From Rhodospirillaceae bacterium (GTDB taxonomy: Bacteria > Pseudomonadota > Alphaproteobacteria > UBA6615): 64,000 nucleotides of DNA. Numbering within the stretch: position 1 is the first letter of the stretch; each line of letters starts with the position of its first letter. The DNA is taken from the NCBI GenBank assembly GCA_018667335.1, contig JABIVD010000053.1, forward strand, positions 1-64,000, written 5' to 3'. Shown in pieces: positions 1 through 64,000 of this stretch. Made by a program: the position numbers and the translations under genes. Under the pieces are notes generated by a model, which saw only the letters and a program-made list of their open reading frames with translations, was not told where the DNA came from and searched no databases.

Positions 1-1449
1 GGCATCCTGCAGCGCCGCGATGCTGAAATCAGCGTCGGGGAACGCCTCTGCGGCCATGCGCGCAACGGAATGGGTGCGTGCGTGGGCGTACTGGACATAG
101 AACACCGGATTGTCGCGGCTCTGCTCGCGCACCTTGACCAGATCGAAGTCGAGCGGGGCGTCGTTCTTGCGCGTCAGCATGATGAAGCGGATGACATCCT
201 TGCCCACGGCGTCCGCAAGATCGCGCAGGGTGACGAAATTCCCCGAGCGCTTGGACATTTTCGCCGGCTCGCCGTCTTCGAGAAGCCGCACCATCTGGCA
301 GAGCTTCACGTCGATCTCCGCCGCGCCGCCGGTCAGCGCCTTCACCCCGGCTCCGACCCGCTTCACATAGCCGCCATGGTCGGCCCCCCAGACATCGATC
401 AGGGTCGAGAAGCCGCGCTGATACTTGTCCTGGTGATAGGCCAGATCGCTGGCGAAATAGGTCCAGGATCCGTCGGATTTCTTGAGCGGTCGGTCCGTAT
501 CGTCGCCAAAGTCGCTGGCGCGGAACAGGGTCTGCGGCCGTTCCTCCCAATCGTCGGGCAGCTTGCCCTTCGGCGGCTCCAGGGTGCCGACGTAGATCAG
601 GCCATCATCCTCGAGGATTTTCATGACCGCATCGACCCCGCCAGCCTCGACCAGCGCGCGCTCGGACGAGAACGCGTCATGGCTGATGTTCAGAACGCCC
701 AGGTCGTCGCGGATCAGGTCCATCATCGCGGCGACCGAGAACGCGCGGAATTCCGGCAGCCATTCGCTCTCTTCGGCGCCCTGCCATTTGTCGCCGTCGC
801 GCGCGGCAAGGGCCTGCCCGACCGGTACCAGATAATCCCCGGGATACAGGCCCTCCGGGATTTCACCGATGTCGTCGCCGAGCGCCTCGCGGTAGCGCAG
901 ATAGGCCGAGCGCGCGAGCACATCGACCTGGGAGCCCGCATCGTTGATATAATATTCGCGGGTCACCGCATATCCCGCCTTGGCGAGCAACGATGCCAGC
1001 ACATCGCCCACCACAGCACCACGGGCATGGCCCACATGCAGCGGGCCTGTCGGGTTTGCCGACACATACTCGATATTGACCGGGCGTCCCTGCCCCAGAT
1101 CACTTTCGCCATAGGCCTCGCCCGCCGCGAGAATGCCGACCAGCAGGTCGCGCCAGTATTCGTCGTGCAGGCGCAGATTGATGAAGCCCGGGCCCGCGAC
1201 ATCTACGGATTCTATCGAATCCCGGGTCCGCAGGCGCTCGGCGAGCGTCTCGGCGAGATCGCGCGGTTTGAGACCGGCCGGTTTGGCCAGCACCATCGCG
1301 GCGTTGGTGGACAGATCGCCATGGCTCGCATCGCGCGGCGGATCGACGCTCACCCGCGCGCCGTTGGTCCCCTCAGGCAGCGTGCCGTCGGCCACGAGAG
1401 ATTCTATTTCTAATTCAACGATCGCCTTGAAGGCACTGAAAACATTCAT
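1..1449 (-). CDS. argS: Arginyl-tRNA synthetase, 3' part outside the window
   Basis: Charges tRNA-Arg with arginine in the cytosol. The minus-strand frame is open from the ATG at 1449 to the window edge and gives 483 residues of a protein that is usually about 580, so the end of the anticodon-binding domain is missing. Visible signatures are the N-terminal additional domain, the class I motif [12 protein letters not shown] (HVGH is the HIGH box) and the family motif FYVQYAHAR near the cut end. The start codon overlaps the dgt stop codon by one base (TAATG), so the two genes are probably translationally coupled. The dgt–argS pairing is common in Alphaproteobacteria. Confidence 0.96.
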
Positions 1450-2684
1450 TAAAGAACTTCCGGATCAAACAATTTTCGATGCAGCTCAAGGGCATACCGA
1501 TCGGTCATGCCGGCAATATAATCGGCGATCATGCGTGCCCGTCCCGCCTCGTCCTTGGCCTCGGCCCGCGCCCGCCATTCCGTGGGCAGCAACTCCGGCT
1601 CGTGGAACAGCAGCTCGAACATCTGCGTGACCACGCGCCGCGCCTTGGACGTCATCCGGTTCACCCGGTGATGCCGGTACATGTTCTCGAGCAGATAGGA
1701 TTTCACCGCGCGGTCGGATTCCTGGATCGCCGGCGAGAACGCGACGACCGGATGATCCAGCGCCCGCACCTCTTCCGGTGAACCCACATCGGCTTCCGCC
1801 AGGCGGCGGCGGGTCTCGGACAGGACATCGGAGACCATGGTGCCGATTGTCTGACTGATACTCGCGTGGATGAGCCGCGGCCGGTCGAGATCGCCATGGG
1901 CGTCCGTCACAGCGCGGATCGCCGGCCCGATGAGCGGCACATCCGCGAGGTCGTCCAGGTCGAACAGCCCGGCCCGCAACCCGTCATCTATGTCGTGGCT
2001 GTTGTAGGCAATATCGTCTGCAATCGCGGCCACCTGGGCCTCCGCGCCGGCAAAGGTGTCGAGTTCCAGGTCATGGTTCGCGACATATTCCCGGATCGCC
2101 GCCGGGATCGCCCGGTCGCTGTCCGCATAATGGCCGGTGAGCGGCCCGTTATGCTTGACCACACCCTCGAGGGTCTCCCAGGTCAGGTTGAGCCCGTCGA
2201 ACGTGGGGTAGCGCTCCTCCAGCTTGGTCAGGATGCGCAGAGTCTGGGCGTTGTGATCGAACCCGCCGAACGGCGCCATCGCCGCATCGAGCGCGTCTTC
2301 ACCCGCATGCCCGAACGGCGTGTGGCCGAAATCATGGGCGAGCGCCAGGGCCTCGGCCAGATCCTCGTTCAGCCCCAGCGCCCGCGCCACCGTGCGCGCG
2401 ATCTGTGCCACTTCCAGCGAATGGGTGAGCCGCGTCCGGTAGTAATCACCCTCGTGATAGACGAAGACCTGGGTCTTGTGCTTCAGGCGCCGAAACGCGC
2501 TCGAATGGATGATCCGGTCCCGGTCGCGCTGGTAACAGCTGCGATAGCCGCTCTCGGGCTCGTCGTGCAGGCGTCCGCGCGTGGCCAGCGGATCACAGGC
2601 ATAGGGCGCCAGAACGGCCCCGAACTGTTCGGGTCCGGCGGGCGAGAGCCTCAGGTCTGCTGGCGTTGTGGGCATGTTCGGCAA
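1449..2684 (-). CDS. dgt: dGTP triphosphohydrolase-like HD protein
   Basis: This 411-residue cytosolic protein belongs to the deoxyguanosinetriphosphate triphosphohydrolase-like family, which hydrolyses dNTPs to deoxynucleoside and triphosphate. The HD-domain metal ligands are visible in [13 protein letters not shown] and in [16 protein letters not shown], followed by the conserved region [12 protein letters not shown]. Length fits the short type 2 subfamily typical of Alphaproteobacteria. It is upstream of and overlaps argS, and it is divergent from erpA across an 80-bp gap. Whether it prefers dGTP or other dNTPs cannot be read from sequence. Confidence 0.94.
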
Positions 2685-2717
2685 AGTACGTGTGCGCCGC
2701 TTGAATGCAACGGAAAA

Positions 2718-2745
2718 TTGACAAACCGCGTGACATGACTAGATA
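2718..2745 (+). promoter_or_regulatory. Sigma-70-type promoter for erpA
   Basis: TTGACA (2718–2723) is a perfect -35 box, followed after 16 bp by TAGATA (2740–2745). Transcription would begin about 2752, giving a leader of only some 20 bases before the erpA start at 2775. Box matching by eye only. Confidence 0.55.
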
Positions 2746-2774
2746 CCTGATATCCTTATGGTGAAATGGCAGAC

Positions 2775-3173
2775 ATGAGCGACACGACCACAGTGCAACC
2801 AGGTGCCGGGCAACCCGACACGGGACCATCAGCTTCTGGGCCGAAAGGCGTTGGCCTGAGCGAAAGCGCGGTCAGCCAGCTGACCAGCCTGTTCGCGGCC
2901 GAGGCACGTGATGGATTGATGTTGCGCGTCGTCGTCAACGGCGGCGGCTGCTCCGGCTTCACCTACGGGTTCGATTTCGACGACACGCTCAAGGACGACG
3001 ACAAGACCTTCGAGACCGAAGGCGTGAAAGTCGTGGTCGACGACGCCTCGCTGGAATTCATCGACGGCAGCGTCCTGAATTACGTTGAATCTCTCGGCGG
3101 CAACCACTTCCAGCTGGAAAACCCGAACGCCACGTCATCCTGTGGCTGCGGCTCATCCTTCTCGGTCTACTAG
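2775..3173 (+). CDS. erpA: A-type iron–sulfur cluster insertion protein ErpA
   Basis: Carries and delivers Fe–S clusters to apoproteins in the cytosol. The HesB/IscA domain fills the protein after a Pro/Gly-rich N-terminal tail of about 30 residues. The three conserved cysteines are visible: one in GGGCSGFTYGF and two in SSCGCGSSF near the C-terminus. I place the start at ATG 2775 because GGTGA (2760–2764) is 10 bases upstream; ATG 2766 is in frame and would add three residues (135 aa). It is monocistronic or heads the short run to xth, and is divergent from dgt. Confidence 0.92.
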   Translation: MSDTTTVQPGAGQPDTGPSASGPKGVGLSESAVSQLTSLFAAEARDGLMLRVVVNGGGCSGFTYGFDFDDTLKDDDKTFETEGVKVVVDDASLEFIDGSVLNYVESLGGNHFQLENPNATSSCGCGSSFSVY

Positions 3174-3224
3174 GCCTTCCGGTCCGGCTTTTCGGAACGG
3201 TCGCGTCCGTGAAATAGTGCCGCT

Positions 3225-4067
3225 ATGAAGCCGGCTCTCACATTCCTCGCATTCGTCGTCACAGCAATTGCCGCTCTGCCCGCAACGGCAGACGACGCCT
3301 GCGGCCAGCTCATCACGGTCGATATTCGCGACGGGGAAACCCAAGCCTACAGTTTCGGGCACGCTGAAGGCGAGCCGATCGCGACCCTGGTGCTGCTGGC
3401 AGGTGGCGGCGGCGCGCTCGACCTCGATGCAGGCGGCTGCGCCCGCAAGCTTAAAGGCAACACCCTCACCCGCAACGTCGCCGCATTCCGCAAGGCCGGG
3501 TTTACGACCGCCCTTGTCGACGCCCCTACGGATCACCGCTCCGGCGACGGCCTCGGCGGCTTCCGCGCGAGCGTGGATCACGCCGGCGATCTGGGCGCGG
3601 TCATCGCCGACGTCCGCGGCCGCGCAAGCGCGCCGGTCTACATCGTCGGATCCAGCCGCGGCACGATCTCCGCCGTCAACGCCGCCGCGTTTCTCACCGG
3701 GTTGTTCGCGCCGGACGGGGTGATCCTGTTCTCGCCGATCACGTCCGGATTCATTGGTGGCCGCAAGGCCTGGGTCGCACAAACGGTGTTCGACGTGCGG
3801 CTCGAAGACATCCACAAGCCCATCCTCGTCGTCGCGCACGAAAGCGACGCCTGCATCCGCACGCCATCCGAAAGGGCCCGGGACATCCTCCCGCGCGCAG
3901 ACGGCGACCTGGAGAAGATAGTCATGGTTACGGGCGGTCCGGCCACCGACACGGGCGTCACGGGTGTCAAAGCCTGCCAGGGAAAATATCCTCATGGCTT
4001 CGGCGGACAGGACGAGCTGGTGGTGAGACTGATATCCGAATTTGTGGGCGCCGCCGGCGCGCAATGA
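3225..4067 (+). CDS. Secreted α/β-hydrolase-like protein
   Basis: This 280-residue protein has a clear Sec signal peptide: MKP, a hydrophobic stretch of about 17 residues, then cleavage near ATA-DD (residues 22–24). The mature part looks like an α/β hydrolase. It has a Gly-rich turn (LLAGGGGALD) where an oxyanion loop would be, and a nucleophile elbow GSSRG near residues 142–146. A late HGFGGQ could supply the catalytic His. Two Cys pairs may form disulfides in the periplasm. The substrate is unknown. It sits between erpA and xth without overlap. Confidence 0.7.
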   Translation: MKPALTFLAFVVTAIAALPATADDACGQLITVDIRDGETQAYSFGHAEGEPIATLVLLAGGGGALDLDAGGCARKLKGNTLTRNVAAFRKAGFTTALVDAPTDHRSGDGLGGFRASVDHAGDLGAVIADVRGRASAPVYIVGSSRGTISAVNAAAFLTGLFAPDGVILFSPITSGFIGGRKAWVAQTVFDVRLEDIHKPILVVAHESDACIRTPSERARDILPRADGDLEKIVMVTGGPATDTGVTGVKACQGKYPHGFGGQDELVVRLISEFVGAAGAQ

Positions 4068-4126
4068 TGGGCAACGCCGGTGCCACGCATTAGACTGCGG
4101 GTCCGCCCATTCAACCGGTCTTCCCC

Positions 4127-4915
4127 ATGTCTCTCAAAATCGCCACCTGGAACGTCAACTCGATCAAGGCGCGCCTGCCCAACGTCCTCGAATGGCTCGA
4201 GGAGGAAAAGCCCGACGTGGCATTGCTGCAGGAAATCAAAACCGTCGACGAAAACTTCCCGCTCATGGAGATCGAGGAGCGCGGCTACAATTGTGCGGTT
4301 CATGGCCAGAAGAGCTACAACGGCGTGGCCATTCTCTCGAAGCACCCGCTGAGCGACGTTGTGACCGGCCTGCCCGGCGACGATACCGACGACCAGGCGC
4401 GTTATGTGGAGGCCTGGGTCGAGGCCGGCGACCAAGGCGTCCGCGTGGCCTCGATCTACCTGCCCAACGGCAACCCGGTCGACACCGACAAGTTTCCCTA
4501 CAAGCTCAAATGGATGGACCGGCTGGCCGCGCGCGCCGCAGCACTGCTGCATGTCGAGGAGCCGGTGGTGCTGGGCGGCGACTACAACGTCATCCAGGCC
4601 GACGGCGACTGCTACGACCCCGCAGCCTGGGCCGACGACGCGCTGTTCAAGCCCGAGACCCGGGCGAAGTTCCGCACCCTGCTCAACCTCGGCTACACCG
4701 AGGCCTGGCGCACCCTGCACAACGAGACCCATGTGTACTCGTTCTGGGACTATCAGGCCGGGGCCTGGCAGAAGGACAATGGCATCCGCATCGATCACCT
4801 GCTGCTGTCGCCCCAGGCCGCCGACCGCCTGACCGCGTGTGAGATCGACAAGGGCCCGCGCGGCAAGACCAAGGCGTCGGACCACACGCCCGTCTGGTGT
4901 GAGCTAACGGCCTGA
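4127..4915 (+). CDS. xth: Exodeoxyribonuclease III
   Basis: This 262-residue AP endonuclease / 3'-5' exonuclease works in base-excision repair. The exonuclease-endonuclease-phosphatase fold is complete: ATWNVNSIKARL at the N-terminus, metal-binding Glu36 in LLQEIK, VLGGDYNV in the middle, and the terminal catalytic pair Asp252-His253 in KASDHTPVW. Length equals the E. coli XthA class. The start ATG is followed directly by the conserved first strand (SLKIATWNVNS), so the start is secure. Confidence 0.95.
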   Translation: MSLKIATWNVNSIKARLPNVLEWLEEEKPDVALLQEIKTVDENFPLMEIEERGYNCAVHGQKSYNGVAILSKHPLSDVVTGLPGDDTDDQARYVEAWVEAGDQGVRVASIYLPNGNPVDTDKFPYKLKWMDRLAARAAALLHVEEPVVLGGDYNVIQADGDCYDPAAWADDALFKPETRAKFRTLLNLGYTEAWRTLHNETHVYSFWDYQAGAWQKDNGIRIDHLLLSPQAADRLTACEIDKGPRGKTKASDHTPVWCELTA

Positions 4916-4947
4916 CGCTATAGTCTGCGCCTGATCAGGGGGATCCC

Positions 4948-6003
4948 ATGTCACTCGCCAACGAAACCGAATTTGCCCGCTCCGTGCGCGATGTGCCGCG
5001 CAAGGCCCTGCCCGTCATCGATGTGGGCAAGGCGCGCATGGGCGACGCCGCGGCGATCGAAGAGGTCGCCTCCCAATGGCGTGACGTGTGGGAGAGTCTG
5101 GGCTTCCTGTGCATCGTCAATCACGGCCTCGAGCCGGAACTGATCGACGGCATGCATGATGCGGCCAAGCAGTTCCACGACCTGCCGCTCGAGACCAAGA
5201 TGCAGATCAAGGTCACCAACGACCAGAAGGGCTACGTCCCCGCGCGCGGCGGCCTGACGACCCATTCGAAGTTCCACAATTCGAAGAAGCTGAACACGGT
5301 CGAGTGCCTGGTCCTGGCGACGGACTATCCCGCCGACCATCCCGACGTGGTCGCGGGCAAGAAATTCTACGGCGCCTGCCCCTGGCTTCCCGAAGACGTC
5401 GTGCCCGGCTTCCAGGCGACCGCGCAGAACTACATGGCCCGGATCACCGAGCTCGGGAAATCCATGCTGCCCGTCTGGGCGCGCTCGCTCGAACTCGACG
5501 CCGGCTTCTTCAATCCGTTCTTCGAGCAGAGCTACACCTACTTCCGGGTCGCCAAATACGGCCCCAAGAACGATCTCGACGACGGCGAGATGGGCTCGAA
5601 CGCCCATTGCGACACGGGCTTCAACACCTACCTGCCGCCCGCAAAAGAGGAAGGCATCCAGATCCTCGATGCCGATGGCGAGACATGGTTCTGGCCGGAC
5701 CTGCCCGACGGCGCGGTGATGGTGAATATGGGTTACTTCTTCGAGCGCTGGACCAACAACCGGTTCCGCGCCACGCCGCACCGGGTGGTGCCGCCGACGG
5801 AGAATGATCGCTACTCGTTCGCCTGCTTCGTCAATCCGGGCTTCGACACGCCGGGCAACGCCTTGCCGACCTGCGTCAGCGATGAAAATCCGCCACAGTA
5901 TGAGCCCATGACTTATTGGGAATATTTCGACTGGTACATGAAGCGGTCCTACACCCATTACGGCAAGCTCAAGGTCAGCGGCGACAACGACGTAACGGCC
6001 TAA
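4948..6003 (+). CDS. Isopenicillin N synthase-like 2OG-Fe(II) oxygenase, paralogue 1
   Basis: This 351-residue protein belongs to the isopenicillin-N-synthase-like non-haem iron oxygenases. It has an N-terminal DIOX_N region (LPVIDVGKA... VNHGLEPEL) and a C-terminal double-stranded β-helix. The iron triad is His220-x-Asp222 (AHCDTGF) and His278 (ATPHRV). The 2-oxoglutarate carboxylate pair Arg288-x-Ser290 (RYSFACF) is also present, so it is probably an active 2OG-dependent enzyme. RBS GGGGG lies just before the ATG. A clear paralogue lies at 6502–7554; the two flank a small membrane-protein gene. The substrate is unknown; NIPSNAP genes follow. Confidence 0.85.
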   Translation: MSLANETEFARSVRDVPRKALPVIDVGKARMGDAAAIEEVASQWRDVWESLGFLCIVNHGLEPELIDGMHDAAKQFHDLPLETKMQIKVTNDQKGYVPARGGLTTHSKFHNSKKLNTVECLVLATDYPADHPDVVAGKKFYGACPWLPEDVVPGFQATAQNYMARITELGKSMLPVWARSLELDAGFFNPFFEQSYTYFRVAKYGPKNDLDDGEMGSNAHCDTGFNTYLPPAKEEGIQILDADGETWFWPDLPDGAVMVNMGYFFERWTNNRFRATPHRVVPPTENDRYSFACFVNPGFDTPGNALPTCVSDENPPQYEPMTYWEYFDWYMKRSYTHYGKLKVSGDNDVTA

Positions 6004-6013
6004 TGGTGGCGTT

Positions 6014-6418
6014 GTGAAACGGACGCCAATGAATCCCTCCAATCCGGTTCTGAAGTACATCCTCGATCTGTATCTGGGCAGGCGCGGCTACCGCGTGTCC
6101 CTGATCGCCTACGGTCTGGGCTTCTGGGCGTTCGCCGGCGGCATGTTTCTGTTTCTGACCTGGCCCGACACCCCGTCAATGGTCGCGCAGGTGTCGCGCG
6201 CGATCCTGATCAACGGCGGGTTGCTGGTCCTGGTCCTGATGACCTATCCGATCATCTTCTGTGCCTTCAAGACCGACGATGAGAGCCGCCCGAAATCCCA
6301 GTTCCGGCGGATCCTGGAGCCGACGGTCATCGGCGCGCTGGCCCCGTTCTACGTGATGCTGCTGGTCGCGAGCTTCATCCAGTCCTTCGCGGGGCCCATC
6401 CTGCTGGGCTTCAATTGA
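6014..6418 (+). CDS. Small integral membrane protein, unknown function
   Basis: A 134-residue protein with three likely transmembrane helices, around residues 22–46, 52–78 and 100–128. I see no recognised motif. It may begin at GTG 6014 or ATG 6029. It starts 11 bases after the preceding oxygenase gene and lies between the two oxygenase paralogues, which suggests co-transcription but does not reveal a function. Confidence 0.6.
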   Translation: MKRTPMNPSNPVLKYILDLYLGRRGYRVSLIAYGLGFWAFAGGMFLFLTWPDTPSMVAQVSRAILINGGLLVLVLMTYPIIFCAFKTDDESRPKSQFRRILEPTVIGALAPFYVMLLVASFIQSFAGPILLGFN

Positions 6419-6501
6419 GCGTGTTGGTCAATCCATGATCTGGCAGCAATCGGCGAATTGGACCTATAGTCCTACCCTCCCCGGCAGATCAGAGGTCTGA
6501 C

Positions 6502-7554
6502 ATGACCCTCGCAGCAGAAACAGATTTCGGACGAAAGGCGCGCGACCTGCCGCGCAAGCCGCTCCCCCTGATCGACGTGGGCCCGGCGCTGACCGGTGAC
6601 CGCGACGCGATCGAGGCACTGGCGACCGAGTGGCGGGACATCTGGGAGGGTGTCGGGTTTACGGGCATCATCAATCACGGCGTGCCCGGGACACTGACCC
6701 GGCGGATGACCGAGGAAGCCAAGCGGTTCCACGACCTGCCGGAAGAGACCAAATTGTCGATCCCGGTCACCCGCGACCAGAAGGGCTACGTCCCCGCGCG
6801 ATACGGCGTCACCACCCATTCCGAGTTCCACGAGAGCAAGAAACTCGACACCGTCGAATGCCTGGTGGTCGCCACGGATTATCCGCGAGACAATCCGAAT
6901 GTCGCGGCCGGAAAGCAGTTCTACGGCCCCATGCCCTGGTTGCCCGAGGAGGCCCTTCCCGGGTTCCGCGCCGTCGCCGAGGAATATATGGCGACGATCA
7001 CCGCACTCGGGAAATCCCTGCTCCCGGTCTGGGCCCGCGCACTGGAGCTCGACGCCGATTTCTTCGCCGACAAGTTCGACCCGGCCTACACCTACTTCCG
7101 GATGGCGCATTATCCGCCCAAGCCCGACCTCGACGATGACGAGATGGGATTGGCCGCACACACCGACACGGGCTTCATGACGTTCCTGCCGCCGGCCGAC
7201 GAAGACGGCCTGCAGATCCTCGATCGGGATGGCACCTGGTTCTGGCCCGAGCTTCCCGCCGACGCGCTGATCGTCAACATGGGGCAGTTTCTCGAGCGCT
7301 GGTCGAACAAGCGATTCCGCGCGACCCCGCACCGGGTGGTGCCGCCGCTGCACAATGAGCGCTATTCGCTGGCCTGTTTCGTCAATCCGGGTTTCGAGGC
7401 GATCGGTGAATGTCTTCCGACTTGCACAGACGCCGACAATCCGGCGAAATACCCGACCCAGACCTACTGGGAATTCTTCAACTGGTACATGACCAACACC
7501 TTCACCCATTACGGCAAGGTCAAGGCCGGCGACAACAACGAAGCCACGGTTTGA
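6502..7554 (+). CDS. Isopenicillin N synthase-like 2OG-Fe(II) oxygenase, paralogue 2
   Basis: This 350-residue protein aligns along its whole length with the one at 4948–6003, with the same blocks such as DQKGYVPAR, KKL-TVECLV-ATDYP and FRATPHRVVPP. The iron ligands are His220, Asp222 (AHTDTGF) and His277, and the 2OG-binding Arg287-x-Ser289 is intact. Both copies therefore look functional and have diverged mostly at the surface and in the central loop. It is followed after 44 bases by the first of three NIPSNAP genes, so the five genes probably form one functional neighbourhood. Confidence 0.85.
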   Translation: MTLAAETDFGRKARDLPRKPLPLIDVGPALTGDRDAIEALATEWRDIWEGVGFTGIINHGVPGTLTRRMTEEAKRFHDLPEETKLSIPVTRDQKGYVPARYGVTTHSEFHESKKLDTVECLVVATDYPRDNPNVAAGKQFYGPMPWLPEEALPGFRAVAEEYMATITALGKSLLPVWARALELDADFFADKFDPAYTYFRMAHYPPKPDLDDDEMGLAAHTDTGFMTFLPPADEDGLQILDRDGTWFWPELPADALIVNMGQFLERWSNKRFRATPHRVVPPLHNERYSLACFVNPGFEAIGECLPTCTDADNPAKYPTQTYWEFFNWYMTNTFTHYGKVKAGDNNEATV

Positions 7555-7598
7555 GACAAGGCCTGAACCGCGGCAAAACCCCCAGGGAGAGTAATCAA

Positions 7599-7922
7599 AT
7601 GGCGTTTTTCGAACTCCGGCAATACAAGATCCGCCGCAACAAGATGAAGGATTGGCTGAAGATCTTCGACGAAGAGATCGCCCCCTTCCAGATCGGCAAA
7701 GGCATGGTGATCTGCGGCTCCTGGCACGGCGAGACCGATGATTCCGTCTTCGTGTGGATGCGCCGGTTCAACTCCGAGAAGGAACGCGAGCGGCTCTACA
7801 AGGCCGTGTACGAGGACGCGCACTGGCAAAACGAGATTTCCCCGCGCGTGGGAAAGCTGATCGACCGGGAAAAGATCAGCGTCCAGCGGATCGTGCCAAA
7901 CAAGAAATCGAGCGTTCAGTAG
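7599..7922 (+). CDS. NIPSNAP family protein, copy 1 of 3
   Basis: A 107-residue protein with the dimeric α+β-barrel (NIPSNAP-like) fold. Conserved blocks are FFELRQYKIRRNKMKDW at the N-terminus, CGSWHGETDDSVFVWMRRF in the middle and a C-terminal IVPNKKSSVQ. I start at ATG 7599 with GGGAGA about 8 bases upstream; the three paralogues all begin at the same residue. The biochemical role of such small bacterial NIPSNAP proteins is poorly defined. It follows the second oxygenase gene closely and is probably in its operon. Confidence 0.8.
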   Translation: MAFFELRQYKIRRNKMKDWLKIFDEEIAPFQIGKGMVICGSWHGETDDSVFVWMRRFNSEKERERLYKAVYEDAHWQNEISPRVGKLIDREKISVQRIVPNKKSSVQ

Positions 7923-7939
7923 TACAGCTCAATCACCAA

Positions 7940-8012
7940 CGTCATGCCCGGGCTCGACCCGGGCATCTCGTTGCGTGGTGAACAGATGCGCGGATCAAGT
8001 CCGCGCATGACG
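7940..8012. repeat. R1 paired-palindrome repeat (copy 1)
   Basis: Two palindromes (ATGCCCGGG…CCCGGGCAT and ATGCGCGGA…TCCGCGCAT) are arranged so that the whole ends in the inverted pair CGTCATG…CATGACG. It is between NIPSNAP copies 1 and 2. Six more copies of this family occur in the window. Confidence 0.85.
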
Positions 8013-8064
8013 GCATTCTTTTTGAGTTAGAAACCGGCCCTTCTGCCCGCAAGGAGGCACCAAA

Positions 8065-8388
8065 ATGGCATTCTTCGAACTCCGTCAATACAAGGTCCGC
8101 CGCGGCAAGATGAAGGCGTGGCTGAAGATGTTCGACGAGGAAATCATGCCGCTCCAGGTCTCCAAGGGCATGGTGGTCTGCGGCATGTGGCACGGCGAGA
8201 CCGACCCGTCCGTCTTCGTCTGGATGCGCCGGTTCAACTCCGAGGCCGAACGCGAGCGGATCTGCAATGCCGTGTACGCCGACCCCCGCTGGGCCGACGA
8301 CATCGCGCCGCGGGCCTACAAGCTGATCGATCCCACGAAGATGAAAATCCAGCGGGTCGTGGCGAACAAGAAATCGAACGTTCAGTAA
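8065..8388 (+). CDS. NIPSNAP family protein, copy 2 of 3
   Basis: A 107-residue paralogue of the genes on either side, of identical length and with the same block order (FFELRQYKVRRGKMKAW, CGMWHGETDPSVFVWMRRF, VVANKKSNVQ). A strong RBS (AAGGAGG, 8049–8055) precedes the ATG. It is separated from copy 1 by an R1 repeat and from copy 3 by an R2 repeat, so the three genes probably arose by tandem duplication. Function unknown beyond family membership. Confidence 0.8.
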   Translation: MAFFELRQYKVRRGKMKAWLKMFDEEIMPLQVSKGMVVCGMWHGETDPSVFVWMRRFNSEAERERICNAVYADPRWADDIAPRAYKLIDPTKMKIQRVVANKKSNVQ

Positions 8389-8410
8389 ACCTGCACAAAT
8401 CCCGTTGCCG

Positions 8411-8480
8411 GCGGGCGGGTTTGAAACCCGCCCCTACACACATTCGCGACCACCGTAGGGGCCGGTTTCAAACCGGCCCG
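8411..8480. repeat. R2 (GTAG-headed REP) inverted pair, copy 1
   Basis: Two palindromes face each other: GGGCGGGTTT…AAACCCGCCC ending in CTAC (8437), a 17-nt spacer, then GTAG (8455) and GGCCGGTTT…AAACCGGCC. This is the same family as the repeats around the RAYT gene at 54766–55341. No T-run follows, so it is not a typical terminator. Confidence 0.85.
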
Positions 8481-8515
8481 TTTACCGACCACTGATCCAC
8501 GGGAAGAGCATCCAA

Positions 8516-8839
8516 ATGGCATTTTTCGAACTCCGTGAATACAAGATCCGCCGCGGCAAGAAGACCGCGTGGCTGAAGATGTTCGACGAGGAAGTGATGC
8601 CGTTCGAAGTTGCCCGAGGCATCGTGCCCTGCGGCTTGTGGCACGGTGAGACCGACGAGAGTGTCTTCATCTGGATGCGGCGCTTCAATTCGGAGAAGGA
8701 ACGCGTGCGGCTCTGCGCAGCCGTCTACAGCGACCCCTACTGGCTCGAGGAACTCGCTCCGAGAATCGACAAGCTGGTCGACCGCAAGAAGACCCGGGTC
8801 CAGCGGCTCGTGCCAAACAAGAAATCCAACGTGCAGTAA
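8516..8839 (+). CDS. NIPSNAP family protein, copy 3 of 3
   Basis: Third 107-residue NIPSNAP paralogue (FFELREYKIRRGKKTAW, CGLWHGETDESVFIWMRRF, LVPNKKSNVQ). It has its own RBS (GGGAAGAG) upstream of the ATG. R2 repeat pairs lie on both sides (8411–8480 and 8862–8932), so repeat and gene may have moved or been copied together. No residue pattern points to a specific reaction. Confidence 0.8.
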   Translation: MAFFELREYKIRRGKKTAWLKMFDEEVMPFEVARGIVPCGLWHGETDESVFIWMRRFNSEKERVRLCAAVYSDPYWLEELAPRIDKLVDRKKTRVQRLVPNKKSNVQ

Positions 8840-8861
8840 CCCCCAAACGCCAGCGCCATGC

Positions 8862-8932
8862 CCGGGCGGGTTTAAAGCCCGCCCCTACACAAATACGCAA
8901 CGATCGTAGGGGCCGGTTTCAAACCGACCCGT
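8862..8932. repeat. R2 (GTAG-headed REP) inverted pair, copy 2
   Basis: Same design as the pair at 8411–8480: CGGGCGGG palindrome ending CCCCTAC (8888), 17-nt spacer, then GTAGGGGCCGG (from 8906) and its partner arm. It lies between NIPSNAP copy 3 and a convergent small gene. Confidence 0.85.
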
Positions 8933-8942
8933 TTTTGTGTGA

Positions 8943-9140
8943 CTACAACCTGTCCTCAGGCTCGTCGCTGTTATCCGGCTCCGCTTTCTTCGGGAACCTC
9001 ACCTTGCCCTGGAGGTAAAGGATAAAGAGAAAGAAGGCCGCTGTGATAACGATCTGGAGCAGAATGAATGAATCGTCCAGCCAGATCGAAATAAGAGCCA
9101 AGGTTGCGAACGTGGCGCCCAGCGCGAGTTTAAAGATCAT
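8943..9140 (-). CDS. Small membrane protein, unknown function
   Basis: A 65-residue protein with two probable transmembrane helices (about residues 5–19 and 24–43) and a charged, acidic cytoplasmic tail (KKAEPDNSDEPEDRL). GGGGGGAT sits about 8 bases before the ATG, a good ribosome site, which supports it as a real gene. It is the last gene of the minus-strand run that begins with ilvD, 18 bases after the TPM-domain gene. Confidence 0.5.
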   Translation of the reverse strand: MIFKLALGATFATLALISIWLDDSFILLQIVITAAFFLFILYLQGKVRFPKKAEPDNSDEPEDRL

Positions 9141-9158
9141 CTGCCATATCCCCCCGGG

Positions 9159-9788
9159 CTAGCGCGCCCGCAATCCCCCGCAGGGCTTTCGTCCACGACC
9201 ACACAGCAGCAACAAAAGGAGCGCCAGCGCGACGACGGGGAGCAGAACCCGCTTGTCGATGATGAGATCAGACAGGTGACGGGTCTCGTCGGTCGCCTGA
9301 TCGACGCCCTCCTCCAGCATCACAAACAATTCGCGCAGGCCCGTCTCGAGGCCGATGTCGAACTGCCCGGCCCGAAACGCAGGCAGGATGACCCGCTGGA
9401 CCATCTGGCTCGAGCGCACGTCGATCATCGTGCCGCGCACCGGCGGGCCGAACTCCATGCGCACACGCCGTTCGGCGTCGGCGACGATCAGGATCGCCGA
9501 GTTGGGATATTTGGCGATGTTCCAGTGGTGCGCGAGATCCGCGCCATAGGCTTCGATCGACCGCCCACCCAGCTCGGGGATGGTCGCGACGATCACCCGG
9601 CCGCCGGTGTCTTTCTCATGCTGTGCGAGGAGCGCCGCCAGGCGCGTCTCATCGTCAGCTGCGATCAGGCCGGCTGAATCGACCACCAGGCCCGATTGCG
9701 CCGGGAACGGTGATTGCGCCAGGCTGGCAGCTGCGCCGAAACAGGTGAAGGCGGCAATCGCCAGAATATTTCGAATTGGTTTGAACAC
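9159..9788 (-). CDS. TPM-domain protein (YgcG-like)
   Basis: A 209-residue membrane-anchored extracytoplasmic protein. It has an N-terminal signal peptide (to about residue 25), a TPM domain (residues 30–150, with VVDSAGLI, GGRVIVATIPEL, SAILIVADAERRVRMEFG) and one C-terminal hydrophobic helix (RVLLPVVALALLLLLL) followed by basic residues. TPM domains are known from phosphatase-like and photosystem-assembly proteins; bacterial YgcG function is uncertain. Start codon is GTG at 9788. It follows the Gly-rich-tail membrane protein gene by 11 bases. Confidence 0.75.
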   Translation of the reverse strand: MFKPIRNILAIAAFTCFGAAASLAQSPFPAQSGLVVDSAGLIAADDETRLAALLAQHEKDTGGRVIVATIPELGGRSIEAYGADLAHHWNIAKYPNSAILIVADAERRVRMEFGPPVRGTMIDVRSSQMVQRVILPAFRAGQFDIGLETGLRELFVMLEEGVDQATDETRHLSDLIIDKRVLLPVVALALLLLLLCGRGRKPCGGLRAR

Positions 9789-9799
9789 CGTCGCCCCGG

Positions 9800-10219
9800 C
9801 TACATGTCTCCGCCGAGGCCACCACCAAGGCCACCGCCGATATCACCGCTGCCGTCGGCCCCGCCAAGTTCCGACATATCACCCGCATGGGCCGGGTTCG
9901 GCGCGTCGGTGGCCATGGCGCCACCGAGCATGAAGCCGGTCCAGAAGGTGAGTTCGGCGCCTCGCCCGTGCTGCTGGCCACGCAGGGCGAGCATCTCGTT
10001 CTCGACGGCGGAATTGGTCGCCATGGGCGCGTTACGCGGGCGTGCCTGCATCAACTGCTGTATCTGGAAACGCTGCCAGACTTTGTGGATCCGCCAGGCG
10101 GTGAGCGCAACCACGGCGCCGATCAGGATGACGACCGAGACCAGCCCGGAGTCGACCCTGTTGAGGACCGCCCAGATGACGACCAGCATGATCAAACCTT
10201 CGAACACTCGGCGCAGCAT
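9800..10219 (-). CDS. Membrane protein with Gly-rich C-terminus
   Basis: A 139-residue protein with an N-terminal membrane hairpin (two helices, residues 6–22 and 25–42), a basic/Gln-rich segment, a short hydrophobic stretch (FWTGFMLGG) and a Gly-rich end (GGGLGGGLGGDM). Gly-rich tails of this kind also occur at the end of YgcG-type TPM proteins, and here the gene lies directly upstream of a TPM gene. I infer a shared role at the envelope. No enzymatic motif is visible. Confidence 0.6.
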   Translation of the reverse strand: MLRRVFEGLIMLVVIWAVLNRVDSGLVSVVILIGAVVALTAWRIHKVWQRFQIQQLMQARPRNAPMATNSAVENEMLALRGQQHGRGAELTFWTGFMLGGAMATDAPNPAHAGDMSELGGADGSGDIGGGLGGGLGGDM

Positions 10220-10255
10220 GTCAGCCTCCCGCTATTTCGAGCGCGACCCTAGCAC

Positions 10256-11992
10256 TTAAAGATCCGCATACACGTGGGTTTCGGCCTTCGCTCCCGGATG
10301 CGTGATCGCCCCATACCGGGCGTCACCCACTGTCTGGGCGTATTTCCAAAGCGTGCCCGACTGGTAGTTGGTCTCGATCGGCGTCCAGGCCTTGCGGCGC
10401 TCATCCAGCTCGGCGTCGGTCAGATCGACACTCAGGGTTCCTGCGTCGGCATCGATGGTGATGATATCGCCATCCTTGAGCAGGCCGATCGGGCCGCCCA
10501 CGGCCGCCTCCGGGCCAACATGGCCGATGCAAAAGCCCCGCGTGCCGCCGGAGAAACGCCCGTCGGTGATCAGCGCGACCTTGTCGCCCATGCCCTGACC
10601 ATACAGCGCACCGGTCGTGGACAGCATCTCGCGCATGCCCGGGCCGCCCTTCGGCCCCTCGTTGCGGATCACCAGCACGTCGCCTTCTTCGTATTCGCGA
10701 TTGAGGACCGCCTGCAGGCAGTCTTCCTCGCGCTCGTACACCCGCGCCGGCCCCGTAAACTGGATCTTCTCCAGCCCCGCGATCTTCACGATCGCGCCCT
10801 GGGGGGCGAGGTTGCCCATCAGGCCGACGACGCCGCCGGTGGTCGAGATCGGGTTGGTGATCGGCCGCACCACGTCCTGCCCCTCGGGCAGTTTCACGTC
10901 GGCGTAGTTCTCGGCCAGGGTCTTGCCCGTGACCGTGATGCAGTCGCCATGCATGAAGCCGCCGTCGAGCAGCTCCTTGATGACCAGGCCGACGCCGCCG
11001 ACGTCGAACATATCCTTGGCGACATACTTCCCGCCCGGCTTGAGGTCGGCGATGTAAGGCGTCTTGCGGAAAATCTCGCAGACATCCATCAGGTCGAAGT
11101 CGATCCCCGCCTCGGCCGCCATGGCCGGTAGATGCAGGCCGGCATTGGTCGAGCCGCCGGTCGCCGCCACGATGGCCGCGGCGTTCTCGAACGCCTTGCG
11201 GGTGACGATGTCGCGCGGGCGCAGCTGGGTCTTGATCAGTTCCATCACCGCCTTGCCGCTGGCGACAGCATATGCGTCGCGGGTCTCATAGGGGGCCGGC
11301 GCACCGGCCGAATGGGGCAGCGCCAGGCCGATGGCCTCCGACACGCAGGCCATGGTGTTGGCCGTGAACTGGCCGCCGCACGCGCCGGCCGACGGGCATG
11401 CCGCGCATTCGAGCTCGAGCAGGTCTTCGTCCGACATGGTGCCGGCGGCATTCGCGCCCACACCCTCGAACACGTCGATGATGGTGACGTCCTTGCCCTT
11501 GAACTTGCCCGGCAGGATCGAGCCGCCATACATGAACACGGAGGGGACGTTGAGGCGGATCATCGCCATCATCAGGCCCGGCAGCGACTTGTCGCAGCCC
11601 GCGAGGCCGACCAGAGCATCATAGGAATGACCGCGCACGGTCAGCTCGGTCGAATCCGCGATGACTTCGCGGCTGACGAGCGACGAGCGCATGCCGTCAT
11701 GGCCCATGGCGATGCCGTCGGTCACGGTGATGGTCGTGAACTCGCGCGGCGTGCCGCCCGCCTCGCGCACGCCCGCCTTGGCCGCCTGGGCCTGGCGCGA
11801 CAGGGCGATGTTGCACGGTGCGGCCTCGTTCCAGGTCGTCACGACACCGACGAAGGGCTGGGCGATCTCTTCCGGCGTCATGCCCATCGCGTAATAGAAG
11901 GCGCGATGCGGTGCGCTGGTGTTGCCGACCGAGACGTGGCGGCTCGGCAGTTTCGATTTGTCCCATTCGCCGCCGGGTGTGTTGCCGTCCAT
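10256..11992 (-). CDS. ilvD: Dihydroxy-acid dehydratase
   Basis: Dehydrates 2,3-dihydroxy-3-methyl(iso)valerate in valine, leucine and isoleucine synthesis; a cytosolic Fe–S enzyme. The family signatures are present: [13 protein letters not shown] and [16 protein letters not shown] with the cluster-ligand cysteines, and [15 protein letters not shown] in the middle. ATG 11992 gives 578 residues, a normal length, and has an AAGGA site 8 bases upstream. An upstream extension to 12091 exists but looks like untranslated sequence. Three small membrane-protein genes follow on the same strand. Confidence 0.94.
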
Positions 11993-12096
11993 GACCTGTT
12001 TCCTTCGTCTGATGCGGGCCGCAGCCCATAAATGAGTGTTCGCCGCGGAGCATAACCGCGGTAGCGAGTGGATGCCAGATGTCGACTTCAAACACC

Positions 12097-12182
12097 CGTC
12101 ATGCGCGGACTTGATCCGCGCATCTCATGCCGCCCGAGGTGAAACGAACCTCAAGATGCCCGGGTCTAGCCCGGGCATGACG
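12097..12182. repeat. R1 paired-palindrome repeat (copy 2)
   Basis: CGTCATGCGCGGACTTGATC begins one palindrome and a GCCCGGGCATGACG arm ends the second, with about 28 bases between them. Located between ilvD and the carboxymuconolactone-decarboxylase-family gene. Confidence 0.85.
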
Positions 12183-12240
12183 GAAATGGGCTGACGAGGC
12201 AACGCCCAACGATGACTTTGGAACGGCTTCCGGTAAGCTC

Positions 12241-12843
12241 CTACTCGGCCGCGTGTTTGCCGACGGTCCAGCCCTTGTCGCCCAGCAATCGCTCGCCGAT
12301 ATCGCGCATATCGCCTTCGAGTTCCGTCGCCATGCTGTCATTCCAGCGGTTGAGGAAACCGTAGAACGCAACGACCGCGTTGATCTCGACGATCTCGGCG
12401 TCCGTGAAGTGTTCCCGAAGGCGCGCGATATGCTCTTTCGTCACGAGGTTGGGGACCGATGCGGCGCATTGCGCGAATTCCAGCGCCGCCCTCTCGGCAT
12501 CCGAGAACAGCGGATTGGTCTCATACTCCCAGACCGCCGCGACCTTGGCCTCGTCGGTATCGTAGCCGGGGCGCATCGCGTTGGATGCCGTGTGAGACAC
12601 ACAGTACTGGCAGCCCGCCGTCTTGCTGGCGATGTTTCCAACCAACGCCTTCAGGCCCGGCGTCACATTTCCGTATTGGGTGAATGTTGCGGCGGCCAGC
12701 TCGACGAAGGCTTTGAAGATCGGCGGCCGGTGGGCCATCGTCAGCTGCGCGTTCGTGACAAACCCCATGCGGTCGTCCGAGCGCAGGAAATACTCTTCCA
12801 GCTCTGGCAAATCTTCGCGCTTGAGCGCGGGAATATGCGGCAT
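12241..12843 (-). CDS. Carboxymuconolactone decarboxylase / AhpD-like protein
   Basis: A 200-residue, all-helical protein of the AhpD/CMD superfamily. The redox-type centre Cys78-x-x-Cys81-x-x-His84 (CQYCVSHT) is intact, which fits the peroxidase-related alkylhydroperoxidase subgroup rather than true γ-carboxymuconolactone decarboxylases. It lies just downstream of valS on the same strand, 38 bases away, perhaps by chance. The physiological reductant and substrate are not evident. Confidence 0.8.
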   Translation of the reverse strand: MPHIPALKREDLPELEEYFLRSDDRMGFVTNAQLTMAHRPPIFKAFVELAAATFTQYGNVTPGLKALVGNIASKTAGCQYCVSHTASNAMRPGYDTDEAKVAAVWEYETNPLFSDAERAALEFAQCAASVPNLVTKEHIARLREHFTDAEIVEINAVVAFYGFLNRWNDSMATELEGDMRDIGERLLGDKGWTVGKHAAE

Positions 12844-12881
12844 CGATCAGGCTCCGGTGAAGTGACCAAAACCCGATCGTA

Positions 12882-15626
12882 TCAGGCAGCGCTCAATCGT
12901 TCGAGGGCACCCTGGAGCTTGGCCTTGGCGTCGGCGGCATCGGCGCGCCGTTCATGCTGTTCGGCCACCACCGCTTCGGGCGCATTGGCGAGGAACTTCT
13001 CGTTCGCCAATTTCTTGTCGATGCCGGAGATCTCCTTGTCCTGCTTGGCGATCTCCTTCGCCAGGCGGTCGCGCTCGGCTTCGAGGTCGATGATGTCGGC
13101 CAGCGGCAGCGCCACGGTCGCCTCGTTGAGCACGATCTGCACCGCGCCCTCGGGCAGCTCCGCGCCGACCGCGACGTCTTCGAGACGCGCGAGCCGCAGG
13201 ATCTGATCGCGGTTGCGGCCCAGACGCGCCTGGGTCTCGTCGCTGGCGTCGCGCAGAATCGCGGGAATCTTCGCGCCGCCCGGCACATTCACTTCGTTGC
13301 GCACCGCGCGCACCTCGCCGATGAACTGGACCACCCAGTCCAGCTCGGCCTTGGCACCGGCATCGACCGGCGCAATATCGTTCGCCGGCCATGCGGCGTG
13401 GATCAGCATGCCCTCATCATCGCCGAAATGTTCCCAAAGCTCCTCGGTGATGAACGGCATGAACGGGTGCAGAATTCGCAGGATCTGCTGCAGGGTCCAG
13501 CCGGCCACGGCGCGGGTCTCGGCCTTGGCCGCCTCGTCGTCGCCCTGGAACACGGGCTTGGCGAATTCGACATACCAGTCGCAGAAGGTGTGCCAGGTGA
13601 ACTGGTAGATCGCACCCGCCGCCTGGTCGAACCTGTACTCCTCGAGCGCCTGGCTCACGGCAGTCGTCGTCTCGGCCACGCCGCCGACAATCCACTTGTT
13701 GAGTGTGAGCTCGACCTTCGCCGGATCGAATTCCGGGCCCGGTGCCGCGCATTCGTTCATCTGGCAGAAGCGCGCGGCGTTCCAGAGCTTGGTCCCGAAG
13801 TTCCGGTAACCCTGCACACGTGACATCGCCAGCTTGATGTCGCGGCCCATCGCCGCCATGGCGGTCAGGGTAAAGCGCAGGGCATCGGCGCCGTACTCGT
13901 CGATCACCTCGAGCGGATCCATGACGTTGCCCTTCGACTTGGACATCTTCGCACCCTTCTCGTCGCGGACAAGGGCGTGGATGTACACCTCGTGGAACGG
14001 GATCTCGTCCATGAAGTGCAACCCCATCATCATCATCCGGGCGACCCAGAAGAAGATGATGTCGAAGCCGGTGATCAGGACGCTCGTCGGGTAGTAGCGC
14101 CCCACCTCGGGCGTCTCCTCCGGCCAGCCAAGCGTCGAGAACGGCCAGAGTGCGGAGGAGAACCAGGTGTCGAGCACGTCGGGATCGCGGGTGAGCGTGG
14201 TCGGCTTGCCGTAATGCGCCTCGGCGGCTGCCAGGGCGGCCTCTTCACTCTCGGCCACGAAAATCTCGTCGTCGGGCCCGTACCAGGCGGGAATCTGATG
14301 TCCCCACCAGAGCTGGCGCGAGATGCACCAGGGCTGAATGTTCCGCAGCCACTCGAAATAGGTCTTGGACCAGTTCTCCGGCACGAATTTCGTGTCGCCC
14401 TTCTCCACCGCGGCAATCGCCGGCTTCGCGAGAGTCTCGGCGTCGACATACCATTGGTCGGTCAGCCAGGGCTCGATCACCACGTCGGAGCGGTCACCGA
14501 ACGGCACCATGTGACGGTTCGGCTCGATCTCGGCCACCAGGCCGCGGGCTTCCATCTCGGCGACGATCTTCTCGCGCGCCGTAAAACGGTCGAGCCCGTT
14601 ATAGGCGGCGATCGCCGCATCGGGATCGCCCCAATCCGAGGCCTCCGTGTCGGCGCGGAATTCTTCGGTGTCGATGTCGACCACGGCCGAGGCATCGAAG
14701 ACATTGATCATGCCGAGCCCGGTGCGACGCCCGACCTCGAAATCGTTGAAGTCATGCGCCGGCGTGATCTTCACCGCGCCCGAACCCTGCTCCGGGTCCG
14801 CATAGCTGTCGGCGACGATTTTGATCTTGCGGCCGGTGATCGGCAGGATCGCGAACTTGCCGATGATGTCCTGGAAGCGCTCGTCTTCCGGATGCACGGC
14901 GACGCCGGTGTCGCCCAGCATGGTCTCGGGGCGCGTCGTGGCGACGGTCACGAACCGGCCGGTCTCGCCTTCGATGGGATAGCGGAAATACCAGAGATGG
15001 CTGTCCACTTCCTTCTGCACCACTTCGAGATCGGAGATCGCGGTGTGGAGCTTGGGGTCCCAGTTCACAAGGCGCTTGTCCTTGAAGATGAGGCCCTGGC
15101 CATGCAGCTCGACGAAGACCTTGAGGACGGCCTTCGAGAGCCCCTCGTCCATCGTGAACCGTTCGCGCGACCAATCACACGAAGCGCCCAGCCGCTTGAG
15201 CTGATTGATGATCGTGCCGCCGGATTCGTCTTTCCAGGCCCAGACCTTTTCGAGGAAATCCTCGCGCCCGATCAGCTTCTCGTTCTCGTCGTCGAGCGCA
15301 CGCCCGCGATCGAGCCGGATACCGTCTTCGGCGAGTTGCCGTTCGACAACCATCTGCGTGGCGATGCCCGCATGGTCCGTTCCCGGCTGCCACAGCGTGT
15401 CGTAACCCTGCATGCGCCGCCAGCGGACCAGTAGATCCTGCAGCGTGTTGTTGAGGGCATGCCCCATATGCAGGCTGCCGGTCACATTGGGTGGCGGAAT
15501 GACGATGGTGTAGGTCGCGTTCTGCGTGCGGCCGCATGCGAACGCATCGCTGGATTCCCAACGTTCATAGAGGCGCGTCTCGATTTCGGCGGGCGCGTAT
15601 GTCTTTTCGAGGTTCGTCATGGTCAC
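12882..15626 (-). CDS. valS: Valyl-tRNA synthetase
   Basis: This 914-residue class I synthetase charges tRNA-Val. The HIGH-type motif appears as LHMGHALNNT near residue 55 and KMSKSKGN near residue 560. The large editing insertion lies between them and a C-terminal coiled coil occupies roughly residues 835–914. Length is typical. Downstream of popZ on the same strand, in the order pcm–tolC–popZ–valS that is familiar in Alphaproteobacteria. Confidence 0.97.
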   Translation of the reverse strand: MTMTNLEKTYAPAEIETRLYERWESSDAFACGRTQNATYTIVIPPPNVTGSLHMGHALNNTLQDLLVRWRRMQGYDTLWQPGTDHAGIATQMVVERQLAEDGIRLDRGRALDDENEKLIGREDFLEKVWAWKDESGGTIINQLKRLGASCDWSRERFTMDEGLSKAVLKVFVELHGQGLIFKDKRLVNWDPKLHTAISDLEVVQKEVDSHLWYFRYPIEGETGRFVTVATTRPETMLGDTGVAVHPEDERFQDIIGKFAILPITGRKIKIVADSYADPEQGSGAVKITPAHDFNDFEVGRRTGLGMINVFDASAVVDIDTEEFRADTEASDWGDPDAAIAAYNGLDRFTAREKIVAEMEARGLVAEIEPNRHMVPFGDRSDVVIEPWLTDQWYVDAETLAKPAIAAVEKGDTKFVPENWSKTYFEWLRNIQPWCISRQLWWGHQIPAWYGPDDEIFVAESEEAALAAAEAHYGKPTTLTRDPDVLDTWFSSALWPFSTLGWPEETPEVGRYYPTSVLITGFDIIFFWVARMMMMGLHFMDEIPFHEVYIHALVRDEKGAKMSKSKGNVMDPLEVIDEYGADALRFTLTAMAAMGRDIKLAMSRVQGYRNFGTKLWNAARFCQMNECAAPGPEFDPAKVELTLNKWIVGGVAETTTAVSQALEEYRFDQAAGAIYQFTWHTFCDWYVEFAKPVFQGDDEAAKAETRAVAGWTLQQILRILHPFMPFITEELWEHFGDDEGMLIHAAWPANDIAPVDAGAKAELDWVVQFIGEVRAVRNEVNVPGGAKIPAILRDASDETQARLGRNRDQILRLARLEDVAVGAELPEGAVQIVLNEATVALPLADIIDLEAERDRLAKEIAKQDKEISGIDKKLANEKFLANAPEAVVAEQHERRADAADAKAKLQGALERLSAA

Positions 15627-15755
15627 GTGGCTTTGCGTGGTCGCAGCATCGGTCGCAAGGTTGCGTACCGCGCTGCTGTTTAGCGAAGCACGCGCGCCGC
15701 GGCTAGACCCTACGGGGTGCCATCGACAACCAATCAGATCTGAACGGAGGCAGGC

Positions 15756-16376
15756 TTACTTGGCGCGCTTGGCGATACGTTCGACTTCTTCGCGCACGAT
15801 GCCGTCAACAATCTCTGGCAAATTGTCGTCCAGCCACTGCTTGAGAACCGGCCGCAAGACGTCTTTAACCAGCTGCTCGAGCGTCTGGTTGCCATCGCCG
15901 ACTGCTGCATTTGCTGCCAGCACAGCGGTCAAACCCGACATGGATGCGGCGCTGACTTCCTCGACCTCTTCGGAAATCAGCTTGTCATCATCGACCACCA
16001 TCAAATCTTCGACAGGATCAGGTTCCGACTCTGGCTCGGGTTCCGGCTCTGGCTCGGGTTCCGGCTCTGGCTCGGGTTCCGGCTCTGGCTCGGGTTCCGG
16101 CTCTGGCTCGGGTTCCGGCTCGGGTTCCAAATCTTGCCCGTCGTCAATCACATCGGTCAGCACGAGGATATCGTCGTCGAGTTCATCTTCCGGCGCGTCT
16201 TCGACAGCATCGGGTTCGTCGTCGACTGCCTCGACAGCAGGCGCGTCGTCGTCGGAATCTGCGACCACGACTTCGTCGTCGGATTCCCCTTCGTCATCCT
16301 CGGAAATAATCCGACGGATCGACGCGAGGATCTCCTCCATCGACGGTTCTTGCTGATCGGCGTTCGTGTCACTCAT
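15756..16376 (-). CDS. popZ: PopZ-like polar organizing protein (DUF2497)
   Basis: A 206-residue acidic protein with the PopZ design. The N-terminal helix motif [18 protein letters not shown] is at residues 10–27. A long acidic, proline/glutamate-rich linker (residues 28–150) contains an almost pure EP dipeptide run, and the C-terminal helical multimerisation region has [17 protein letters not shown] and [19 protein letters not shown]. In Caulobacter PopZ forms a polar matrix that anchors the ParB–parS centromere; the same role is inferred here. Upstream is tolC, downstream valS. Confidence 0.87.
16021..16122. repeat. 18-bp tandem repeat inside popZ
   Basis: Five consecutive 18-bp units GGTTCCGGCTCTGGCTCG (plus-strand reading; the first has one change) and a 12-bp partial unit. 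On the minus strand each unit encodes EPEPEP, so copy-number change would lengthen or shorten the PopZ linker in frame. Confidence 0.95.
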
Positions 16377-16449
16377 GGTCGAATGTGATCGCAGAAAATG
16401 GTTAATGACAACTGAACACAGACTAGAAACACAATTGAGTCCGGACCAG

Positions 16450-16470
16450 TTAAAACCTCGCCGCGAGGTT
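16450..16470 (-). terminator. Probable Rho-independent terminator after tolC
   Basis: Read on the minus strand, AACCTCG-CGG-CGAGGTT forms a perfect 7-bp stem with a 3-base loop followed by TTTTA. It lies 26 bases beyond the tolC stop codon and before popZ. The T-run is short. Confidence 0.55.
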
Positions 16471-16495
16471 CTATTGCATGTTGTGGGTGGTCTTT

Positions 16496-17872
16496 TTAAT
16501 TCTCGTCCGCGATGTCGGAGCCAAAGAGCCGGTCCTCGACGTCCCGGAAATTTCGGGTCGGGTCATAGATTGCAACCGGCAAATCCAGATCCTGGGCTGT
16601 CAGTCGACCGATCGCCTGAAGCACTTGGTAGGCCGCAACAATCTCATCGCGCTGCGCCACGACGAGATCGACGCGGGCATCGAGAAGCTCCTGCTCCGCA
16701 TCCAACACATCGAGGACGGTGCGTGAACCGACCTGGGCTTCCTGCTGAACACCCTCGAACGCGATCTCCTGTGCGGAAACTTCCGCCTCACCGGAAACGA
16801 TACGAGACGATGCAGACTTCAGGTCCGCCCAACTCTGGCGCGCAGATTCCTGTGCCTGTCTTTCTTCTTCGGCCAGCGACAGGAGCGATTGATTTGCGGA
16901 CTGTTTTGCCGCGCGAATACGCGAGTAAACATCCCCGGCCTGATAAAGCGGCACAGTCAGGTTCAACGTGACCGACTGCTCGGTCGTGACGGTATCCGCC
17001 CCGAGTACATCCTTGTTCCTCTCGAGTTCACCAGCGAGCGACAGCGTCGGGAGCAATTCACCCGCGATCAGGTCAATATTGTCGCGATCGGCGCGTTCAC
17101 TGAAATCTTGCGAAACAACGTCCGGATTGTTCGTCTTCGCCTGATTGACCGCATCTTCTTCTGTGGATGGCAAACCCGCCGGCAAAGTGGGGCGCTCGAG
17201 CACACCCGGTGCCGTTCCGATGACTTCGACATAGTCGGCGCTGGAAGAATCGAGGTTGCCCTGAGCTTCTGTGCGCTCGGAAACGGACTGCGCCAGTCGG
17301 CTGTCGGCCTGCGCGACATCCGTTCGGGTCAGTTCACCAACTTCGAAGCGATCTGCCGTTGCCTGCCGCTCCTGCTCGAGCACGCGAACATTGTTCTCGC
17401 GAAGCGACAGGATTACCCGGTCCCGCACAACGTTGATATATGCCGTGACGGCCTGAAGAAGGACCGACTGCTCGGTAGTAATCAGATCGGCGCGGCCCGC
17501 TGCCACAAGGTTCTGAGCCCGATCAGTTTCGGAAAGGGTCCGGAATCCGCGAAACAGATTTTGCGAAACATTCAGAGAAATCGTCTGGAGCTGATCGGTG
17601 TTCTTTATGTCGGGTGCCGAAGTGTTGAAATCGCGGTCGCGTTTGCGCAGGCCGTAGGACGAATCGATTTCCACCTCTGGCCGCCAGTTCGACAGGGCCT
17701 GGGGCACGCTTTCATCGGTGGCGCGCAATCCGGCGCGCTCAGAGGCGAGTTCAGGATTTGTCTCATAGGTCTGCGCCAACGCCTCGCGGAGGCTCTCCGC
17801 ATCGGCCGTGGTCGCGCTCACGCCCAGAAAGGCCAACAGCGCCACTGCACTCAATCCGTACCTTAGGTTCAT
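16496..17872 (-). CDS. tolC: TolC-family outer membrane efflux protein
   Basis: A 458-residue outer-membrane channel protein of the TolC family, used with type I secretion or RND efflux pumps. It has a signal peptide ([17 protein letters not shown]… cleaved near ADA-ES) and two OEP repeats. The first includes [20 protein letters not shown] and the second the typical [17 protein letters not shown]…[10 protein letters not shown]. Length fits the family. It is between pcm and popZ, its usual alphaproteobacterial position, with no dedicated membrane-fusion or inner-membrane pump gene nearby. Confidence 0.92.
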
Positions 17873-17977
17873 GCCCGAAAGCTCTTCTCAAAAGTTAGAA
17901 TTCAGCGCCGCCAACATGCTGGCGCGCCTGCCAAAAGTGCATTCGCAAGGTGCCCGAGCGCCCGCCCAAATGCAAAC

Positions 17978-18640
17978 TCAGAATACAAACTCCGCTGCCG
18001 CCTCGAACCCGGGCAGCGGCCGGGTGCCTGCATCGAAGATCTGGCGGCCGGAAAGCCCCTGCTCGATTTTGGTCATGACAGATGCGCGACCCAGGACACC
18101 GTTTTCGGCACCGCCGATAACCGCAACAACGCGCCCGCCGGGCGCAACCTGATCGGCGATAATAGCCGGAATCTCGGGCACAGCGCCGCCAACGAAGACC
18201 AAATCATATGGTGCCTGTCCGGCATATCCGTCCGCCAGGGGTGCCTCGACAACGGCGACATTGTCGATCCCGAGATGGTTGATCAGCATGGAAGCGGTCT
18301 CGACCAGTTGCGGATCGGCTTCAACGGCCACCACCGGGCCGGCCAAAGTACCGATCACGGCCGCGTCGTATCCCGTACCCGCGCCGATCACGAGCACCGA
18401 ATCGGTCGCGCCGATATCGAGGGCCTGCACCAGCCGAGCGAGGACCACCGGCTCCATCATGTGGCGTCCCGGCGCGATCTCGATATCCTCGTCGACATAG
18501 GCGATACCCTGCCGTGACTTGTCGACGAACATCTCACGCGGCAGCGTGCCCATCGCGTCGAGAATACGAATGTCCGTAACCTTGGTGGGCCGAAGCTGAC
18601 AGTCCACCATATTGCGCCGCGCGCTTTCGAAATCACTCAT
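17978..18640 (-). CDS. pcm: Protein-L-isoaspartate O-methyltransferase family protein
   Basis: A 220-residue SAM-dependent methyltransferase; Pcm repairs isoaspartyl residues in damaged proteins. Visible are the N-terminal ARRNMVDCQLRPTKV, the SAM-binding motif I VLVIGAGTGYDAAV and LVFVGGAVPEIP. I choose ATG 18640 (MSDFESARRN), which is where homologues begin; an upstream in-frame extension to 18706 is probably not coding. The shorter alphaproteobacterial form next to tolC is often annotated as Pcm but its in vivo substrate is rarely tested. Confidence 0.87.
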   Translation of the reverse strand: MSDFESARRNMVDCQLRPTKVTDIRILDAMGTLPREMFVDKSRQGIAYVDEDIEIAPGRHMMEPVVLARLVQALDIGATDSVLVIGAGTGYDAAVIGTLAGPVVAVEADPQLVETASMLINHLGIDNVAVVEAPLADGYAGQAPYDLVFVGGAVPEIPAIIADQVAPGGRVVAVIGGAENGVLGRASVMTKIEQGLSGRQIFDAGTRPLPGFEAAAEFVF

Positions 18641-18807
18641 CGTCGGAAAACCCGTTCTCGTCGTTCGTCGGAGGCCTTCGAACTTATAAAACTCGGCCCG
18701 CCGCAAAACAATCGTGCAAAGCCGATCACTGATATGCGGTTGGGGACTTCCAATCCAAGCGCAATTCTGGGATATGAAGCGCCGTCGCTGAATTGCGCAC
18801 TCGTACC

Positions 18808-18881
18808 GGCCCGGTGGCAGAGTGGCTATGCAGAGGACTGCAAATCCTTGTACGTCGGTTCGATTCCGGCCCGGGCCTCCA
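18808..18881 (+). tRNA. tRNA-Cys (GCA)
   Basis: 74-nt cloverleaf with the 3' CCA encoded. The acceptor stem pairs GGCCCGG (18808–18814) with CCGGGCC (18871–18877), the anticodon loop reads CTGCAAA (anticodon GCA), and the T arm contains GGTTCGATTCC. Confidence 0.97.
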
Positions 18882-19198
18882 ATTCCTTGCTGTTCGCAGC
18901 TAACGCACTGATCCCAATGCGGTTTGTGTCAGCGGTTTCGCCAGCGTCTTTGCGCTTCGCCAATCCGTTCTTCTTTTGCACCAATTTCGCAAAGCTCTGG
19001 CTTGCCAACCTGGGTCGATTGACCGACCCGGTATAAATCGTCGCATGCTGTTCCGACGACGGACCGGATCGAACCGAAACGCGCAGAATTGCTGTTTCTT
19101 TGTAGCTGGCGGAAGTTTTCTAACCGGGCGGTTTTTGTCGCTGTGAGGCCGCAAACGCCCGGGCGCTTGATGTCCGTTGTCCGATCGCTTCTATTGAT
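18882..19198. other. Long gap without a gene
   Basis: About 320 bases between tRNA-Cys and the catabolic operon. I see no convincing reading frame, RNA gene or repeat. The last 25 bases may hold a weak promoter (TTGTCC at 19177, 17-bp spacing to TCTATC at 19200) overlapping the palindrome annotated next. Confidence 0.4.
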
Positions 19199-19213
19199 CT
19201 CTATCGAATAGAG
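19199..19213. promoter_or_regulatory. Candidate operator palindrome
   Basis: CTCTAT-CGA-ATAGAG is a perfect 6-bp inverted repeat 20 bases upstream of the start of the first catabolic gene. Its position over the -10 / leader region is what a repressor site would need, but no regulator gene lies beside it. Confidence 0.35.
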
Positions 19214-19233
19214 GATACTGCGGAGGACCCGGC

Positions 19234-20187
19234 ATGGACGGCAAGGTGACCATCGAGGAGCATTTTGCGCTGCCCGAGACCCTCGGTCCCGGCTCTTCGG
19301 AACTGCATCGGCGTCTGCAGGATTTTCACGGCGAGCGCATCGAGCTGATGGACCGTTGCGGGGTCGCCTTTGCGATCCTGTCCCTCAACGGGCCTGCCGT
19401 ACAAGCCGAGACCCAGACTGCCGAGGCGATAGATATGGCGCGGCGGGCGAACGATCTGCTGGCCGAGGAGATCGGGAAAAGTCCGGGTCGGCTGGGAGGT
19501 TTTGCGGCCTTGCCCATGCAGGACCCGGAGGCCGCGATCTGCGAACTGGAGCGCGCAGTTGGTGAATTGGGTCTGCTGGGCGCCAACGTAAACGGGTTCA
19601 GTGAAACGGTTGGGCCGACGACCCACCTGTACTACGACCGGCCCGAATATCGTCCGTTTTGGGCTGCGATCGAGAAATTGGAGGTGCCCTTTTATCTGCA
19701 CCCGCGAAACCCGTTTTTCGATGACATGCCCTTCTTCGATGAGCACCCATGGCTGACCTACGCTTCCTGGGCATACGCATTGGAGACCGCCATGCACGCG
19801 TTACGCCTGATGTGTGGCGGCCTGTTCGACGACCATCCACGCCTGCAGATGGTGCTGGGGCATCTCGGCGAACGCATCCCGTTCGACCTGTGGCGTGCCG
19901 ATAATGTTTTACAGAAAAACCCCAGAGGCATGCCGGCCAAGAAAACCTTGCGGACTTACATGCAAACCAATGTCCATGTTTCCACGAGCGGCCAGTTTCA
20001 TGATCCGCCCCTTCATCTGGCCATCCGGGAGATGGGTGTGGAAAGGGTGATGTTCTCGATCGACTACCCCTACGAATCAATGGAGCAAGGAAGCACCTGG
20101 TTCGACCAAGCGGAACTCTCCGATGCCGATCGGTTGGCAATCGGCCGGACCAATGCTGTTTCGCTGTTCGGACTGGAGCCGAGCTAG
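19234..20187 (+). CDS. Amidohydrolase-2 family protein (decarboxylase-like)
   Basis: A 317-residue protein of the metal-dependent amidohydrolase branch that includes ACMSD and γ-resorcylate / 2,3-dihydroxybenzoate decarboxylases. Family features are the N-terminal IEEHFALPE metal motif (Glu9-His10), GRLGGFAALPMQDPEAA, a metal His near residue 156 in FYLHPRNP, and Asp near residue 277 in FSIDYPYE. The RBS GCGGAGGA precedes the ATG. It heads a run of plus-strand catabolic genes. A non-oxidative decarboxylation of a hydroxylated ring acid is the best guess, but hydrolysis is possible. Confidence 0.8.
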   Translation: MDGKVTIEEHFALPETLGPGSSELHRRLQDFHGERIELMDRCGVAFAILSLNGPAVQAETQTAEAIDMARRANDLLAEEIGKSPGRLGGFAALPMQDPEAAICELERAVGELGLLGANVNGFSETVGPTTHLYYDRPEYRPFWAAIEKLEVPFYLHPRNPFFDDMPFFDEHPWLTYASWAYALETAMHALRLMCGGLFDDHPRLQMVLGHLGERIPFDLWRADNVLQKNPRGMPAKKTLRTYMQTNVHVSTSGQFHDPPLHLAIREMGVERVMFSIDYPYESMEQGSTWFDQAELSDADRLAIGRTNAVSLFGLEPS

Positions 20188-20196
20188 TGCGGTTTA

Positions 20197-20226
20197 GATT
20201 ATGTGATCATCGGTGCCAAATCAGCC
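20197..20226 (+). pseudogene. Possible remnant of a GMC oxidoreductase N-terminus
   Basis: Ten consecutive codons read DYVIIGAKSA, nearly matching the FAD-binding start DYVIIGAGSA of the intact GMC gene at 21699. No usable frame continues. It may be a decayed duplicate, or chance in this short gap. Confidence 0.3.
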
Positions 20227-20362
20227 CTCTGTAAATCCTCCAGTTTTGGCTTTGCGTTGTCGCCGACCGCGGGCACCATGCGTATGTCCGGCGCGATGGT
20301 GGGGATCTGTCCAAGGATTCTGATCCCCCTCGCCTGAAAACTGAACGAGAGGTCCTGGTCAC

Positions 20363-21667
20363 GTGACACAATCCATGGGTTACCGCGAAGGCATGTGGGC
20401 CGTCAGTCCGTATAATTTCGATTCCGCCATTCGCGACAGCATGAACTTGCCCGACAAGATCCAGTTGATGGACATGACCCTGCGGGAAGGCCGCCAGGTC
20501 GACGGGGTTTCAATTGGTCTGGATGAGGTGGTTGAGTTCGCGCGCCGTATTGACGCCGTGGGCATTCCGATCATCGAGATGCACCACGATGATCCCGAGG
20601 AAATTCGACAGGTCAAAAAACTGGGTCTGGACCTCAAGGTTCAGGCGCTCGTACACCCCACTGCGGCCCTGAATCCGGAGCTTTGCCGGCAGGAAATCGA
20701 TCTGTGTCTGGATGTCGGCTCCGACATCATTTGTCTGGCGTTTGCGGTCTCCGACTATAATTTCCGGCTCGTTGAATCGATGGGTGGCCTGAAGATCAGC
20801 CGCGAAGAAGCCGTCGACAAGGCCTGCGAAGCCGTCGCCTATGGCAAATCAAAAGGCGCCACGATCAACGTCAACACCATGGACTTCACGCGCCTCGACC
20901 TGGATTGGCTGCTGGAAATCATTGGGCGCCTTGTGGAGGCTGGCGCGGACATCGTTCGGATCGATGACATTTGCGCCCCCTGTATTCCGGCGGTCTACGA
21001 ACATCACGCAAAAGCCGTGAAGGCGAAGATCGGTGACGTGCCACTCGCCATTCACAGCCACGATGATTTCGATCTGGCCACGGCCGCCCAATTGTCCGCG
21101 CTCCAGGGTGGTGCAGAAATTCTGGAAGGCTGTATCAACGGACTGGGTGAGCGCGCGGGCGTGCCGAACATCGCCGTACTCGCGGCGATCTGCGAGATAT
21201 TCTACGGCTACGACACAGGAATCCGCCTCGACGGATTTCAGGAACTGTCGGAATTCGTGGCGCAGGTCTGGAATCAACCTATTCCCGAGCACTTGCCTGG
21301 AAACGGCCGCACCGCATTCTCCCACGCTGCTGAAGTGCATTACGTTCTGCCAAGCGATGATCAATGGTCTTTCAACGCCTGGGCACCTTCGGTGCTTGGG
21401 AACACGGACAAGGTCGCGCTGTGCCACTACTCGGGCCCAATGGCGATCAAACGTCGGGCCAGTGACATGTCGCTCGGGGAACTCGACACCGCGACCGCCA
21501 ACCTCGTGCTGGAGCAGGTCCGCAAGGAGTTGAAGCTCCGCAACGGCCCGCTGACGGATCAGCTGTTCACCGAACTGGTCGAAGTCGCGGCGCGGGCATC
21601 GGCGTCGGGGGAGACGGATACCGAGCGCCTGGAGGCCTGGAACCGACTTCTCCAGTCCGATAGCTAG
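20363..21667 (+). CDS. HMGL-like / DRE-TIM metallolyase family protein
   Basis: A 434-residue TIM-barrel protein of the HMG-CoA lyase / isopropylmalate synthase superfamily. The active-site motif is MDMTLREGRQ near residues 35–44 (a variant of D-x-T-L-R-D-G-x-Q) and the metal-binding His pair is in AIHSHDDFDLAT. A conserved GLGERAGVPNIAVLAA block follows. It could cleave or form a C–C bond next to a keto acid. GTG 20363 has GAGAGG about 10 bases upstream; ATG 20375 is an alternative. It lies between the decarboxylase-like gene and a GMC oxidoreductase gene. Confidence 0.8.
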   Translation: MTQSMGYREGMWAVSPYNFDSAIRDSMNLPDKIQLMDMTLREGRQVDGVSIGLDEVVEFARRIDAVGIPIIEMHHDDPEEIRQVKKLGLDLKVQALVHPTAALNPELCRQEIDLCLDVGSDIICLAFAVSDYNFRLVESMGGLKISREEAVDKACEAVAYGKSKGATINVNTMDFTRLDLDWLLEIIGRLVEAGADIVRIDDICAPCIPAVYEHHAKAVKAKIGDVPLAIHSHDDFDLATAAQLSALQGGAEILEGCINGLGERAGVPNIAVLAAICEIFYGYDTGIRLDGFQELSEFVAQVWNQPIPEHLPGNGRTAFSHAAEVHYVLPSDDQWSFNAWAPSVLGNTDKVALCHYSGPMAIKRRASDMSLGELDTATANLVLEQVRKELKLRNGPLTDQLFTELVEVAARASASGETDTERLEAWNRLLQSDS

Positions 21668-21698
21668 TCGACCAGCGACGGGGGCCGGTCGCAGACCG

Positions 21699-23321
21699 AT
21701 GGTTCAGGATTTCGACTATGTCATCATCGGTGCAGGGTCCGCGGGATCGGTCCTCGCCAACCGACTCTCGGCATCCGGCGCCAGCATTTGTCTGCTCGAG
21801 GCGGGCGGCCCGGACCGCAATCCCTTCATTCATATGCCCGCCGGGTTCATCAAGACGCTGTCGAACCCGCGCCTGAACTGGCTCTATGAAACCCAGCCGA
21901 GCGCGGGCACGGCCGGCCGGCCGATCGTGACGCCGCGCGGCAAGGCGCTTGGCGGCTCCAGTTCGATCAACGGTCACATCTACAACCGCGGCCAGCGGAT
22001 GGACTTCGACACTTGGGCGCAGATGGGAAATCGCGGCTGGAGCTTCGCCGACGTCCTGCCCTATTTCAAACGCAGCGAGCGCCGAATCGGCGACGGAGAC
22101 GACACCTACCGCGGCCGCGACGGCGAACTCGTGGTGACGGATGTCGACCGGCGCGACCCGGTGTCGGACGCCTTCATCAACGGGGTGGCGAATCTCGGCA
22201 TCCCGCGCGGCCTCGACTACAACGGCGCCGTGCAGGAGGGCGTGGGCTACTTTCAGCGCACGATCCACAAGGGCCGCCGGGTGAGCGCCGCGCGCGCCTT
22301 TCTGAAACCCGCCCGACGCCGCGCGAACCTGAAGGTTTTAACCCACACGCATGTGACCAGGATCCTGTTCGAGGGCCGCCGTGCGACGGCCGTCCGGTAC
22401 CGCCAGGGCGACCAGGATCATGAGGTTCGTGCGAACCGGGAAATTCTCCTCGCGGCCGGTGCGATCGCCTCACCGCAGATCCTCCAGGTCTCCGGCGTGG
22501 GGCCTTCCGGCCTTCTGCAGGATATCGGCGTCACCCCGGTGCATGCGCTGGGCGGCGTCGGCGAGAACCTGTCCGATCACTTTGGCATCCGGCTCGCCGC
22601 GCAGCTCCAAGGAGTAAAAACGATCAACGAACGTACACGCGGCCTCCCGCTCGCCATCGAGGCAATCAAATACGGCCTCGCGCGCAAGGGAGTCCTGGCC
22701 CAGTCCCCCGGCATCGCCGTCGCGCTATGTAAATCACGCCCCGCATTGGAACAGCCCGACCTGCAGGTCATTTTCGCACCGGCGAGCTACAAGGAAACAG
22801 CGGTCTACGAGCTGGATGATTTTCCCGGCATGACCGCCGGGGTCTGGCCGATGCGGCCGGAAAGCCGCGGACATGTGCGAGCACGCAGTGCCGACACCCA
22901 CGACAAGCCAATCATTCAGCCGAACTATCTCGAGGCCGAGGCGGACCAACGGCTCCTGCTCGACGGCATCCGGCTGGCCCGACGGATGCTTCGCTCCCCG
23001 GAGCTGGCGCACTGGTACGTGCACGAGACGTCTCCCGGCGATGCGGCCCAGAGCGACGACGAACTGCTCGACTTCGCCCGGCGGCGCGGCACGACGATCT
23101 TCCACCTGATGGGGACGTGCAAAATGGGGCCAGCTTCCGACGCGGGCGCGGTCGTCTCCGACGAACTCAGGGTGCATGGCATCGACGGGCTGCGCGTCAT
23201 CGACGCATCGGTCATCCCGACGTCGCATTCGGCCAATACCAATGCCGCGACGATCATGATCGCGGAAAAGGCGGCCGACATGATTCTCGGGAAACCACCC
23301 CTCCCCGCGGCCCCTGTTTAG
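21699..23321 (+). CDS. GMC-family FAD oxidoreductase
   Basis: A 540-residue flavoprotein of the glucose-methanol-choline family, which oxidises primary or secondary alcohols. The FAD dinucleotide motif VIIGAGSAGSVLANRL is at residues 7–22 and GMC signature 1 is GKALGGSSSINGHIYNRG. The C-terminal catalytic region contains FHLMGTCKMG and SHSANTNAATIMIAEKAA with the His/Asn active-site pair. It resembles choline dehydrogenase-like enzymes rather than choline dehydrogenase itself. It follows the HMGL-like gene by 31 bases and is likely co-transcribed. Confidence 0.88.
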   Translation: MVQDFDYVIIGAGSAGSVLANRLSASGASICLLEAGGPDRNPFIHMPAGFIKTLSNPRLNWLYETQPSAGTAGRPIVTPRGKALGGSSSINGHIYNRGQRMDFDTWAQMGNRGWSFADVLPYFKRSERRIGDGDDTYRGRDGELVVTDVDRRDPVSDAFINGVANLGIPRGLDYNGAVQEGVGYFQRTIHKGRRVSAARAFLKPARRRANLKVLTHTHVTRILFEGRRATAVRYRQGDQDHEVRANREILLAAGAIASPQILQVSGVGPSGLLQDIGVTPVHALGGVGENLSDHFGIRLAAQLQGVKTINERTRGLPLAIEAIKYGLARKGVLAQSPGIAVALCKSRPALEQPDLQVIFAPASYKETAVYELDDFPGMTAGVWPMRPESRGHVRARSADTHDKPIIQPNYLEAEADQRLLLDGIRLARRMLRSPELAHWYVHETSPGDAAQSDDELLDFARRRGTTIFHLMGTCKMGPASDAGAVVSDELRVHGIDGLRVIDASVIPTSHSANTNAATIMIAEKAADMILGKPPLPAAPV

Positions 23322-23416
23322 GCACGCGACTTTATGCACACGCCTCAGATGTGTGCATAATCTCGCAATAGGAATGATTGCCCGCGATTGGGCGGTCTCG
23401 TCAGGGGGAACCAAGC

Positions 23417-24109
23417 ATGCATATCATCGATCTGAGCCGTGAAATTCATCACCGCGCACCGGCCCATCCGTCTCATCCGCCCGTGATTATCACGGTGTGG
23501 AACGACCATTCAGAGGTCAAGCGCGCCGGCAACACCGAATTCACATCGAAATCCCTGTCGATCACCATGAGCGACCATTCCTGCACTCATGTCGACGCAC
23601 CGGTACATTTCAATCCCGCACCGGGTGCGCCGTCGATCGACGAAGTCCCGCTGGAGAATTTCTACACCGAGGCTATCTGCCTCGACTTTGGAGATGTGCC
23701 AAACAACTACGAGGCGACGGTCGAGGATATGGAGGCCGCCCTCGCGGCATCGGGCGAAGAGATCAAGCCCGGCGACACGGTGATGATCCATATGGGCATC
23801 CACAACCGGCTCTTTGGTACGCCAGAGTATGTCCATGACTTTCCCGGCCTGTCTGTCGAGGCCGTGCATTGGCTGGCGGACAAGAAGATCACCATGTTCG
23901 GTGTCGAGACGGTCAGCCCGGCACCCGAGGGCGAACCGAACTATCTGGCCCATCTGGCCTGTGCCGAACGCGGCATCACCCACATGGAATGCCTGATGAA
24001 CCTGGACCAGCTGATCGGCAAGGGCCGGTTCCGTTTTGCCGGCTTCCCGCTGAAGATCAAGGGCGGTACCGCCAGCCCGATCCGCGCCGTGGCTATTTTC
24101 GAGGACTGA
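23417..24109 (+). CDS. Cyclase-family metal hydrolase (kynurenine formamidase-like)
   Basis: A 230-residue protein of the cyclase family, which includes kynurenine formamidase and isatin hydrolase. The metal motif H-x3-H-x-D-x3-H is visible as HSCTHVDAPVHF (His58, Asp60, His64). It begins with the standard MHIIDLSREIHHRAPAHP. I choose ATG 23417 because GGGGGAA is 7 bases upstream; a 13-residue extension is unlikely. Amide or lactam ring opening would be a typical reaction. It is tightly followed (3 bases) by the VOC gene. Confidence 0.82.
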   Translation: MHIIDLSREIHHRAPAHPSHPPVIITVWNDHSEVKRAGNTEFTSKSLSITMSDHSCTHVDAPVHFNPAPGAPSIDEVPLENFYTEAICLDFGDVPNNYEATVEDMEAALAASGEEIKPGDTVMIHMGIHNRLFGTPEYVHDFPGLSVEAVHWLADKKITMFGVETVSPAPEGEPNYLAHLACAERGITHMECLMNLDQLIGKGRFRFAGFPLKIKGGTASPIRAVAIFED

Positions 24110-24112
24110 GAA

Positions 24113-24982
24113 TTGGCGAAAAAACCGACCTACGATCGCGGGGCCGAGGACGTCGGCAACATCGTCAGCCTCGAGCATGTCAATCTGTTGGTACCGGACC
24201 AGGGCCTCGCGACGCTCTTCTACATCAGCGGTCTCGGCCTGACCCGCGATCCCTACCTGATGACCGGCACCGACATCATGTGGGTCAACGCCGGACGCAA
24301 CCAGTTCCACCTGCCCACCCGCGGCACCCAGGTGCTGCGTGGGCACACGGCACTGGTGATCAACGACTTCGAGCAGCTGCCGGGCCGTCTTGAGAATGTT
24401 CGCAAGGAGCTGAAAGGCACCAAGTTCGCCTTCAAACGCGAGCGTGGCCGCATCGATGCCACCTGCCCCTGGGGCAACCAGTATCGCTGCTACCCCGCCG
24501 GCAAACGGTTCGGGAAGATGAGCCACGGCATACCGTATGTTTGCTTCGATGTGCCCGAGGGCGCGGCCGACCCCATCAAGCGGTTCTACGCCGAGATTTT
24601 CGACGCACCCGCACGTACCGGCACGTTCGATGGCGCACCCGCCGCATTTGTGTGCGTCGGCCCGGATCAGGAATTGATCTTCCGTGAAAAAGCAGGGCGG
24701 CAGGCCACGTTCGACGGCCATCATATCCAGGTCTATCTCGGCGATTTTTCCGGGCCCCACCGGCGCCTGCTCGAACGCGGCCTGATCACAGAGGAAAGCG
24801 ATCAGCATCAGTATCGTTTCGAGATGATCGTCGATCCGGACAACGGCAAACCCGTGTTCCAGATCGAGCACGAGGTGCGCAGCCTGCACCATCCGCTCTA
24901 TGCCCGCCCCCTGGTCAATCGCAATCCCGGACAGCGAAACATGACCTACCTGGCCGGTGCGGATACGCTTCGCGTCGGCTGA
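24113..24982 (+). CDS. VOC (glyoxalase/dioxygenase) superfamily protein
   Basis: A 289-residue protein with two vicinal-oxygen-chelate modules: the first starts at SLEHVNLLVPDQGLATLFY and the second at IPYVCFDVPEGAADPIKRFY. Possible metal ligands are His23 in the first module and His/Glu in HHIQVYLGDF and the terminal FQIEHEV. Two modules fit an extradiol-dioxygenase or isomerase type, but metal-binding residues are not clear enough to assign. TTG is the probable start, 3 bases after the cyclase stop, with GAGGA at 24101–24105 as the ribosome site. Confidence 0.7.
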   Translation: MAKKPTYDRGAEDVGNIVSLEHVNLLVPDQGLATLFYISGLGLTRDPYLMTGTDIMWVNAGRNQFHLPTRGTQVLRGHTALVINDFEQLPGRLENVRKELKGTKFAFKRERGRIDATCPWGNQYRCYPAGKRFGKMSHGIPYVCFDVPEGAADPIKRFYAEIFDAPARTGTFDGAPAAFVCVGPDQELIFREKAGRQATFDGHHIQVYLGDFSGPHRRLLERGLITEESDQHQYRFEMIVDPDNGKPVFQIEHEVRSLHHPLYARPLVNRNPGQRNMTYLAGADTLRVG

Positions 24983-25017
24983 ATAATTTACAGTGAACGT
25001 CTTGAAAGGATTCCATC

Positions 25018-25803
25018 ATGGTTGAGATACGCAATCCCGCCCGCGAACGTCTCGAAGCGGGAGAAATCTCGGTCGGTATCGGCATCCGTCTCGCGCGCAG
25101 CGCCGACATCGCCAGCATGATGAAAACCGCCGGTATGGACTGGCTGTTCATCGATCTGGAACACGGACCCCTCACCCTCGACCAGACGGCGCAAATCTCC
25201 TGTGCCGCCCTGAGCGCCGGAATCTCGACACTGGTCCGCGTTCCACGCGGCGAGATGGCGATGGCAACCCGCGCGTTGGATGGCGGCGCACTCGGCATCA
25301 TCATGCCCCAGTGCGAAAGCGCTGATGAAGCGCGTGAGATTGTCGACCGGTTGCACTACGCCCCCGAAGGCTCACGCGGTGTCGTCGGCGGCCTGCCCCA
25401 GTTCGGTTTCGCCAACCCCGACATGACGTCGGCGATGAAGGCGATGAACGACACCATGCTGGTGATTATCATGCTGGAGACGCCCAATGCGATCGCGCAG
25501 GCTGATGAGATTGCCGCGGTCGAAGGGGTGGATGTCGTCCTCATCGGGACCAATGATCTATCCGCAGCCTCCGGCATCCCGGGCCAGGTGGGCCACGAAA
25601 AAATTGAGGCGAACTACAAAACTGTCGCCGCGGCATGCGAGAAACACGGCAAATGGATGGGCATGGGCGGCGTTCCGGCACCGGATCTCCAGGAGAAGTA
25701 CATCTCTATGGGTGTGCGTTTCGTGCTGTCCGGTCAAGACATGAGCGTCCTGATCAACGCCGCTGCAAACACTGTCGAGAGAGTCCGCAGTTACAAGGTC
25801 TGA
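25018..25803 (+). CDS. HpcH/HpaI aldolase family protein
   Basis: A 261-residue TIM-barrel class II aldolase of the 4-hydroxy-2-oxo-heptanedioate / 2-dehydro-3-deoxyglucarate aldolase family, which releases pyruvate or a related oxo acid. Signatures are DWLFIDLEHGPLT, TLVRVPRGE, IIMPQCESADEA and VVLIGTNDLSAASGIPG. The metal-binding Glu/Asp lie in the expected MLETPNA…D pattern. It is the last plus-strand gene of the catabolic run and converges with the allophanate hydrolase gene. Retro-aldol cleavage of the product made by the upstream enzymes is the natural inference. Confidence 0.85.
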   Translation: MVEIRNPARERLEAGEISVGIGIRLARSADIASMMKTAGMDWLFIDLEHGPLTLDQTAQISCAALSAGISTLVRVPRGEMAMATRALDGGALGIIMPQCESADEAREIVDRLHYAPEGSRGVVGGLPQFGFANPDMTSAMKAMNDTMLVIIMLETPNAIAQADEIAAVEGVDVVLIGTNDLSAASGIPGQVGHEKIEANYKTVAAACEKHGKWMGMGGVPAPDLQEKYISMGVRFVLSGQDMSVLINAAANTVERVRSYKV

Positions 25804-25816
25804 CACCCGGCGCAGC

Positions 25817-27607
25817 TTAGGTCTTTGCAGCCAGATAGCCGCGCCAACTTCCCAGTTCGGAAATGTCCAGGGCGCCTTCGGCAGCGTAGGCCTCGCAGAT
25901 GAAGCCCTTCACGAGGGACCCGTCTTCCAGTTCGACGGTGCCGATGCCCAGCGGCGCGGGAATCCCGGCCATGAAGCTCCCGAACTGCGCCTGCGGAATA
26001 GCCCAGATCTCGACATCGATGGCGACACCGTCCGTATCCGTGCGGATCATTCCAGGCCGCGGCGGCTCGAACGCCTCCAGCGCATAGAAGCGGTAGTTCG
26101 GTGCTGACCGGGTTGTGCGTACCAGAGTGGCCCTGCGTTCGGTCAGTTGATGGTTCAGCGGCAATCCCGACATATGCGCCCCGCAAGCGACGAGGAGCAT
26201 CATGTCGTCGCCCAGTACCCCGGCATCCGGCGCAGCGTCAGGCACCGGCGCACGCGCGGCCCCCATGCCCGTGTCGGCCGCGCGATGCATCGCATCTGCC
26301 AACGGCAAGATCGCCCGATCACGGAAGGCGGGGGCGATGAGCGTGACGCCGAACGGCAAGCCATTGTCGAGGAACCCCGCCGGCACGGCAGTGCCGCATA
26401 AATCCAGCAAATTCATATAGTTGGTGTAGTAGCCAAGGTTCGAATTCAGCCGGATCGGATCGGCCTCGAGCTCGGCGATCGTATAGATGGTCCCCGCGGT
26501 CGGCGTCATCATGACGTCGATATCCTGCCAGACCGGCTCGACCTTCCGGCGCAGCGCCTGCATCCGGTACTCCGCCGCGAAGGCCTCCGCAGCGGTGGGC
26601 GTTGCCCCGCCGCCGACGATTTCACGCGTCACCGGGTGCACTTTGTCGGGATGCGCGTCGAAGAACTCCCGGATTCCAACGTAGCGCTCGGCCACCCACG
26701 GGCCTTCGTAGAGCAACCGAGCCGCCTCGAGGAACGGTGTCAGATCGACTTCAACGACGCGTGCGCCGAGGCTCTCGGCCCGTGCAACGGCATCGCCGAA
26801 CAGTTTCTCAGCCGCCGCATCTCCGAAGAACTCCAGGTTCTCCGCCTTCGGCACTCCCACGCGCGCGCCATCAGTCGGGATCGGCCCACCGGCCGAAATC
26901 GCCGCCTCGTCGCGTGAATAAGGATCGTCCGCATCGAATCCCGCGGCCACATCGAGCACCGTTTGTGCATCGGCCGCGCAATTGGCGAAGATCGAGATGC
27001 AATCGAGCGTCCGGCACGCCGGCACCACGCCGCGCGCACTCAGCAGCCCACGTGATGGCTTGAGACCAACAATATTGTTGAACGCCGCAGGCACCCGGCC
27101 GGAACCGGCGGTATCGGTGCCAAGCGAAAAGCTCACAAGCCCCCGTGCCACGGATACGGCCGATCCCGCGCTTGATCCGCCGGAAACATAGGCCGGATCG
27201 AATGCGTTGCTGCACGCGCCATAGGGCGATCGTGTGCCGACCAGACCGGCCGCGAACTGATCCAGGTTTGTCTTTCCGATCAGGATCGCGCCCGCCGCAA
27301 TCAGGCGGTCGACGACCGGGGAGGATATCTCGGGCGTGTAGGCAAATTCCGGGCAACCGGCTGTCGTCGGCATGCCGGCCACATCGATATTGTCCTTTAC
27401 GGCGAACGGAATCCCGAACAGCGGCAGCTCTTTGGGGTCGAATGTTGCAAGACGCTTCGCATCAGCCAGCACAGCTTCGTCGGACACCCGGGCAATCCAG
27501 ATGTTGCCGTCATCGTTTTCCCGAAGGCGCGCGAGCGTTTCGCGGGCGACTTTATCCACGTCTCCCGGGGATTGAAGGTATCGATCACGAAGAGTGTCAA
27601 AGTTCAT
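25817..27607 (-). CDS. atzF: Allophanate hydrolase
   Basis: This 596-residue enzyme splits allophanate (urea-1-carboxylate) to ammonia and CO2. The amidase-signature domain (residues 1–440) has catalytic Lys71 (FAVKDN), a cis-Ser at 145/146 (SGGSSAGSA) and nucleophile Ser169 (GTDTAGSGR). The C-terminal domain (about 465–596; LVACGAHMSGLPLNHQL, GIGTVELEDGSLVKGFICE) is the one specific to allophanate hydrolases, so I prefer this to a generic amidase. ATG 27607 is the start; the longer upstream frame is not supported. It is divergent from the biuret-hydrolase-like gene, which makes its likely substrate. Confidence 0.9.
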   Translation of the reverse strand: MNFDTLRDRYLQSPGDVDKVARETLARLRENDDGNIWIARVSDEAVLADAKRLATFDPKELPLFGIPFAVKDNIDVAGMPTTAGCPEFAYTPEISSPVVDRLIAAGAILIGKTNLDQFAAGLVGTRSPYGACSNAFDPAYVSGGSSAGSAVSVARGLVSFSLGTDTAGSGRVPAAFNNIVGLKPSRGLLSARGVVPACRTLDCISIFANCAADAQTVLDVAAGFDADDPYSRDEAAISAGGPIPTDGARVGVPKAENLEFFGDAAAEKLFGDAVARAESLGARVVEVDLTPFLEAARLLYEGPWVAERYVGIREFFDAHPDKVHPVTREIVGGGATPTAAEAFAAEYRMQALRRKVEPVWQDIDVMMTPTAGTIYTIAELEADPIRLNSNLGYYTNYMNLLDLCGTAVPAGFLDNGLPFGVTLIAPAFRDRAILPLADAMHRAADTGMGAARAPVPDAAPDAGVLGDDMMLLVACGAHMSGLPLNHQLTERRATLVRTTRSAPNYRFYALEAFEPPRPGMIRTDTDGVAIDVEIWAIPQAQFGSFMAGIPAPLGIGTVELEDGSLVKGFICEAYAAEGALDISELGSWRGYLAAKT

Positions 27608-27807
27608 ATTTATCAACCAGATAAAGACTGTTTCTAATTTCACACCCGAGCATGACCATGTCGACCGAGGCACCCTGCCTATAAATTGGTCACAGCCCGG
27701 CCTTTCCAACGCGGAACGGTGCGGTGTAGCGTTTTCGTATAGACGGACGTCACGCGCGGAATTCCTGCATCCGTTATAGAGAAATCGCGCCGCCGTGGGG
27801 GAGCAAA

Positions 27808-28482
27808 TTGGAGAGCAAGAGCCACAATTTCGATGCTGAGCCCTACGCACTGGCATTCGACCCGGCTGCGACGGCCTTGCTGATCATCGATATGCAGCGC
27901 GACTTCCTGGAACCCGGCGGCTTCGGAGAGATGCTGGGAAATGACGTGTCGTTGCTTCGCACCACCATCGAGCCCTGCACGCGCATCCTGAAGGCCGCAC
28001 GCGACGCGGGCCTTACAGTTATTCATACGCGCGAAGGCCATCGTCCCGACCTGACGGATGCACCGCCTTCGAAACTGGCGCGGGGCGGTCTCGATGTCGG
28101 GATCGGCGATCCCGGTCCCATGGGACGCATTCTTGTCCGTGGCGAACCAGGTCATGACATCATCCCGGAACTCGCACCGGCCGACGACGAGCCTGTCATC
28201 GACAAGCCCGGCAAAGGTGCATTCTACGAAACCGACCTGGATCTGATCCTCAAGAACCGCGGAATATCGACGCTGATCGTCTGCGGGGTGACGACAGAGG
28301 TCTGCGTCCACACGACCGTTCGCCAGGCAAATGACCGCGGCTATGAATGCGTGGTGCTCGCCGATTGCGTGGGATCATATTTCCCGGAATTCCAGCGGGT
28401 CGGGCTTGAAATGATTAAGGCCCAGGGCGGAATTTTCGGATGGGTGAGTGATTCCGCGCGTGCCGTTCAGGCACTGGGCTAG
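27808..28482 (+). CDS. biuH: Isochorismatase-family amidohydrolase, probable biuret hydrolase
   Basis: A 224-residue cysteine hydrolase. The catalytic triad is Asp28 (LIIDMQRDF), Lys133 (IDKPGKG) and Cys166 (GVTTEVCVHTT). From memory of characterised Rhizobium biuret hydrolase, the triad spacing matches and two substrate-binding residues, Lys136 and Gln206 (KAQGG), are also in place, as is the long block THTREGHRPDL-type HTREGHRPDL. Biuret hydrolysis gives allophanate, which the divergent neighbour would consume. TTG 27808 with GGGGGAG just upstream is the start. Ureidoacrylate or another ureide remains a possible substrate. Confidence 0.75.
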   Translation: MESKSHNFDAEPYALAFDPAATALLIIDMQRDFLEPGGFGEMLGNDVSLLRTTIEPCTRILKAARDAGLTVIHTREGHRPDLTDAPPSKLARGGLDVGIGDPGPMGRILVRGEPGHDIIPELAPADDEPVIDKPGKGAFYETDLDLILKNRGISTLIVCGVTTEVCVHTTVRQANDRGYECVVLADCVGSYFPEFQRVGLEMIKAQGGIFGWVSDSARAVQALG

Positions 28483-28551
28483 CGGGAAAAACAAGGATTA
28501 CGGAGACAAGGGCGTTTCGAAACAGACACATTCAATAGGGGGAATAAGCGA

Positions 28552-30108
28552 ATGAGTACAACGAAAGTTTCATGGTGGGTTCCAGGCGACTGGAACGCGC
28601 TCTTTGGCCTCGGAACAAACGTCCTGGTCAATCTTCTGGTCCTCACGGTCCTACTGAAATTCGTCATCCAGTTACCTGACGAAGTCATCTTCGGCCGTAT
28701 TCTTCCCGCCGTCGGACTGATGATCTTTCTCGGCAACATGTTCTACGCCTATCTGGCGCAGAAACTCGCCAAGAAGACCGGCCGCAACGATGTTGCCGCC
28801 CTGCCCTCGGGCCCGAGTGTGCCGCACATGTTTTTCGTCGTGCTGGCGATCATGTTGCCCATCAAAATCCAGACCGGTGATCCGTTGCTGGCCTGGCAGG
28901 CAGGCCTTGCATGGGTATTCATCGAAGGCATCGTGCTGTTCGCCGGCGCATTCGTCGCACCGCATGTCCGACGGCTGACACCACGCGCGGCCCTGCTGGG
29001 CACGCTGGCCGGAATTTCGATCACTTTCATCTCGATGCGACCGGCGATGGAAATTTTCGAGAGCCCGGTGATAGGTCTGGTTTCACTGGCCATCATCCTC
29101 GCCAGCTGGTTCGGCGGCGTCCGCTATCCCGGCAAAATTCCCGCTGGTCTGATCGCCATCGGCGTCGGCACGTTGCTGGCCTGGCTCAGCACCTGGTTCG
29201 ATCTGGGGATTGGCCTGATGAGCGTCGACAGCGTGACCCAGTCGATCGGTGCCATCGGATTTGCATTGCCGGCCATCTCGTTCGGTCAGGTGTTTGACGG
29301 CCTCAATCAGTATTGGGCCTTCATCCTGGTGACCGCGATCCCGTTCGGCGTCTATGACTTCATCGAAGCCATGGACAATGTCGAGAGCGCGGCCGTCGCG
29401 GGGGACGAATACAGCGAGAAGCAGGTCATCGGTGCCGAAGGCATCATCAGCCTGATCGGAACGTTGTTCGGCAGCCCGTTTGCCAACGCCGTCTACATCG
29501 GACATCCCGGTTGGAAGGAGATGGGTGGCCGCATCGGTTACTCTGCCGTCACTGGCATCTTCGTTCTCGTGGTGACATGGCTTGGAATTGTCGGGCTATT
29601 GCTCGCGGTGATCCCACAAGTCGCGATCATCCCGATCCTGCTCTATATCGGCATGCTCATCGGTGCGCAGGCGTTCCAGTCGACGCCTTCCAAACACGCG
29701 CCGGCGATCATCTTTGCGCTCATTCCAAACCTCGCGGCTTGGGGCAAGGTCCTGATCGATGGCGCACTCGGGGCGGCCGGCACGAATGCCGGGGCGGTTG
29801 GATTGGACAAGTTGGCCAATCAGGGCGTTCTGTATCGAGGGCTCGAAGTCCTCGGCAGCGGTGCGATCCTCGTCGGGCTCATCTTCGGTGCCATGGCTGT
29901 CTTCATCATCGACCGCAACTATAAGCCTGCGGCTGCATTCGCACTGACGGCTGCCGTGTTGAGCTATTTCGGGTTCATCCACGGCCCCGCCGTGGGAATT
30001 GGTTCCGGGCTTGGCATATCGCCAACGATCACGATCGCATATCTGGCCGTTGCCGCGATCCTGTTCTGGTGCAACGGTCTCGAGAAGGCCGAGGCACCCG
30101 CCGACTAG
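28552..30108 (+). CDS. NCS2-like (xanthine/uracil-type) permease
   Basis: A 518-residue polytopic membrane protein with about 12–14 transmembrane helices. The pattern DVAALPSGPSVPHMFFV in the N-terminal half and YDFIEAMDNVESAAVAGDEY before a Gly-rich segment resembles purine/xanthine permease-type transporters. It lies 69 bases after the biuret-hydrolase-like gene, with GGGGGAATAAG before the ATG, and ends in a strong terminator. Import of a ureide or a purine/pyrimidine breakdown product is inferred from context; the substrate cannot be read directly. Confidence 0.75.
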   Translation: MSTTKVSWWVPGDWNALFGLGTNVLVNLLVLTVLLKFVIQLPDEVIFGRILPAVGLMIFLGNMFYAYLAQKLAKKTGRNDVAALPSGPSVPHMFFVVLAIMLPIKIQTGDPLLAWQAGLAWVFIEGIVLFAGAFVAPHVRRLTPRAALLGTLAGISITFISMRPAMEIFESPVIGLVSLAIILASWFGGVRYPGKIPAGLIAIGVGTLLAWLSTWFDLGIGLMSVDSVTQSIGAIGFALPAISFGQVFDGLNQYWAFILVTAIPFGVYDFIEAMDNVESAAVAGDEYSEKQVIGAEGIISLIGTLFGSPFANAVYIGHPGWKEMGGRIGYSAVTGIFVLVVTWLGIVGLLLAVIPQVAIIPILLYIGMLIGAQAFQSTPSKHAPAIIFALIPNLAAWGKVLIDGALGAAGTNAGAVGLDKLANQGVLYRGLEVLGSGAILVGLIFGAMAVFIIDRNYKPAAAFALTAAVLSYFGFIHGPAVGIGSGLGISPTITIAYLAVAAILFWCNGLEKAEAPAD

Positions 30109-30125
30109 TAGGCAAACAAGTATCC

Positions 30126-30162
30126 GGCGGGCTGCCATTCGGTGGCCCGCCGTTTTGTTTTT
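30126..30162 (+). terminator. Rho-independent terminator after the permease
   Basis: GGCGGGCTGCC-ATTC-GGTGGCCCGCC makes an 11-bp stem (two G·U pairs) with a 4-base loop, followed by GTTTTGTTTTT. It lies 18 bases after the permease stop and 37 bases before the next gene, so it may also attenuate read-through into the allH–fdrA operon. Confidence 0.85.
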
Positions 30163-30198
30163 CGGGCCCGTGTCGGGCATCGCAACGAGGAACTCCAC

Positions 30199-31155
30199 GT
30201 GCGTTTGACGGTGACCGACATACCCGAGCGTTTTCCCACCCACGTCGCGAACGGGCGCGCGATGAGCGTGCATTCACGTGTCATGAACATCGCACTGAAT
30301 ACGAACGCCGGGGCCGTTGTGACCATCGACGCGCGACGCGGCGCGCCGTTGTCGCCCGGCACAGCACGACTGAATGCGCCCGATGGGATGGATTTCTCCC
30401 GGCTTGTCCGGCCCGGCGCAGGCCTGGCGATGCGGGCAGGCATATTGCGCGTACAGGGCGCTGATCTGACATTCGATTTCCGCAACGCCGTATCCACAAA
30501 ATGGTCCGACGGGCCGAGATGGCCAAGGATGGACCGGTCCACACTTGAAGCCGGTTGGATCGAGACATGGTTGCTGTTTGTCGATGCGGCCGAGACCTCG
30601 GGGTTTACCGCGGCATTGCTGGACGGTGCATTGTCTGGTGGTTTCGATCGCGCGCTTGCGCATCGGGTTCGGACTGCACTCCCTCGCCTCATGCGCGCCG
30701 CCGCCGACACCAATTTTCCAGACAGCTGGAGCAGCCTGCGCAGCCTGCTCGGAATCGGGCCGGGCCTCACCCCGTCAGGCGATGATTTCGCGACCGGTTT
30801 CTTCCTGGGCCTCGGGTTCAGCGCGCGGTCTCCTCGCCAACAGACATTCCTTCGCGACCTGACCCGGGCCACGCTCGCGCAGGCACACGACAGCACCGAT
30901 GTTTCGCGCGCGTGTTTCGAACATGCCGCGGCGGGCCGCTTCTCGACCCCCCTGACAACGCTCGTCGAAGGCATTGCCACCCATGCCGACAATCTTCCCG
31001 CACGTCTTGCGGATGCCCTGGCGATGGGGCACAGCTCGGGACGCGACGCCGCATTCGGCACCTTGTGCGGGCTCGCCGTCACCGAACCGGAACTGCGTAC
31101 GCGCGTCATCGACGCACTCGACATCACTTACCTGCATGAGAAACCGACCCGATGA
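30199..31155 (+). CDS. allH: DUF2877 protein, AllH-like carbamoyltransferase subunit
   Basis: A 318-residue cytosolic protein of DUF2877, the family of E. coli YlbF/AllH, one of three subunits reported for oxamate carbamoyltransferase in allantoin breakdown. The family signature LLGIGPGLTPSGDDFATGF is at about residues 190–210, followed by FEHAAAGRFSTPL. I choose GTG 30199, with GAGGA 8 bases upstream, over a longer GTG start at 30142 that would lie inside the preceding terminator. Its stop overlaps the fdrA start (ATGA), indicating translational coupling. Confidence 0.78.
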   Translation: MRLTVTDIPERFPTHVANGRAMSVHSRVMNIALNTNAGAVVTIDARRGAPLSPGTARLNAPDGMDFSRLVRPGAGLAMRAGILRVQGADLTFDFRNAVSTKWSDGPRWPRMDRSTLEAGWIETWLLFVDAAETSGFTAALLDGALSGGFDRALAHRVRTALPRLMRAAADTNFPDSWSSLRSLLGIGPGLTPSGDDFATGFFLGLGFSARSPRQQTFLRDLTRATLAQAHDSTDVSRACFEHAAAGRFSTPLTTLVEGIATHADNLPARLADALAMGHSSGRDAAFGTLCGLAVTEPELRTRVIDALDITYLHEKPTR

Positions 31156-32678
31156 ATATGGGAACACGCATCATTGCCGACATGTACAGGGACTCTGTGG
31201 CCCTGATGAAGATCTCGTCGGCCATCACCCTGCTCGAAGGCGTCAGCCAGGCCTCCTGCATCATGGCGACGCCGGCAAACCTCGATCTCCTGCGTGAGGC
31301 GGGGCTAATCACCGATGATCCCGGTGCACGCCCGAACGAGGTGCTGATCGCGGTGGAGGCAGAAACGGACAGCGCTCTGATTGCCGCCCTCGACGCCGCC
31401 GAGGCGACCCTGCGCGCCGATCCGGTGGTGGTGGAAAGCGGCGGCGTCGCCTCGGAACCGCTGCGCAGTATCGAGATGGCGCTCGATGCCAACGTGGCGG
31501 CGAACTTCACCCTGATTGCCACGCCCGGGCCGTTTGCCGCGGCCGAGGCATTCAAGTCGGTGCAACTCGGGCTGAATGTCATGATGTTCAGCGACAACGT
31601 CTCGATCGAAGACGAAGTCGCGCTCAAGGCCCAGGCCGATCAGGCCGGGCTGATGGTCATGGGCCCCGATTGCGGCACCGCGATCATCGACGGCGCGCCG
31701 CTCGGGTTTGCCAATGTCGTACGCCGCGGAACGATAGGAATCGTCGCCGCCTCGGGCACCGGACTGCAGCAGGTCTCCTGCCTGATCGATGCGGCCGGGT
31801 CTGGCGTTTCCCAGGCCATCGGCACGGGCGGACGCGATCTCGACAGCCGGATCGGCGGCATCACTACAAAGCGGGCGATCACGACGCTCGGCGCCGATCC
31901 CGACACCGGCGTCATCGTGCTGATATCGAAGCCACCGGCACCTAACGTCGCAGCGTCGGTACTCGAACACGCCGTCGCGACCGGCAAACCCGTCGTCGCG
32001 TGTCTTCTCGGACATGTGCCCGACGGACCGGGCCTTCCCGGGGTTTCCTACGCACGCACCCTGGAGGAGGCCGCCCACATGGCCGTCACTGCGGCCGGTG
32101 GCACCATGGCCGCCACACCGGGCGGGCTCATCGATGGCCCCCTGCCCGGCCTGGATGCCGACCGGCGCTACCTGCGGGCGCTCTATAGCGGCGGCACCTT
32201 CTGCTACGAGGCGCTCACCATGCTGGGCGAGACGCTCGATGGCGTGCACTCGAACACCTCCAGTGCGAGCACCCAGACCCTCAACGATCCCTGGACAAGC
32301 GCGGCAAATACTGTGTTGGATCTCGGTGATGATCTCTTCACCCGCGGCCGCCCCCATCCGATGATCGACCACCGATTGCGCAATGAACGGATCATCGCCG
32401 AGGGCCAGGATCCCAGCACCGGCGTGATCCTGTTCGACGTCGTCCTCGGTCATGGTTCCCACGAGGACCCCATGGCCGCCATGGCGCCGGCACTGTCCGA
32501 TATCCCTGCGCATGACGCGGGCGGCCCGGTTCTTCTCGGGTTTGTCTGCGGCACCGAGGGCGACCCGCAGGGCCTGGCCCGCCAGCGTGCTGCAATGACA
32601 GACCTGGGTGTGCTCCTGGCCGAGAACAATGCCCAGGCCGTCCGCACGGCCGCAGCGATCCTGGGGGACGCACAATGA
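31152..32678 (+). CDS. fdrA: FdrA/AllF-like carbamoyltransferase subunit
   Basis: A 508-residue protein of the FdrA family, which resembles succinyl-CoA synthetase α/β domains. N-terminal residues YRDSVALMKISSAI and ATPANLDLL match the FdrA start. The CoA-ligase-like phosphate-binding region is MGPDCGTAII and IGTGGRDLDSRIGG. E. coli FdrA is about 555 residues and, with YlbE and YlbF, makes carbamoyl phosphate from oxalurate. It overlaps both neighbouring genes by four bases (ATGA), which supports a stoichiometric complex. The symbol refers to the E. coli homologue; the substrate here may differ. Confidence 0.83.
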   Translation: MNMGTRIIADMYRDSVALMKISSAITLLEGVSQASCIMATPANLDLLREAGLITDDPGARPNEVLIAVEAETDSALIAALDAAEATLRADPVVVESGGVASEPLRSIEMALDANVAANFTLIATPGPFAAAEAFKSVQLGLNVMMFSDNVSIEDEVALKAQADQAGLMVMGPDCGTAIIDGAPLGFANVVRRGTIGIVAASGTGLQQVSCLIDAAGSGVSQAIGTGGRDLDSRIGGITTKRAITTLGADPDTGVIVLISKPPAPNVAASVLEHAVATGKPVVACLLGHVPDGPGLPGVSYARTLEEAAHMAVTAAGGTMAATPGGLIDGPLPGLDADRRYLRALYSGGTFCYEALTMLGETLDGVHSNTSSASTQTLNDPWTSAANTVLDLGDDLFTRGRPHPMIDHRLRNERIIAEGQDPSTGVILFDVVLGHGSHEDPMAAMAPALSDIPAHDAGGPVLLGFVCGTEGDPQGLARQRAAMTDLGVLLAENNAQAVRTAAAILGDAQ

Positions 32679-34078
32679 GTGATCTTTTTGGCGCACCGCT
32701 TTCGGTGATCAATGTCGGGCTGGCACAATTCGCCGGGCCGATCCGTGCCGCCGGCGCAGATGTCGCGGAAGTCGAATGGGCCCCCCCGGCCCATGATGAG
32801 GGCATCGCACGCGCCCTCGCCCGGCTCATCAACCGGGCCGATATCGAGACTGCAAACCAGACCGCCTTTGGCCGATACCTCGCCGCACAACCGACCCTGC
32901 GCGGCGTCGGGGTCGCGCGGGACGTGCTCGATGGTCTGGGAGAACGGATGATCCTGCATTCCGGCCCGCCCATCAGTTGGGACGAGATGTGTGCCCCCGT
33001 TCGCGGTGCGATCGCCGGCGCCTGTGTCTATGAGGGTTGGGCGAAGACGCCGGAAGACGCGGAGATCCTCGCCGGTTCAGGCGAAATATCCTTCGCGCCG
33101 TGCCATCATTTCGGTGCGGTTGGCCCGATGGCCGGCATCATCAGTCCCTCGATGCCCCTCTGGATCATCGAAGATCCGGTTCACGACCACACGACCTTCT
33201 CGAACCTGAACGAGGGCCTCGGCAAGGTGCTGCGCTTCGGCGCCAACGCGCCGGACGTGATCACCCACCTGGAATGGATGCGTGACGTACTGGCACCGGC
33301 GCTGGTGAAGACGCTCGACCGGCTGGGCGACCTCGAACTCAAGCCGATCATGGCCCAGGCGCTTCACATGGGCGACGAGGTGCACAACCGAAACGGCGCG
33401 GCGTCTGCGCTCTTGATCAAACGACTGATACCCGCGGCGCTGGACGCCGGACTGGATTCCAAAACCCTGTCCGACGTGGTCAGCTTCATCAACAGCAACG
33501 ACCATTTCTTCCTCAACCTGTCGATGGCGGCGTGCAAGTCCATGCTCGACGCAGCACACGGTGTGCCCGGATCGAGCCTGGTGACGGCCATGGCCCGCAA
33601 CGGAGTCAACTTCGGCATCCGGGTCAGCGGGTTGGGCGACAACTGGTTCGAGGCGCCCGCAGCGATCATCGACGGGTTGTTTTTCCCCGGCTACAGCACC
33701 GCAGACGCAAATCCCGACCTGGGCGACAGTTCCATCACCGAAAGCGCCGGGATCGGTGCCTTCGCCATGGCCGCATCGCCAGCCATCGTGCAATTCGTCG
33801 GCGGCACAGCCTCTGACGCCCTCTCAAACACGCGCCGCATGGGGCACATCACATTCGGCCGCAATACGGCCTTCACATTGCCGGCGCTGGATTTTATGGC
33901 GACCCCGGCAGGCATCGACATCCGCAAAGTTGTGGATACCGGTATCGCACCCGTGATCAACACGGGAATCGCACACCGGGAGGCCGGCATCGGTCAGGTC
34001 GGTGCCGGAATCACGCACGCCCCGCTTGCGTGTTTTTCCGCGGCCGTTGCCGCACTCGCGGAGACTTATGTTGACTGA
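32675..34078 (+). CDS. allG: DUF1116 protein, AllG (YlbE)-like carbamoyltransferase subunit
   Basis: A 467-residue cytosolic protein of DUF1116, the family of E. coli YlbE/AllG. Recognisable blocks are GPPISWDEMCAPVRGA, FAPCHHFGAVGPMAGI, QALHMGDEVHNRN and VNFGIRVSGLGDNWFEAPAA. It starts with an ATGA overlap on fdrA. No catalytic assignment can be made from motifs alone; in E. coli the activity needs all three subunits, and all three are present and adjacent here. Confidence 0.82.
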   Translation: MSDLFGAPLSVINVGLAQFAGPIRAAGADVAEVEWAPPAHDEGIARALARLINRADIETANQTAFGRYLAAQPTLRGVGVARDVLDGLGERMILHSGPPISWDEMCAPVRGAIAGACVYEGWAKTPEDAEILAGSGEISFAPCHHFGAVGPMAGIISPSMPLWIIEDPVHDHTTFSNLNEGLGKVLRFGANAPDVITHLEWMRDVLAPALVKTLDRLGDLELKPIMAQALHMGDEVHNRNGAASALLIKRLIPAALDAGLDSKTLSDVVSFINSNDHFFLNLSMAACKSMLDAAHGVPGSSLVTAMARNGVNFGIRVSGLGDNWFEAPAAIIDGLFFPGYSTADANPDLGDSSITESAGIGAFAMAASPAIVQFVGGTASDALSNTRRMGHITFGRNTAFTLPALDFMATPAGIDIRKVVDTGIAPVINTGIAHREAGIGQVGAGITHAPLACFSAAVAALAETYVD

Positions 34079-34107
34079 TATCTGAGGCTTCGGAAGGAGG
34101 CGACATC

Positions 34108-35067
34108 ATGCCGCCACGCCAGAAGACAGCCGTCGTAGCAGCCGGCGGAAATTCCCTGATCATCGACGCCGATCACAAGTCGATCCCCGATCAGTACACC
34201 GCCGCGGCCATCACCGTGGGCCATGTCGCGGATATGATCGAACAAGGCTGGGATGTGGTCATCACCCATGGCAACGGGCCGCAGGTCGGATTTATCCTGC
34301 GCCGTTCGGAGATCGCAATTGCCGAAGTCCCGCCCGTGCCCATGGACTATGCCGGGGCAGATACCCAGGGCGCGATCGGCTACATGTTTCAGCGCGCCAT
34401 GCAGAACGAGATGCGCCGACGCGGCATCGATCGCCACGCGGTTGCCGTCGTCACCCAGGTGCTGATTGACCGCGATGACCCTGCCTTCGCCGATCCATCG
34501 AAGCCCATTGGCTCACATATGACGGAGGAATTCGCGAGAACCCACGCCGCGGAACATGGCTGGCAGGTGCGCGAGGAAGGCGACCGCGGCTGGCGCCGGG
34601 TCGTGGCCTCACCGCGCCCGCAATCGATCGTCGATATAGGCGCCATCGAAACCCTGATCGATGCGAACCACATCGTGATCGCGTGCGGCGGCGGCGGCAT
34701 TCCGGTTTACCGCGACGACGAGGGTGACCTTCAGGGGCTCGAGGCGGTCATCGATAAAGATCTCGCATCAAGCCTGTTGGCCCATGAACTGAACGCGGAG
34801 TTTCTCGTGATCACCACGGAGGTCGAAAAGGTCGCCGTGAATTTCGGCAAGCCCGACGAAAGCTGGATCGACCGCATGACGGTTGCCGAGGCCCGCGCCC
34901 ACCAGGCGGACGGCCAGTTTCCCGCGGGCAGTATGGGGCCGAAAATCGACGCCATTATCGAATTTCTCGAAGCCGGTGGAGGTGCTGGAATCGTGACCAA
35001 CCCGCAAAATCTTGGCCGCGCGATCGCCGGAGAGACGGGCACATGGATTGTTCCCGACAAGAAATGA
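34108..35067 (+). CDS. Carbamate kinase
   Basis: A 319-residue amino-acid-kinase-fold enzyme that transfers phosphate between carbamoyl phosphate and ADP, giving ATP, CO2 and ammonia. Clear family motifs are VVAAGGNSLI, VVITHGNGPQVG, MDYAGADTQGAIGYM, IACGGGGIPV, DKDLASSLLA and GSMGPKIDAII. It follows allG by 29 bases with AAGGAGG before the ATG. It fits the role of E. coli AllK (YbcF), the last step after the carbamoyltransferase; the arcC-type enzyme of arginine deiminase pathways is an alternative, but no arcA or arcB lies nearby. Confidence 0.93.
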   Translation: MPPRQKTAVVAAGGNSLIIDADHKSIPDQYTAAAITVGHVADMIEQGWDVVITHGNGPQVGFILRRSEIAIAEVPPVPMDYAGADTQGAIGYMFQRAMQNEMRRRGIDRHAVAVVTQVLIDRDDPAFADPSKPIGSHMTEEFARTHAAEHGWQVREEGDRGWRRVVASPRPQSIVDIGAIETLIDANHIVIACGGGGIPVYRDDEGDLQGLEAVIDKDLASSLLAHELNAEFLVITTEVEKVAVNFGKPDESWIDRMTVAEARAHQADGQFPAGSMGPKIDAIIEFLEAGGGAGIVTNPQNLGRAIAGETGTWIVPDKK

Positions 35068-35078
35068 CGATTCACCTT

Positions 35079-35106
35079 TTGCGTATCGCGCGGGGTTTGT
35101 TATAAC
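35079..35106 (+). promoter_or_regulatory. Promoter of tRNA-Asn
   Basis: TTGCGT (35079–35084), a 16-bp spacer, then TATAAC (35101–35106). Transcription would start near 35113, seven bases before the mature tRNA. Confidence 0.6.
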
Positions 35107-35119
35107 CGCGCGCCTTTGA

Positions 35120-35195
35120 TCCGGTGTAGCTCAGTTGGTAGAGCAAGCGGCTGTTAACCGCTAGGTCGTAGGTTCGAGTCCTACCGCCGGAGCCA
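35120..35195 (+). tRNA. tRNA-Asn (GTT)
   Basis: 76-nt cloverleaf with encoded CCA. The acceptor stem TCCGGTG pairs with CGCCGGA, the D loop has AGTTGGTAGAG, the anticodon loop is CTGTTAA (anticodon GTT), and the T arm has GGTTCGAGTCC. Confidence 0.97.
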
Positions 35196-35200
35196 ATTCC

Positions 35201-35232
35201 AAGGACCAGCCCCCCGGGGCTGGTCCTTTTGC
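35201..35232 (+). terminator. Rho-independent terminator of tRNA-Asn
   Basis: AAGGACCAGCCCC pairs with GGGGCTGGTCCTT to give a long perfect stem with a CC centre, then TTTTGCTTT. It starts six bases after the tRNA. Confidence 0.9.
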
Positions 35233-35327
35233 TTTGGGTTTTCACTGGCGAACGAAACCCTCGCAGACGTTTGTCAGCCTCCGCATTCCCGATATGTTTA
35301 GCGTGCAACATGGAATGGAGCGCGCTG

Positions 35328-36350
35328 ATGACACCCATGCATTCAAATATCGTCACAGGTGCGGTGCGCCTTGCCGCGCTGACGGTGCTCATCCCTGCGA
35401 TTCCGGGCATCGCCGCCGCGCATGATGCATCCTTGTCCGAGCGCTCACATGCCGCCGTGCCTATCCTGCAGCTGATCGGGCTCACGCAAGTCAACGAGAT
35501 CCAGTCCGCGCAGGCCTGGTCTCTGAAGAACCAGGTCGAGATCAGCATATCGGGCGACACGCGGATCATCCGCGCGAACGGGATCCCAAACCATGAAACC
35601 GGCCGTTTCCCCAACCGGAACAACCCCAACGCCATCCGCGCGCAGAATTACGTGTTCCGGGTGGACGCGAAACCCGAGAAACGAGACCGGATCGAAATCC
35701 TTGAGTTGGGTAAATTCGGCGTCGCCGTGAACGGCGTACCGTTCGACCCCGGCGCGGCCGAGTTCTGGAATCGAGACCGCAACTCAGGCTGGCGCTACGA
35801 GGCCATCGGCGGCGCCGTCAACCTCGGCCTCGACAGCAACAACGCCCATGTTCAGCCGAATGGTGCCTATCACTATCACGGCCTACCGGTCGGCCTGATC
35901 GAAACTTGGTCCCGCAGCGTACACTCCGCGATCGTCGGTTATGCCGCCGACGGCTTTCCTATTTATGCGGTTTATGGCCTGTCCGATCCCGCAAATGCGA
36001 CCTCATCGGTCAGCGCTATGCGCGCCAGTTATGCCGTCCGAAAAGGAACCCGCCCCGGTGGTCCGGGTGGCGAGTTCGACGGCACGTATGTCGAAGATTT
36101 TGAGTATGTCACCGGGTCCGGCGATCTTGACCAGTGTAACGGTCGCCATACCGTTTCCCCGGATTACCCTCAGGGTACCTACGCCTACTTTCTGACGGCG
36201 CAATTTCCCTTTATTCCCAGATGCTTTCGCGGTGCGCCCGACCGCAGTTTCGCACAACGTCGAGGCCCCGGCGCGACAGGCTTGAGGCCGGGCGATGAAC
36301 CCTTCGGGCGAGGCCCACCACCACCACGGCGCGGCCCGCCGCCACGCTAA
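35328..36350 (+). CDS. Secreted YHYH-domain protein
   Basis: A 340-residue exported protein. Its N-terminus has a signal-type hydrophobic stretch (AVRLAALTVLIPAIPGIAAA). The YHYH domain is clear from NGAYHYHGLPVGL, HSAIVGYAADGFPIYAVYG and CNGRHTVSPDYPQGTYAYFLT. The last 50 residues are Pro/Gly/Arg-rich. I choose ATG 35328 (TGGAG upstream); a longer start at 35229 would lie inside the tRNA terminator. YHYH proteins are usually extracellular and sometimes sit near metal or cell-surface genes, but their role is unknown. Confidence 0.78.
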   Translation: MTPMHSNIVTGAVRLAALTVLIPAIPGIAAAHDASLSERSHAAVPILQLIGLTQVNEIQSAQAWSLKNQVEISISGDTRIIRANGIPNHETGRFPNRNNPNAIRAQNYVFRVDAKPEKRDRIEILELGKFGVAVNGVPFDPGAAEFWNRDRNSGWRYEAIGGAVNLGLDSNNAHVQPNGAYHYHGLPVGLIETWSRSVHSAIVGYAADGFPIYAVYGLSDPANATSSVSAMRASYAVRKGTRPGGPGGEFDGTYVEDFEYVTGSGDLDQCNGRHTVSPDYPQGTYAYFLTAQFPFIPRCFRGAPDRSFAQRRGPGATGLRPGDEPFGRGPPPPRRGPPPR

Positions 36351-36455
36351 CATTCGGTACTATTGCGTTCGATTTATTGTGTGCTACAAAATTCACAACG
36401 AGCCAGTACGTTGATTTCCTAATACACGCTCTGGTAGAACTTCGTTCGGATAGAA

Positions 36456-36950
36456 ATGACGCTGCAACCACAGATACCCCCCAGAAAAAACACATTGTCT
36501 GCGAGTGTACCGCAGTCAATTCGAGATCGCGTGATCGAGCTGGGCGAAGCGTATTGGCAATCGAAGGCACAGGGTGACCACCTTCCCGCCCGTGCCGACA
36601 TCGATCCACTCGATATTCCCGCGTTGTTGCCGCAGGTTATCTTGCTGGATGTGCGACGCGACCCCTGGGACTTCAGGTTCCGGTTGATCGGAACGAACGT
36701 CGTCCATCATTTGGCCAGCGATTTGACGGGCGCCTGGATGTCCGAGATCGAACACATGTCTCCACCAAGCCGGATCTATAATTCCTGCGTCGAGGTGGCA
36801 TCCTCGGGCAAACCATTGCGCAGCGACACACCCTATGTCGGCCCGCACCGGAATTACGTTCGCGCGGAAGATATCATTCTGCCGTTGGCAAGCGACGGAG
36901 CGTCGCCCGACATGCTGCTGGTTTTCGTCGAGCATTTCCGGAAAGACTGA
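36456..36950 (+). CDS. PAS-like domain protein
   Basis: A 164-residue soluble protein of the short alphaproteobacterial PAS family (PAS_5-like): YWQSKAQGDHLPARADIDP, LLPQVILLDVRRDPWDFRFRLIGTNVVHHLASDLTG and the C-terminal strand LPLASDGASPDMLLVFVEHF. There is no output domain, so it would act as a stand-alone sensor or binding module. It stands alone between YHYH and a convergent transporter gene. Confidence 0.7.
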   Translation: MTLQPQIPPRKNTLSASVPQSIRDRVIELGEAYWQSKAQGDHLPARADIDPLDIPALLPQVILLDVRRDPWDFRFRLIGTNVVHHLASDLTGAWMSEIEHMSPPSRIYNSCVEVASSGKPLRSDTPYVGPHRNYVRAEDIILPLASDGASPDMLLVFVEHFRKD

Positions 36951-36970
36951 CAGCGATTCACAACGGAGAA

Positions 36971-37855
36971 CTACGAGCTCCGTTTCTCGCGTTCGCGTTG
37001 CAATATGTAGATACCGCTGAGCGCGATGATCCCTGCTCCCACGAGCGTCCAAAGATCGGGGAAATCGCCAAACAGCGACAAGCCAAGAAGCATCGCCCAG
37101 ATCAACTCGCTATAGGCAAATGGCGCCACGAGCGGCGCTTCTGCCCGCTGGTAAGCGACGATAATTGCCCAATGTCCCAGCCCGCCCAGAAAACCTATGA
37201 CGGCCAGCAGGCCCCATTGCCCGAGCGTCGGTGTCTGCCAGAAAAACGGCACGATCAGGCTCATCAGCACACCGCCCACGATCGCCGTGTAGAACAGGGA
37301 AATAACCGGGTCGGTCCGGTGGCTGATCATCCGGGTGATGATCTGGTAGAGGGCATAAAATACTGTGACGCTGATCGGCAGCAATGCGGCGAGCTCAAAC
37401 AGGCCGCCCCCGGGCCGAATGATGACGACCATGCCGATAAAGCCAATGAACACGGCGATCCAGCGGCGCAGACCGACCCGCTCCTTGAGCAGGGGCACGG
37501 ACAATGCCGTGATCAGCAACGGCGCAATGAAGGTGATCGCCACAGCATCGGCCAACGGCATCAATCCGACGGCCGTAAACATGCACGCAGTGGCGAGCAA
37601 CACCAGGATCGACCGGGCCACCTGCAGGCGCCTGTCGGCCCCGGACAGGAGCGTGGGAATTTTACGCGGGAAGATCGCCAGAACGAAAAGCGTATGGAAA
37701 AAGTAGCGACCCCAGATGATCTCCACCAGCGGCAGTTCCTGGACCCGCAACTCCTTGACGAAACCGTTCATGGTCGCGAAGCAGAGCACCGCGAAGCACA
37801 TCATCAGGACACCGCGAAATGGCGCGTCAGTCGGGCGTTCTGTCATTGTTGACAT
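36971..37855 (-). CDS. EamA/DMT-family transporter
   Basis: A 294-residue inner-membrane protein with ten predicted helices in two EamA repeats, typical of the drug/metabolite transporter superfamily. Recognisable blocks are FVKELRVQELPLVEIIWGRYFFH in the first half and LGHWAIIVAYQRAEAPLVAPFAYSELIW in the second. ATG 37855 or 37846 may be the start. It converges with the PAS-like gene and is divergent from the AhpD-like gene. Substrate unknown. Confidence 0.85.
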   Translation of the reverse strand: MSTMTERPTDAPFRGVLMMCFAVLCFATMNGFVKELRVQELPLVEIIWGRYFFHTLFVLAIFPRKIPTLLSGADRRLQVARSILVLLATACMFTAVGLMPLADAVAITFIAPLLITALSVPLLKERVGLRRWIAVFIGFIGMVVIIRPGGGLFELAALLPISVTVFYALYQIITRMISHRTDPVISLFYTAIVGGVLMSLIVPFFWQTPTLGQWGLLAVIGFLGGLGHWAIIVAYQRAEAPLVAPFAYSELIWAMLLGLSLFGDFPDLWTLVGAGIIALSGIYILQREREKRSS

Positions 37856-37968
37856 GTGATCTGGTGGCCGGTCTGGAGATCAATAATTGGGCATGGCTCC
37901 GGAAAAAAGAGCACCCTACGAATAGCACAAGCCAGCCCATAAAAGCCTCAAGACAACGGGAACCCGAC

Positions 37969-38310
37969 ATGACCAAAGATTATCACGCCATATCCGATGC
38001 ACAGGATGCTCGCGCGACCGAACTGTTCCGCGCCGCACCCGATATCATGCGCGGGCATCGCAACGTCACCCAGGCAGCCCAGTCCCCTGCCGCGCTGGAC
38101 GTAAAAACAACGGAGATGATGGCCCTGGCGATCGCAATCGTGCAGCGATGCGAGGGTTGCGTCGTCTACCACACCAAGCAATCCGTGACGCACGGGGCCA
38201 GCCGCGAGGAAATTTGCGATACGATTGCCGTGGCCATCGAGATGGGTGGCGGTCCGGCGACGGTTTACGGCGCGGATGCGCTCGCCGCCTTTGACGCGTT
38301 CAGCAAATGA
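37969..38310 (+). CDS. Carboxymuconolactone decarboxylase-family (AhpD-like) protein
   Basis: A 113-residue small helical CMD-family protein with the redox motif Cys61-x-x-Cys64-x3-His68 (CEGCVVYHT). It is of the single-domain YurZ/AhpD-like type. ATG 37969 gives the typical family start (MTKDYHAISDAQ); the in-frame extension to 37819 overlaps the divergent transporter and is unlikely. Likely an alkylhydroperoxidase-related protein; no partner gene is nearby. Confidence 0.8.
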   Translation: MTKDYHAISDAQDARATELFRAAPDIMRGHRNVTQAAQSPAALDVKTTEMMALAIAIVQRCEGCVVYHTKQSVTHGASREEICDTIAVAIEMGGGPATVYGADALAAFDAFSK

Positions 38311-38380
38311 TGGGATGCGCCGTCATGCGTGCGCCAAACATCGATTGGTGCGACTCACGGTGCGTTGATACGGATTTCAC

Positions 38381-38884
38381 ATGATTTCCGGGCTCCGAAC
38401 TCTCAGACCATATGCGATCCTGTTCGCTGCGCTGTTTACGTTGGCGGCGTGCACCCAGGGCACAAAGCTCCAGCCGACTTCTACCGGCAGTGCCGGTGGG
38501 CAATCCGGAATCGCGCAGAATTTCTCACTGCTGACAGACATACCGATCCCTCCCGATTCCACACTCGATGTGGATCGCTCGCTGATCCTCGGTGACCTCG
38601 ACCGCTGGACCGGCCGGATCGTCCTGAATGTGGGACAGGGTGCCACGCCGACCTTCGCGCTCTACCAGACACAGATGCCCAACTTCGGCTGGGATCCGAT
38701 CATGAGCGTACAAGCCGGTATCAGCGTGCTGTCATTTACTCGAGGGGAGCGCGCGGCGACGGTTCAGATCGAAAGCCGCACACTGGGCGGCAGCACCACG
38801 ACCATCACGGTCGCACCACGCCAGTCGGGTGCCCCTCCCGCCGCCGGGGCCGGCGCACCCGTTCAGGCCACGCCTGCGCGCTAG
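38381..38884 (+). CDS. Putative lipoprotein, unknown function
   Basis: A 167-residue protein with a lipoprotein signal: LRPYAILFAALFTLAAC, where LAAC at residues 21–24 is the lipobox and Cys24 would be lipidated. After a low-complexity Gly/Ser linker comes a compact domain with an LPIPPD-like turn (DIPIPPDSTLDVDRSLIL) and a C-terminal Ala/Pro-rich tail. This resembles envelope lipoproteins of Rhodospirillales with no assigned role. It converges with the PqiA-like gene. Confidence 0.65.
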   Translation: MISGLRTLRPYAILFAALFTLAACTQGTKLQPTSTGSAGGQSGIAQNFSLLTDIPIPPDSTLDVDRSLILGDLDRWTGRIVLNVGQGATPTFALYQTQMPNFGWDPIMSVQAGISVLSFTRGERAATVQIESRTLGGSTTTITVAPRQSGAPPAAGAGAPVQATPAR

Positions 38885-38887
38885 GCG

Positions 38888-39388
38888 TTAGTTGCCTGCG
38901 AGTGTGCTCAGGCGCCGCGTCGCCCAGGTCGAAACCAGAACCGCCACGGAGAAGACGATCGCGCCGATCTGGATATCCGCGCTCGTCAGCAGGCGGCCGT
39001 CCGCGACAAGCACGATCAACGCGATGATGAACACATCGAGCATCGACCATTTGGAGAATGTCGCCAGCCAGCCCAGGACCGGTCGGGCATAGCCGCTTGT
39101 CGCGTCGAGAAAGAACCACAACGCGATCCCGGTCACGAGCTTCACCACCGGAAACAAGACCGAGAACAGGAAGGTGATGATGAACAGGAACCAGTCCCCC
39201 TGATCGAGGAACGCCCAAACACTCTCGACCAGCGAGAATTCCTGGGAGATGAACAGGGATCGGACCGTGATCGCCGGCAACAAAAGCCCTGCAACCAACG
39301 CCCCGAGGGTGGCCACGAGCACCAATCCCAGAACTCGGTCTAACCCCTGAGCGCGTTTGGAAAGTGGACCAGGCAGCGTCGCACGCAT
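38888..39388 (-). CDS. PqiA-domain membrane protein
   Basis: A 166-residue inner-membrane protein with four helices and the paraquat-inducible protein A pattern: LVLVATLGALVAGLLLPAITV, LFSVLFPVVKL and the signature FSKWSMLDVFIIALIVL. E. coli PqiA works with the PqiB MCE protein in envelope lipid transport. Here only one half-size domain is present and no pqiB-like gene is nearby, so a stand-alone membrane role is possible. Confidence 0.8.
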   Translation of the reverse strand: MRATLPGPLSKRAQGLDRVLGLVLVATLGALVAGLLLPAITVRSLFISQEFSLVESVWAFLDQGDWFLFIITFLFSVLFPVVKLVTGIALWFFLDATSGYARPVLGWLATFSKWSMLDVFIIALIVLVADGRLLTSADIQIGAIVFSVAVLVSTWATRRLSTLAGN

Positions 39389-39514
39389 GTGATTGCGCTT
39401 CCTTCATCGTCAGGCCAACGGATCGTTTGCCCAATGGCACGTCGTGGCGGCAGTATAGCCCCACACCGACCGCATAGATTGCCACCCCTCGATCGTCAAC
39501 AAGAAGCCTTGATC

Positions 39515-40543
39515 ATGTCTCAGCACAGAAACCGTCACGTCATCCTCAAGGAAAGGGCGACCGGCCTTCCGCAACCCGATTTGTTTGAAATGGCTGAAGG
39601 CGACGCCCCCGTCCCGGGTGACGGCGAAGTCTTGATCAACAACATTTACGTCACGGCCGACCCGGGCATGAAGGGTTGGATCAGCAAGGCGTGCAACTAT
39701 GCCAGCGTCGAAACCGGCACAACGATGCACTCGTTCAGTGTCGGCATCGTCGTGGAATCCAACAATCCCGAAATCAACGAGGGCGACGTCGTCACAGCCA
39801 ACACAGGCTGGGCCGAATACGCGGTCGCCGACCCGGGCCTCCCGACGTTCCGGAAGCTCGATCCGAACGGCGCGCCGCTCTCCACCGCGCTGGGTATTCT
39901 GGGGATCAACGGTTTCACCGCATATTTCGGATTGCTCGCCGTCGGCCAGCCCAAGGCCGGGGATACGGTTCTGGTCTCGACCGCCGCCGGCGCTGTCGGC
40001 AGCGCCGTGGGTCAGATCGCCAAGATCAAGGGCTGCCGAACGATTGGAATCGCAGGCGGCGCCGACAAAACCGCATTGTGCACGGACGTTTTTGGCTTCG
40101 ATGAAGCCATCGACTACAAGGCGGTCGATGACCTCGACGCCGCGATCCGGCAGGCCTGTCCCGATGGCATCGATGTCTATTACGACAATGTGGGCGGCGA
40201 GACCCTCGACATCGTCCTCGGCCAGGTCAATCTGCACGGCCGCGTCGTGATCTGCGGTACGGCCTCAACCGATGCATGGATTCCCCAGCCCACGGGCCTG
40301 CGGCCCGAGCGAAACCTCTTGGTCAACCGCATCCGCATGGAAGGGTTTCTGACCTTCGACTACGCCCATCGCTATGGCGAGGCCCATACTGATCTCAGCG
40401 AATGGGTCCGCGACGGGAAGCTTCAGTACCGCGAAGATATTGTCGACGGCCTCGAAAATGCCGGCGCGGCACTGGCCGGGCTTTACGAGGGCAAAAACAT
40501 GGGGCGTCAGCTTATTCGCGTGCGCCCCGACCCCTATCTCTAG
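39515..40543 (+). CDS. MDR-family NADP-dependent oxidoreductase (PTGR-like)
   Basis: A 342-residue zinc-free medium-chain dehydrogenase/reductase. It starts as the leukotriene-B4 dehydrogenase/prostaglandin reductase group does (RHVILKERATGLP). It has GILGINGFTAYFGLLAVGQPKAGDTVLVSTAAGAVGS for the nucleotide-binding turn and DVYYDNVGGETLDIVL. These enzymes reduce α,β-unsaturated ketones or aldehydes with NADPH. ATG 39515 is preferred over a 42-residue upstream extension that would overlap the divergent PqiA-like gene. Confidence 0.88.
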   Translation: MSQHRNRHVILKERATGLPQPDLFEMAEGDAPVPGDGEVLINNIYVTADPGMKGWISKACNYASVETGTTMHSFSVGIVVESNNPEINEGDVVTANTGWAEYAVADPGLPTFRKLDPNGAPLSTALGILGINGFTAYFGLLAVGQPKAGDTVLVSTAAGAVGSAVGQIAKIKGCRTIGIAGGADKTALCTDVFGFDEAIDYKAVDDLDAAIRQACPDGIDVYYDNVGGETLDIVLGQVNLHGRVVICGTASTDAWIPQPTGLRPERNLLVNRIRMEGFLTFDYAHRYGEAHTDLSEWVRDGKLQYREDIVDGLENAGAALAGLYEGKNMGRQLIRVRPDPYL

Positions 40544-40549
40544 TCGTTT

Positions 40550-41047
40550 CTATGCGCGGCGCACTGCGAGTGCCCGCTCCTCGACCCGAATGCGCAACGC
40601 CAGGACCAGGGCATTGGCGATCCCGAAGATCACCGCCAGCTCCCACGCGCCGGCGATCATCGGCACGACGATAATTTCGGCCTCGACGATGAGATAGTTG
40701 GGGTGCCGGACGAACCGGAACGGTCCCCGCCGCACCAGCGGCGCGCCCGGCACCGTGATGATACGGGTGGTCCAGTATCGTCCAAGGCTGGTCAGCACCC
40801 AGACCCGCCCGAGCTGCAGCAAAACGAACACACCCAGAAGGATCGGGTCGATGAAGCTGTCACCCGGCACGAAGACAGCCAGGCTTACAAACCAGGCAGC
40901 GTGCAGCAGGACGATGAGCGGATAGTGACCCGCCCCGACCTCTACCGCGCCCTCGGCAAGCAGGCGCCGCGTGTTGATCCGCGCAATCGCCAACTCGACA
41001 AGCCTTTGGATCACGATCAGCGCGATCAGCAGATACCAGGTAATCAC
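40550..41047 (-). CDS. Isoprenylcysteine carboxyl methyltransferase (ICMT) family protein
   Basis: A 165-residue membrane methyltransferase with about four helices and the ICMT/PEMT C-terminal pattern LGRYWTTRIITVPGAPLVRRGPFRFVRHPNYLIVEAEI. Its start overlaps the stop of the type III PKS gene by four bases. In Bacillus (BpsB) and Streptomyces (SrsB), ICMT-type enzymes methylate the alkylpyrones or alkylresorcinols made by a neighbouring type III PKS, so the same job is inferred here. Confidence 0.83.
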   Translation of the reverse strand: MITWYLLIALIVIQRLVELAIARINTRRLLAEGAVEVGAGHYPLIVLLHAAWFVSLAVFVPGDSFIDPILLGVFVLLQLGRVWVLTSLGRYWTTRIITVPGAPLVRRGPFRFVRHPNYLIVEAEIIVVPMIAGAWELAVIFGIANALVLALRIRVEERALAVRRA

Positions 41048-42093
41048 GATGCCTCCAGCAGCGCGAACGACGCCGTAAAGCCCGGCCCCATGGCCGACAT
41101 CAACCAGTTGCCCGGGGTGCCTTCGCGCATGGTCTCTGCCAGGACAAACATGGCCGTCGCCGCCGACATGTTCCCGTAACGGCGCAGAACATCGCGTGCC
41201 GTCACGAGCGCACCAGGCGGCAGCCCATAGACCTCCTCGAGGGCATCGAGGACCTTCGCGCCGCCGGGATGGCAGGCGTGTCGGGCGATGTCCTGCGGCC
41301 CCAGGCCGTGGCCTTCGAGAAACGCGTATGCGGGTTCGCGCAGACGGGTGCGCACCAGGTGCGGAATATCGCGTGAGAACAGCACGCCGAGACCGTCATC
41401 GCCGACGTCCCAGCCCATGACATCGAGGGAGTCTTCCCAAGTGTGTTCGCCCCAGCCAACAAGTTTCGGCCCGGAAAGATTGCAACCGAGGAGTGCGCCT
41501 GCGGCCCCGTCCCCGAACAGGGCTGTGGCGATGATGTTGCTCTTCGATGTGTCGTTGACCCGAAACGTCAGGCCGCAGAGTTCAACCACCAGATACAGGA
41601 CGCAGCTGTCCGGCCGGCTCATTGCCATCTGTGCAGCGCGCGCCAGGCCACTCACGCCGCCGGCACAGCCAAGCCCGAACACCGGCAGGCGCTGCACGTC
41701 GCGGCGAAACGGCAGGCGCTCCAGCAGCAACGCATCCAGGCTGGGCGTCGCCACGCCGGTCGTCGAGGCCACCACGATCGCGTCCACATCCGCCGCAGTG
41801 ATCCCGGCCTGATCGAACAGGTCCTGGCTGACCCGGCTCAGGAGATCGATGGCGTGTTCGATATACAGATCATTCCGTTCCGAAAACGGATGCGCATGCG
41901 CGTACCAATCGATCGGCACGCAAGAATGCCGCGTCTCGATCGCCGCGTTTCGATAGGCGTCCGTGAAGCGCTCGAAGCCGGGAACGTCCGGCGCAAATAT
42001 CTCGCGCGAGCGTTCGACCACCTCGTTCTGATCGAGCACATGCTCGGGCACGGCTGTCGCAACCGCGGCAATATGGGCGCGTGGGTTCATCAT
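41044..42093 (-). CDS. Type III polyketide synthase
   Basis: A 349-residue chalcone-synthase-fold enzyme. The catalytic triad is Cys143 (FGLGCAGGVSG), His275 (ACHPGGAK) and Asn308 (RRYGNMSAATAMFV). GDGAAGALLG is the family loop. These enzymes extend an acyl-CoA with malonyl-CoA and cyclise the chain to pyrones or resorcinols. It overlaps by four bases both the DMT transporter gene upstream and the ICMT-type methyltransferase gene downstream, so synthesis, methylation and export may be linked. The product is not predictable from sequence alone. Confidence 0.9.
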   Translation of the reverse strand: MMNPRAHIAAVATAVPEHVLDQNEVVERSREIFAPDVPGFERFTDAYRNAAIETRHSCVPIDWYAHAHPFSERNDLYIEHAIDLLSRVSQDLFDQAGITAADVDAIVVASTTGVATPSLDALLLERLPFRRDVQRLPVFGLGCAGGVSGLARAAQMAMSRPDSCVLYLVVELCGLTFRVNDTSKSNIIATALFGDGAAGALLGCNLSGPKLVGWGEHTWEDSLDVMGWDVGDDGLGVLFSRDIPHLVRTRLREPAYAFLEGHGLGPQDIARHACHPGGAKVLDALEEVYGLPPGALVTARDVLRRYGNMSAATAMFVLAETMREGTPGNWLMSAMGPGFTASFALLEAS

Positions 42094-42992
42094 GTTCCTC
42101 GAGGTTTCGTTTCCGCGCGCTCACGAAGCGCGAGATAGGTTGCGCTGACAAAGATCATGAGGCCGCCAATCCAAGTGTATACGTCCGGCAACTCGTTGAA
42201 GAGCAGGAAACCCAGCGCCGCGGCCCAGACCAGCTTGGAGAAATCCATGGGCATGACGACCGCCGCCTCACCGACCCGCAGGGCCTGGGTGAGCGTGAGA
42301 TGCCCGACGGTGCCCATCGTCCCCATGACCAGCAAGACGCCCAACTGTTCCAGCGTCGGCCATTCCCAGACAAACAACGCGGGGATCAGGGCAATCGGCG
42401 ACATGAACATGACCATGTAGACCACGATGGTGGGTGTCGCGTCGCGGCGCCCCAGGGTCTTGATGACGATCAGGATCATGCCCCAGATGCCCGATGCGGC
42501 GAGGATGATGATCGGACCCGTGTCCACTTCGACAAAACCGGGGCGGACAATCGCCAGCGCGCCCGCAAACCCGAACAACAACGCAGCCCAGCGTTGCCAA
42601 CGAAACACTTCCCCGAGAATCACGACGGCCAGCACCGCGGCAAACAGCGGTGCGGTAAATGCCAGGGCATTAGCCATCGCCAGCGGGGTCATTGTCAGCC
42701 CGGTGAAAAACATCATCATCGCGACCACATGGCCGAAGGAACGTATGCCATGCACCTTGATCTGATCGGTACGCAGGATGCCAAAACCATATTTCCAGAA
42801 CAGAACCGCGACGACGGGGAACCCGAAAAACGTCCGGAAAAATCCGATCACGAACGAGTGCATTCCGTCCTGCGCGAGATACCGGATCATCGTGTGCATG
42901 ATCACGATCAGCGCGGCCGTCAAAAGCATCCACAACATTCCCTGCAGATTTCCAGTCAGCCAGACTGGCCGCACGCTTTGTTTTCGGAACAC
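42090..42992 (-). CDS. EamA/DMT-family transporter in the type III PKS operon
   Basis: A 300-residue inner-membrane protein with ten helices in two EamA repeats (for example FVIGFFRTFFGFPVV and MPMDFSKLVWAAALGFLLFNE). GTG 42992, with CCGGAG about 9 bases upstream, is my preferred start; an ATG further upstream at 43055 or internal ATGs are alternatives. Its stop overlaps the PKS start (ATGA). The likely role is export of the polyketide lipid or of a precursor; this is inference from position. Confidence 0.78.
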   Translation of the reverse strand: MFRKQSVRPVWLTGNLQGMLWMLLTAALIVIMHTMIRYLAQDGMHSFVIGFFRTFFGFPVVAVLFWKYGFGILRTDQIKVHGIRSFGHVVAMMMFFTGLTMTPLAMANALAFTAPLFAAVLAVVILGEVFRWQRWAALLFGFAGALAIVRPGFVEVDTGPIIILAASGIWGMILIVIKTLGRRDATPTIVVYMVMFMSPIALIPALFVWEWPTLEQLGVLLVMGTMGTVGHLTLTQALRVGEAAVVMPMDFSKLVWAAALGFLLFNELPDVYTWIGGLMIFVSATYLALRERAETKPRGT

Positions 42993-43086
42993 GAGTGAAC
43001 TCCGGCAAGGGCGTCGGTTGTACGCCTGCGGGGAATGCCGCAAAATGCCATGCAACGGTTAATGCTAATTCGAGGAGACAACACCG

Positions 43087-43407
43087 ATGATCACGGCACT
43101 TGTCCAGTTCAAAGTGAAAGACGGCACCACACGCGATGAGGTGTTCACCAATATGAAGAATGTGGCCCCCAAGTTCGAGGGCATGGCGGGCCTGATCCGC
43201 AAGAACTTCATCTTTGACGGCGAGCGCGGCGTCGGTGGCGGCGTCTACACCTGGGAAAGCCGCGAAGCGGCCGAAAGGGTCTACGCAGAAGGTGGCCCCT
43301 GGCGTGAGGCGATCCGCAATCTTTATGGCGTCGACCCTGACGTCACCATCTTCGAAACGCCGGTGATCGTCGATAACGAACAAGGCCAGATCAAGACGGC
43401 GGCCTGA
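43087..43407 (+). CDS. Small ABM/YdhR-like dimeric α+β-barrel protein
   Basis: A 106-residue protein (MITALVQFKVKDGTTRDEVF; LIRKNFIFDGERGVGGGVYTWESREAAERVY) of the putative monooxygenase YdhR/ABM group. The RBS CGAGGAG is 8 bases before the ATG. It is followed by an MDR-type reductase gene and both may form a small redox operon. Such proteins often bind hydrophobic ligands without a cofactor; no catalytic residue can be named. Confidence 0.72.
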   Translation: MITALVQFKVKDGTTRDEVFTNMKNVAPKFEGMAGLIRKNFIFDGERGVGGGVYTWESREAAERVYAEGGPWREAIRNLYGVDPDVTIFETPVIVDNEQGQIKTAA

Positions 43408-43435
43408 CCGGGAAGGAATTTTTGCTTTGGGTGAC

Positions 43436-44434
43436 ATGAAAAAAGCGGTCCAGTTCTCTGTGACCGGCAACCCGCCTGACGTCGTCGAGCTGATCGATAT
43501 GCAGACGCCGGACGTCGGGCCCGACGAGGCGTTGATCGATGTCGAGGCGGCGGCGATCAACCCGTCGCATCTTCTTACGCTCTCGGGCTCCTACGGCGTG
43601 CAGCCCGAGCTGCCCGCAGTTCCGGGGGCCGAGGGTGCGGGGATCATCCGCGAGGTCGGCGTTGATGTCACCAATGTGAAAATTGGCGACCGGGTGATGA
43701 TCCCGCCCTATTCCGGCACCTGGCGGCAACAGGTGGTGGTCAAGGCCGAGGCTATTCATATCCCCCTGCCCGCAACCGGCGATCCTATCCAGATGGCCAT
43801 GCTAATGGCCAATCCGCCGACGGCATGGCTGCTGCTCAAGACGGTCGTCGACCTGGAACCCGGTGACTGGGTCATCCAGAACGCGGCCAACTCCGCGGTC
43901 GGCCAGTATGTGATGCAGCTCGCGGGCATCTATGGCCTGAAGACGGTCAATGTGGTCCGGCGCGAGGGGATGGAAGATTTCATCACCGGCGCGGGCGGCG
44001 ACATCTGCGTGGTCGACGGCCCCGATCTTGGCGAACGGGTCAAGGCTGCGACCGGCGGCGCACCGATCAAGCTGGCGATCGACGCGGTGGCCGGGGAAGC
44101 GACCCAGCATCTCGCCGATTGTCTCGCCGACGGCGGAAAGATCGCGAATTACGGGCTCCTGTCGAAGCAGCCCTGCCAGTTATGGCCGGACGACATCATT
44201 TTTCGGGAGATCGATCTCGTGGGGGTCTGGCTCACACTCTGGATACGCAGAGACTCCACGCTGGCCGAACGCCAGGCTGTCTATGGAGAACTCGTCGGAT
44301 ACATCGCCGAGGGCCGCATGGGTGCGCAGGTCGAGGCCACCTACCCGCTCGAGCAGATCAAGGATGCGGTGACCCACGCCATGCAGGGCGGACGCAACGG
44401 CAAGGTCGTGCTCACGCCGAACGCGGACGCGTGA
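43436..44434 (+). CDS. MDR-family oxidoreductase (2-enoyl-thioester reductase-like)
   Basis: A 332-residue zinc-lacking medium-chain reductase resembling mitochondrial-type enoyl-thioester reductase (MECR/ETR1): VPGAEGAGIIREVG, PPTAWLLLKTVVDLEPGDWVIQNAANSAVGQYVMQL and YGLLSKQP. ATG 43436 gives the usual N-terminus (MKKAVQF); TTG 43427 has a better-spaced GGAAGGA and would add three residues. Its stop overlaps the DM13 gene start. Substrate uncertain: an enoyl thioester or quinone-like compound. Confidence 0.82.
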   Translation: MKKAVQFSVTGNPPDVVELIDMQTPDVGPDEALIDVEAAAINPSHLLTLSGSYGVQPELPAVPGAEGAGIIREVGVDVTNVKIGDRVMIPPYSGTWRQQVVVKAEAIHIPLPATGDPIQMAMLMANPPTAWLLLKTVVDLEPGDWVIQNAANSAVGQYVMQLAGIYGLKTVNVVRREGMEDFITGAGGDICVVDGPDLGERVKAATGGAPIKLAIDAVAGEATQHLADCLADGGKIANYGLLSKQPCQLWPDDIIFREIDLVGVWLTLWIRRDSTLAERQAVYGELVGYIAEGRMGAQVEATYPLEQIKDAVTHAMQGGRNGKVVLTPNADA

Positions 44435-44859
44435 TGCGGCGGCGGGTGTTTCTGGCCGCAGCGGCAGGAACCCTCGGCGCCCTGTTCTTTTCGATCCGTG
44501 CCGCAGCTGACCTGTCGGTCCTGGGCACCGGTGTTTTCCGCGATGGTGACCCGGTTCACCGCGGTTCCGGCAACCTGCGTATCTCCCGCGCGGACAGCGG
44601 CGCGCGAAGCGTCGAGCTTCTCGGCATGCAGATCGTGCCTGGGCCCAACCTGTTCGTGTATCTCGTCGAGAACGAAGACCCGCTATTCCCCGAGGACGTC
44701 GAGGTAAAGTTCCTTTCTCTCGGGAAACTCAAGAGCCTGACCGGCGATCAGTCCTACGCCATTCCGGTCGACGTGGATCTGGCCGCCTGGGGCAGCGTCG
44801 TCGTGTGGTGCGATACCTTCAAGACCGCCTTCGCGGTCGGCACAATTGCGCATATTTGA
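44434..44859 (+). CDS. DM13-domain exported protein
   Basis: A 141-residue protein with an N-terminal export signal (MRRRVFLAAAAGTLGALFFSIRAAA, twin-Arg-like RRR but not a consensus Tat motif). A DM13 domain follows: GTGVFRDGDPVHRGSGNLRISR and the conserved terminal Cys motif VVVWCDTFKTAFAVG. DM13 domains are proposed to take part in extracytoplasmic redox reactions through that cysteine. Its ATG overlaps the stop of the preceding reductase gene by one base. Confidence 0.75.
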   Translation: MRRRVFLAAAAGTLGALFFSIRAAADLSVLGTGVFRDGDPVHRGSGNLRISRADSGARSVELLGMQIVPGPNLFVYLVENEDPLFPEDVEVKFLSLGKLKSLTGDQSYAIPVDVDLAAWGSVVVWCDTFKTAFAVGTIAHI

Positions 44860-44868
44860 TGCATTGCC

Positions 44869-44942
44869 CGTCATGCGCGGACTTGATCCGCGCATCTCTG
44901 GCCCGTGCGAAAAGATACCCGGGTCAAGCCCGGGTATGACGC
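44869..44942. repeat. R1 paired-palindrome repeat (copy 3)
   Basis: CGTCATGCGCGGACTTGATC opens the left hairpin; the right hairpin is a TACCCGGGTC-type variant ending GGGTATGACG. Lies between the DM13 gene and the convergent small membrane-protein gene. Confidence 0.85.
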
Positions 44943-44944
44943 GT

Positions 44945-45238
44945 CTATCGATCCTTCAGCTCTATCGCCCGGTCGATTGGTTCCACCATCCGATTGAATT
45001 GTCCGGATAACCAGCCAAGCGGCCGCGACCAGTTCAACTTCGTGAATAGCAGCAGGAACGGCAGCATGGTCACGGCGGCCAGAAGCAGCCTGGTGCTGCC
45101 CTCGATGCCCGCAAGCCCGGGCCACCAGAGTCCGAACTGCAGCACCGCATAGATGCTCAAGCCCACGAAGGCCGCAGCCGTGAGGGCGAAGCCGGCCATG
45201 ACAATGGCCCGCAACGCCCGCAACAGCGAAATCCGCAT
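44945..45238 (-). CDS. Small membrane protein, unknown function
   Basis: A 97-residue protein with two to three predicted helices (residues 13–37 and 47–66) and a short amphipathic C-terminus (FNRMVEPIDRAIELKD). It starts six bases after the stop of the SDR gene on the same strand, so it is probably co-transcribed with it. No family is recognised. Confidence 0.5.
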   Translation of the reverse strand: MRISLLRALRAIVMAGFALTAAAFVGLSIYAVLQFGLWWPGLAGIEGSTRLLLAAVTMLPFLLLFTKLNWSRPLGWLSGQFNRMVEPIDRAIELKDR

Positions 45239-45243
45239 CGTCT

Positions 45244-45945
45244 CTAGAACTTCTCGACCCAGGGCCGCACCTCAAGCTCCCACGCCCAGGCGCTGCGGTG
45301 CTGGCGATGGAACTGAAGATAGCTCTCGGCGATCGCATCGGGGTCGAGCATGCCGTCATCGCCCCGCCCCGCAGCCCGGTCATCGCCGGATTTCTTGACG
45401 ATCCCGCCGTCGATCACGAAATGCCCGATGTGAATGTTCTGGGGATGCAGCTCGCGGGCCATGGACTGGGCCAAGCCACGCAGGCCGAATTTGCCGATCG
45501 CGAAGGACGAGGAGTTGGGATAGCCCTTCACGCTGGCCGACGCGCCGGTGAACAGGATCGAGCCGTTGCCGCGTTCGAGCATGAGTTCGGCGGCCTTCTG
45601 GGCCACCACGAAACCGCCGTAGCAGGTGATCAGGACGGCATTCTTGACCTCTTCCCGGTCAATCTCCGTGATCGGGCCACGCGCGCGCGCACTCGGGTTG
45701 TAGACAACCAGGTTCGGCACGCCCTTTTCTGCCACCACGGCGTCGAACAGCGCATCGACCGACGGGCCATCGATCACATTGCATTCGTAGGCGCTCGCGC
45801 CGGTTTCCTTGCAGAGATCATCGAGTTTGCCCGGGTTTCGTGCGGCAAGCGCCACATCCATGCCCTGAGATGCGCAAAGCCGCGCCAAAGACGCGCTCAA
45901 ACCTTCACCGGCACCCACAATCAGCGCCACTTCCTTGTCAGCCAT
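45244..45945 (-). CDS. SDR-family protein lacking the catalytic tyrosine
   Basis: A 233-residue Rossmann-fold short-chain dehydrogenase-like protein. The nucleotide motif is ALIVGAGEGLSASL and the probable active-site Ser is Ser136 (FTGASAS). The usual YxxxK reads FAIGK (Phe148, Lys152), so the catalytic tyrosine is missing, and the NNAG motif is replaced by YNPSA. It may bind a nucleotide without classical dehydrogenase chemistry. ATG 45945 has AGGGGAGTGG upstream and is preferred to ATG 45972. Confidence 0.82.
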   Translation of the reverse strand: MADKEVALIVGAGEGLSASLARLCASQGMDVALAARNPGKLDDLCKETGASAYECNVIDGPSVDALFDAVVAEKGVPNLVVYNPSARARGPITEIDREEVKNAVLITCYGGFVVAQKAAELMLERGNGSILFTGASASVKGYPNSSSFAIGKFGLRGLAQSMARELHPQNIHIGHFVIDGGIVKKSGDDRAAGRGDDGMLDPDAIAESYLQFHRQHRSAWAWELEVRPWVEKF

Positions 45946-46094
45946 CAAATCCACTCCCCTGTGGGCCTCCATCGAGACCGTTCATCGATCCGTTCGAATA
46001 TGGTCCGCTATTTCGAGAATTCACGCCTGCGTCACGAAATATTCGTACAACGCGACTTGCTTAACCACCATTCGAGCGCCAAATTCCAAGCATC

Positions 46095-47528
46095 ATGTCC
46101 GATACCACAGTTTCCTCCGGAATTCTCGGCCGCACCCGCGGTCTCCTGCGGCGCGCCCTGCGCGATGTCGTCGAGGGTGCGAGCAGCCTGACCAGCCGGT
46201 CGGGCCTGAACGTGAAACCCGACTTGCCCGATGATGACCTTGCCCGCCTGCAGCAGCAGATCGATGCCAGCCTGTCGGGCCGCGGCGGCGAAGCGTCCGC
46301 GCGCACCAACGCCGCCGATCTCGGCCACTGCTACCTGGAACTCAACGACACCGGTCGTTTGCGTTTCCTGACACTGCTGACGGATGAATACGGGATCGAG
46401 CCGTCCCATCTGAACGACGCCATGGATGCGGTCCGTGCCGCGACGGAGGATCCGAAGTCCTACGCGCTCGCCTTGTCGAAACTGCGCGACGACCTGTCGT
46501 CTCCGCGCATGAAATTACTGCGTCAGTTCAATGGCCTGGAGTATGGCGTTAAATTTCTGGTCGACATGCGTTCAGACCTGCGCAGCCTGCTCCGCGACCA
46601 TCCGGAACTCGCCCCCCTCGACGCCGAACTGAAGTATCTCCTGTCGGGCTGGTTCGATGCCGGCTTCCTGGAATTGCGCCGCATCACATGGGGCGCACCA
46701 GCCGATCTGCTCGAGAAGCTGATCGAATATGAGGCGGTGCACGAGATCCAGTCCTGGACCGACCTGAAGAACCGGCTCGAATCCGACCGGCGGTTCTACG
46801 CGTTCTTTCATCCCTCGATGCATAATGAGCCGCTGATCTTCGTGGAAGTCGCGCTGGTAAAGGGCATCGCCGACAACGTCCAGACGCTTCTGGATGAGAC
46901 CCAGCCGATCGCCAATGCGGAAGACGCGGATACGGCCATTTTCTACTCGATCTCGAACGCCCAGCCGGGCCTGTCGGGCGTGAGTTTCGGGGACTTCCTG
47001 ATCAAGAAAGTGGTCGACCATCTGTCCCATGAGCTGCCCAACCTCAAGACCTTCGCGACCCTGTCGCCCATACCCGGCTTCCGGCGCTGGCTCGACCGGC
47101 GCATGGCGGACGGCGCGGAACTGCTCAATCACGAGCAGGAAGACGCGCTCGCCGCCGTCGCCGGTGAGCTTCCAGACGACACAGATGCCCTGCCCCATCT
47201 GCTCGACCAGCCCGATTGGCACCAGGATGAGGACATCGCCGGCGCGCTCAACCCGGTTCTGATGCATCTGGCGGCGGGTTACCTGCTCTATCAGCGCCGG
47301 GAATCCACGGGCACGGCGCTGGATTCGGTGGCCCATTTCCATCTCAGCAACGGTGCGCGCGTGGAGCGGATCAACTGGCTCGCGGACACCGCGGCCCGCG
47401 GCATGCAGCAATCGGCCGGGATGATGGTCAACTACCTGTACGACAAGGCGAAGATCGAGACGAACCACGAGGCCTATGTCACCGGCAGCGAGATTCCCGC
47501 CTCCAGCGGCGTGCGCAACCTCCTCTAG
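46095..47528 (+). CDS. Malonyl-CoA decarboxylase
   Basis: This 477-residue enzyme converts malonyl-CoA to acetyl-CoA and CO2. The N-terminal helical domain (to about residue 150) is followed by the acetyltransferase-like catalytic domain with VEVALVKGIADNVQ, Ser324 in ATLSPIPGF and His416 in HFHLSNGARVERINW, equivalent to the Ser/His pair of characterised enzymes. Length fits the cytosolic form. It stands alone rather than in a mat operon: no malonyl-CoA synthetase or malonate transporter lies nearby. A dienelactone hydrolase-family gene follows after 39 bases. Confidence 0.93.
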   Translation: MSDTTVSSGILGRTRGLLRRALRDVVEGASSLTSRSGLNVKPDLPDDDLARLQQQIDASLSGRGGEASARTNAADLGHCYLELNDTGRLRFLTLLTDEYGIEPSHLNDAMDAVRAATEDPKSYALALSKLRDDLSSPRMKLLRQFNGLEYGVKFLVDMRSDLRSLLRDHPELAPLDAELKYLLSGWFDAGFLELRRITWGAPADLLEKLIEYEAVHEIQSWTDLKNRLESDRRFYAFFHPSMHNEPLIFVEVALVKGIADNVQTLLDETQPIANAEDADTAIFYSISNAQPGLSGVSFGDFLIKKVVDHLSHELPNLKTFATLSPIPGFRRWLDRRMADGAELLNHEQEDALAAVAGELPDDTDALPHLLDQPDWHQDEDIAGALNPVLMHLAAGYLLYQRRESTGTALDSVAHFHLSNGARVERINWLADTAARGMQQSAGMMVNYLYDKAKIETNHEAYVTGSEIPASSGVRNLL

Positions 47529-47567
47529 CCGCCCACAAATCACGCCTGCACGACGGAGAATCTGAAC

Positions 47568-48308
47568 ATGATCGAGGAAACACTCGACATCACGACGGCT
47601 GACGGCGCGATGGAGACCTTCATCTGCCGGCCCGAGCGCGGCGCTCCCTGCCCGCCGATCCTGTTCCTGATGGACGCGCCCGGCATTCGCGAGGAGTTGC
47701 ACGACATGGCGCGCCGTCTCGCAACGGCGGGTTACTGCGTCCTGCTGCCCAATCTCTATTACCGCGCCGGACGCGACACCAAGTTCGGACCGGACGTGCT
47801 GGTCAAGGAAAGCGCAGACTGGACCCGGATGCGCGAAATCCGCACCAGGATGACCATTCCGCCGGTGATGGACGATATCGCGGCGATGTTCGCCTTCCTC
47901 GATGCCCATCCCGAGATGGCGCGCCCCGGAAGTGTCGGCGTCCACGGCTACTGCATGGCCGGCCCCTATGCGCTGGCCGCCGCCGCGCGTTATCCCGATC
48001 GGGTCGCGGCCGCGGCGTCGTTCTACGGCACCTGGATCGTCAGCGATGCCGAGGAAAGCCCGCATCTCAACCTCGCGAAGATCAAGGGCGAGGCCTACAT
48101 CTCATGTGCAGAGATCGACGATCTCGCACCGCTGCCCATGGTCGCGGAACTGCAGGAACTGTTCGATGCGGCGGGCACCCGCGGCGAGCTGGAAATCCAC
48201 CCCGGCGTCCACCACGGCTTCGCCTTCCCCGGCCGCAAGATCTACGACAAACCGGCCGCGGAACGCCACTGGGAGCGCCTGTTGGCGCTCTACGCACGGA
48301 ACCTCTAG
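47568..48308 (+). CDS. Dienelactone hydrolase-family protein
   Basis: A 246-residue α/β hydrolase with a cysteine nucleophile Cys129 in GVHGYCMAGP, an Asp near 184 (EIDDLAPL) and His in PGVHHGFAFPG, the DLH triad. Members open dienelactones or act as general carboxylesterases. An RBS (CGGAGAA) precedes the ATG. It may be co-transcribed with the malonyl-CoA decarboxylase gene upstream. An R1 repeat follows directly. Confidence 0.87.
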   Translation: MIEETLDITTADGAMETFICRPERGAPCPPILFLMDAPGIREELHDMARRLATAGYCVLLPNLYYRAGRDTKFGPDVLVKESADWTRMREIRTRMTIPPVMDDIAAMFAFLDAHPEMARPGSVGVHGYCMAGPYALAAAARYPDRVAAAASFYGTWIVSDAEESPHLNLAKIKGEAYISCAEIDDLAPLPMVAELQELFDAAGTRGELEIHPGVHHGFAFPGRKIYDKPAAERHWERLLALYARNL

Positions 48309-48309
48309 C

Positions 48310-48397
48310 CGTCATGCCCGGACTTGATCCGGGCATCCAACTCGCGCACCCAGCTAAATTTTTGACAGAGATGGCCGGATCAAGTCCGGCCATGACG
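48310..48397. repeat. R1 paired-palindrome repeat (copy 4)
   Basis: CGTCATGCCCGGACTTGATC opens the left hairpin and a CCGGCCATGACG arm closes the right one, between the dienelactone hydrolase gene and the convergent TauD gene. Confidence 0.85.
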
Positions 48398-48423
48398 TTG
48401 CGAGTTGTCGCGAGTGTTTCGCC

Positions 48424-49335
48424 CTAAACCGGGCGGTCGCCCTTGATCGTCACCCGGTTGCCCTTGCGCTCGGCGGGCCAGTAGTCCCACAGCGCCCGGT
48501 GCATCACGCAGCGATTGTCCCAGAACGCCATGTCGTTCTGCTCCCAGCGATAGCGAATCTGGAATTCCACCTTCTCGGCGTGTTCGAGCAGGAAGCCGAG
48601 GAGCGCATCGCTCTCATCGGGCGCCAGGCCGTCGATCCCCGTCGTGAACCCGCGATTGATGTACAGCGCCTTGCGGCCGGTCTCGGGATGGGTCCGCGCG
48701 ATCGGATGCAGGGCCGACGGGTAGACCTTGCCCGCGTCTTCCATCCCGCGATCGGCGTAGCGCCCGCGATAGATATGCTCGCTCTCATGTATCCCGTGCA
48801 GCCCGTCGAGCATGGTTTTCAACGGTTCCGAGAGCGCGTCCCACGCCGCGTAGCTGTCGGCGAACATCGTGTCGCCACCGCTCTCGGGCAGGATATGGAT
48901 CTGCAGCATGGTGCCGAGCGGCGGAATTTCGTCGCACGACACGTCCGAGTGCCAGAACTCGCCATTGGCGATCTTGGACCCGGCATGGGCGTGGATCTCG
49001 AACACCTCGGGAAAGCCGTCCATCCCCGGTGCGGCGGGGTGGAAGTGCAACTCCCCGAACATTCGCCCGATGTCGATCTGGGTGGCCGGCGCGATCGGCG
49101 ACTGCGCCTTGAAGAACAGCACCTGATGGTCGAGATGGGCCTGATGTACTTCGGCGAACTGATCTGCGGTCAGCCCGTCGGCGAGATCGAGCCCCCGCAC
49201 CTCTGCCCCCAGATTGGGCGCATAGGGCCGGACCTCGATGTGCCGGTAGTTGCGCCGTTCGCGCACATGCTCGCGCTTGGTGCCGACATTGCCCTCGGGC
49301 CGTGTGCCCGGGCTGTTGGAGTAAGTGTTCGCCAT
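48424..49335 (-). CDS. TauD/TfdA-family 2OG-Fe(II) dioxygenase
   Basis: A 303-residue non-haem iron dioxygenase related to taurine dioxygenase. The iron ligands are His129-x-Asp131 (EFWHSDVS) and His279 (NRCVMHRALWDY); the 2OG-binding Arg is 295 in GNRVTI. Other family blocks are DHQVLFFKAQ and GGDTMFADSYAAWD. ATG 49335 starts the protein; it has an unusually basic 30-residue N-terminus. It is isolated between two R1 repeats. Substrate not known; no sulfonate transporter genes are adjacent. Confidence 0.87.
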   Translation of the reverse strand: MANTYSNSPGTRPEGNVGTKREHVRERRNYRHIEVRPYAPNLGAEVRGLDLADGLTADQFAEVHQAHLDHQVLFFKAQSPIAPATQIDIGRMFGELHFHPAAPGMDGFPEVFEIHAHAGSKIANGEFWHSDVSCDEIPPLGTMLQIHILPESGGDTMFADSYAAWDALSEPLKTMLDGLHGIHESEHIYRGRYADRGMEDAGKVYPSALHPIARTHPETGRKALYINRGFTTGIDGLAPDESDALLGFLLEHAEKVEFQIRYRWEQNDMAFWDNRCVMHRALWDYWPAERKGNRVTIKGDRPV

Positions 49336-49404
49336 GGGTGTGAGCCTACGATTCCTCGAGCCATCGCTCAACCGTAGGCCGTGACGGCCTTCATTACCTC
49401 AAAC

Positions 49405-49486
49405 CGTCATGCCCGGACTTGATCCGGGCATCTCATGCACCATTTGACACCGAGGCGAGATACGCGGGTCAAGCCCGCGTATGACG
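49405..49486. repeat. R1 paired-palindrome repeat (copy 5)
   Basis: CGTCATGCCCGGACTTGATC left hairpin and a GGCTTGACCCGCGT-type right hairpin ending TATGACGG. It lies 18 bases before an R2 pair, so the two families are side by side here. Confidence 0.85.
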
Positions 49487-49504
49487 GCGCGGTTGGCAGA
49501 CTGC

Positions 49505-49573
49505 CGGGCAGGTTTGAAACCTGCCCCTACGGGAAACCACGTCATTGTAGGGGCGGGTTTCAAACCCGCCCCC
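49505..49573. repeat. R2 (GTAG-headed REP) inverted pair, copy 3
   Basis: CGGGCAGGTTT…AAACCTGCCC ends in CTAC at 49530; a 16-nt spacer follows, then GTAG at 49547 and GGGCGGGTTT…AAACCCGCCC. It immediately follows the stop of the MetE-like gene. Confidence 0.85.
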
Positions 49574-49581
49574 ATCGCCGC

Positions 49582-50760
49582 CTACTCCGCCATCGGCACC
49601 ATCGATATCTGCGGGTCGGTGGCCGGTATATAGACCTCGTCGAGGCCGAGCTCCTTGCGCACCATGTTGGCGCCGCGCACCAGCGAGACCATCTTGTAGA
49701 AGGCGTGCATCCGGCTCGCCGCGCCCCGTCCGAAGCCGCAATCGCTCGACAGGATCAGGCGTTCGGGCTCGATATGCTTGAGCGCGCGGCGGATCAGGTC
49801 GGCCACGTCCTCGGGCCGCTCGACCTGCAATGTGCGGTGACTGATCACACCGAGCGCGATCTTCTTGTCCTTCGAGATCAGCTTGCCGAAATGCTCCAGA
49901 TCCATGCCGTTGTTGGTGGCACCCTCCACGGTGATCACGTCCACGTCGAGCTGATCGAGATACGGCAACGCATGCTCATACGACGCATGCTCGGCGAACA
50001 TCTTCTGGGCGGCGGGCGAGCCCCAGCAGGTGTGGCACCACACTTCGGTCTTGTCCCGCAGGCCCGCGACCTCGCGGTTGAAGGCCTCGACATACTGCTC
50101 GGCCGAGACCTCCTGCCCCGGCACCTGCATCGACTGATGGATCGAGGGCTCCTCGACCTGGAGCAGCGGTGCGCCGGCGTCGGCGAGTGCGTGATACTCC
50201 GCGTTGAAGGCGTCCGACAGCGCCATCAGCAGCTCGTTGGTGTCGGCATAGTGATCGTTGATGCACATATGGCTGATCACCTGGGCCGAGATCGAGCCGA
50301 TCTTCACCGGCTTGTCGGTCATCCCCGCCATCGCCTTGTAGGCCCGGTCGAGCTGCAGGTCGGTCTTGCCGACCGGCCCGGTGACATGGGGTGTCAGGCG
50401 GGTCTCGATCACTTCCCAGATCAGGTCCCCCGGCCCCTTGTCGGCCATCGCGGCATAGGGCTGCACGGCGACCCCCGGCGGGCCGAAGCCCTCGATCCGC
50501 TCGTAGGCGTAGCTGACCCAGCTGCGCCCGGCGACGTCGTCATCCAGCCGCGTGTCGCCATCCACCAGAATATCAATCCCGGCGCGGTTCTGGGCCGCGG
50601 TGTGGCAGGCCAGGCAATCGAGATGCTGTTCGCGGTAGGCGCGATGGGCGAAGCCCGTCGACAGCGGCGCCCCGCGCAGATTTTCCGTGTACCAGGACGG
50701 CCGCGGCAGCGCGCCGGTCGTCGTGGTCTGCAGCACCTTGTCCTTGGTGGCAACGAACAT
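49582..50760 (-). CDS. Methionine synthase II (MetE C-terminal)-like protein
   Basis: A 392-residue protein of the cobalamin-independent methionine synthase / epoxyalkane:coenzyme M transferase superfamily. It has the catalytic-domain fold only, with none of the MetE N-terminal half. Possible zinc ligands are His and Cys in VWCHTCWGSP, Cys in SSDCGFGRG, and an acidic residue in QVEEPSIHQ. It may transfer a methyl or other alkyl group to a thiol rather than make methionine. A YciI-like gene lies upstream on the same strand, separated by an R1 repeat. Confidence 0.8.
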   Translation of the reverse strand: MFVATKDKVLQTTTTGALPRPSWYTENLRGAPLSTGFAHRAYREQHLDCLACHTAAQNRAGIDILVDGDTRLDDDVAGRSWVSYAYERIEGFGPPGVAVQPYAAMADKGPGDLIWEVIETRLTPHVTGPVGKTDLQLDRAYKAMAGMTDKPVKIGSISAQVISHMCINDHYADTNELLMALSDAFNAEYHALADAGAPLLQVEEPSIHQSMQVPGQEVSAEQYVEAFNREVAGLRDKTEVWCHTCWGSPAAQKMFAEHASYEHALPYLDQLDVDVITVEGATNNGMDLEHFGKLISKDKKIALGVISHRTLQVERPEDVADLIRRALKHIEPERLILSSDCGFGRGAASRMHAFYKMVSLVRGANMVRKELGLDEVYIPATDPQISMVPMAE

Positions 50761-50781
50761 GGACTTCCTCCCTCAGCTTTA

Positions 50782-50858
50782 CGTCATGCGCGGGCTTGAC
50801 CCGCGCATCTCATGCACATTCGCGGACAGAGATGCCCGGATCAAGTCCGGGCATGACG
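50782..50858. repeat. R1 paired-palindrome repeat (copy 6)
   Basis: CGTCATGCGCGGGCTTGACC left hairpin and a CCCGGATCAAGTCCGGGCATGACG-type right hairpin. It fills the gap between the MetE-like gene and the YciI-like gene. Confidence 0.85.
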
Positions 50859-50874
50859 ATGGTTTTGTTGGCGT

Positions 50875-51156
50875 TCAATGGGTCCCGGCGGTCCGCACGA
50901 ACTGGCGGATGATCTTGCTCTCGAACAGATCGACCTTCTCATACGGATCCGCCGCGGTGATCGCCGCGGCCTCAGCCTTGTCGGCCGCATCGACGATCCA
51001 GACACTCCCGCACATGTTCCCGTCATCATCCATCGTCGGGCCGGCGAAGAACAGCTTGTCGCCGATTTCCTCGGCATATTCCATATGGGCCGGACGGGTC
51101 TGCATCCGCAGATCAAGGGTGCCGGGCTTGTCGACCCGATAGACGAAAAAGAGCAT
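50875..51156 (-). CDS. YciI-like protein
   Basis: A 93-residue single-domain YCII-family protein: MLFFVYRVDKPGTLDLRMQTR, HMEYAEEIGDKLFFAGP, and GSVWIVDAADKAEAAAITAADPYEKVDLF. The conserved His (HMEYA) and Asp (TAADPY) typical of the YciI fold are present. ATG 51156 is the family start; the in-frame region above it is R1 repeat DNA. Role unknown; it may act with the neighbouring MetE-like enzyme. Confidence 0.82.
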   Translation of the reverse strand: MLFFVYRVDKPGTLDLRMQTRPAHMEYAEEIGDKLFFAGPTMDDDGNMCGSVWIVDAADKAEAAAITAADPYEKVDLFESKIIRQFVRTAGTH

Positions 51157-51177
51157 TGGTCTTCCCCAAATAACAAT

Positions 51178-51254
51178 CGTCATGCGCGGGCTCGACCCGC
51201 GCATCTCCTGCACGTTCACAGACAGAGATGCCCGGATCAAGTCCGGGCATGACG
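51178..51254. repeat. R1 paired-palindrome repeat (copy 7)
   Basis: CGTCATGCGCGGGCTCGACC left hairpin and CCCGGATCAAGTCCGGGCAT right hairpin, ending in CATGACG. It separates the YciI-like gene from the secreted-protein gene upstream. Confidence 0.85.
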
Positions 51255-51269
51255 ATAGTTGCTGCGTGA

Positions 51270-52079
51270 TCAGCCGCGAAGACGCCCCGGGCGGATCAAC
51301 TGCGCCGAAACGCCGGCGTCGAGGCTCAGCTCCACATAATCGAAGGCCGTGAAGGGATCGATCGGCGCATCGAAGATCACCGTCAGGAAGCCGTGCCAGT
51401 TGCCGTCCCCATCGCGGGTGAAGACATCGTTGAAGGGCAGCTGCGACGTGCGCGCCTGGATCAGCCCGTCGACGTTGCGGAACCGCTGGTTGGGGATACG
51501 CAATATTCGCGCTGGCGCGCTCTTGAACCGCACGAAGACCACCGCCGGGTCGATGTCGTAGTCGCCGAACACCAGGTTGAAGAACATCCGGGTGCCCTGG
51601 ACGATGGCGTCGGCATGGACCGTGAAGTCGAACACGAAGGCGGCGCTGTTCGGCGTCGCCGGGCCGTTCAGGTCGGGCCAGTCATCGGCCGGGGCCGTCG
51701 GCGACAGGGACAGGTCGGTCCAGTTGGAGCCGCGGGTCTTGTCGCCGATCTCGAGGCAACCCCGGCAGCCATGGCCCGCGTCGGTGCGTTCTGCGTCCGA
51801 GCGGTTGTCGAAATTGTCCTCGCCGCGATACCACACGCCCCCGTCCCGGTTCAGGTCGGGCAGGTATTCGTCGGGCTCCAGCACCCCGTTGCCGTTGGTG
51901 TCGGCGGGGCCCGGCCCGACCCCCTGGACCGGACGGCCAAGGGACCGGGTCTCGGTGAAGCCGAACCCGTCGGCATCGCCGATCCGCACCCATTCGAACG
52001 ATTGCGCCTGTGCTGTTTCACCGGCCAGCAGCAACACTGCAGCCAGCAGCACAGCTGCGTATTTTTGAATTTTGTTCAT
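51270..52079 (-). CDS. Secreted protein with calcium-binding-like loops
   Basis: A 269-residue exported protein. The signal peptide is MNKIQKYAAVLLAAVLLLAGETAQAQ. Residues 58–80 hold two acidic loops (DTNGNGVLEPDEYLPDLNRDG) that look like dockerin/EF-hand calcium sites. The rest is rich in β-strand and aromatic residues (VFDFTVHADA, FFNLVFGDYDIDPAVVFV) as in a secreted adhesion or carbohydrate-binding domain. A Cys pair (CRGC) may form a disulfide. No family is recognised; it is divergent from the imuA operon. Confidence 0.6.
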   Translation of the reverse strand: MNKIQKYAAVLLAAVLLLAGETAQAQSFEWVRIGDADGFGFTETRSLGRPVQGVGPGPADTNGNGVLEPDEYLPDLNRDGGVWYRGEDNFDNRSDAERTDAGHGCRGCLEIGDKTRGSNWTDLSLSPTAPADDWPDLNGPATPNSAAFVFDFTVHADAIVQGTRMFFNLVFGDYDIDPAVVFVRFKSAPARILRIPNQRFRNVDGLIQARTSQLPFNDVFTRDGDGNWHGFLTVIFDAPIDPFTAFDYVELSLDAGVSAQLIRPGRLRG

Positions 52080-52208
52080 GAAGCGCCCGAACCCGTTGTG
52101 GCTCCCATAATGCGCGGTAATCCGCGCGTTCCACAGTCACAATGGCGTGCTTGGAAGGCCCCGGTACACGCCTGCGCCTGCGTTTGACTCGTTCCTTCTC
52201 CAAATCTA

Positions 52209-52223
52209 GAACAAAATAAGAAC
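52209..52223 (+). promoter_or_regulatory. LexA (SOS) box of the mutasome operon
   Basis: GAAC-AAAATAA-GAAC (52209–52223) is an exact match to the alphaproteobacterial LexA site GAACN7GAAC. It ends 26 bases before the imuA start, a position where bound LexA would block the promoter. Confidence 0.8.
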
Positions 52224-52249
52224 ATTAGCGAGAACGGAACACATCAACG

Positions 52250-53140
52250 GTGCCGGCGGATCCCCAACTCCTCCAGCGGCTGCGCAGCCGCATCGCTGCC
52301 ATCGAGCGCGGCGGCAGCGGGACTCCGCACGGCGATGACTGCCTGCCCCTGGGCGTGTCCGAGATCGACGAACATCTGCCCTGGGGCGGGCTGGCGGCGG
52401 GTGCGGTCCATGAAATCCTCGACGGCGACGGCCCCACCTCGAACAGCACCACCAAAATCGGCGGCGCGCTGAACGGCGCCGTCACGGCCTTCGCCGCAGC
52501 ACTGGCCGGCAAAGCCCAACGCGCCCGCGCCCGCCCGATCGTCTGGATCGCGCCACGCACCGGCCCCCGCGAAAGCCTCTACGCCCCGGGGCTCGCCGGG
52601 TTCGGCCTCGATCCCACCGACCTGATCGCGGTGCGCATTCCCACATCTCCGCAAGGGGGCGGTGACTTCGCCGCGACCGCGCTCTGGGCCATGGAGGAAG
52701 CGCTGCGCGCGCCCACGGTCGGGTTGGTCTGTGCGGAAATCGAGGACATGAGCCTCACCGCCAGCCGCCGCCTGCAACTTGCGGCGGAAACCGGTGGCGG
52801 GCTCGGCCTGCTGTTACGCCGGGACACGGGCAATGCTTCGGGGGCCGCCCTGCCCCCGACCGCGAGCATCAGCCGCTGGCGGATCGCCGCGTTGCCGGGC
52901 GGGCCACCCGAATACGCAAACCTGCCCGGGGCCACCCGCTGGCAGGCCGAACTCTTGCGCGCCCGCGGCGGCCGCCCCCGAAGCTGGCAACTGGAATGGA
53001 GCGATGACGGACAGGATAAATCCCAAACGACGGGTGGTTTCGCTCTGGTTTCCCCGCTTCGCAACCGATCGCTGCCAGCGGACTCTCAAGGGCCAACTGA
53101 AACGGCAACCCCGGTTCCCGGGCAACGCCGCATCGCCTGA
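52250..53140 (+). CDS. imuA: ImuA, RecA/SulA-like mutasome protein
   Basis: A 296-residue RecA-like protein found at the head of imuA–imuB–dnaE2 cassettes; it is needed for SOS mutagenesis together with the other two. Visible are a RecA-like core start (LPLGVSEIDEHLPWGGLAAGAVHEILDGDG), PIVWIAPRTGPRESLYAPGL and a C-terminal PRSWQLEWSDD. GTG 52250 is the start, just downstream of the LexA box. The tail of imuA overlaps the start of imuB by 137 bases in another frame, an unusually long overlap that is nonetheless seen in such cassettes. Confidence 0.85.
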   Translation: MPADPQLLQRLRSRIAAIERGGSGTPHGDDCLPLGVSEIDEHLPWGGLAAGAVHEILDGDGPTSNSTTKIGGALNGAVTAFAAALAGKAQRARARPIVWIAPRTGPRESLYAPGLAGFGLDPTDLIAVRIPTSPQGGGDFAATALWAMEEALRAPTVGLVCAEIEDMSLTASRRLQLAAETGGGLGLLLRRDTGNASGAALPPTASISRWRIAALPGGPPEYANLPGATRWQAELLRARGGRPRSWQLEWSDDGQDKSQTTGGFALVSPLRNRSLPADSQGPTETATPVPGQRRIA

Positions 53141-54692
53141 GGCCGCCTTCGAGACGCTTTTCGAGCCGGCGCTGGTCATGGCCATGCCCGAGGGCGGGGC
53201 GATCCGCCTGAGCGCGGTGACCCTGGCGGCCCAGAAGGCCGGGCTCTCCCCGGGCCAGACGCTGGCCGATGCCCGCGCGTTGACCCCCGATGTCGCGGTC
53301 CATGACGCAGACCCGTCCGGCGACGCAACGACCCTGGAGCGGATCGCCGGCTGGTGCGGGCGCTACACGCCGTGGACCGCGCCTTCAGGCCTGGAGACCG
53401 GCGGTGCGGCGGGGCTCTGGCTGGATGTATCCGGCTGCGCGCATCTGTTCGGCGGTGAGGCCCCGATGCTCGACGACATGACCACGCGGCTGGCCGCCAT
53501 CGGCTACACCGCCCGGGCCGGCCTCGCCGACACGGCGGGCGCGGCCTGGGCGGCGGCCCGGTTCGGCAAACCCGGCCGGGCCCGCTGTGTGATCTTTGCC
53601 CCCGGGGAACACGCCGCCCGGCTCGCGCCCTTCCCCAACGAGGCCCTGCGCCTGTCCGCCGATATCCTCGACGGCCTCGAACGGCTGGGCCTGCGCAACG
53701 TCGGCGATCTGGCGGCCCTGCCCCGCGCCGGGCTGGCGCGCCGGTTCGGGGAGTTGCCGTCCCGCCGCCTGGATCAGGCCCTGGGGCGGGTCGACGAGCC
53801 GATCTCACCCCGCGCACCCGCGCCCGTCTGGCGGCTGCGTACCGCCTTCGCCGAGGCGCTCGGCCGCGAGGAGCATATCGCCGCCGCCGCCCGCAACCTG
53901 CTCGAAGCCCTGTGCAACCGCCTCGCCCGGGCCGAGCGCGGTGTCCGGCGCCTGGAACTGTGCCTCTACCGGGTCGGCGGGCGGGTGGACACGATGATGG
54001 CCGGCACCAGCCGGGCGAGCCACGACCCCGATCACCTGATGCGCCTGCTCGCCGAACAGCTCGAGCGCCTGCCCGAGCCGCCCACATCCGCGCCCGACCC
54101 GCTCAGTGCGGCCGCCGAGGCCATGGTCGAGACCCTGACCCTCGCCGCGGTGGTCACCGAGCCCCTGCGCGCTGTCCAGACCCGGCTCACCGGTGGACAT
54201 GACGATGATCCCGCAGCCCTGGAACGCCTGGTGGACCGGCTGGCCGGGCGTCTCGGCTCCGACAATGTGATGCGCTTTAGGGCCCGCGACACCCATCTGC
54301 CCGAGCGGGTACAGGAAGGCGCGCCCGCGCTGGCCGGTTCAGCCGCCACGTCCACCTGGCAACCACCCCAGCCCCGGCCGCCGCGGCTTCTGGCCCGCCC
54401 CGAACCGGTCGAGGCCATCGCACCCGTGCCCGACGACCCGCCGGTGCTGTTCCGCTGGCGCGGCCGCACCCACCGGATCGCCCGCGCCGAGGGGCCCGAA
54501 CGGATCGAGCCCGAATGGTGGCGCCAGCCCGAGACCGGGAACAACACAACCGCCCTCGACGCCGACACCCGCGACTATTACCGGGTCGAAGACGAGGATG
54601 GCCGCCGCTTCTGGCTCTATCGCGAGGGGCTGTATGACCGTCATTCCGCCGACACGCCCCCGCGCTGGTTCCTCCACGGGCTCTTCGGATGA
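53004..54692 (+). CDS. imuB: ImuB, Y-family polymerase-like mutasome protein
   Basis: A 562-residue DinB-like protein without the usual catalytic acidic residues, which acts as a hub linking DnaE2 to the β clamp. It starts VVSLWFPRFATDRCQ (Y-family N-terminus). The DSCAHLFGG-type region appears as WLDVSGCAHLFGGE, followed by AGLADTAGAAWAAARFG, and a C-terminal domain ends in YREGLYDRHSADTPPRWFLHGLFG. ATG 53004 (MTDRINPKRR) is preferred over a longer frame that would lie wholly inside imuA. The RAYT gene begins 73 bases downstream. Confidence 0.88.
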   Translation: MTDRINPKRRVVSLWFPRFATDRCQRTLKGQLKRQPRFPGNAASPEAAFETLFEPALVMAMPEGGAIRLSAVTLAAQKAGLSPGQTLADARALTPDVAVHDADPSGDATTLERIAGWCGRYTPWTAPSGLETGGAAGLWLDVSGCAHLFGGEAPMLDDMTTRLAAIGYTARAGLADTAGAAWAAARFGKPGRARCVIFAPGEHAARLAPFPNEALRLSADILDGLERLGLRNVGDLAALPRAGLARRFGELPSRRLDQALGRVDEPISPRAPAPVWRLRTAFAEALGREEHIAAAARNLLEALCNRLARAERGVRRLELCLYRVGGRVDTMMAGTSRASHDPDHLMRLLAEQLERLPEPPTSAPDPLSAAAEAMVETLTLAAVVTEPLRAVQTRLTGGHDDDPAALERLVDRLAGRLGSDNVMRFRARDTHLPERVQEGAPALAGSAATSTWQPPQPRPPRLLARPEPVEAIAPVPDDPPVLFRWRGRTHRIARAEGPERIEPEWWRQPETGNNTTALDADTRDYYRVEDEDGRRFWLYREGLYDRHSADTPPRWFLHGLFG

Positions 54693-54693
54693 G

Positions 54694-54753
54694 TGCCCCT
54701 ACCCAGAATCACAGGCCCGTAGGGGCGGGTTTCCAACCCGCCCGGAAACCGGA
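54694..54753. repeat. R2 REP pair left of the RAYT gene
   Basis: A half-copy ending CCCCTAC (54702), a 16-nt spacer, then a full GTAGGGGCGGGTTTCC palindrome with a GGAAACCGGA tail (54719–54753). This 35-bp segment is identical to 55300–55334 on the other side of the transposase gene. Confidence 0.92.
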
Positions 54754-54765
54754 CGGAGATATCTA

Positions 54766-55341
54766 ATGTCGATGGAAAAACAAAAATGGCCGCAACGCCG
54801 CACCCTGCGTTTACGGCATCATGATTACCGCGACCCGGGCGCCTATTTCGTCACCATCTGCACACATCGGCGCAAATGCATCTTCGGATCGATTCTGAAT
54901 ACAACGTTTTATCCCAATAGCTTAGGCACAATCGCCGCCAACAGTTGGGCTGAACTGCCAGATCATTATTCAAATCTGGCGCTCGACAGTTTCGTCCTCA
55001 TGCCCAACCACATCCACGGACTGATATTCCTCACCGAGGCATCTCCTCGTCACCCGCTGTCCGAGATCATCCGAGGCTTCAAAACCTTCTCCGCGCGGCA
55101 AATCAATCAGGCGCGCAATGTCTCCGGCCAGCCCGTCTGGCAAAGAGGTTTCCATGAGCATGTGGTTCGCAGCGATGAAAGCCTGAGCAATATTCGGCAA
55201 TACATCGAAACGAACCCGGCGCGCTGGTCTATGGACCGGGAGAACCCGTCTGTCATGCGGGCGGGTCACAGACCCGCCCCTACCGGGGACGACAGAATTG
55301 TAGGGGCGGGTTTCCAACCCGCCCGGAAACCGGAGCGATGA
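54766..55341 (+). CDS. REP-associated tyrosine transposase (RAYT)
   Basis: A 191-residue Y1 HUH-type transposase of the REP-associated (IS200/IS605-related) class. The metal-binding motif is His82-x-His84 (LMPNHIHGLI) and the catalytic tyrosine is Tyr146 (NIRQYIETNPARW); WQRGFHEHVVR is another family signature. Residues 165–191 are translated from repeat DNA. The interior is about 50% GC by hand count (54901–55020) against about 67% in imuB, a sign of transfer. It is bracketed by identical 35-bp REP copies, lies between imuB and dnaE2 in the same direction, and its stop overlaps the dnaE2 start (ATGA). It would be induced with the SOS operon. Confidence 0.9.
   Translation: MSMEKQKWPQRRTLRLRHHDYRDPGAYFVTICTHRRKCIFGSILNTTFYPNSLGTIAANSWAELPDHYSNLALDSFVLMPNHIHGLIFLTEASPRHPLSEIIRGFKTFSARQINQARNVSGQPVWQRGFHEHVVRSDESLSNIRQYIETNPARWSMDRENPSVMRAGHRPAPTGDDRIVGAGFQPARKPER
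55258..55334. repeat. R2 REP pair at the RAYT–dnaE2 junction
   Basis: CGGGCGGGTC…GACCCGCCCCTAC (to 55283), a 16-nt spacer, then GTAGGGGCGGGTTTCC with the GGAAACCGGA tail (55300–55334). It codes for the RAYT C-terminus and runs to within three bases of the dnaE2 start codon. Confidence 0.92.
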
Positions 55342-58300
55342 TCGCCGTCCCCGAATATGTCGAACTGCAGGTGACCAGCAATTTCTCGTTCCTCGAGGGC
55401 GCGGCGCATCCCGAGGAACTCGCCGCGCGGGCCGCCGAACTGGGCCATCAGGCCGTCGCCATCACCGACCGCAACACGCTGGCCGGCGTGGTGCGCGGAC
55501 ATCTGGGGGCCAAACAGGCCGAAATCCGGGTGATCGTTGGCGTCCGGCTGGACTTCATGGATTCGAGCCCATCCCTGCTCTGCCTGCCAACCGATAAAGT
55601 CGCCTACAGCCGCCTGTCCCAGCTCCTGACCCTGGGCAAACGCCGCGCGGAAAAGGCCCAGTGCCACCTGACGATCGCCGACCTGACCGACCCGGACGGG
55701 AACTTCCAGCGTGGCCTGGATCAAATCCTGATCATCCTGCCGCCTGATGATTTGACGGAAAACCCGGAAGGCATTTTATCCAGCTTTTTGAATCGCCTAT
55801 CCGATGAACTTGAATCAGAAACTTATCTCGCCGCCAGCCATCTCTACCGGGGCGACGACACCCGGCGGCTCGCCCGGCTGGCCGCCATCGCCGAGGAATG
55901 CGCCACACCCCTCGTGGCCACCAACGATGTGCGTTATCACGCGGTCGAACGGCGCGCCCTGGCCGACGTCGTCACCTGCATCCGCGCGCATTGCACCATC
56001 GACAATGCGGGCCGCCGCCTGGCGGTCAACGCCGAGCGACACCTGAAACCGGCCACCGAGATGGCGCGGCTGTTCCGCGATTACCCCGACGCGATCGCCC
56101 GGACGGCCGAAATCGCCGCCAGATGCCGCTTTTCCCTCGATGAACTGCGCTACGAATACCCCGCCGAGCCGGGCGCCGCCGGGCACACCCCCGATGCCGA
56201 ACTCGCGCGGCTGACATGGCGCGGCGCGGCGACGCGTTATCCCGCCAAAAAGTATCCGGACGGCATCCCCGCCAAAGTCCGTGCCCAGCTTGAGCATGAG
56301 CTCACTTTGATCGCCGAACTGCGTTATGCCGCCTACTTCCTGACGGTCGACGACATCGTCCGCTTCGCCCGCTCCCGGGACATCCTGTGCCAGGGACGCG
56401 GATCGGCGGCGAATTCCGCGGTTTGCTTCTGCCTCGGCATCACCGCGGTGGACCCGAACCGTCTGGATCTGCTGTTCGAGCGGTTCATCTCGGCCGAGCG
56501 CGACGAGCCGCCCGATATCGACGTGGATTTCGAGCATGAGCGCCGCGAAGAGGTGATCCAGTACATCTACGCGAAATACGGCCGCGAACGCGCCGGGCTG
56601 GCCGCCACGGTGATCAGCTACCGCTCGCGCTCGGCCCTGCGCGAGGTCGGCAAGGCGCTGGGCCTGACCGGGGACACGGTCGCCGCCCTGTCTGGCCAGG
56701 TCTGGGGCTGGTCCAATGACGGCGTGCCCGACGAGGTGGTCCGCTCCCTTGGCCTGGACCCCGATGACAACCGGTTGAGCCTCGCCCTGCGCCTGACCCG
56801 CGAGCTGATCGGCTTTCCCCGCCACCTGTCCCAGCATGTCGGCGGGTTCGTGATCACCCGCGACCGGCTGGACGCACTCGTGCCCATCGAAAACGCCGCG
56901 ATGGACAACCGCACGGTCATCGAGTGGGACAAGGACGATCTCGATGCCCTGGGCATCCTCAAGATCGACGTGCTCGCGCTCGGCATGCTGACCTGCATCC
57001 GCAAGGCCTTCGCGCTGCTGGCCGACCATTATGACCGCCCCCTGGAGCTGGCGACCGTGCCGCCCGAGGACCCGGCGGTCTACGACATGCTCGGCCAGGC
57101 GGATTCCCTGGGCGTGTTCCAGGTCGAGAGCCGGGCCCAGATGGCCTTCCTGCCGCGCATGAAGCCGCGCAACTTCTACGATCTGGTGATCGAGGTCGCG
57201 ATCATCCGCCCCGGCCCGATCCAGGGCGACATGGTGCACCCCTATATCCGTCGGCGCGACGGGCTGGAGACGGTGGAATTCCCCTCAAAGGAGCTCGAAG
57301 ACGTCCTCGGCAAGACCCTCGGCGTGCCCCTGTTTCAGGAACAGGCGATGAAGATCGCCATCGTCGCCGCCGGCTTCACCCCCGGCGAGGCCGACCAGCT
57401 GCGCCGCGCCATGGCGACGTTCCGCAAGACCGGCACCATCCACACCTTCCACGCCAAGATGGTCGAGGGCATGGCCGCGCGCGGCTATGACCGCGACTTC
57501 GCCGAGCGCTGTTTCCGCCAGATCGAGGGCTTCGGCGAATATGGCTTCCCCGAGAGCCACGCGGCGTCGTTTGCCCTGCTGGTCTATGTCTCCTCCTGGC
57601 TCAAATGCCACCACCCCGACGTGTTCGCCGCGGCCCTGCTCAACAGCCAGCCCATGGGCTTCTACGCGCCCGCGCAGATCGTCCGCGATGCCCGCGAGCA
57701 TGACGTCGAGGTGCGTGGCCCCGATGTGAACCATTCCCTGTGGGACAACCGGCTGGAGCCGCTGCCAGACAGCAAGGACGGCGGCCACGCGCTGCGCCTC
57801 GGTTACCGGCAGATCAAGTCCCTGAACCGGGAGGCCGCCGAGGCCGTCGCGGCGGCGCTCCCGGATGCGGGTTACCTCTCGGTCGAGGATGTCTGGCGCC
57901 GCACCAATGTGAACACCGCCGCACTGGTGGCGCTTGCCGAGGCCGGCGCATTCGGCTCCCTCGGGCTTGAGCGGCGCGAGGCCCTGTGGGCGATCAGGGC
58001 ACTCGGGCACAACGGCCGCGAGACGTCCGCAGCCCTGCCCCTGTTCGCCGTGGCCGATGCCCGCGACGTCGCCCCCGAAGTCTCTCCGGAGACTCAGATA
58101 GCCTTGCCCGACGAGACACCCGGCGAGGTCGTCGCCAATGATTACGCCGCGATCCGCATGTCCCTCAATCATCACCCGGTGGGGCTGCTCCGCGACGAAC
58201 TGGCATCGATGAACGCCGTGCCCGCCCGCGAGTTGCGCGAACGCCCCAACAACCAGCGCCTGACCACGGTCGGATTGATTCTGGTCCGCCAGCGCCCCGG

Positions 58301-58670
58301 GACGGCCAACGGCGTGATCTTCCTGACCCTGGAGGACGAGACCGGGGTCGCCAATGTCATCATCTGGCCCGATGTCTTCGAGCGCCTGCGCAAGGTGGTG
58401 CTGTCGTCGCGGCTGGTGCAGATCACCGGCAGGCTGCAGCGCCAGGGCATCGTCACCCACCTGATCGCCGAGGACATCGTCGACCTGTCGCACCGGCTCG
58501 ACGCGCTTGGTGATGGCAGCACGAACGACAGCAGCACCGACGAGATCAAGTACGGCGTGTCGCCCGACCCCCGCCAGTCAGAGGCCGGCGGCTCCAGGCT
58601 CGCGAAGCCCTCGCTCTGGCGTCACCCGCGCAACACCCACATCGCGATCAAGTCGCGAAATTTTCACTGA
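55338..58670 (+). CDS. dnaE2: Error-prone DNA polymerase DnaE2
   Basis: A 1110-residue C-family polymerase of the SOS mutasome. It has an N-terminal PHP domain (YVELQVTSNFSFLEGAAHPEEL, AITDRNTLAG), the palm with the catalytic acidic motif PPDIDVDF near residues 391–398, the finger region, and a C-terminal OB domain from about residue 975 (TTVGLILVRQRPG…TGVANVIIWPDVFER). Length is normal. It was presumably contiguous with imuB before the RAYT arrived. The GGAG just before the ATG belongs to the REP tail and leaves only 2 bases of spacing, so initiation may depend on coupling to RAYT translation. Confidence 0.95.
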   Translation: MIAVPEYVELQVTSNFSFLEGAAHPEELAARAAELGHQAVAITDRNTLAGVVRGHLGAKQAEIRVIVGVRLDFMDSSPSLLCLPTDKVAYSRLSQLLTLGKRRAEKAQCHLTIADLTDPDGNFQRGLDQILIILPPDDLTENPEGILSSFLNRLSDELESETYLAASHLYRGDDTRRLARLAAIAEECATPLVATNDVRYHAVERRALADVVTCIRAHCTIDNAGRRLAVNAERHLKPATEMARLFRDYPDAIARTAEIAARCRFSLDELRYEYPAEPGAAGHTPDAELARLTWRGAATRYPAKKYPDGIPAKVRAQLEHELTLIAELRYAAYFLTVDDIVRFARSRDILCQGRGSAANSAVCFCLGITAVDPNRLDLLFERFISAERDEPPDIDVDFEHERREEVIQYIYAKYGRERAGLAATVISYRSRSALREVGKALGLTGDTVAALSGQVWGWSNDGVPDEVVRSLGLDPDDNRLSLALRLTRELIGFPRHLSQHVGGFVITRDRLDALVPIENAAMDNRTVIEWDKDDLDALGILKIDVLALGMLTCIRKAFALLADHYDRPLELATVPPEDPAVYDMLGQADSLGVFQVESRAQMAFLPRMKPRNFYDLVIEVAIIRPGPIQGDMVHPYIRRRDGLETVEFPSKELEDVLGKTLGVPLFQEQAMKIAIVAAGFTPGEADQLRRAMATFRKTGTIHTFHAKMVEGMAARGYDRDFAERCFRQIEGFGEYGFPESHAASFALLVYVSSWLKCHHPDVFAAALLNSQPMGFYAPAQIVRDAREHDVEVRGPDVNHSLWDNRLEPLPDSKDGGHALRLGYRQIKSLNREAAEAVAAALPDAGYLSVEDVWRRTNVNTAALVALAEAGAFGSLGLERREALWAIRALGHNGRETSAALPLFAVADARDVAPEVSPETQIALPDETPGEVVANDYAAIRMSLNHHPVGLLRDELASMNAVPARELRERPNNQRLTTVGLILVRQRPGTANGVIFLTLEDETGVANVIIWPDVFERLRKVVLSSRLVQITGRLQRQGIVTHLIAEDIVDLSHRLDALGDGSTNDSSTDEIKYGVSPDPRQSEAGGSRLAKPSLWRHPRNTHIAIKSRNFH

Positions 58671-58744
58671 ATGCGACGCAGCGCGACGGGTACAATGCCC
58701 GCCGCAGTCCTCCTCGTCGCATCCCTTTCCGCCGGAGCCTCCCC

Positions 58745-59206
58745 ATGACCACCATCGCGCTTTCCCTGCACATTCTCGGCGCCGTCATCTGGGTCGGCGG
58801 CATGTTCACCATCTATGTGTGCATGCGTCCCGCCCTTGCATCGCTATCACAACCGGCCGACCGGCTGACGCTCATACGCGTGACCTTCCAGAAGTTTTTC
58901 CCCTGGGTCTGGCTGTCGATCATCCTGCTGTTCGCATCCGGCTACTGGGTGCTGTTCACGGTCCAGGGCGGGTTCGCGTTTGCCGGTGCGCATGTGCACA
59001 TCATGCAAGGTATCGCCTGGGTCATGGTCCTGCTCTTCGCCTGGCTCTACTGGGGGGCCTGGCCGGACTTCCGCGAGGCGGTCGACGGCGAGAACTGGCC
59101 GCAGGCGGGCAAGGACCTGGACCGGATCCGCAAGATTATCGCGGTGAACCTGCCGCTCGGCCTGATCGTCGTGGTGATCGGCGCCAGCGGCCGCTGGTGG
59201 GTCTGA
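58745..59206 (+). CDS. CopD-family membrane protein
   Basis: A 153-residue inner-membrane protein with four helices: LHILGAVIWVGGMFTIYV, VWLSIILLFASGYWVLF, IMQGIAWVMVLLFAWLYW and IAVNLPLGLIVVVIGA. The His in SLHILGAVIWVGG and HVHIMQG could bind haem or copper, as in CopD/YcnJ-like and cytochrome b-like families. It follows dnaE2 by 74 bases and converges with the betaine transporter genes. Function uncertain. Confidence 0.68.
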   Translation: MTTIALSLHILGAVIWVGGMFTIYVCMRPALASLSQPADRLTLIRVTFQKFFPWVWLSIILLFASGYWVLFTVQGGFAFAGAHVHIMQGIAWVMVLLFAWLYWGAWPDFREAVDGENWPQAGKDLDRIRKIIAVNLPLGLIVVVIGASGRWWV

Positions 59207-60241
59207 CTAGTTCCCAGCTGTTGCCCGCGCGACCATCGCCGCCATCAGATCACCCCGCGAGATTGCACCCACAGGGCGGCCGTCGGCGGCCGTGACAATC
59301 CCCGCGTCGGCGCCCGCCTCCGCCAGGGCGATCGCTGCGGCCTCAAGCAAACTGTCGTGTGAAATCGCCGGGCCGGTGGTCCCATTCGTAATCGGCGCCA
59401 TGACTCGCCCCACCTGGATCACCCGGCCTCGATTGATGTCCTTCACGAACTCGGCGATGTAGTCGTCGGCGGGTGCCAACACGATATCCTGGGGCGCACC
59501 CTGCTGGACGATTTCACCATCCCGCAGGATCGCGATGTCGTCGCCGATCCGCAGCGCCTCATCCAGATCATGGGTGATGAACATGATCGTCTTCCGCAGC
59601 TCCGCCTGAAGCTCCAGCAGAATATTTTGCATTTCGACGCGGATCACCGGGTCCAGTGCGCTGAAAGCTTCATCCATCAGCAGAATATCCGGGTCGGTCG
59701 CGAGCGCGCGTCCCAGGCCAACGCGCTGCTGCATGCCGCCCGACAGTTCGGTGGGAAAACGGTCCGCGAAACCGTCGAGCCCGATCCGGTCGATCCAGTG
59801 GGACACGCGCGTATCGATCTCGTCGCGGTCCAGCCCCCGGACCTTCAGGCCGTAGCCGATATTCTCGCGCACCGTGCGATGAGGCATCAGGGCGAACCCC
59901 TGAAAGACCATCGATGCGGTGTTGCGCCGAAACGCCCTCAGCGCGCTCGCGTCCATGCCCGACACGCTTTGCCCATCGACGATGATGTCGCCGTATGTGG
60001 GCTCGATCAGCCGGTTGATATGCCGGATCAGGGTCGACTTGCCCGAACCCGAAAGCCCCATGACCACCTGGATGCTCTCCGCCGGGATTGCCAGGTTGAT
60101 GTCCCGCAGGGCGAGCACGCAATTGTGCCGGTCGAGCAGTTCCTGCTTGCCGATCCCTTCGCGCACGAGGGGCATCACGGTCTCGGCCGCGCCGCCGAAG
60201 ACCTTGCAGAGCCCCCGGATGTCGATCATCGGCTCAGACAT
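59207..60241 (-). CDS. proV: Glycine betaine/proline-type ABC transporter ATP-binding protein
   Basis: A 344-residue ATPase of the ProV/OpuAA class. Walker A is GLSGSGKST (residues 62–70), the signature is ELSGGMQQRVGLGRAL and Walker B is ILLMDEAFSALDP. A C-terminal CBS-domain region (EAAAIALAEAGADAGIVTAADGRPVGAISRGDL) may sense ionic strength, as known for OpuA-type transporters. ATG 60241 overlaps the proW stop by eight bases. The order proX–proW–proV is conserved here on the minus strand. Confidence 0.9.
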   Translation of the reverse strand: MSEPMIDIRGLCKVFGGAAETVMPLVREGIGKQELLDRHNCVLALRDINLAIPAESIQVVMGLSGSGKSTLIRHINRLIEPTYGDIIVDGQSVSGMDASALRAFRRNTASMVFQGFALMPHRTVRENIGYGLKVRGLDRDEIDTRVSHWIDRIGLDGFADRFPTELSGGMQQRVGLGRALATDPDILLMDEAFSALDPVIRVEMQNILLELQAELRKTIMFITHDLDEALRIGDDIAILRDGEIVQQGAPQDIVLAPADDYIAEFVKDINRGRVIQVGRVMAPITNGTTGPAISHDSLLEAAAIALAEAGADAGIVTAADGRPVGAISRGDLMAAMVARATAGN

Positions 60242-61133
60242 TGCTGATGCGCTCATACTGCAGCTGCATCCGCCGGCCGTAGGCCTGGGACACCCGATCG
60301 AAGACGATGGCCAGCGCCACGATCGCAAGCCCGTTGAGGAGGCCGAGGGTGAAATACTGGTTGGTGATCGAGCGCAGCACCGGCTGGCCCAGCCCCTGCA
60401 CGCCGATCATCGAGGCGATCACCACCATGGCCAATGCCATCATGATGGTCTGGTTGATGCCCGCCATGATCGTCGGCAATGCCAGCGGAATCTGCACGCC
60501 AACGAGGCGCTGCCAGCCGCTCGCGCCGAACGCATCGGCGGCTTCCAGCACGTCCCTGTCGACCAGGCGTATACCCAGGTTGGTCAGGCGAATGACCGGC
60601 GGGATCGCATAGATCACGACCGCAATCACCCCCGGCACCTTGCCGATGCCCAGGAGCATCACCACGGGGATCAGATAGACGAAGGCCGGCATGGTCTGCA
60701 TCACGTCGAGAATCGGTGTGACGATCGTCCGGGCCCTGTCCGAGCGCGCCATCACGATCCCGATCGGCACGCCCAGGGCGATCGCGATCAGGGTGCAGAC
60801 CGTGATGATGCTCATGGTGCTCATCGTGTCTTTCCACATGCCGAAGTAACCGATCAGCAGAAACGCCACGGCCGTTCCCGCGACGATCTTCCATGACCTG
60901 CCGACGAGGAAGACCAGCGCACACACGACGACCAGCACCGCCCACCAGGGCGCGTTGATCAGCAATCTCTCGAACCAGACCAGGAAGAACAGCAGCGGCT
61001 CGAAGAACGCCTCAATGGCATCCCCGTAGCTGCGCGAGAAATCGCGATAAGCTCCATCCAGCGCCTTGCGGAACCCGACCAGCGTCTCGCGCTCCATTTG
61101 GGGGAACGTCACCCACCATGATGTGTCGGCCAT
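60234..61133 (-). CDS. proW: Glycine betaine/proline-type ABC transporter permease
   Basis: A 299-residue permease with about six to seven helices. The binding-protein-dependent transport domain shows GVPIGIVMARS, DVMQTMPAFVYLIPVVMLLGIGKVPGVIAVVIYAIPPVIRLTNLGIR and the EAA-like EAADAFGASGWQRLVGVQIPLALPTI. It has an extra N-terminal segment of 60 residues with a periplasmic start, as in ProW. It overlaps proV and follows proX beyond an 80-base gap containing a hairpin. Confidence 0.92.
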   Translation of the reverse strand: MADTSWWVTFPQMERETLVGFRKALDGAYRDFSRSYGDAIEAFFEPLLFFLVWFERLLINAPWWAVLVVVCALVFLVGRSWKIVAGTAVAFLLIGYFGMWKDTMSTMSIITVCTLIAIALGVPIGIVMARSDRARTIVTPILDVMQTMPAFVYLIPVVMLLGIGKVPGVIAVVIYAIPPVIRLTNLGIRLVDRDVLEAADAFGASGWQRLVGVQIPLALPTIMAGINQTIMMALAMVVIASMIGVQGLGQPVLRSITNQYFTLGLLNGLAIVALAIVFDRVSQAYGRRMQLQYERISNV

Positions 61134-61173
61134 GGTCCAAATCTCCGATGCGATTGCGGCCCGGCTAATGAAA

Positions 61174-61201
61174 ATCCCGGCGACCGATGGGCCGCCGGGA
61201 T
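61174..61201 (-). promoter_or_regulatory. Intercistronic hairpin between proX and proW
   Basis: ATCCCGGCG pairs perfectly with CGCCGGGAT across a 10-base loop, followed on the minus strand by TTTTC. It lies between the binding-protein gene and the permease gene, and may stop part of the transcripts or stabilise the proX message. Confidence 0.6.
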
Positions 61202-61214
61202 GAAATGATAGTCG

Positions 61215-62237
61215 CTAGAGGCTGGCGAGCGCGGATTTTATCCGGGCGGCAGCCGCGTCCGACACCCAGGGGCGCCAGACAGCCTCATTCTCGTTCAGGA
61301 AATGGACCGCCGCGATCTCGCCATCGGCCTGATTCTCTTCCATCCAGGCGAGCAGGCCGTTCAGGAACGCGTTGGTGAACGCGCGTTTGGAGAGATAGTC
61401 GACGGCGTCCGGCGCGCGTTTGGCCAGATCCGAGACGGCGACGGTCAGCACGGGTGCCGGGGGAAACATCGTCGGCTGCGGATTTTCGCAATCCACCTGG
61501 GTGATGCAGTTGACGTAGCCCTCAAGGTCGATGCCGCTGCCGAAATCGACCGCAACCATATCAAACTTGCCGAGCAGTGCCGTCGGCGCCCAGTAGTAGC
61601 CGAGCCAGGGCTTCTCGCGCTCATACGCGCGCGTCAGGGAACCCGACAGGCCCGCGCTCGAGCCCGGATCGCGGACGATGAAACCTGCATCGCCGAGGTT
61701 CATCGCCTTCGCCATATTCTCCACCGAGATCTGGCAGGCCCAGCCGGACGGGCAACCCATCAGCACGGACTGGGTCGGGTCCTCGGGATTGCGGAACAGA
61801 CCGGCGTTCTTGATCACGCCCTGAATCGTGGCGAGCTCCGGATGCTTCTCGACCAGATAGCGCGGCACCCAGAATGCCTCCTGCCCACCATCGGACAGGG
61901 ATTTTCCGGCGATCACCAGGCGCCCCTCCTTCACCCCCGCATCGAGGGCATCGCGGAAGGAGTTGGTCCAGAGTTCGGACGCGATGTCAGGCTTGCCCTT
62001 CTCGATCATCGACGTGCCGGTCGGCACGGTGTCGCCGGGGATCAGCTCGGCGTCGCAACCATAGGCATGTTCGAGGACGAACCGGTCCAGGTTGGCGATG
62101 AAGGTCGCCGAACTCCAGTTCATGTCCGCGAGCGTGACGCTGCCGCAGTCATGGCTCTGTGCTGCGGCGGGCGCTGTCACCAGTGCCGACGTTGCTGCGA
62201 AAAACCCCGCGGCGATCAAATATTTGAGTATTTTCAA
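61215..62237 (-). CDS. proX: Glycine betaine-type ABC transporter substrate-binding protein
   Basis: A 340-residue periplasmic OpuAC-family binding protein. The signal peptide runs to about residue 27 (ILKYLIAAGFFAATSALVTAPAAAQS), then DCGSVTLADMNWSSATFIANLDRFVLEHAYGC and DLAKRAPDAVDYLSKRAF near the C-terminus. The aromatic/Trp residues expected for quaternary-amine binding (MNWSS, ELWTN, YYW) are present. TTG 62237 with AGGAGCAAGG upstream is the likely start because it begins the signal peptide directly; the longer ATG frame would bury the signal. Ligand could be betaine, proline or choline. Confidence 0.83.
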   Translation of the reverse strand: MKILKYLIAAGFFAATSALVTAPAAAQSHDCGSVTLADMNWSSATFIANLDRFVLEHAYGCDAELIPGDTVPTGTSMIEKGKPDIASELWTNSFRDALDAGVKEGRLVIAGKSLSDGGQEAFWVPRYLVEKHPELATIQGVIKNAGLFRNPEDPTQSVLMGCPSGWACQISVENMAKAMNLGDAGFIVRDPGSSAGLSGSLTRAYEREKPWLGYYWAPTALLGKFDMVAVDFGSGIDLEGYVNCITQVDCENPQPTMFPPAPVLTVAVSDLAKRAPDAVDYLSKRAFTNAFLNGLLAWMEENQADGEIAAVHFLNENEAVWRPWVSDAAAARIKSALASL

Positions 62238-62337
62238 AACCTTGCTCCTGTCACCTGTTGCCACGAGTATCCACGCTTCCCGCGGCAACGGCAAATGACA
62301 GCCGGGCAATAGCCCGTGAAGCTGGGTCTTTGGGCCT

Positions 62338-63564
62338 TCAGTCCGCCAGACGGGTCTCCACCTTCACCTCGCTCTCGAGTGTGCGGTGGACCGGGCATTT
62401 GTCGGCGATCTCGAGCAGCCGCGCGCGTTGTTCATCGTCCAGGTCACCGGTGAGCTCGATGGTCCGCGCGATGCGGTCGATCCGCCCGTCCTTGGTCTCG
62501 CAATCGGCGCAATCCTCGGCGTGGATCTTGTCATGGGTCAGGCGCACCGTCGCCTTCTCCAGCGGCCACTTCTTGCGGTTCGCATACATCCGGATGGTCA
62601 TCGAGGTGCAGGCGCCCAGGCCCGACAGCAGCAGATCATAGGGCGTGGGGCCGGTGTTCCCGCCGCCGATCTTCAACGGTTCATCCGCGCGCAGGCTGTG
62701 CACGCCGGCGCTGATCGCCTGGGCAAACGGGTTCTCGCCGGTCTCCGACACAACGACCTCGCCTTCTGCCGCCTTTTCACCCGCCGCGTCCGACGTTTCC
62801 CCCACCGGGATATAGCGGCTCGCCCAGGCCGCCAGCACGGTCGCGGCGTATTCGGCGTCTTCCTTGCGCGAGACCAGATGATCGGCATCGTCCAGGGAGA
62901 TGAAGCTCTTGGGGTGTTTGGCGGCCGCGAAGATCGCCGCGGCGTTCTCGATACCCACGGTGTTGTCGATCGGGCTGTGCATCACCAGCAGGGCCCGGCC
63001 CAGCTTCGCGAGGCATGCGGTCAGAGTTTGCCCCTCGATGTCGTCGAGGAACTGCTTCTTGATCGTGAATTCGCGGCCAGCCAGCAGGACATTGGCCTGG
63101 CCCGCCGTCTCGATCTCCTCGGCTGAATCCTGGAACATGTGCGCCAGATGCGCCGGTTCGGCCGGCGCGCCGATGGTCACCACGGCCTTCACCTCGTCGA
63201 TTTGGCCAGCCGCTGCGAGCACCGCCGCCCCGCCCAGGCTATGGCCGATGATCAGATGCGGCGCGGCCAGCGCGTCACGCATATGGTCTGCTGCCGCCAC
63301 CAGGTCTTCGACGTTGGACGAGAAATTGGTGTTGGCGAATTCCCCGTCGGAATGCCCGAGGCCGGTAAAATCGAAGCGCACCACCGCGATGCCCGTTTCC
63401 GTTAGCGCACGGGCGATCCGCGACGCAGCATAGATATCCTTGGTGCAGGTGAAGCAGTGGGCAAACAACGCGTAGGCCCGCGGCGCCTGGTCCGGCGCGT
63501 CCAGCCGCGCGGCCAGCATCTCGCCTGAATGCCCCGGAAACTCGAATTTCTCTGTACGCATCAA
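62338..63564 (-). CDS. Fused α/β-hydrolase–OsmC protein
   Basis: A 408-residue two-domain protein. Residues 1–250 are an α/β hydrolase with nucleophile elbow GHSLGG, HCFTCTKDIYAASRIARAL and a late DDADHLVSR that supplies Asp/His. Residues 270–408 are an OsmC/Ohr domain with catalytic-type Cys in LGACTSMTIRMYANRK and DKCPVHRTLESEV. This fusion is a known domain architecture in Proteobacteria; the domains may act in peroxide detoxification of acyl compounds. It is divergent from the truncated hydrolase gene at the window end. Confidence 0.9.
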   Translation of the reverse strand: MMRTEKFEFPGHSGEMLAARLDAPDQAPRAYALFAHCFTCTKDIYAASRIARALTETGIAVVRFDFTGLGHSDGEFANTNFSSNVEDLVAAADHMRDALAAPHLIIGHSLGGAAVLAAAGQIDEVKAVVTIGAPAEPAHLAHMFQDSAEEIETAGQANVLLAGREFTIKKQFLDDIEGQTLTACLAKLGRALLVMHSPIDNTVGIENAAAIFAAAKHPKSFISLDDADHLVSRKEDAEYAATVLAAWASRYIPVGETSDAAGEKAAEGEVVVSETGENPFAQAISAGVHSLRADEPLKIGGGNTGPTPYDLLLSGLGACTSMTIRMYANRKKWPLEKATVRLTHDKIHAEDCADCETKDGRIDRIARTIELTGDLDDEQRARLLEIADKCPVHRTLESEVKVETRLAD

Positions 63565-63724
63565 TATCTCCTACGGTTGTCCGCCGCCTTCAGACTTCGG
63601 AACTGGCCTGGGTCGGTTCAGCATTGCGCTGGAATGCTATATGTGGACAGATCCTGGGCGATCAACAGACCGAGCAACATTCGGCCCGCCGCCAACTGTC
63701 CCACTTCCTAAAGGATGATGTGCC

Positions 63725-64000
63725 ATGGAACTTCACCCCCAGATCCGCAAGGCTGTCGCCATGATGGCGGGCGTGAGCTTCCCGGACCTCTCCCCGGGCG
63801 AGGCACGCGCGACACTGCGCGAGCGGGTTGCCCTCCTGAACCAGGCCCCTGTGCCGCTGCGCCGGGTGATGGACCTGTATCCGGCGGGCCCGGGCGGACC
63901 GGTGCCGCTGCGCATTTATGTTCCCGTGACCGCACCCGACGACCAACCCCTGCCGGTGGTCGTTTACTTCCACGGCGGCGGCTGGACCATCGGTAGCCAC
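63725..64000 (+). CDS. HSL-type α/β-hydrolase, truncated by window end
   Basis: The first 92 residues of an esterase/lipase of the hormone-sensitive-lipase family ([16 protein letters not shown]…VPLRIYVP). The oxyanion-hole motif [10 protein letters not shown] is at the cut end; the catalytic Ser, Asp and His lie beyond. AAGGATGA about 9 bases upstream gives a fair ribosome site. Two earlier ATGs at 63715 and 63718 are in a different frame. Confidence 0.82.

Follow-up and report, generated by a model that had tools for sequence, protein, structure and literature searches.

Modules that join a triuret/biuret hydrolase to the allFGHK genes have been reported in comammox organisms and in ammonia-oxidising archaea, the archaeal version often with a different amidohydrolase (available portion of PMC12625717). 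Among the Claisen-condensing DRE-TIM enzymes, roles have been assigned to an Arg/metal carboxylate/Gln motif, to HxH metal ligands and to a late catalytic His (available portion of PMC11532901). This analysis concerns a locus of a Rhodospirillaceae bacterium in which a nitrogen module of the first kind lies beside a run of six genes, here called A to F, one of which carries the residues of the second. All positions are those of the window, i.e., the whole stretch of 64,000 nucleotides analysed. No description of the six-gene run was found in the open-access literature, including the DRE-TIM papers listed, which were judged by title, and the preliminary description of this DNA had likewise not recognised the order as a known pathway; the same literature gave no paper on a resorcylate decarboxylase in a resorcinol gene cluster. 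On balance, we favour the view that A-F are a patchwork specific to this lineage, lodged in a slot of varying content that tRNA-Cys and tRNA-Asn border, and that the adjoining ureide genes are a separate module. The modular, separately inherited structure is the firmest part of this view and is very likely.

Layout and setting of the locus

A-F are six co-directional plus-strand ORFs spanning 19234-25803, each where the preliminary description had placed it, and neither the ORFs nor their family assignments are due to chance:

A, 19234-20187, plus strand: Amidohydro_2 protein (Pfam 1.6e-37), gamma-resorcylate decarboxylase-type, optional member
B, 20363-21667, plus strand: HMGL-like protein (Pfam 4.8e-38), DRE-TIM Claisen-condensing (isopropylmalate/homocitrate synthase-like), regulatory domain not found
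C, 21699-23321, plus strand: GMC oxidoreductase, choline-dehydrogenase-like, with Pfam GMC N and C domains
D, 23414-24109 (alternative TTG start at 23378), plus strand: cyclase-family PF04199 metal-dependent hydrolase (Pfam 2.5e-35)
E, 24113-24982, plus strand: VOC-like, with a two-domain pattern
F, 25018-25803, plus strand: HpcH/HpaI class II aldolase (Pfam HpcH_HpaI 1.7e-30)

The intergenic gaps measure 175 (A-B), 31 (B-C), 92 (C-D), 3 (D-E) and 35 (E-F) bases. Scans for promoter-like sites (3 vs. 3.1 expected from shuffles) and terminator-like sites (7 vs. 8.5 expected) gave no excess. The single strand, the catabolic character and most of the family labels first proposed for the run hold up; the lyase label of B probably does not, the VOC label of E does so only weakly, and the label of A is narrowed to the gamma-resorcylate decarboxylase type.

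The run and the genes beyond it lie between two tRNA genes:

tRNA-Cys, 18808-18881, plus strand: ARAGORN prediction, upstream border of the variable slot
Allophanate hydrolase, 25817-27592, minus strand: TIGR02713, 817 bits vs. a cut-off of 511
Triuret/biuret hydrolase-type cysteine hydrolase, 27808-28482, plus strand: PDB 6xix (TrtA) 8.9e-83, 6xjm (biuret hydrolase) 1.5e-79
NCS2-like nucleobase permease, membrane protein, 28552-30108, plus strand: translation judged by eye, no Pfam match
AllH, 30142-31155, plus strand: Pfam AllH, oxamate-carbamoyltransferase-type subunit
FdrA/AllF, 31152-32678, plus strand: NCBIfam FdrA, 444.9 bits vs. a cut-off of 433, oxamate-carbamoyltransferase-type subunit
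AllG, 32675-34078, plus strand: Pfam AllG, oxamate-carbamoyltransferase-type subunit
Carbamate kinase, 34108-35067, plus strand: arcC TIGR00746, 365.9 bits vs. a cut-off of 358.25
tRNA-Asn, 35120-35195, plus strand: ARAGORN prediction, downstream border of the variable slot

The hydrolase, the allophanate hydrolase, AllFGH and the carbamate kinase are thus co-located, which is what defines a biuret/triuret and allFGHK module. The triuret/biuret hydrolase-type gene was absent from the earlier account of the neighbourhood; TrtA, a triuret hydrolase, is the nearest solved structure to its product, which scores 283.7 against the cut-off of 370 of the BiuH (biuret amidohydrolase) equivalog. In a plasmid relative, the place equivalent to that of the permease is occupied by an annotated NCS2 symporter. 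The run does adjoin the ureide genes, as first described, with 13 bases separating F from the allophanate hydrolase gene, but the two are convergent, tail-to-tail, and do not form one operon.

Both border tRNAs are common to two genera, and the cargo between them varies. A PIMT gene adjoins tRNA-Cys in loci L024, L025, L026, L028, L030, L036, L037, and L044, and the slot ends with tRNA-Asn in L024, L025, L026, L028, L029, L036, and L050.

The six enzymes

A aligns over its whole length (residues 1-315) with gamma-resorcylate decarboxylase (PDB 2dvt; E 7.3e-107, 360 bits), and the motifs EEHF, HPRNP and GHLGE and a late Asp, which we take to be the metal-ligand positions, are kept in all six distinct sequences matched at 1e-30. 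Judged by its sequence, A belongs to the gamma-resorcylate (dihydroxybenzoate) decarboxylase type and, where present, would take the carboxylate off a hydroxybenzoate-like acid. Its orthologs (at least 85% identity) occur in four of seven same-genus genomes, with a further, unlinked copy in G005.

Homocitrate and isopropylmalate synthases are the solved structures closest to B, HMG-CoA lyases scoring far lower, and residues R41, E42, Q45, H231, H233, and H326 are kept in its alignment to 6ktq; the Arg/metal carboxylate/Gln motif, the HxH and the late catalytic His that mark Claisen-condensing DRE-TIM enzymes are all present. Because the catalytic residues of isopropylmalate and homocitrate synthases are kept, a synthase function is the probable one for B; the lyase assignment was rejected on the alignments, the HxH and the late His, which all fit the condensing branch. 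B stays below every curated isopropylmalate/homocitrate synthase model listed (best 233.5 bits vs. a cut-off of 517), and might form a side branch joining a 2-oxo acid to an acyl-CoA.

Orthologs of B are present in five of the seven same-genus genomes, and the protein matches at 1e-80 in 3 of 210 genomes of the class and at ortholog level (at least 93%) in 2 of 210, the window's own genome included. Between genera it retains 93% amino-acid identity, with agreement at ~54% of third codon positions, compared with 45% for a 42%-identical paralog. G016 and G017, which belong to another genus, both carry B on a contig other than that of their ureide module, and the GC3 of these copies is 0.59-0.60 vs. 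0.28-0.39 in the four G016 genes examined. This GC3 contrast points to horizontal transfer of B into G016/G017 but does not prove it, since in the trees the two copies fall outside the genus, close to the copy of genus g3 and the long paralog branch, with support of 0.25-0.98 on the nodes concerned. Plasmid searches with B and with D returned only matches below 60% identity, and the search with E returned no match.

C, which would oxidise an alcohol, falls below both choline dehydrogenase cut-offs (betA, 505 vs. 732.1; PRK02106, 580.1 vs. 605). A BenE benzoate-transporter gene adjoins the C orthologs of G004 and G006; in G008 the distance to such a gene is ~1.9 kb, with transposase-like ORFs between.

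D passes the PF04199 gathering score (122.2 vs. 23.1) and carries the motif HSCTHVDAPVH (H-x3-H-x-D-x3-H) at residue 55. The exact motif occurs in 14 of 19 distinct D-family sequences; of the five without it, three are paralogs or relatives with 36-53% identity, a fourth has 37% and L065 has 67%. Isatin hydrolase and kynurenine formamidase are its relatives in the PDB, and its score against the arylformamidase equivalog is 63.2 bits vs. a cut-off of 223.05. It may hydrolyse a lactone or an amide. In L063 and L064, relatives of D have amidase-like genes nearby, joined in L064 by an Amidohydro_1 protein, and a 38% paralog of D in the window's own genome directly adjoins an amidase-like gene; such neighbours would fit nitrogen compounds.

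E had no Pfam match at the 0.001 threshold, the sub-threshold Glyoxalase hit having an E of 0.13 (13.1 vs. 20.6 bits), and a profile comparison with a single VOC sequence gave a probability of 3.4% (E 0.013). Residues H22, H66, E192, H204, and E254 are invariant across 14 aligned sequences, a set that includes the window's own but neither the G021 copy nor the incomplete or broken copies of G006 and G016. The predicted structure is of low confidence (pLDDT 46); its top Foldseek matches are nearly all VOC-type, but the 19 matches at E<=0.001 have query TM-scores no better than 0.17-0.35. The evidence for a VOC-like protein, as first proposed, is weak; the model is too poor to assign a metal site, for which E192, H204 and E254 are the candidate residues. 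As a metal-dependent VOC enzyme, E could perform ring cleavage or isomerisation. A search of the genome contigs with E gave 3 loci; JAQCFD010000110.1 and JABJEK010000017.1, with the match pattern of G022:C56 and G021:C99, were taken as the same DNA and counted once. In L072, a relative of E adjoins a Rieske oxygenase gene.

F keeps DLEHG, ETP and IGTNDL in all seven distinct sequences, and the solved structure closest to it is that of the 2-keto-3-deoxy sugar aldolase YfaU. Its scores lie below the HpaI (131 vs. 369 bits), GarL (134 vs. 407) and RhmA (118 vs. 441) equivalog cut-offs. F would cleave a hydroxy-2-oxo acid, the products being an aldehyde and pyruvate or a different 2-oxo acid.

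Distribution among relatives

C-D-E-F are found in the same order and on the same strand in six of the seven same-genus genomes, a count drawn from related genomes of one genus; in the seventh, G019, the contig ends inside C. All six genes occur together in two of the seven: uninterrupted in the window's genome only, and broken up by two further genes in G020. Ureide genes are present in five of the seven and adjoin F in all five, although in G023 a single gene intervenes and in G022 the contig ends after only an allophanate hydrolase fragment.

Two other arrangements bear on the link between the two gene sets. In G018, A and C-F run straight into tRNA-Asn, without B and without ureide genes in the slot, and a search of this assembly (82% complete) found no AllG or TrtA-type gene. 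Conversely, G016 and G017 have a complete ureide module with no A-F ortholog beside it. Each of the six genes also occurs apart from the other five in the stretches seen: A in G005, where the contig ends inside it, B in G016/G017, C in G004 and G006 (contigs of 3.6-4.3 kb), G008 and G015, D in five genomes from beyond the family, E in G001 and G002 among others, and F in G015. Because the orthologs occur separately, a single ancestral operon for A-F was rejected.

Interpretation

We suggest that C-D-E-F form the stable part of the run in the genus, that A and B are optional, and that the ureide genes beyond F would be a self-contained nitrogen-salvage module placed beside it. A single shared pathway for A-F and the ureide genes is not supported; a secondary link could exist. 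The data show the gene families, the retained catalytic motifs and the separate inheritance; we infer the order of steps, the substrates and the co-regulation of A-F, and we hold a role in hydroxy-aromatic or hydroxy-acid catabolism only tentatively, as one possibility. It is put forward because A resembles gamma-resorcylate decarboxylase, C orthologs lie near BenE, and the L072 relative of E lies near a Rieske gene; these indications of aromatic use lie outside the C-D-E-F core itself, in the optional gene A and in C orthologs at other loci. Counter to a patchwork, the adjacency of F to ureide genes in five genomes and the order in G020 could reflect a functional tie. The GMC protein 45% identical to C that lies ~2.2 kb past the carbamate kinase gene in both G016 and G017, and the presence of B elsewhere in both genomes, also count against it.

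It is rather unlikely, though not strikingly so, that there is no pathway and that six unrelated enzymes, each acting alone, came together at an insertion hotspot flanked by the two tRNA genes. The separate occurrence of all six and the same borders with different cargo between genera are in its favour, whereas the C-D-E-F order kept in six genomes of the genus, albeit related ones, and gaps of 3 to 92 bases argue against it.

A sugar-acid route, in which C would make a lactone by oxidising a sugar or polyol, D would act as lactonase and F would release pyruvate as a 2-keto-3-deoxy-sugar-acid aldolase, is unlikely. The GMC family of C, the likeness of F to YfaU and its GarL and HpaI scores suit it, but the run is without a dehydratase or sugar transporter, offers no place for A or E, and F misses every aldolase equivalog cut-off.

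The preliminary description had proposed, as a testable idea, that one nitrogen heterocycle is degraded by both sets to a carbon chain (through F) and a ureide (through AllFGH, carbamate kinase and allophanate hydrolase), and had named relatives with either set alone as evidence against it. Such relatives have been found almost in full: G018 for five of the six genes, and G016/G017 for the ureide module. The convergent orientation in the window and the report of a like module in comammox and archaeal nitrifiers (PMC12625717, available portion) weigh on the same side. The constant adjacency to F and the amidase-like genes near D relatives (three loci; Amidohydro_1 at one) speak for the heterocycle, as does G020, in which AllH-FdrA-AllG directly follow F on the same strand and the slot contains no triuret-type hydrolase, allophanate hydrolase or permease; the G020 carbamate kinase, matched only at residues 1-121 and 247-318, looks broken, which tells against it. 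Taken together, we regard a common heterocycle as improbable. It is more improbable still that C-F yield an amide or carbamoyl compound that AllFGH splits with phosphate to give carbamoyl phosphate and ATP, with B representing a Claisen synthase family not yet described, by which the 2-oxo acid from F is recycled; G020, with no biuret genes in the slot, would then be a stripped-down form, and its broken-looking kinase speaks against the ATP step there. The patchwork beside a separate module is the reading retained here, and it illustrates how misleading gene adjacency can be, since catabolic sets in direct contact in one genome prove separable in relatives.

Comparison with known systems

A shares full-length homology and active-site motifs with gamma-resorcylate (2,6-dihydroxybenzoate) decarboxylase (PDB 2dvt and 3s4t), but A-F are without resorcinol-pathway genes and A is optional in the genus. 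B shares the Arg, metal carboxylate, Gln, HxH and late His with isopropylmalate and homocitrate synthases; unlike them, it sits among catabolic genes and scores below the model cut-offs, and we flag it as a highly conserved Claisen-condensing DRE-TIM member without an assigned role. The likeness of D to kynurenine formamidase and isatin hydrolase (PF04199) lies in the Pfam match and the H-x3-H-x-D-x3-H motif, and that of F to the HpaI, GarL and RhmA class II aldolases in the Pfam family, its scores being far below each equivalog cut-off. With the comammox module, as given in the available portion of PMC12625717, the locus shares the isochorismatase-type hydrolase, allophanate hydrolase, AllFGH and carbamate kinase; compared with that portion's comammox and archaeal modules, it differs in the six-gene catabolic run that precedes it and in the NCS2-like permease. 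The known range of the biuret/oxalurate salvage module is thereby extended by one more lineage.

Six Genes of Ordinary Enzyme Families

All six open reading frames of the run are present on the + strand at 19234–25803, separated by the short gaps attributed to them (175, 31, 92, 3, and 35 bases), on contig C46 of a genome (G000; 3.55 Mb, 62 contigs, 96% complete) of which the window is a part. The families assigned in the preliminary description hold, except that E is without a Pfam match at the 0.001 threshold:

A, 19234–20187, + strand, decarboxylase-like amidohydrolase
B, 20363–21667, + strand, DRE-TIM superfamily protein
C, 21699–23321, + strand, GMC alcohol oxidase
D, 23414–24109, + strand, cyclase-family amide hydrolase
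E, 24113–24982, + strand, putative VOC protein
F, 25018–25803, + strand, HpcH/HpaI aldolase

The label of A can be sharpened to gamma-resorcylate decarboxylase-type by its whole-length match to 2dvt (E 7.3e-107), and its motifs EEHF, HPRNP, GHLGE, and DYP are kept in 6/6 distinct sequences. B, previously called a lyase, aligns best with homocitrate synthase 6ktq (E 3.3e-43), and also with isopropylmalate synthases; at the sequence level, residues R41, E42, Q45, H231, H233, and H326 place it in the condensing branch of the DRE-TIM superfamily instead, because they match residues of methylthioalkylmalate synthase given in PMC11532901 as an essential Arg and a metal carboxylate (R41/E42), an active-site Gln (Q45), two metal His (H231/H233), and the catalytic His (H326). 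D bears the H-x3-H-x-D-x3-H motif and scores far under the arylformamidase cut-off, while F falls under every aldolase equivalog cut-off. Residues H22, H66, E192, H204, and E254 of E are invariant across 14 aligned sequences, the remaining 13 being 32–86% identical to the window's copy. The model of E (pLDDT 46, low confidence) resembles VOC folds with low TM-scores, and when E was compared directly, profile against profile, to a single VOC sequence, the probability came out at 3.4% (E 0.013). The E profile matches in 29 of 385 class genomes, G000 included; G103, G217, and G386, outside the genus, hold both D and E, but on separate contigs.

Gene Order in Relatives

The run and the adjoining ureide genes are flanked by tRNA-Cys (18808) and tRNA-Asn (35120), which both recur as borders in relatives. 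The catabolic cargo of this interval (window 18808–35195) differs between two genera. In the window it has 13 annotated genes, and no integrase is among them. A search for the six-gene order recovered all of A–F in 2/7 same-genus genomes, G020 having two genes inserted between B and C; C-D-E-F occurs in order in 6/7, B in 5/7, A in 4/7, and some ureide genes in 5/7.

Layout of the interval in same-genus genomes and in another genus (g3)
G000: A-B-C-D-E-F-ureide
G021: B-C-D-E-F-ureide
G022: B-C-D-E-F, then contig end within allophanate hydrolase
G023: alpha/beta hydrolase, C-D-E-F, 2OG-Fe oxygenase, ureide without permease
G020: A-B, MDR dehydrogenase and LysR regulator (inserted), C-D-E-F, AllH-FdrA-AllG, carbamate kinase
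G018: two further genes, A, alpha/beta hydrolase, C-D-E-F, tRNA-Asn 116 bases on
G019: one further gene, A-B, alpha/beta hydrolase, C, contig end
G008 (g3): two MDR reductases, LysR, E, D, tRNA-Asn
G006 (g3): broken-looking E, D, tRNA-Asn
G007 (g3): truncated B, MDR, LysR, E, D, tRNA-Asn (upstream border outside the stretch)
G004 (g3): B, two reductases, LysR, E, contig end

A second short contig of G022 carries the rest of allophanate hydrolase, a TrtA-type gene, and the permease; AllG was not found in this 79%-complete assembly. The carbamate kinase of G020 matched at residues 1–121 and 247–318 only. The alpha/beta hydrolase of G019 is 65–71% identical to its G018 and G023 counterparts, and no ortholog of D, E, or F was found in the G019 assembly, which an assembly gap may explain. 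Two-domain 2OG-Fe(II) oxygenases of matching composition lie by F in G023, which is without B (L025:9049–10011), and by B in G016/G017, outside the genus (L042:7058–8056).

Separate Inheritance of the Genes

The genes A–F are inherited separately. An A ortholog in G005 is 93% identical, its contig ending within A, and B–F are absent from the 9 kb upstream. In the stretches fetched, B stands without A and C–F in G016/G017 (93% identical, adjoining the 2OG-Fe oxygenase), C stands apart from the other five in G004, G006, G008, and G015, and F does so in G015 (69% identity, flanked by unrelated genes). Within the fetched stretches, D is found apart in five genomes outside the family (67–72% identity, varied gene settings), and E too occurs without the other five.

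B (20363–21667; L042:8248–9552; L043:8574–9878) keeps 93% amino-acid identity across genera, with third codon positions at ~54%, and appears to be under strong constraint. Its GC3 in G016/G017 is 0.59–0.60, against 0.28–0.39 in four G016 genes; it was possibly transferred to these genomes. A 42–43% paralog of B (L051, G000:C36) has a thiamine-diphosphate enzyme, an MFS transporter, and a GMC protein among its near neighbors.

AllG occurs in 8/24 genomes searched in the order: four of the same genus, together with G002, G011, G016, and G017. Around the AllG loci of the last four, the fetched stretches hold no match at 1e-5 to A, B, D, E, or F, the G002 and G011 contigs (9–10 kb) covering the surroundings only in part. 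In both G016 and G017 the ureide module is complete and B is on a different contig; ~2.2 kb beyond carbamate kinase, both have a GMC protein with 45% identity to C. Conversely, G018 (82% complete) has A and C–F, and neither AllG nor the TrtA-type gene was found in its assembly; the run thus occurs without ureide genes as regards A and C–F, and not as regards B. The proposal that one nitrogen heterocycle yields both a carbon chain and a ureide is therefore unsupported; the constant adjacency of run and module within the genus and the G020 layout leave a small door open for it.

Proposed Chemistry

The catabolic reading of the run is plausible. Gene families, catalytic motifs, and separate inheritance are seen in the sequences; the steps that follow are inferred. 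C would oxidize, D would hydrolyze, E would carry out a metal-dependent VOC step, and F would release a 2-oxo acid by retro-aldol cleavage; A, where present, would supply a decarboxylated phenol, and B would form a side branch. Because of A and the BenE transporter genes near C orthologs (adjoining in G004 and G006, ~1.9 kb away in G008), we lean, quite tentatively, toward hydroxy-aromatic or hydroxy-acid substrates. Amidase-like genes near D relatives in two of the five genomes are a point against this leaning. Somewhat less likely readings of the run are that it acts on sugar acids and that it forms no pathway.

The Ureide Module and Known Systems

The neighboring genes are arranged as follows:

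allophanate hydrolase, convergent with F (tail-to-tail, 13-base gap)
27808–28482, divergent from allophanate hydrolase, triuret/biuret-hydrolase-type gene
then, in order: permease, AllH, FdrA, AllG, carbamate kinase

The gene at 27808–28482, between allophanate hydrolase and the permease, is isochorismatase-type; its closest PDB score is to triuret hydrolase TrtA (PMC7948467), and it falls under the BiuH cut-off. AllH (30142–31155) is 41–60% identical to its G020, G021, and G023 copies, against 69–94% for its partners FdrA and AllG, and diverges much faster than they do. AllFGH of E. coli is described as oxamic transcarbamylase (PMC11326118). On a conjugative enterobacterial plasmid (Serratia, L055), an AllH-FdrA-AllG-kinase set (annotated DUF2877, FdrA, DUF1116, and carbamate kinase) is preceded by genes for a ring-opening amidohydrolase and an NCS2 symporter. 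This layout hints at a possible further role of AllFGH-type enzymes on substrates resembling cyanurate or barbiturate.

The enzymes A–F come from ordinary families, and their genes are arranged in a lineage-specific way. The window's ureide module is of an already known kind, triuret/biuret genes, atzF, and allFGHK being described as co-located in comammox and partly in archaeal nitrifiers (PMC12625717).
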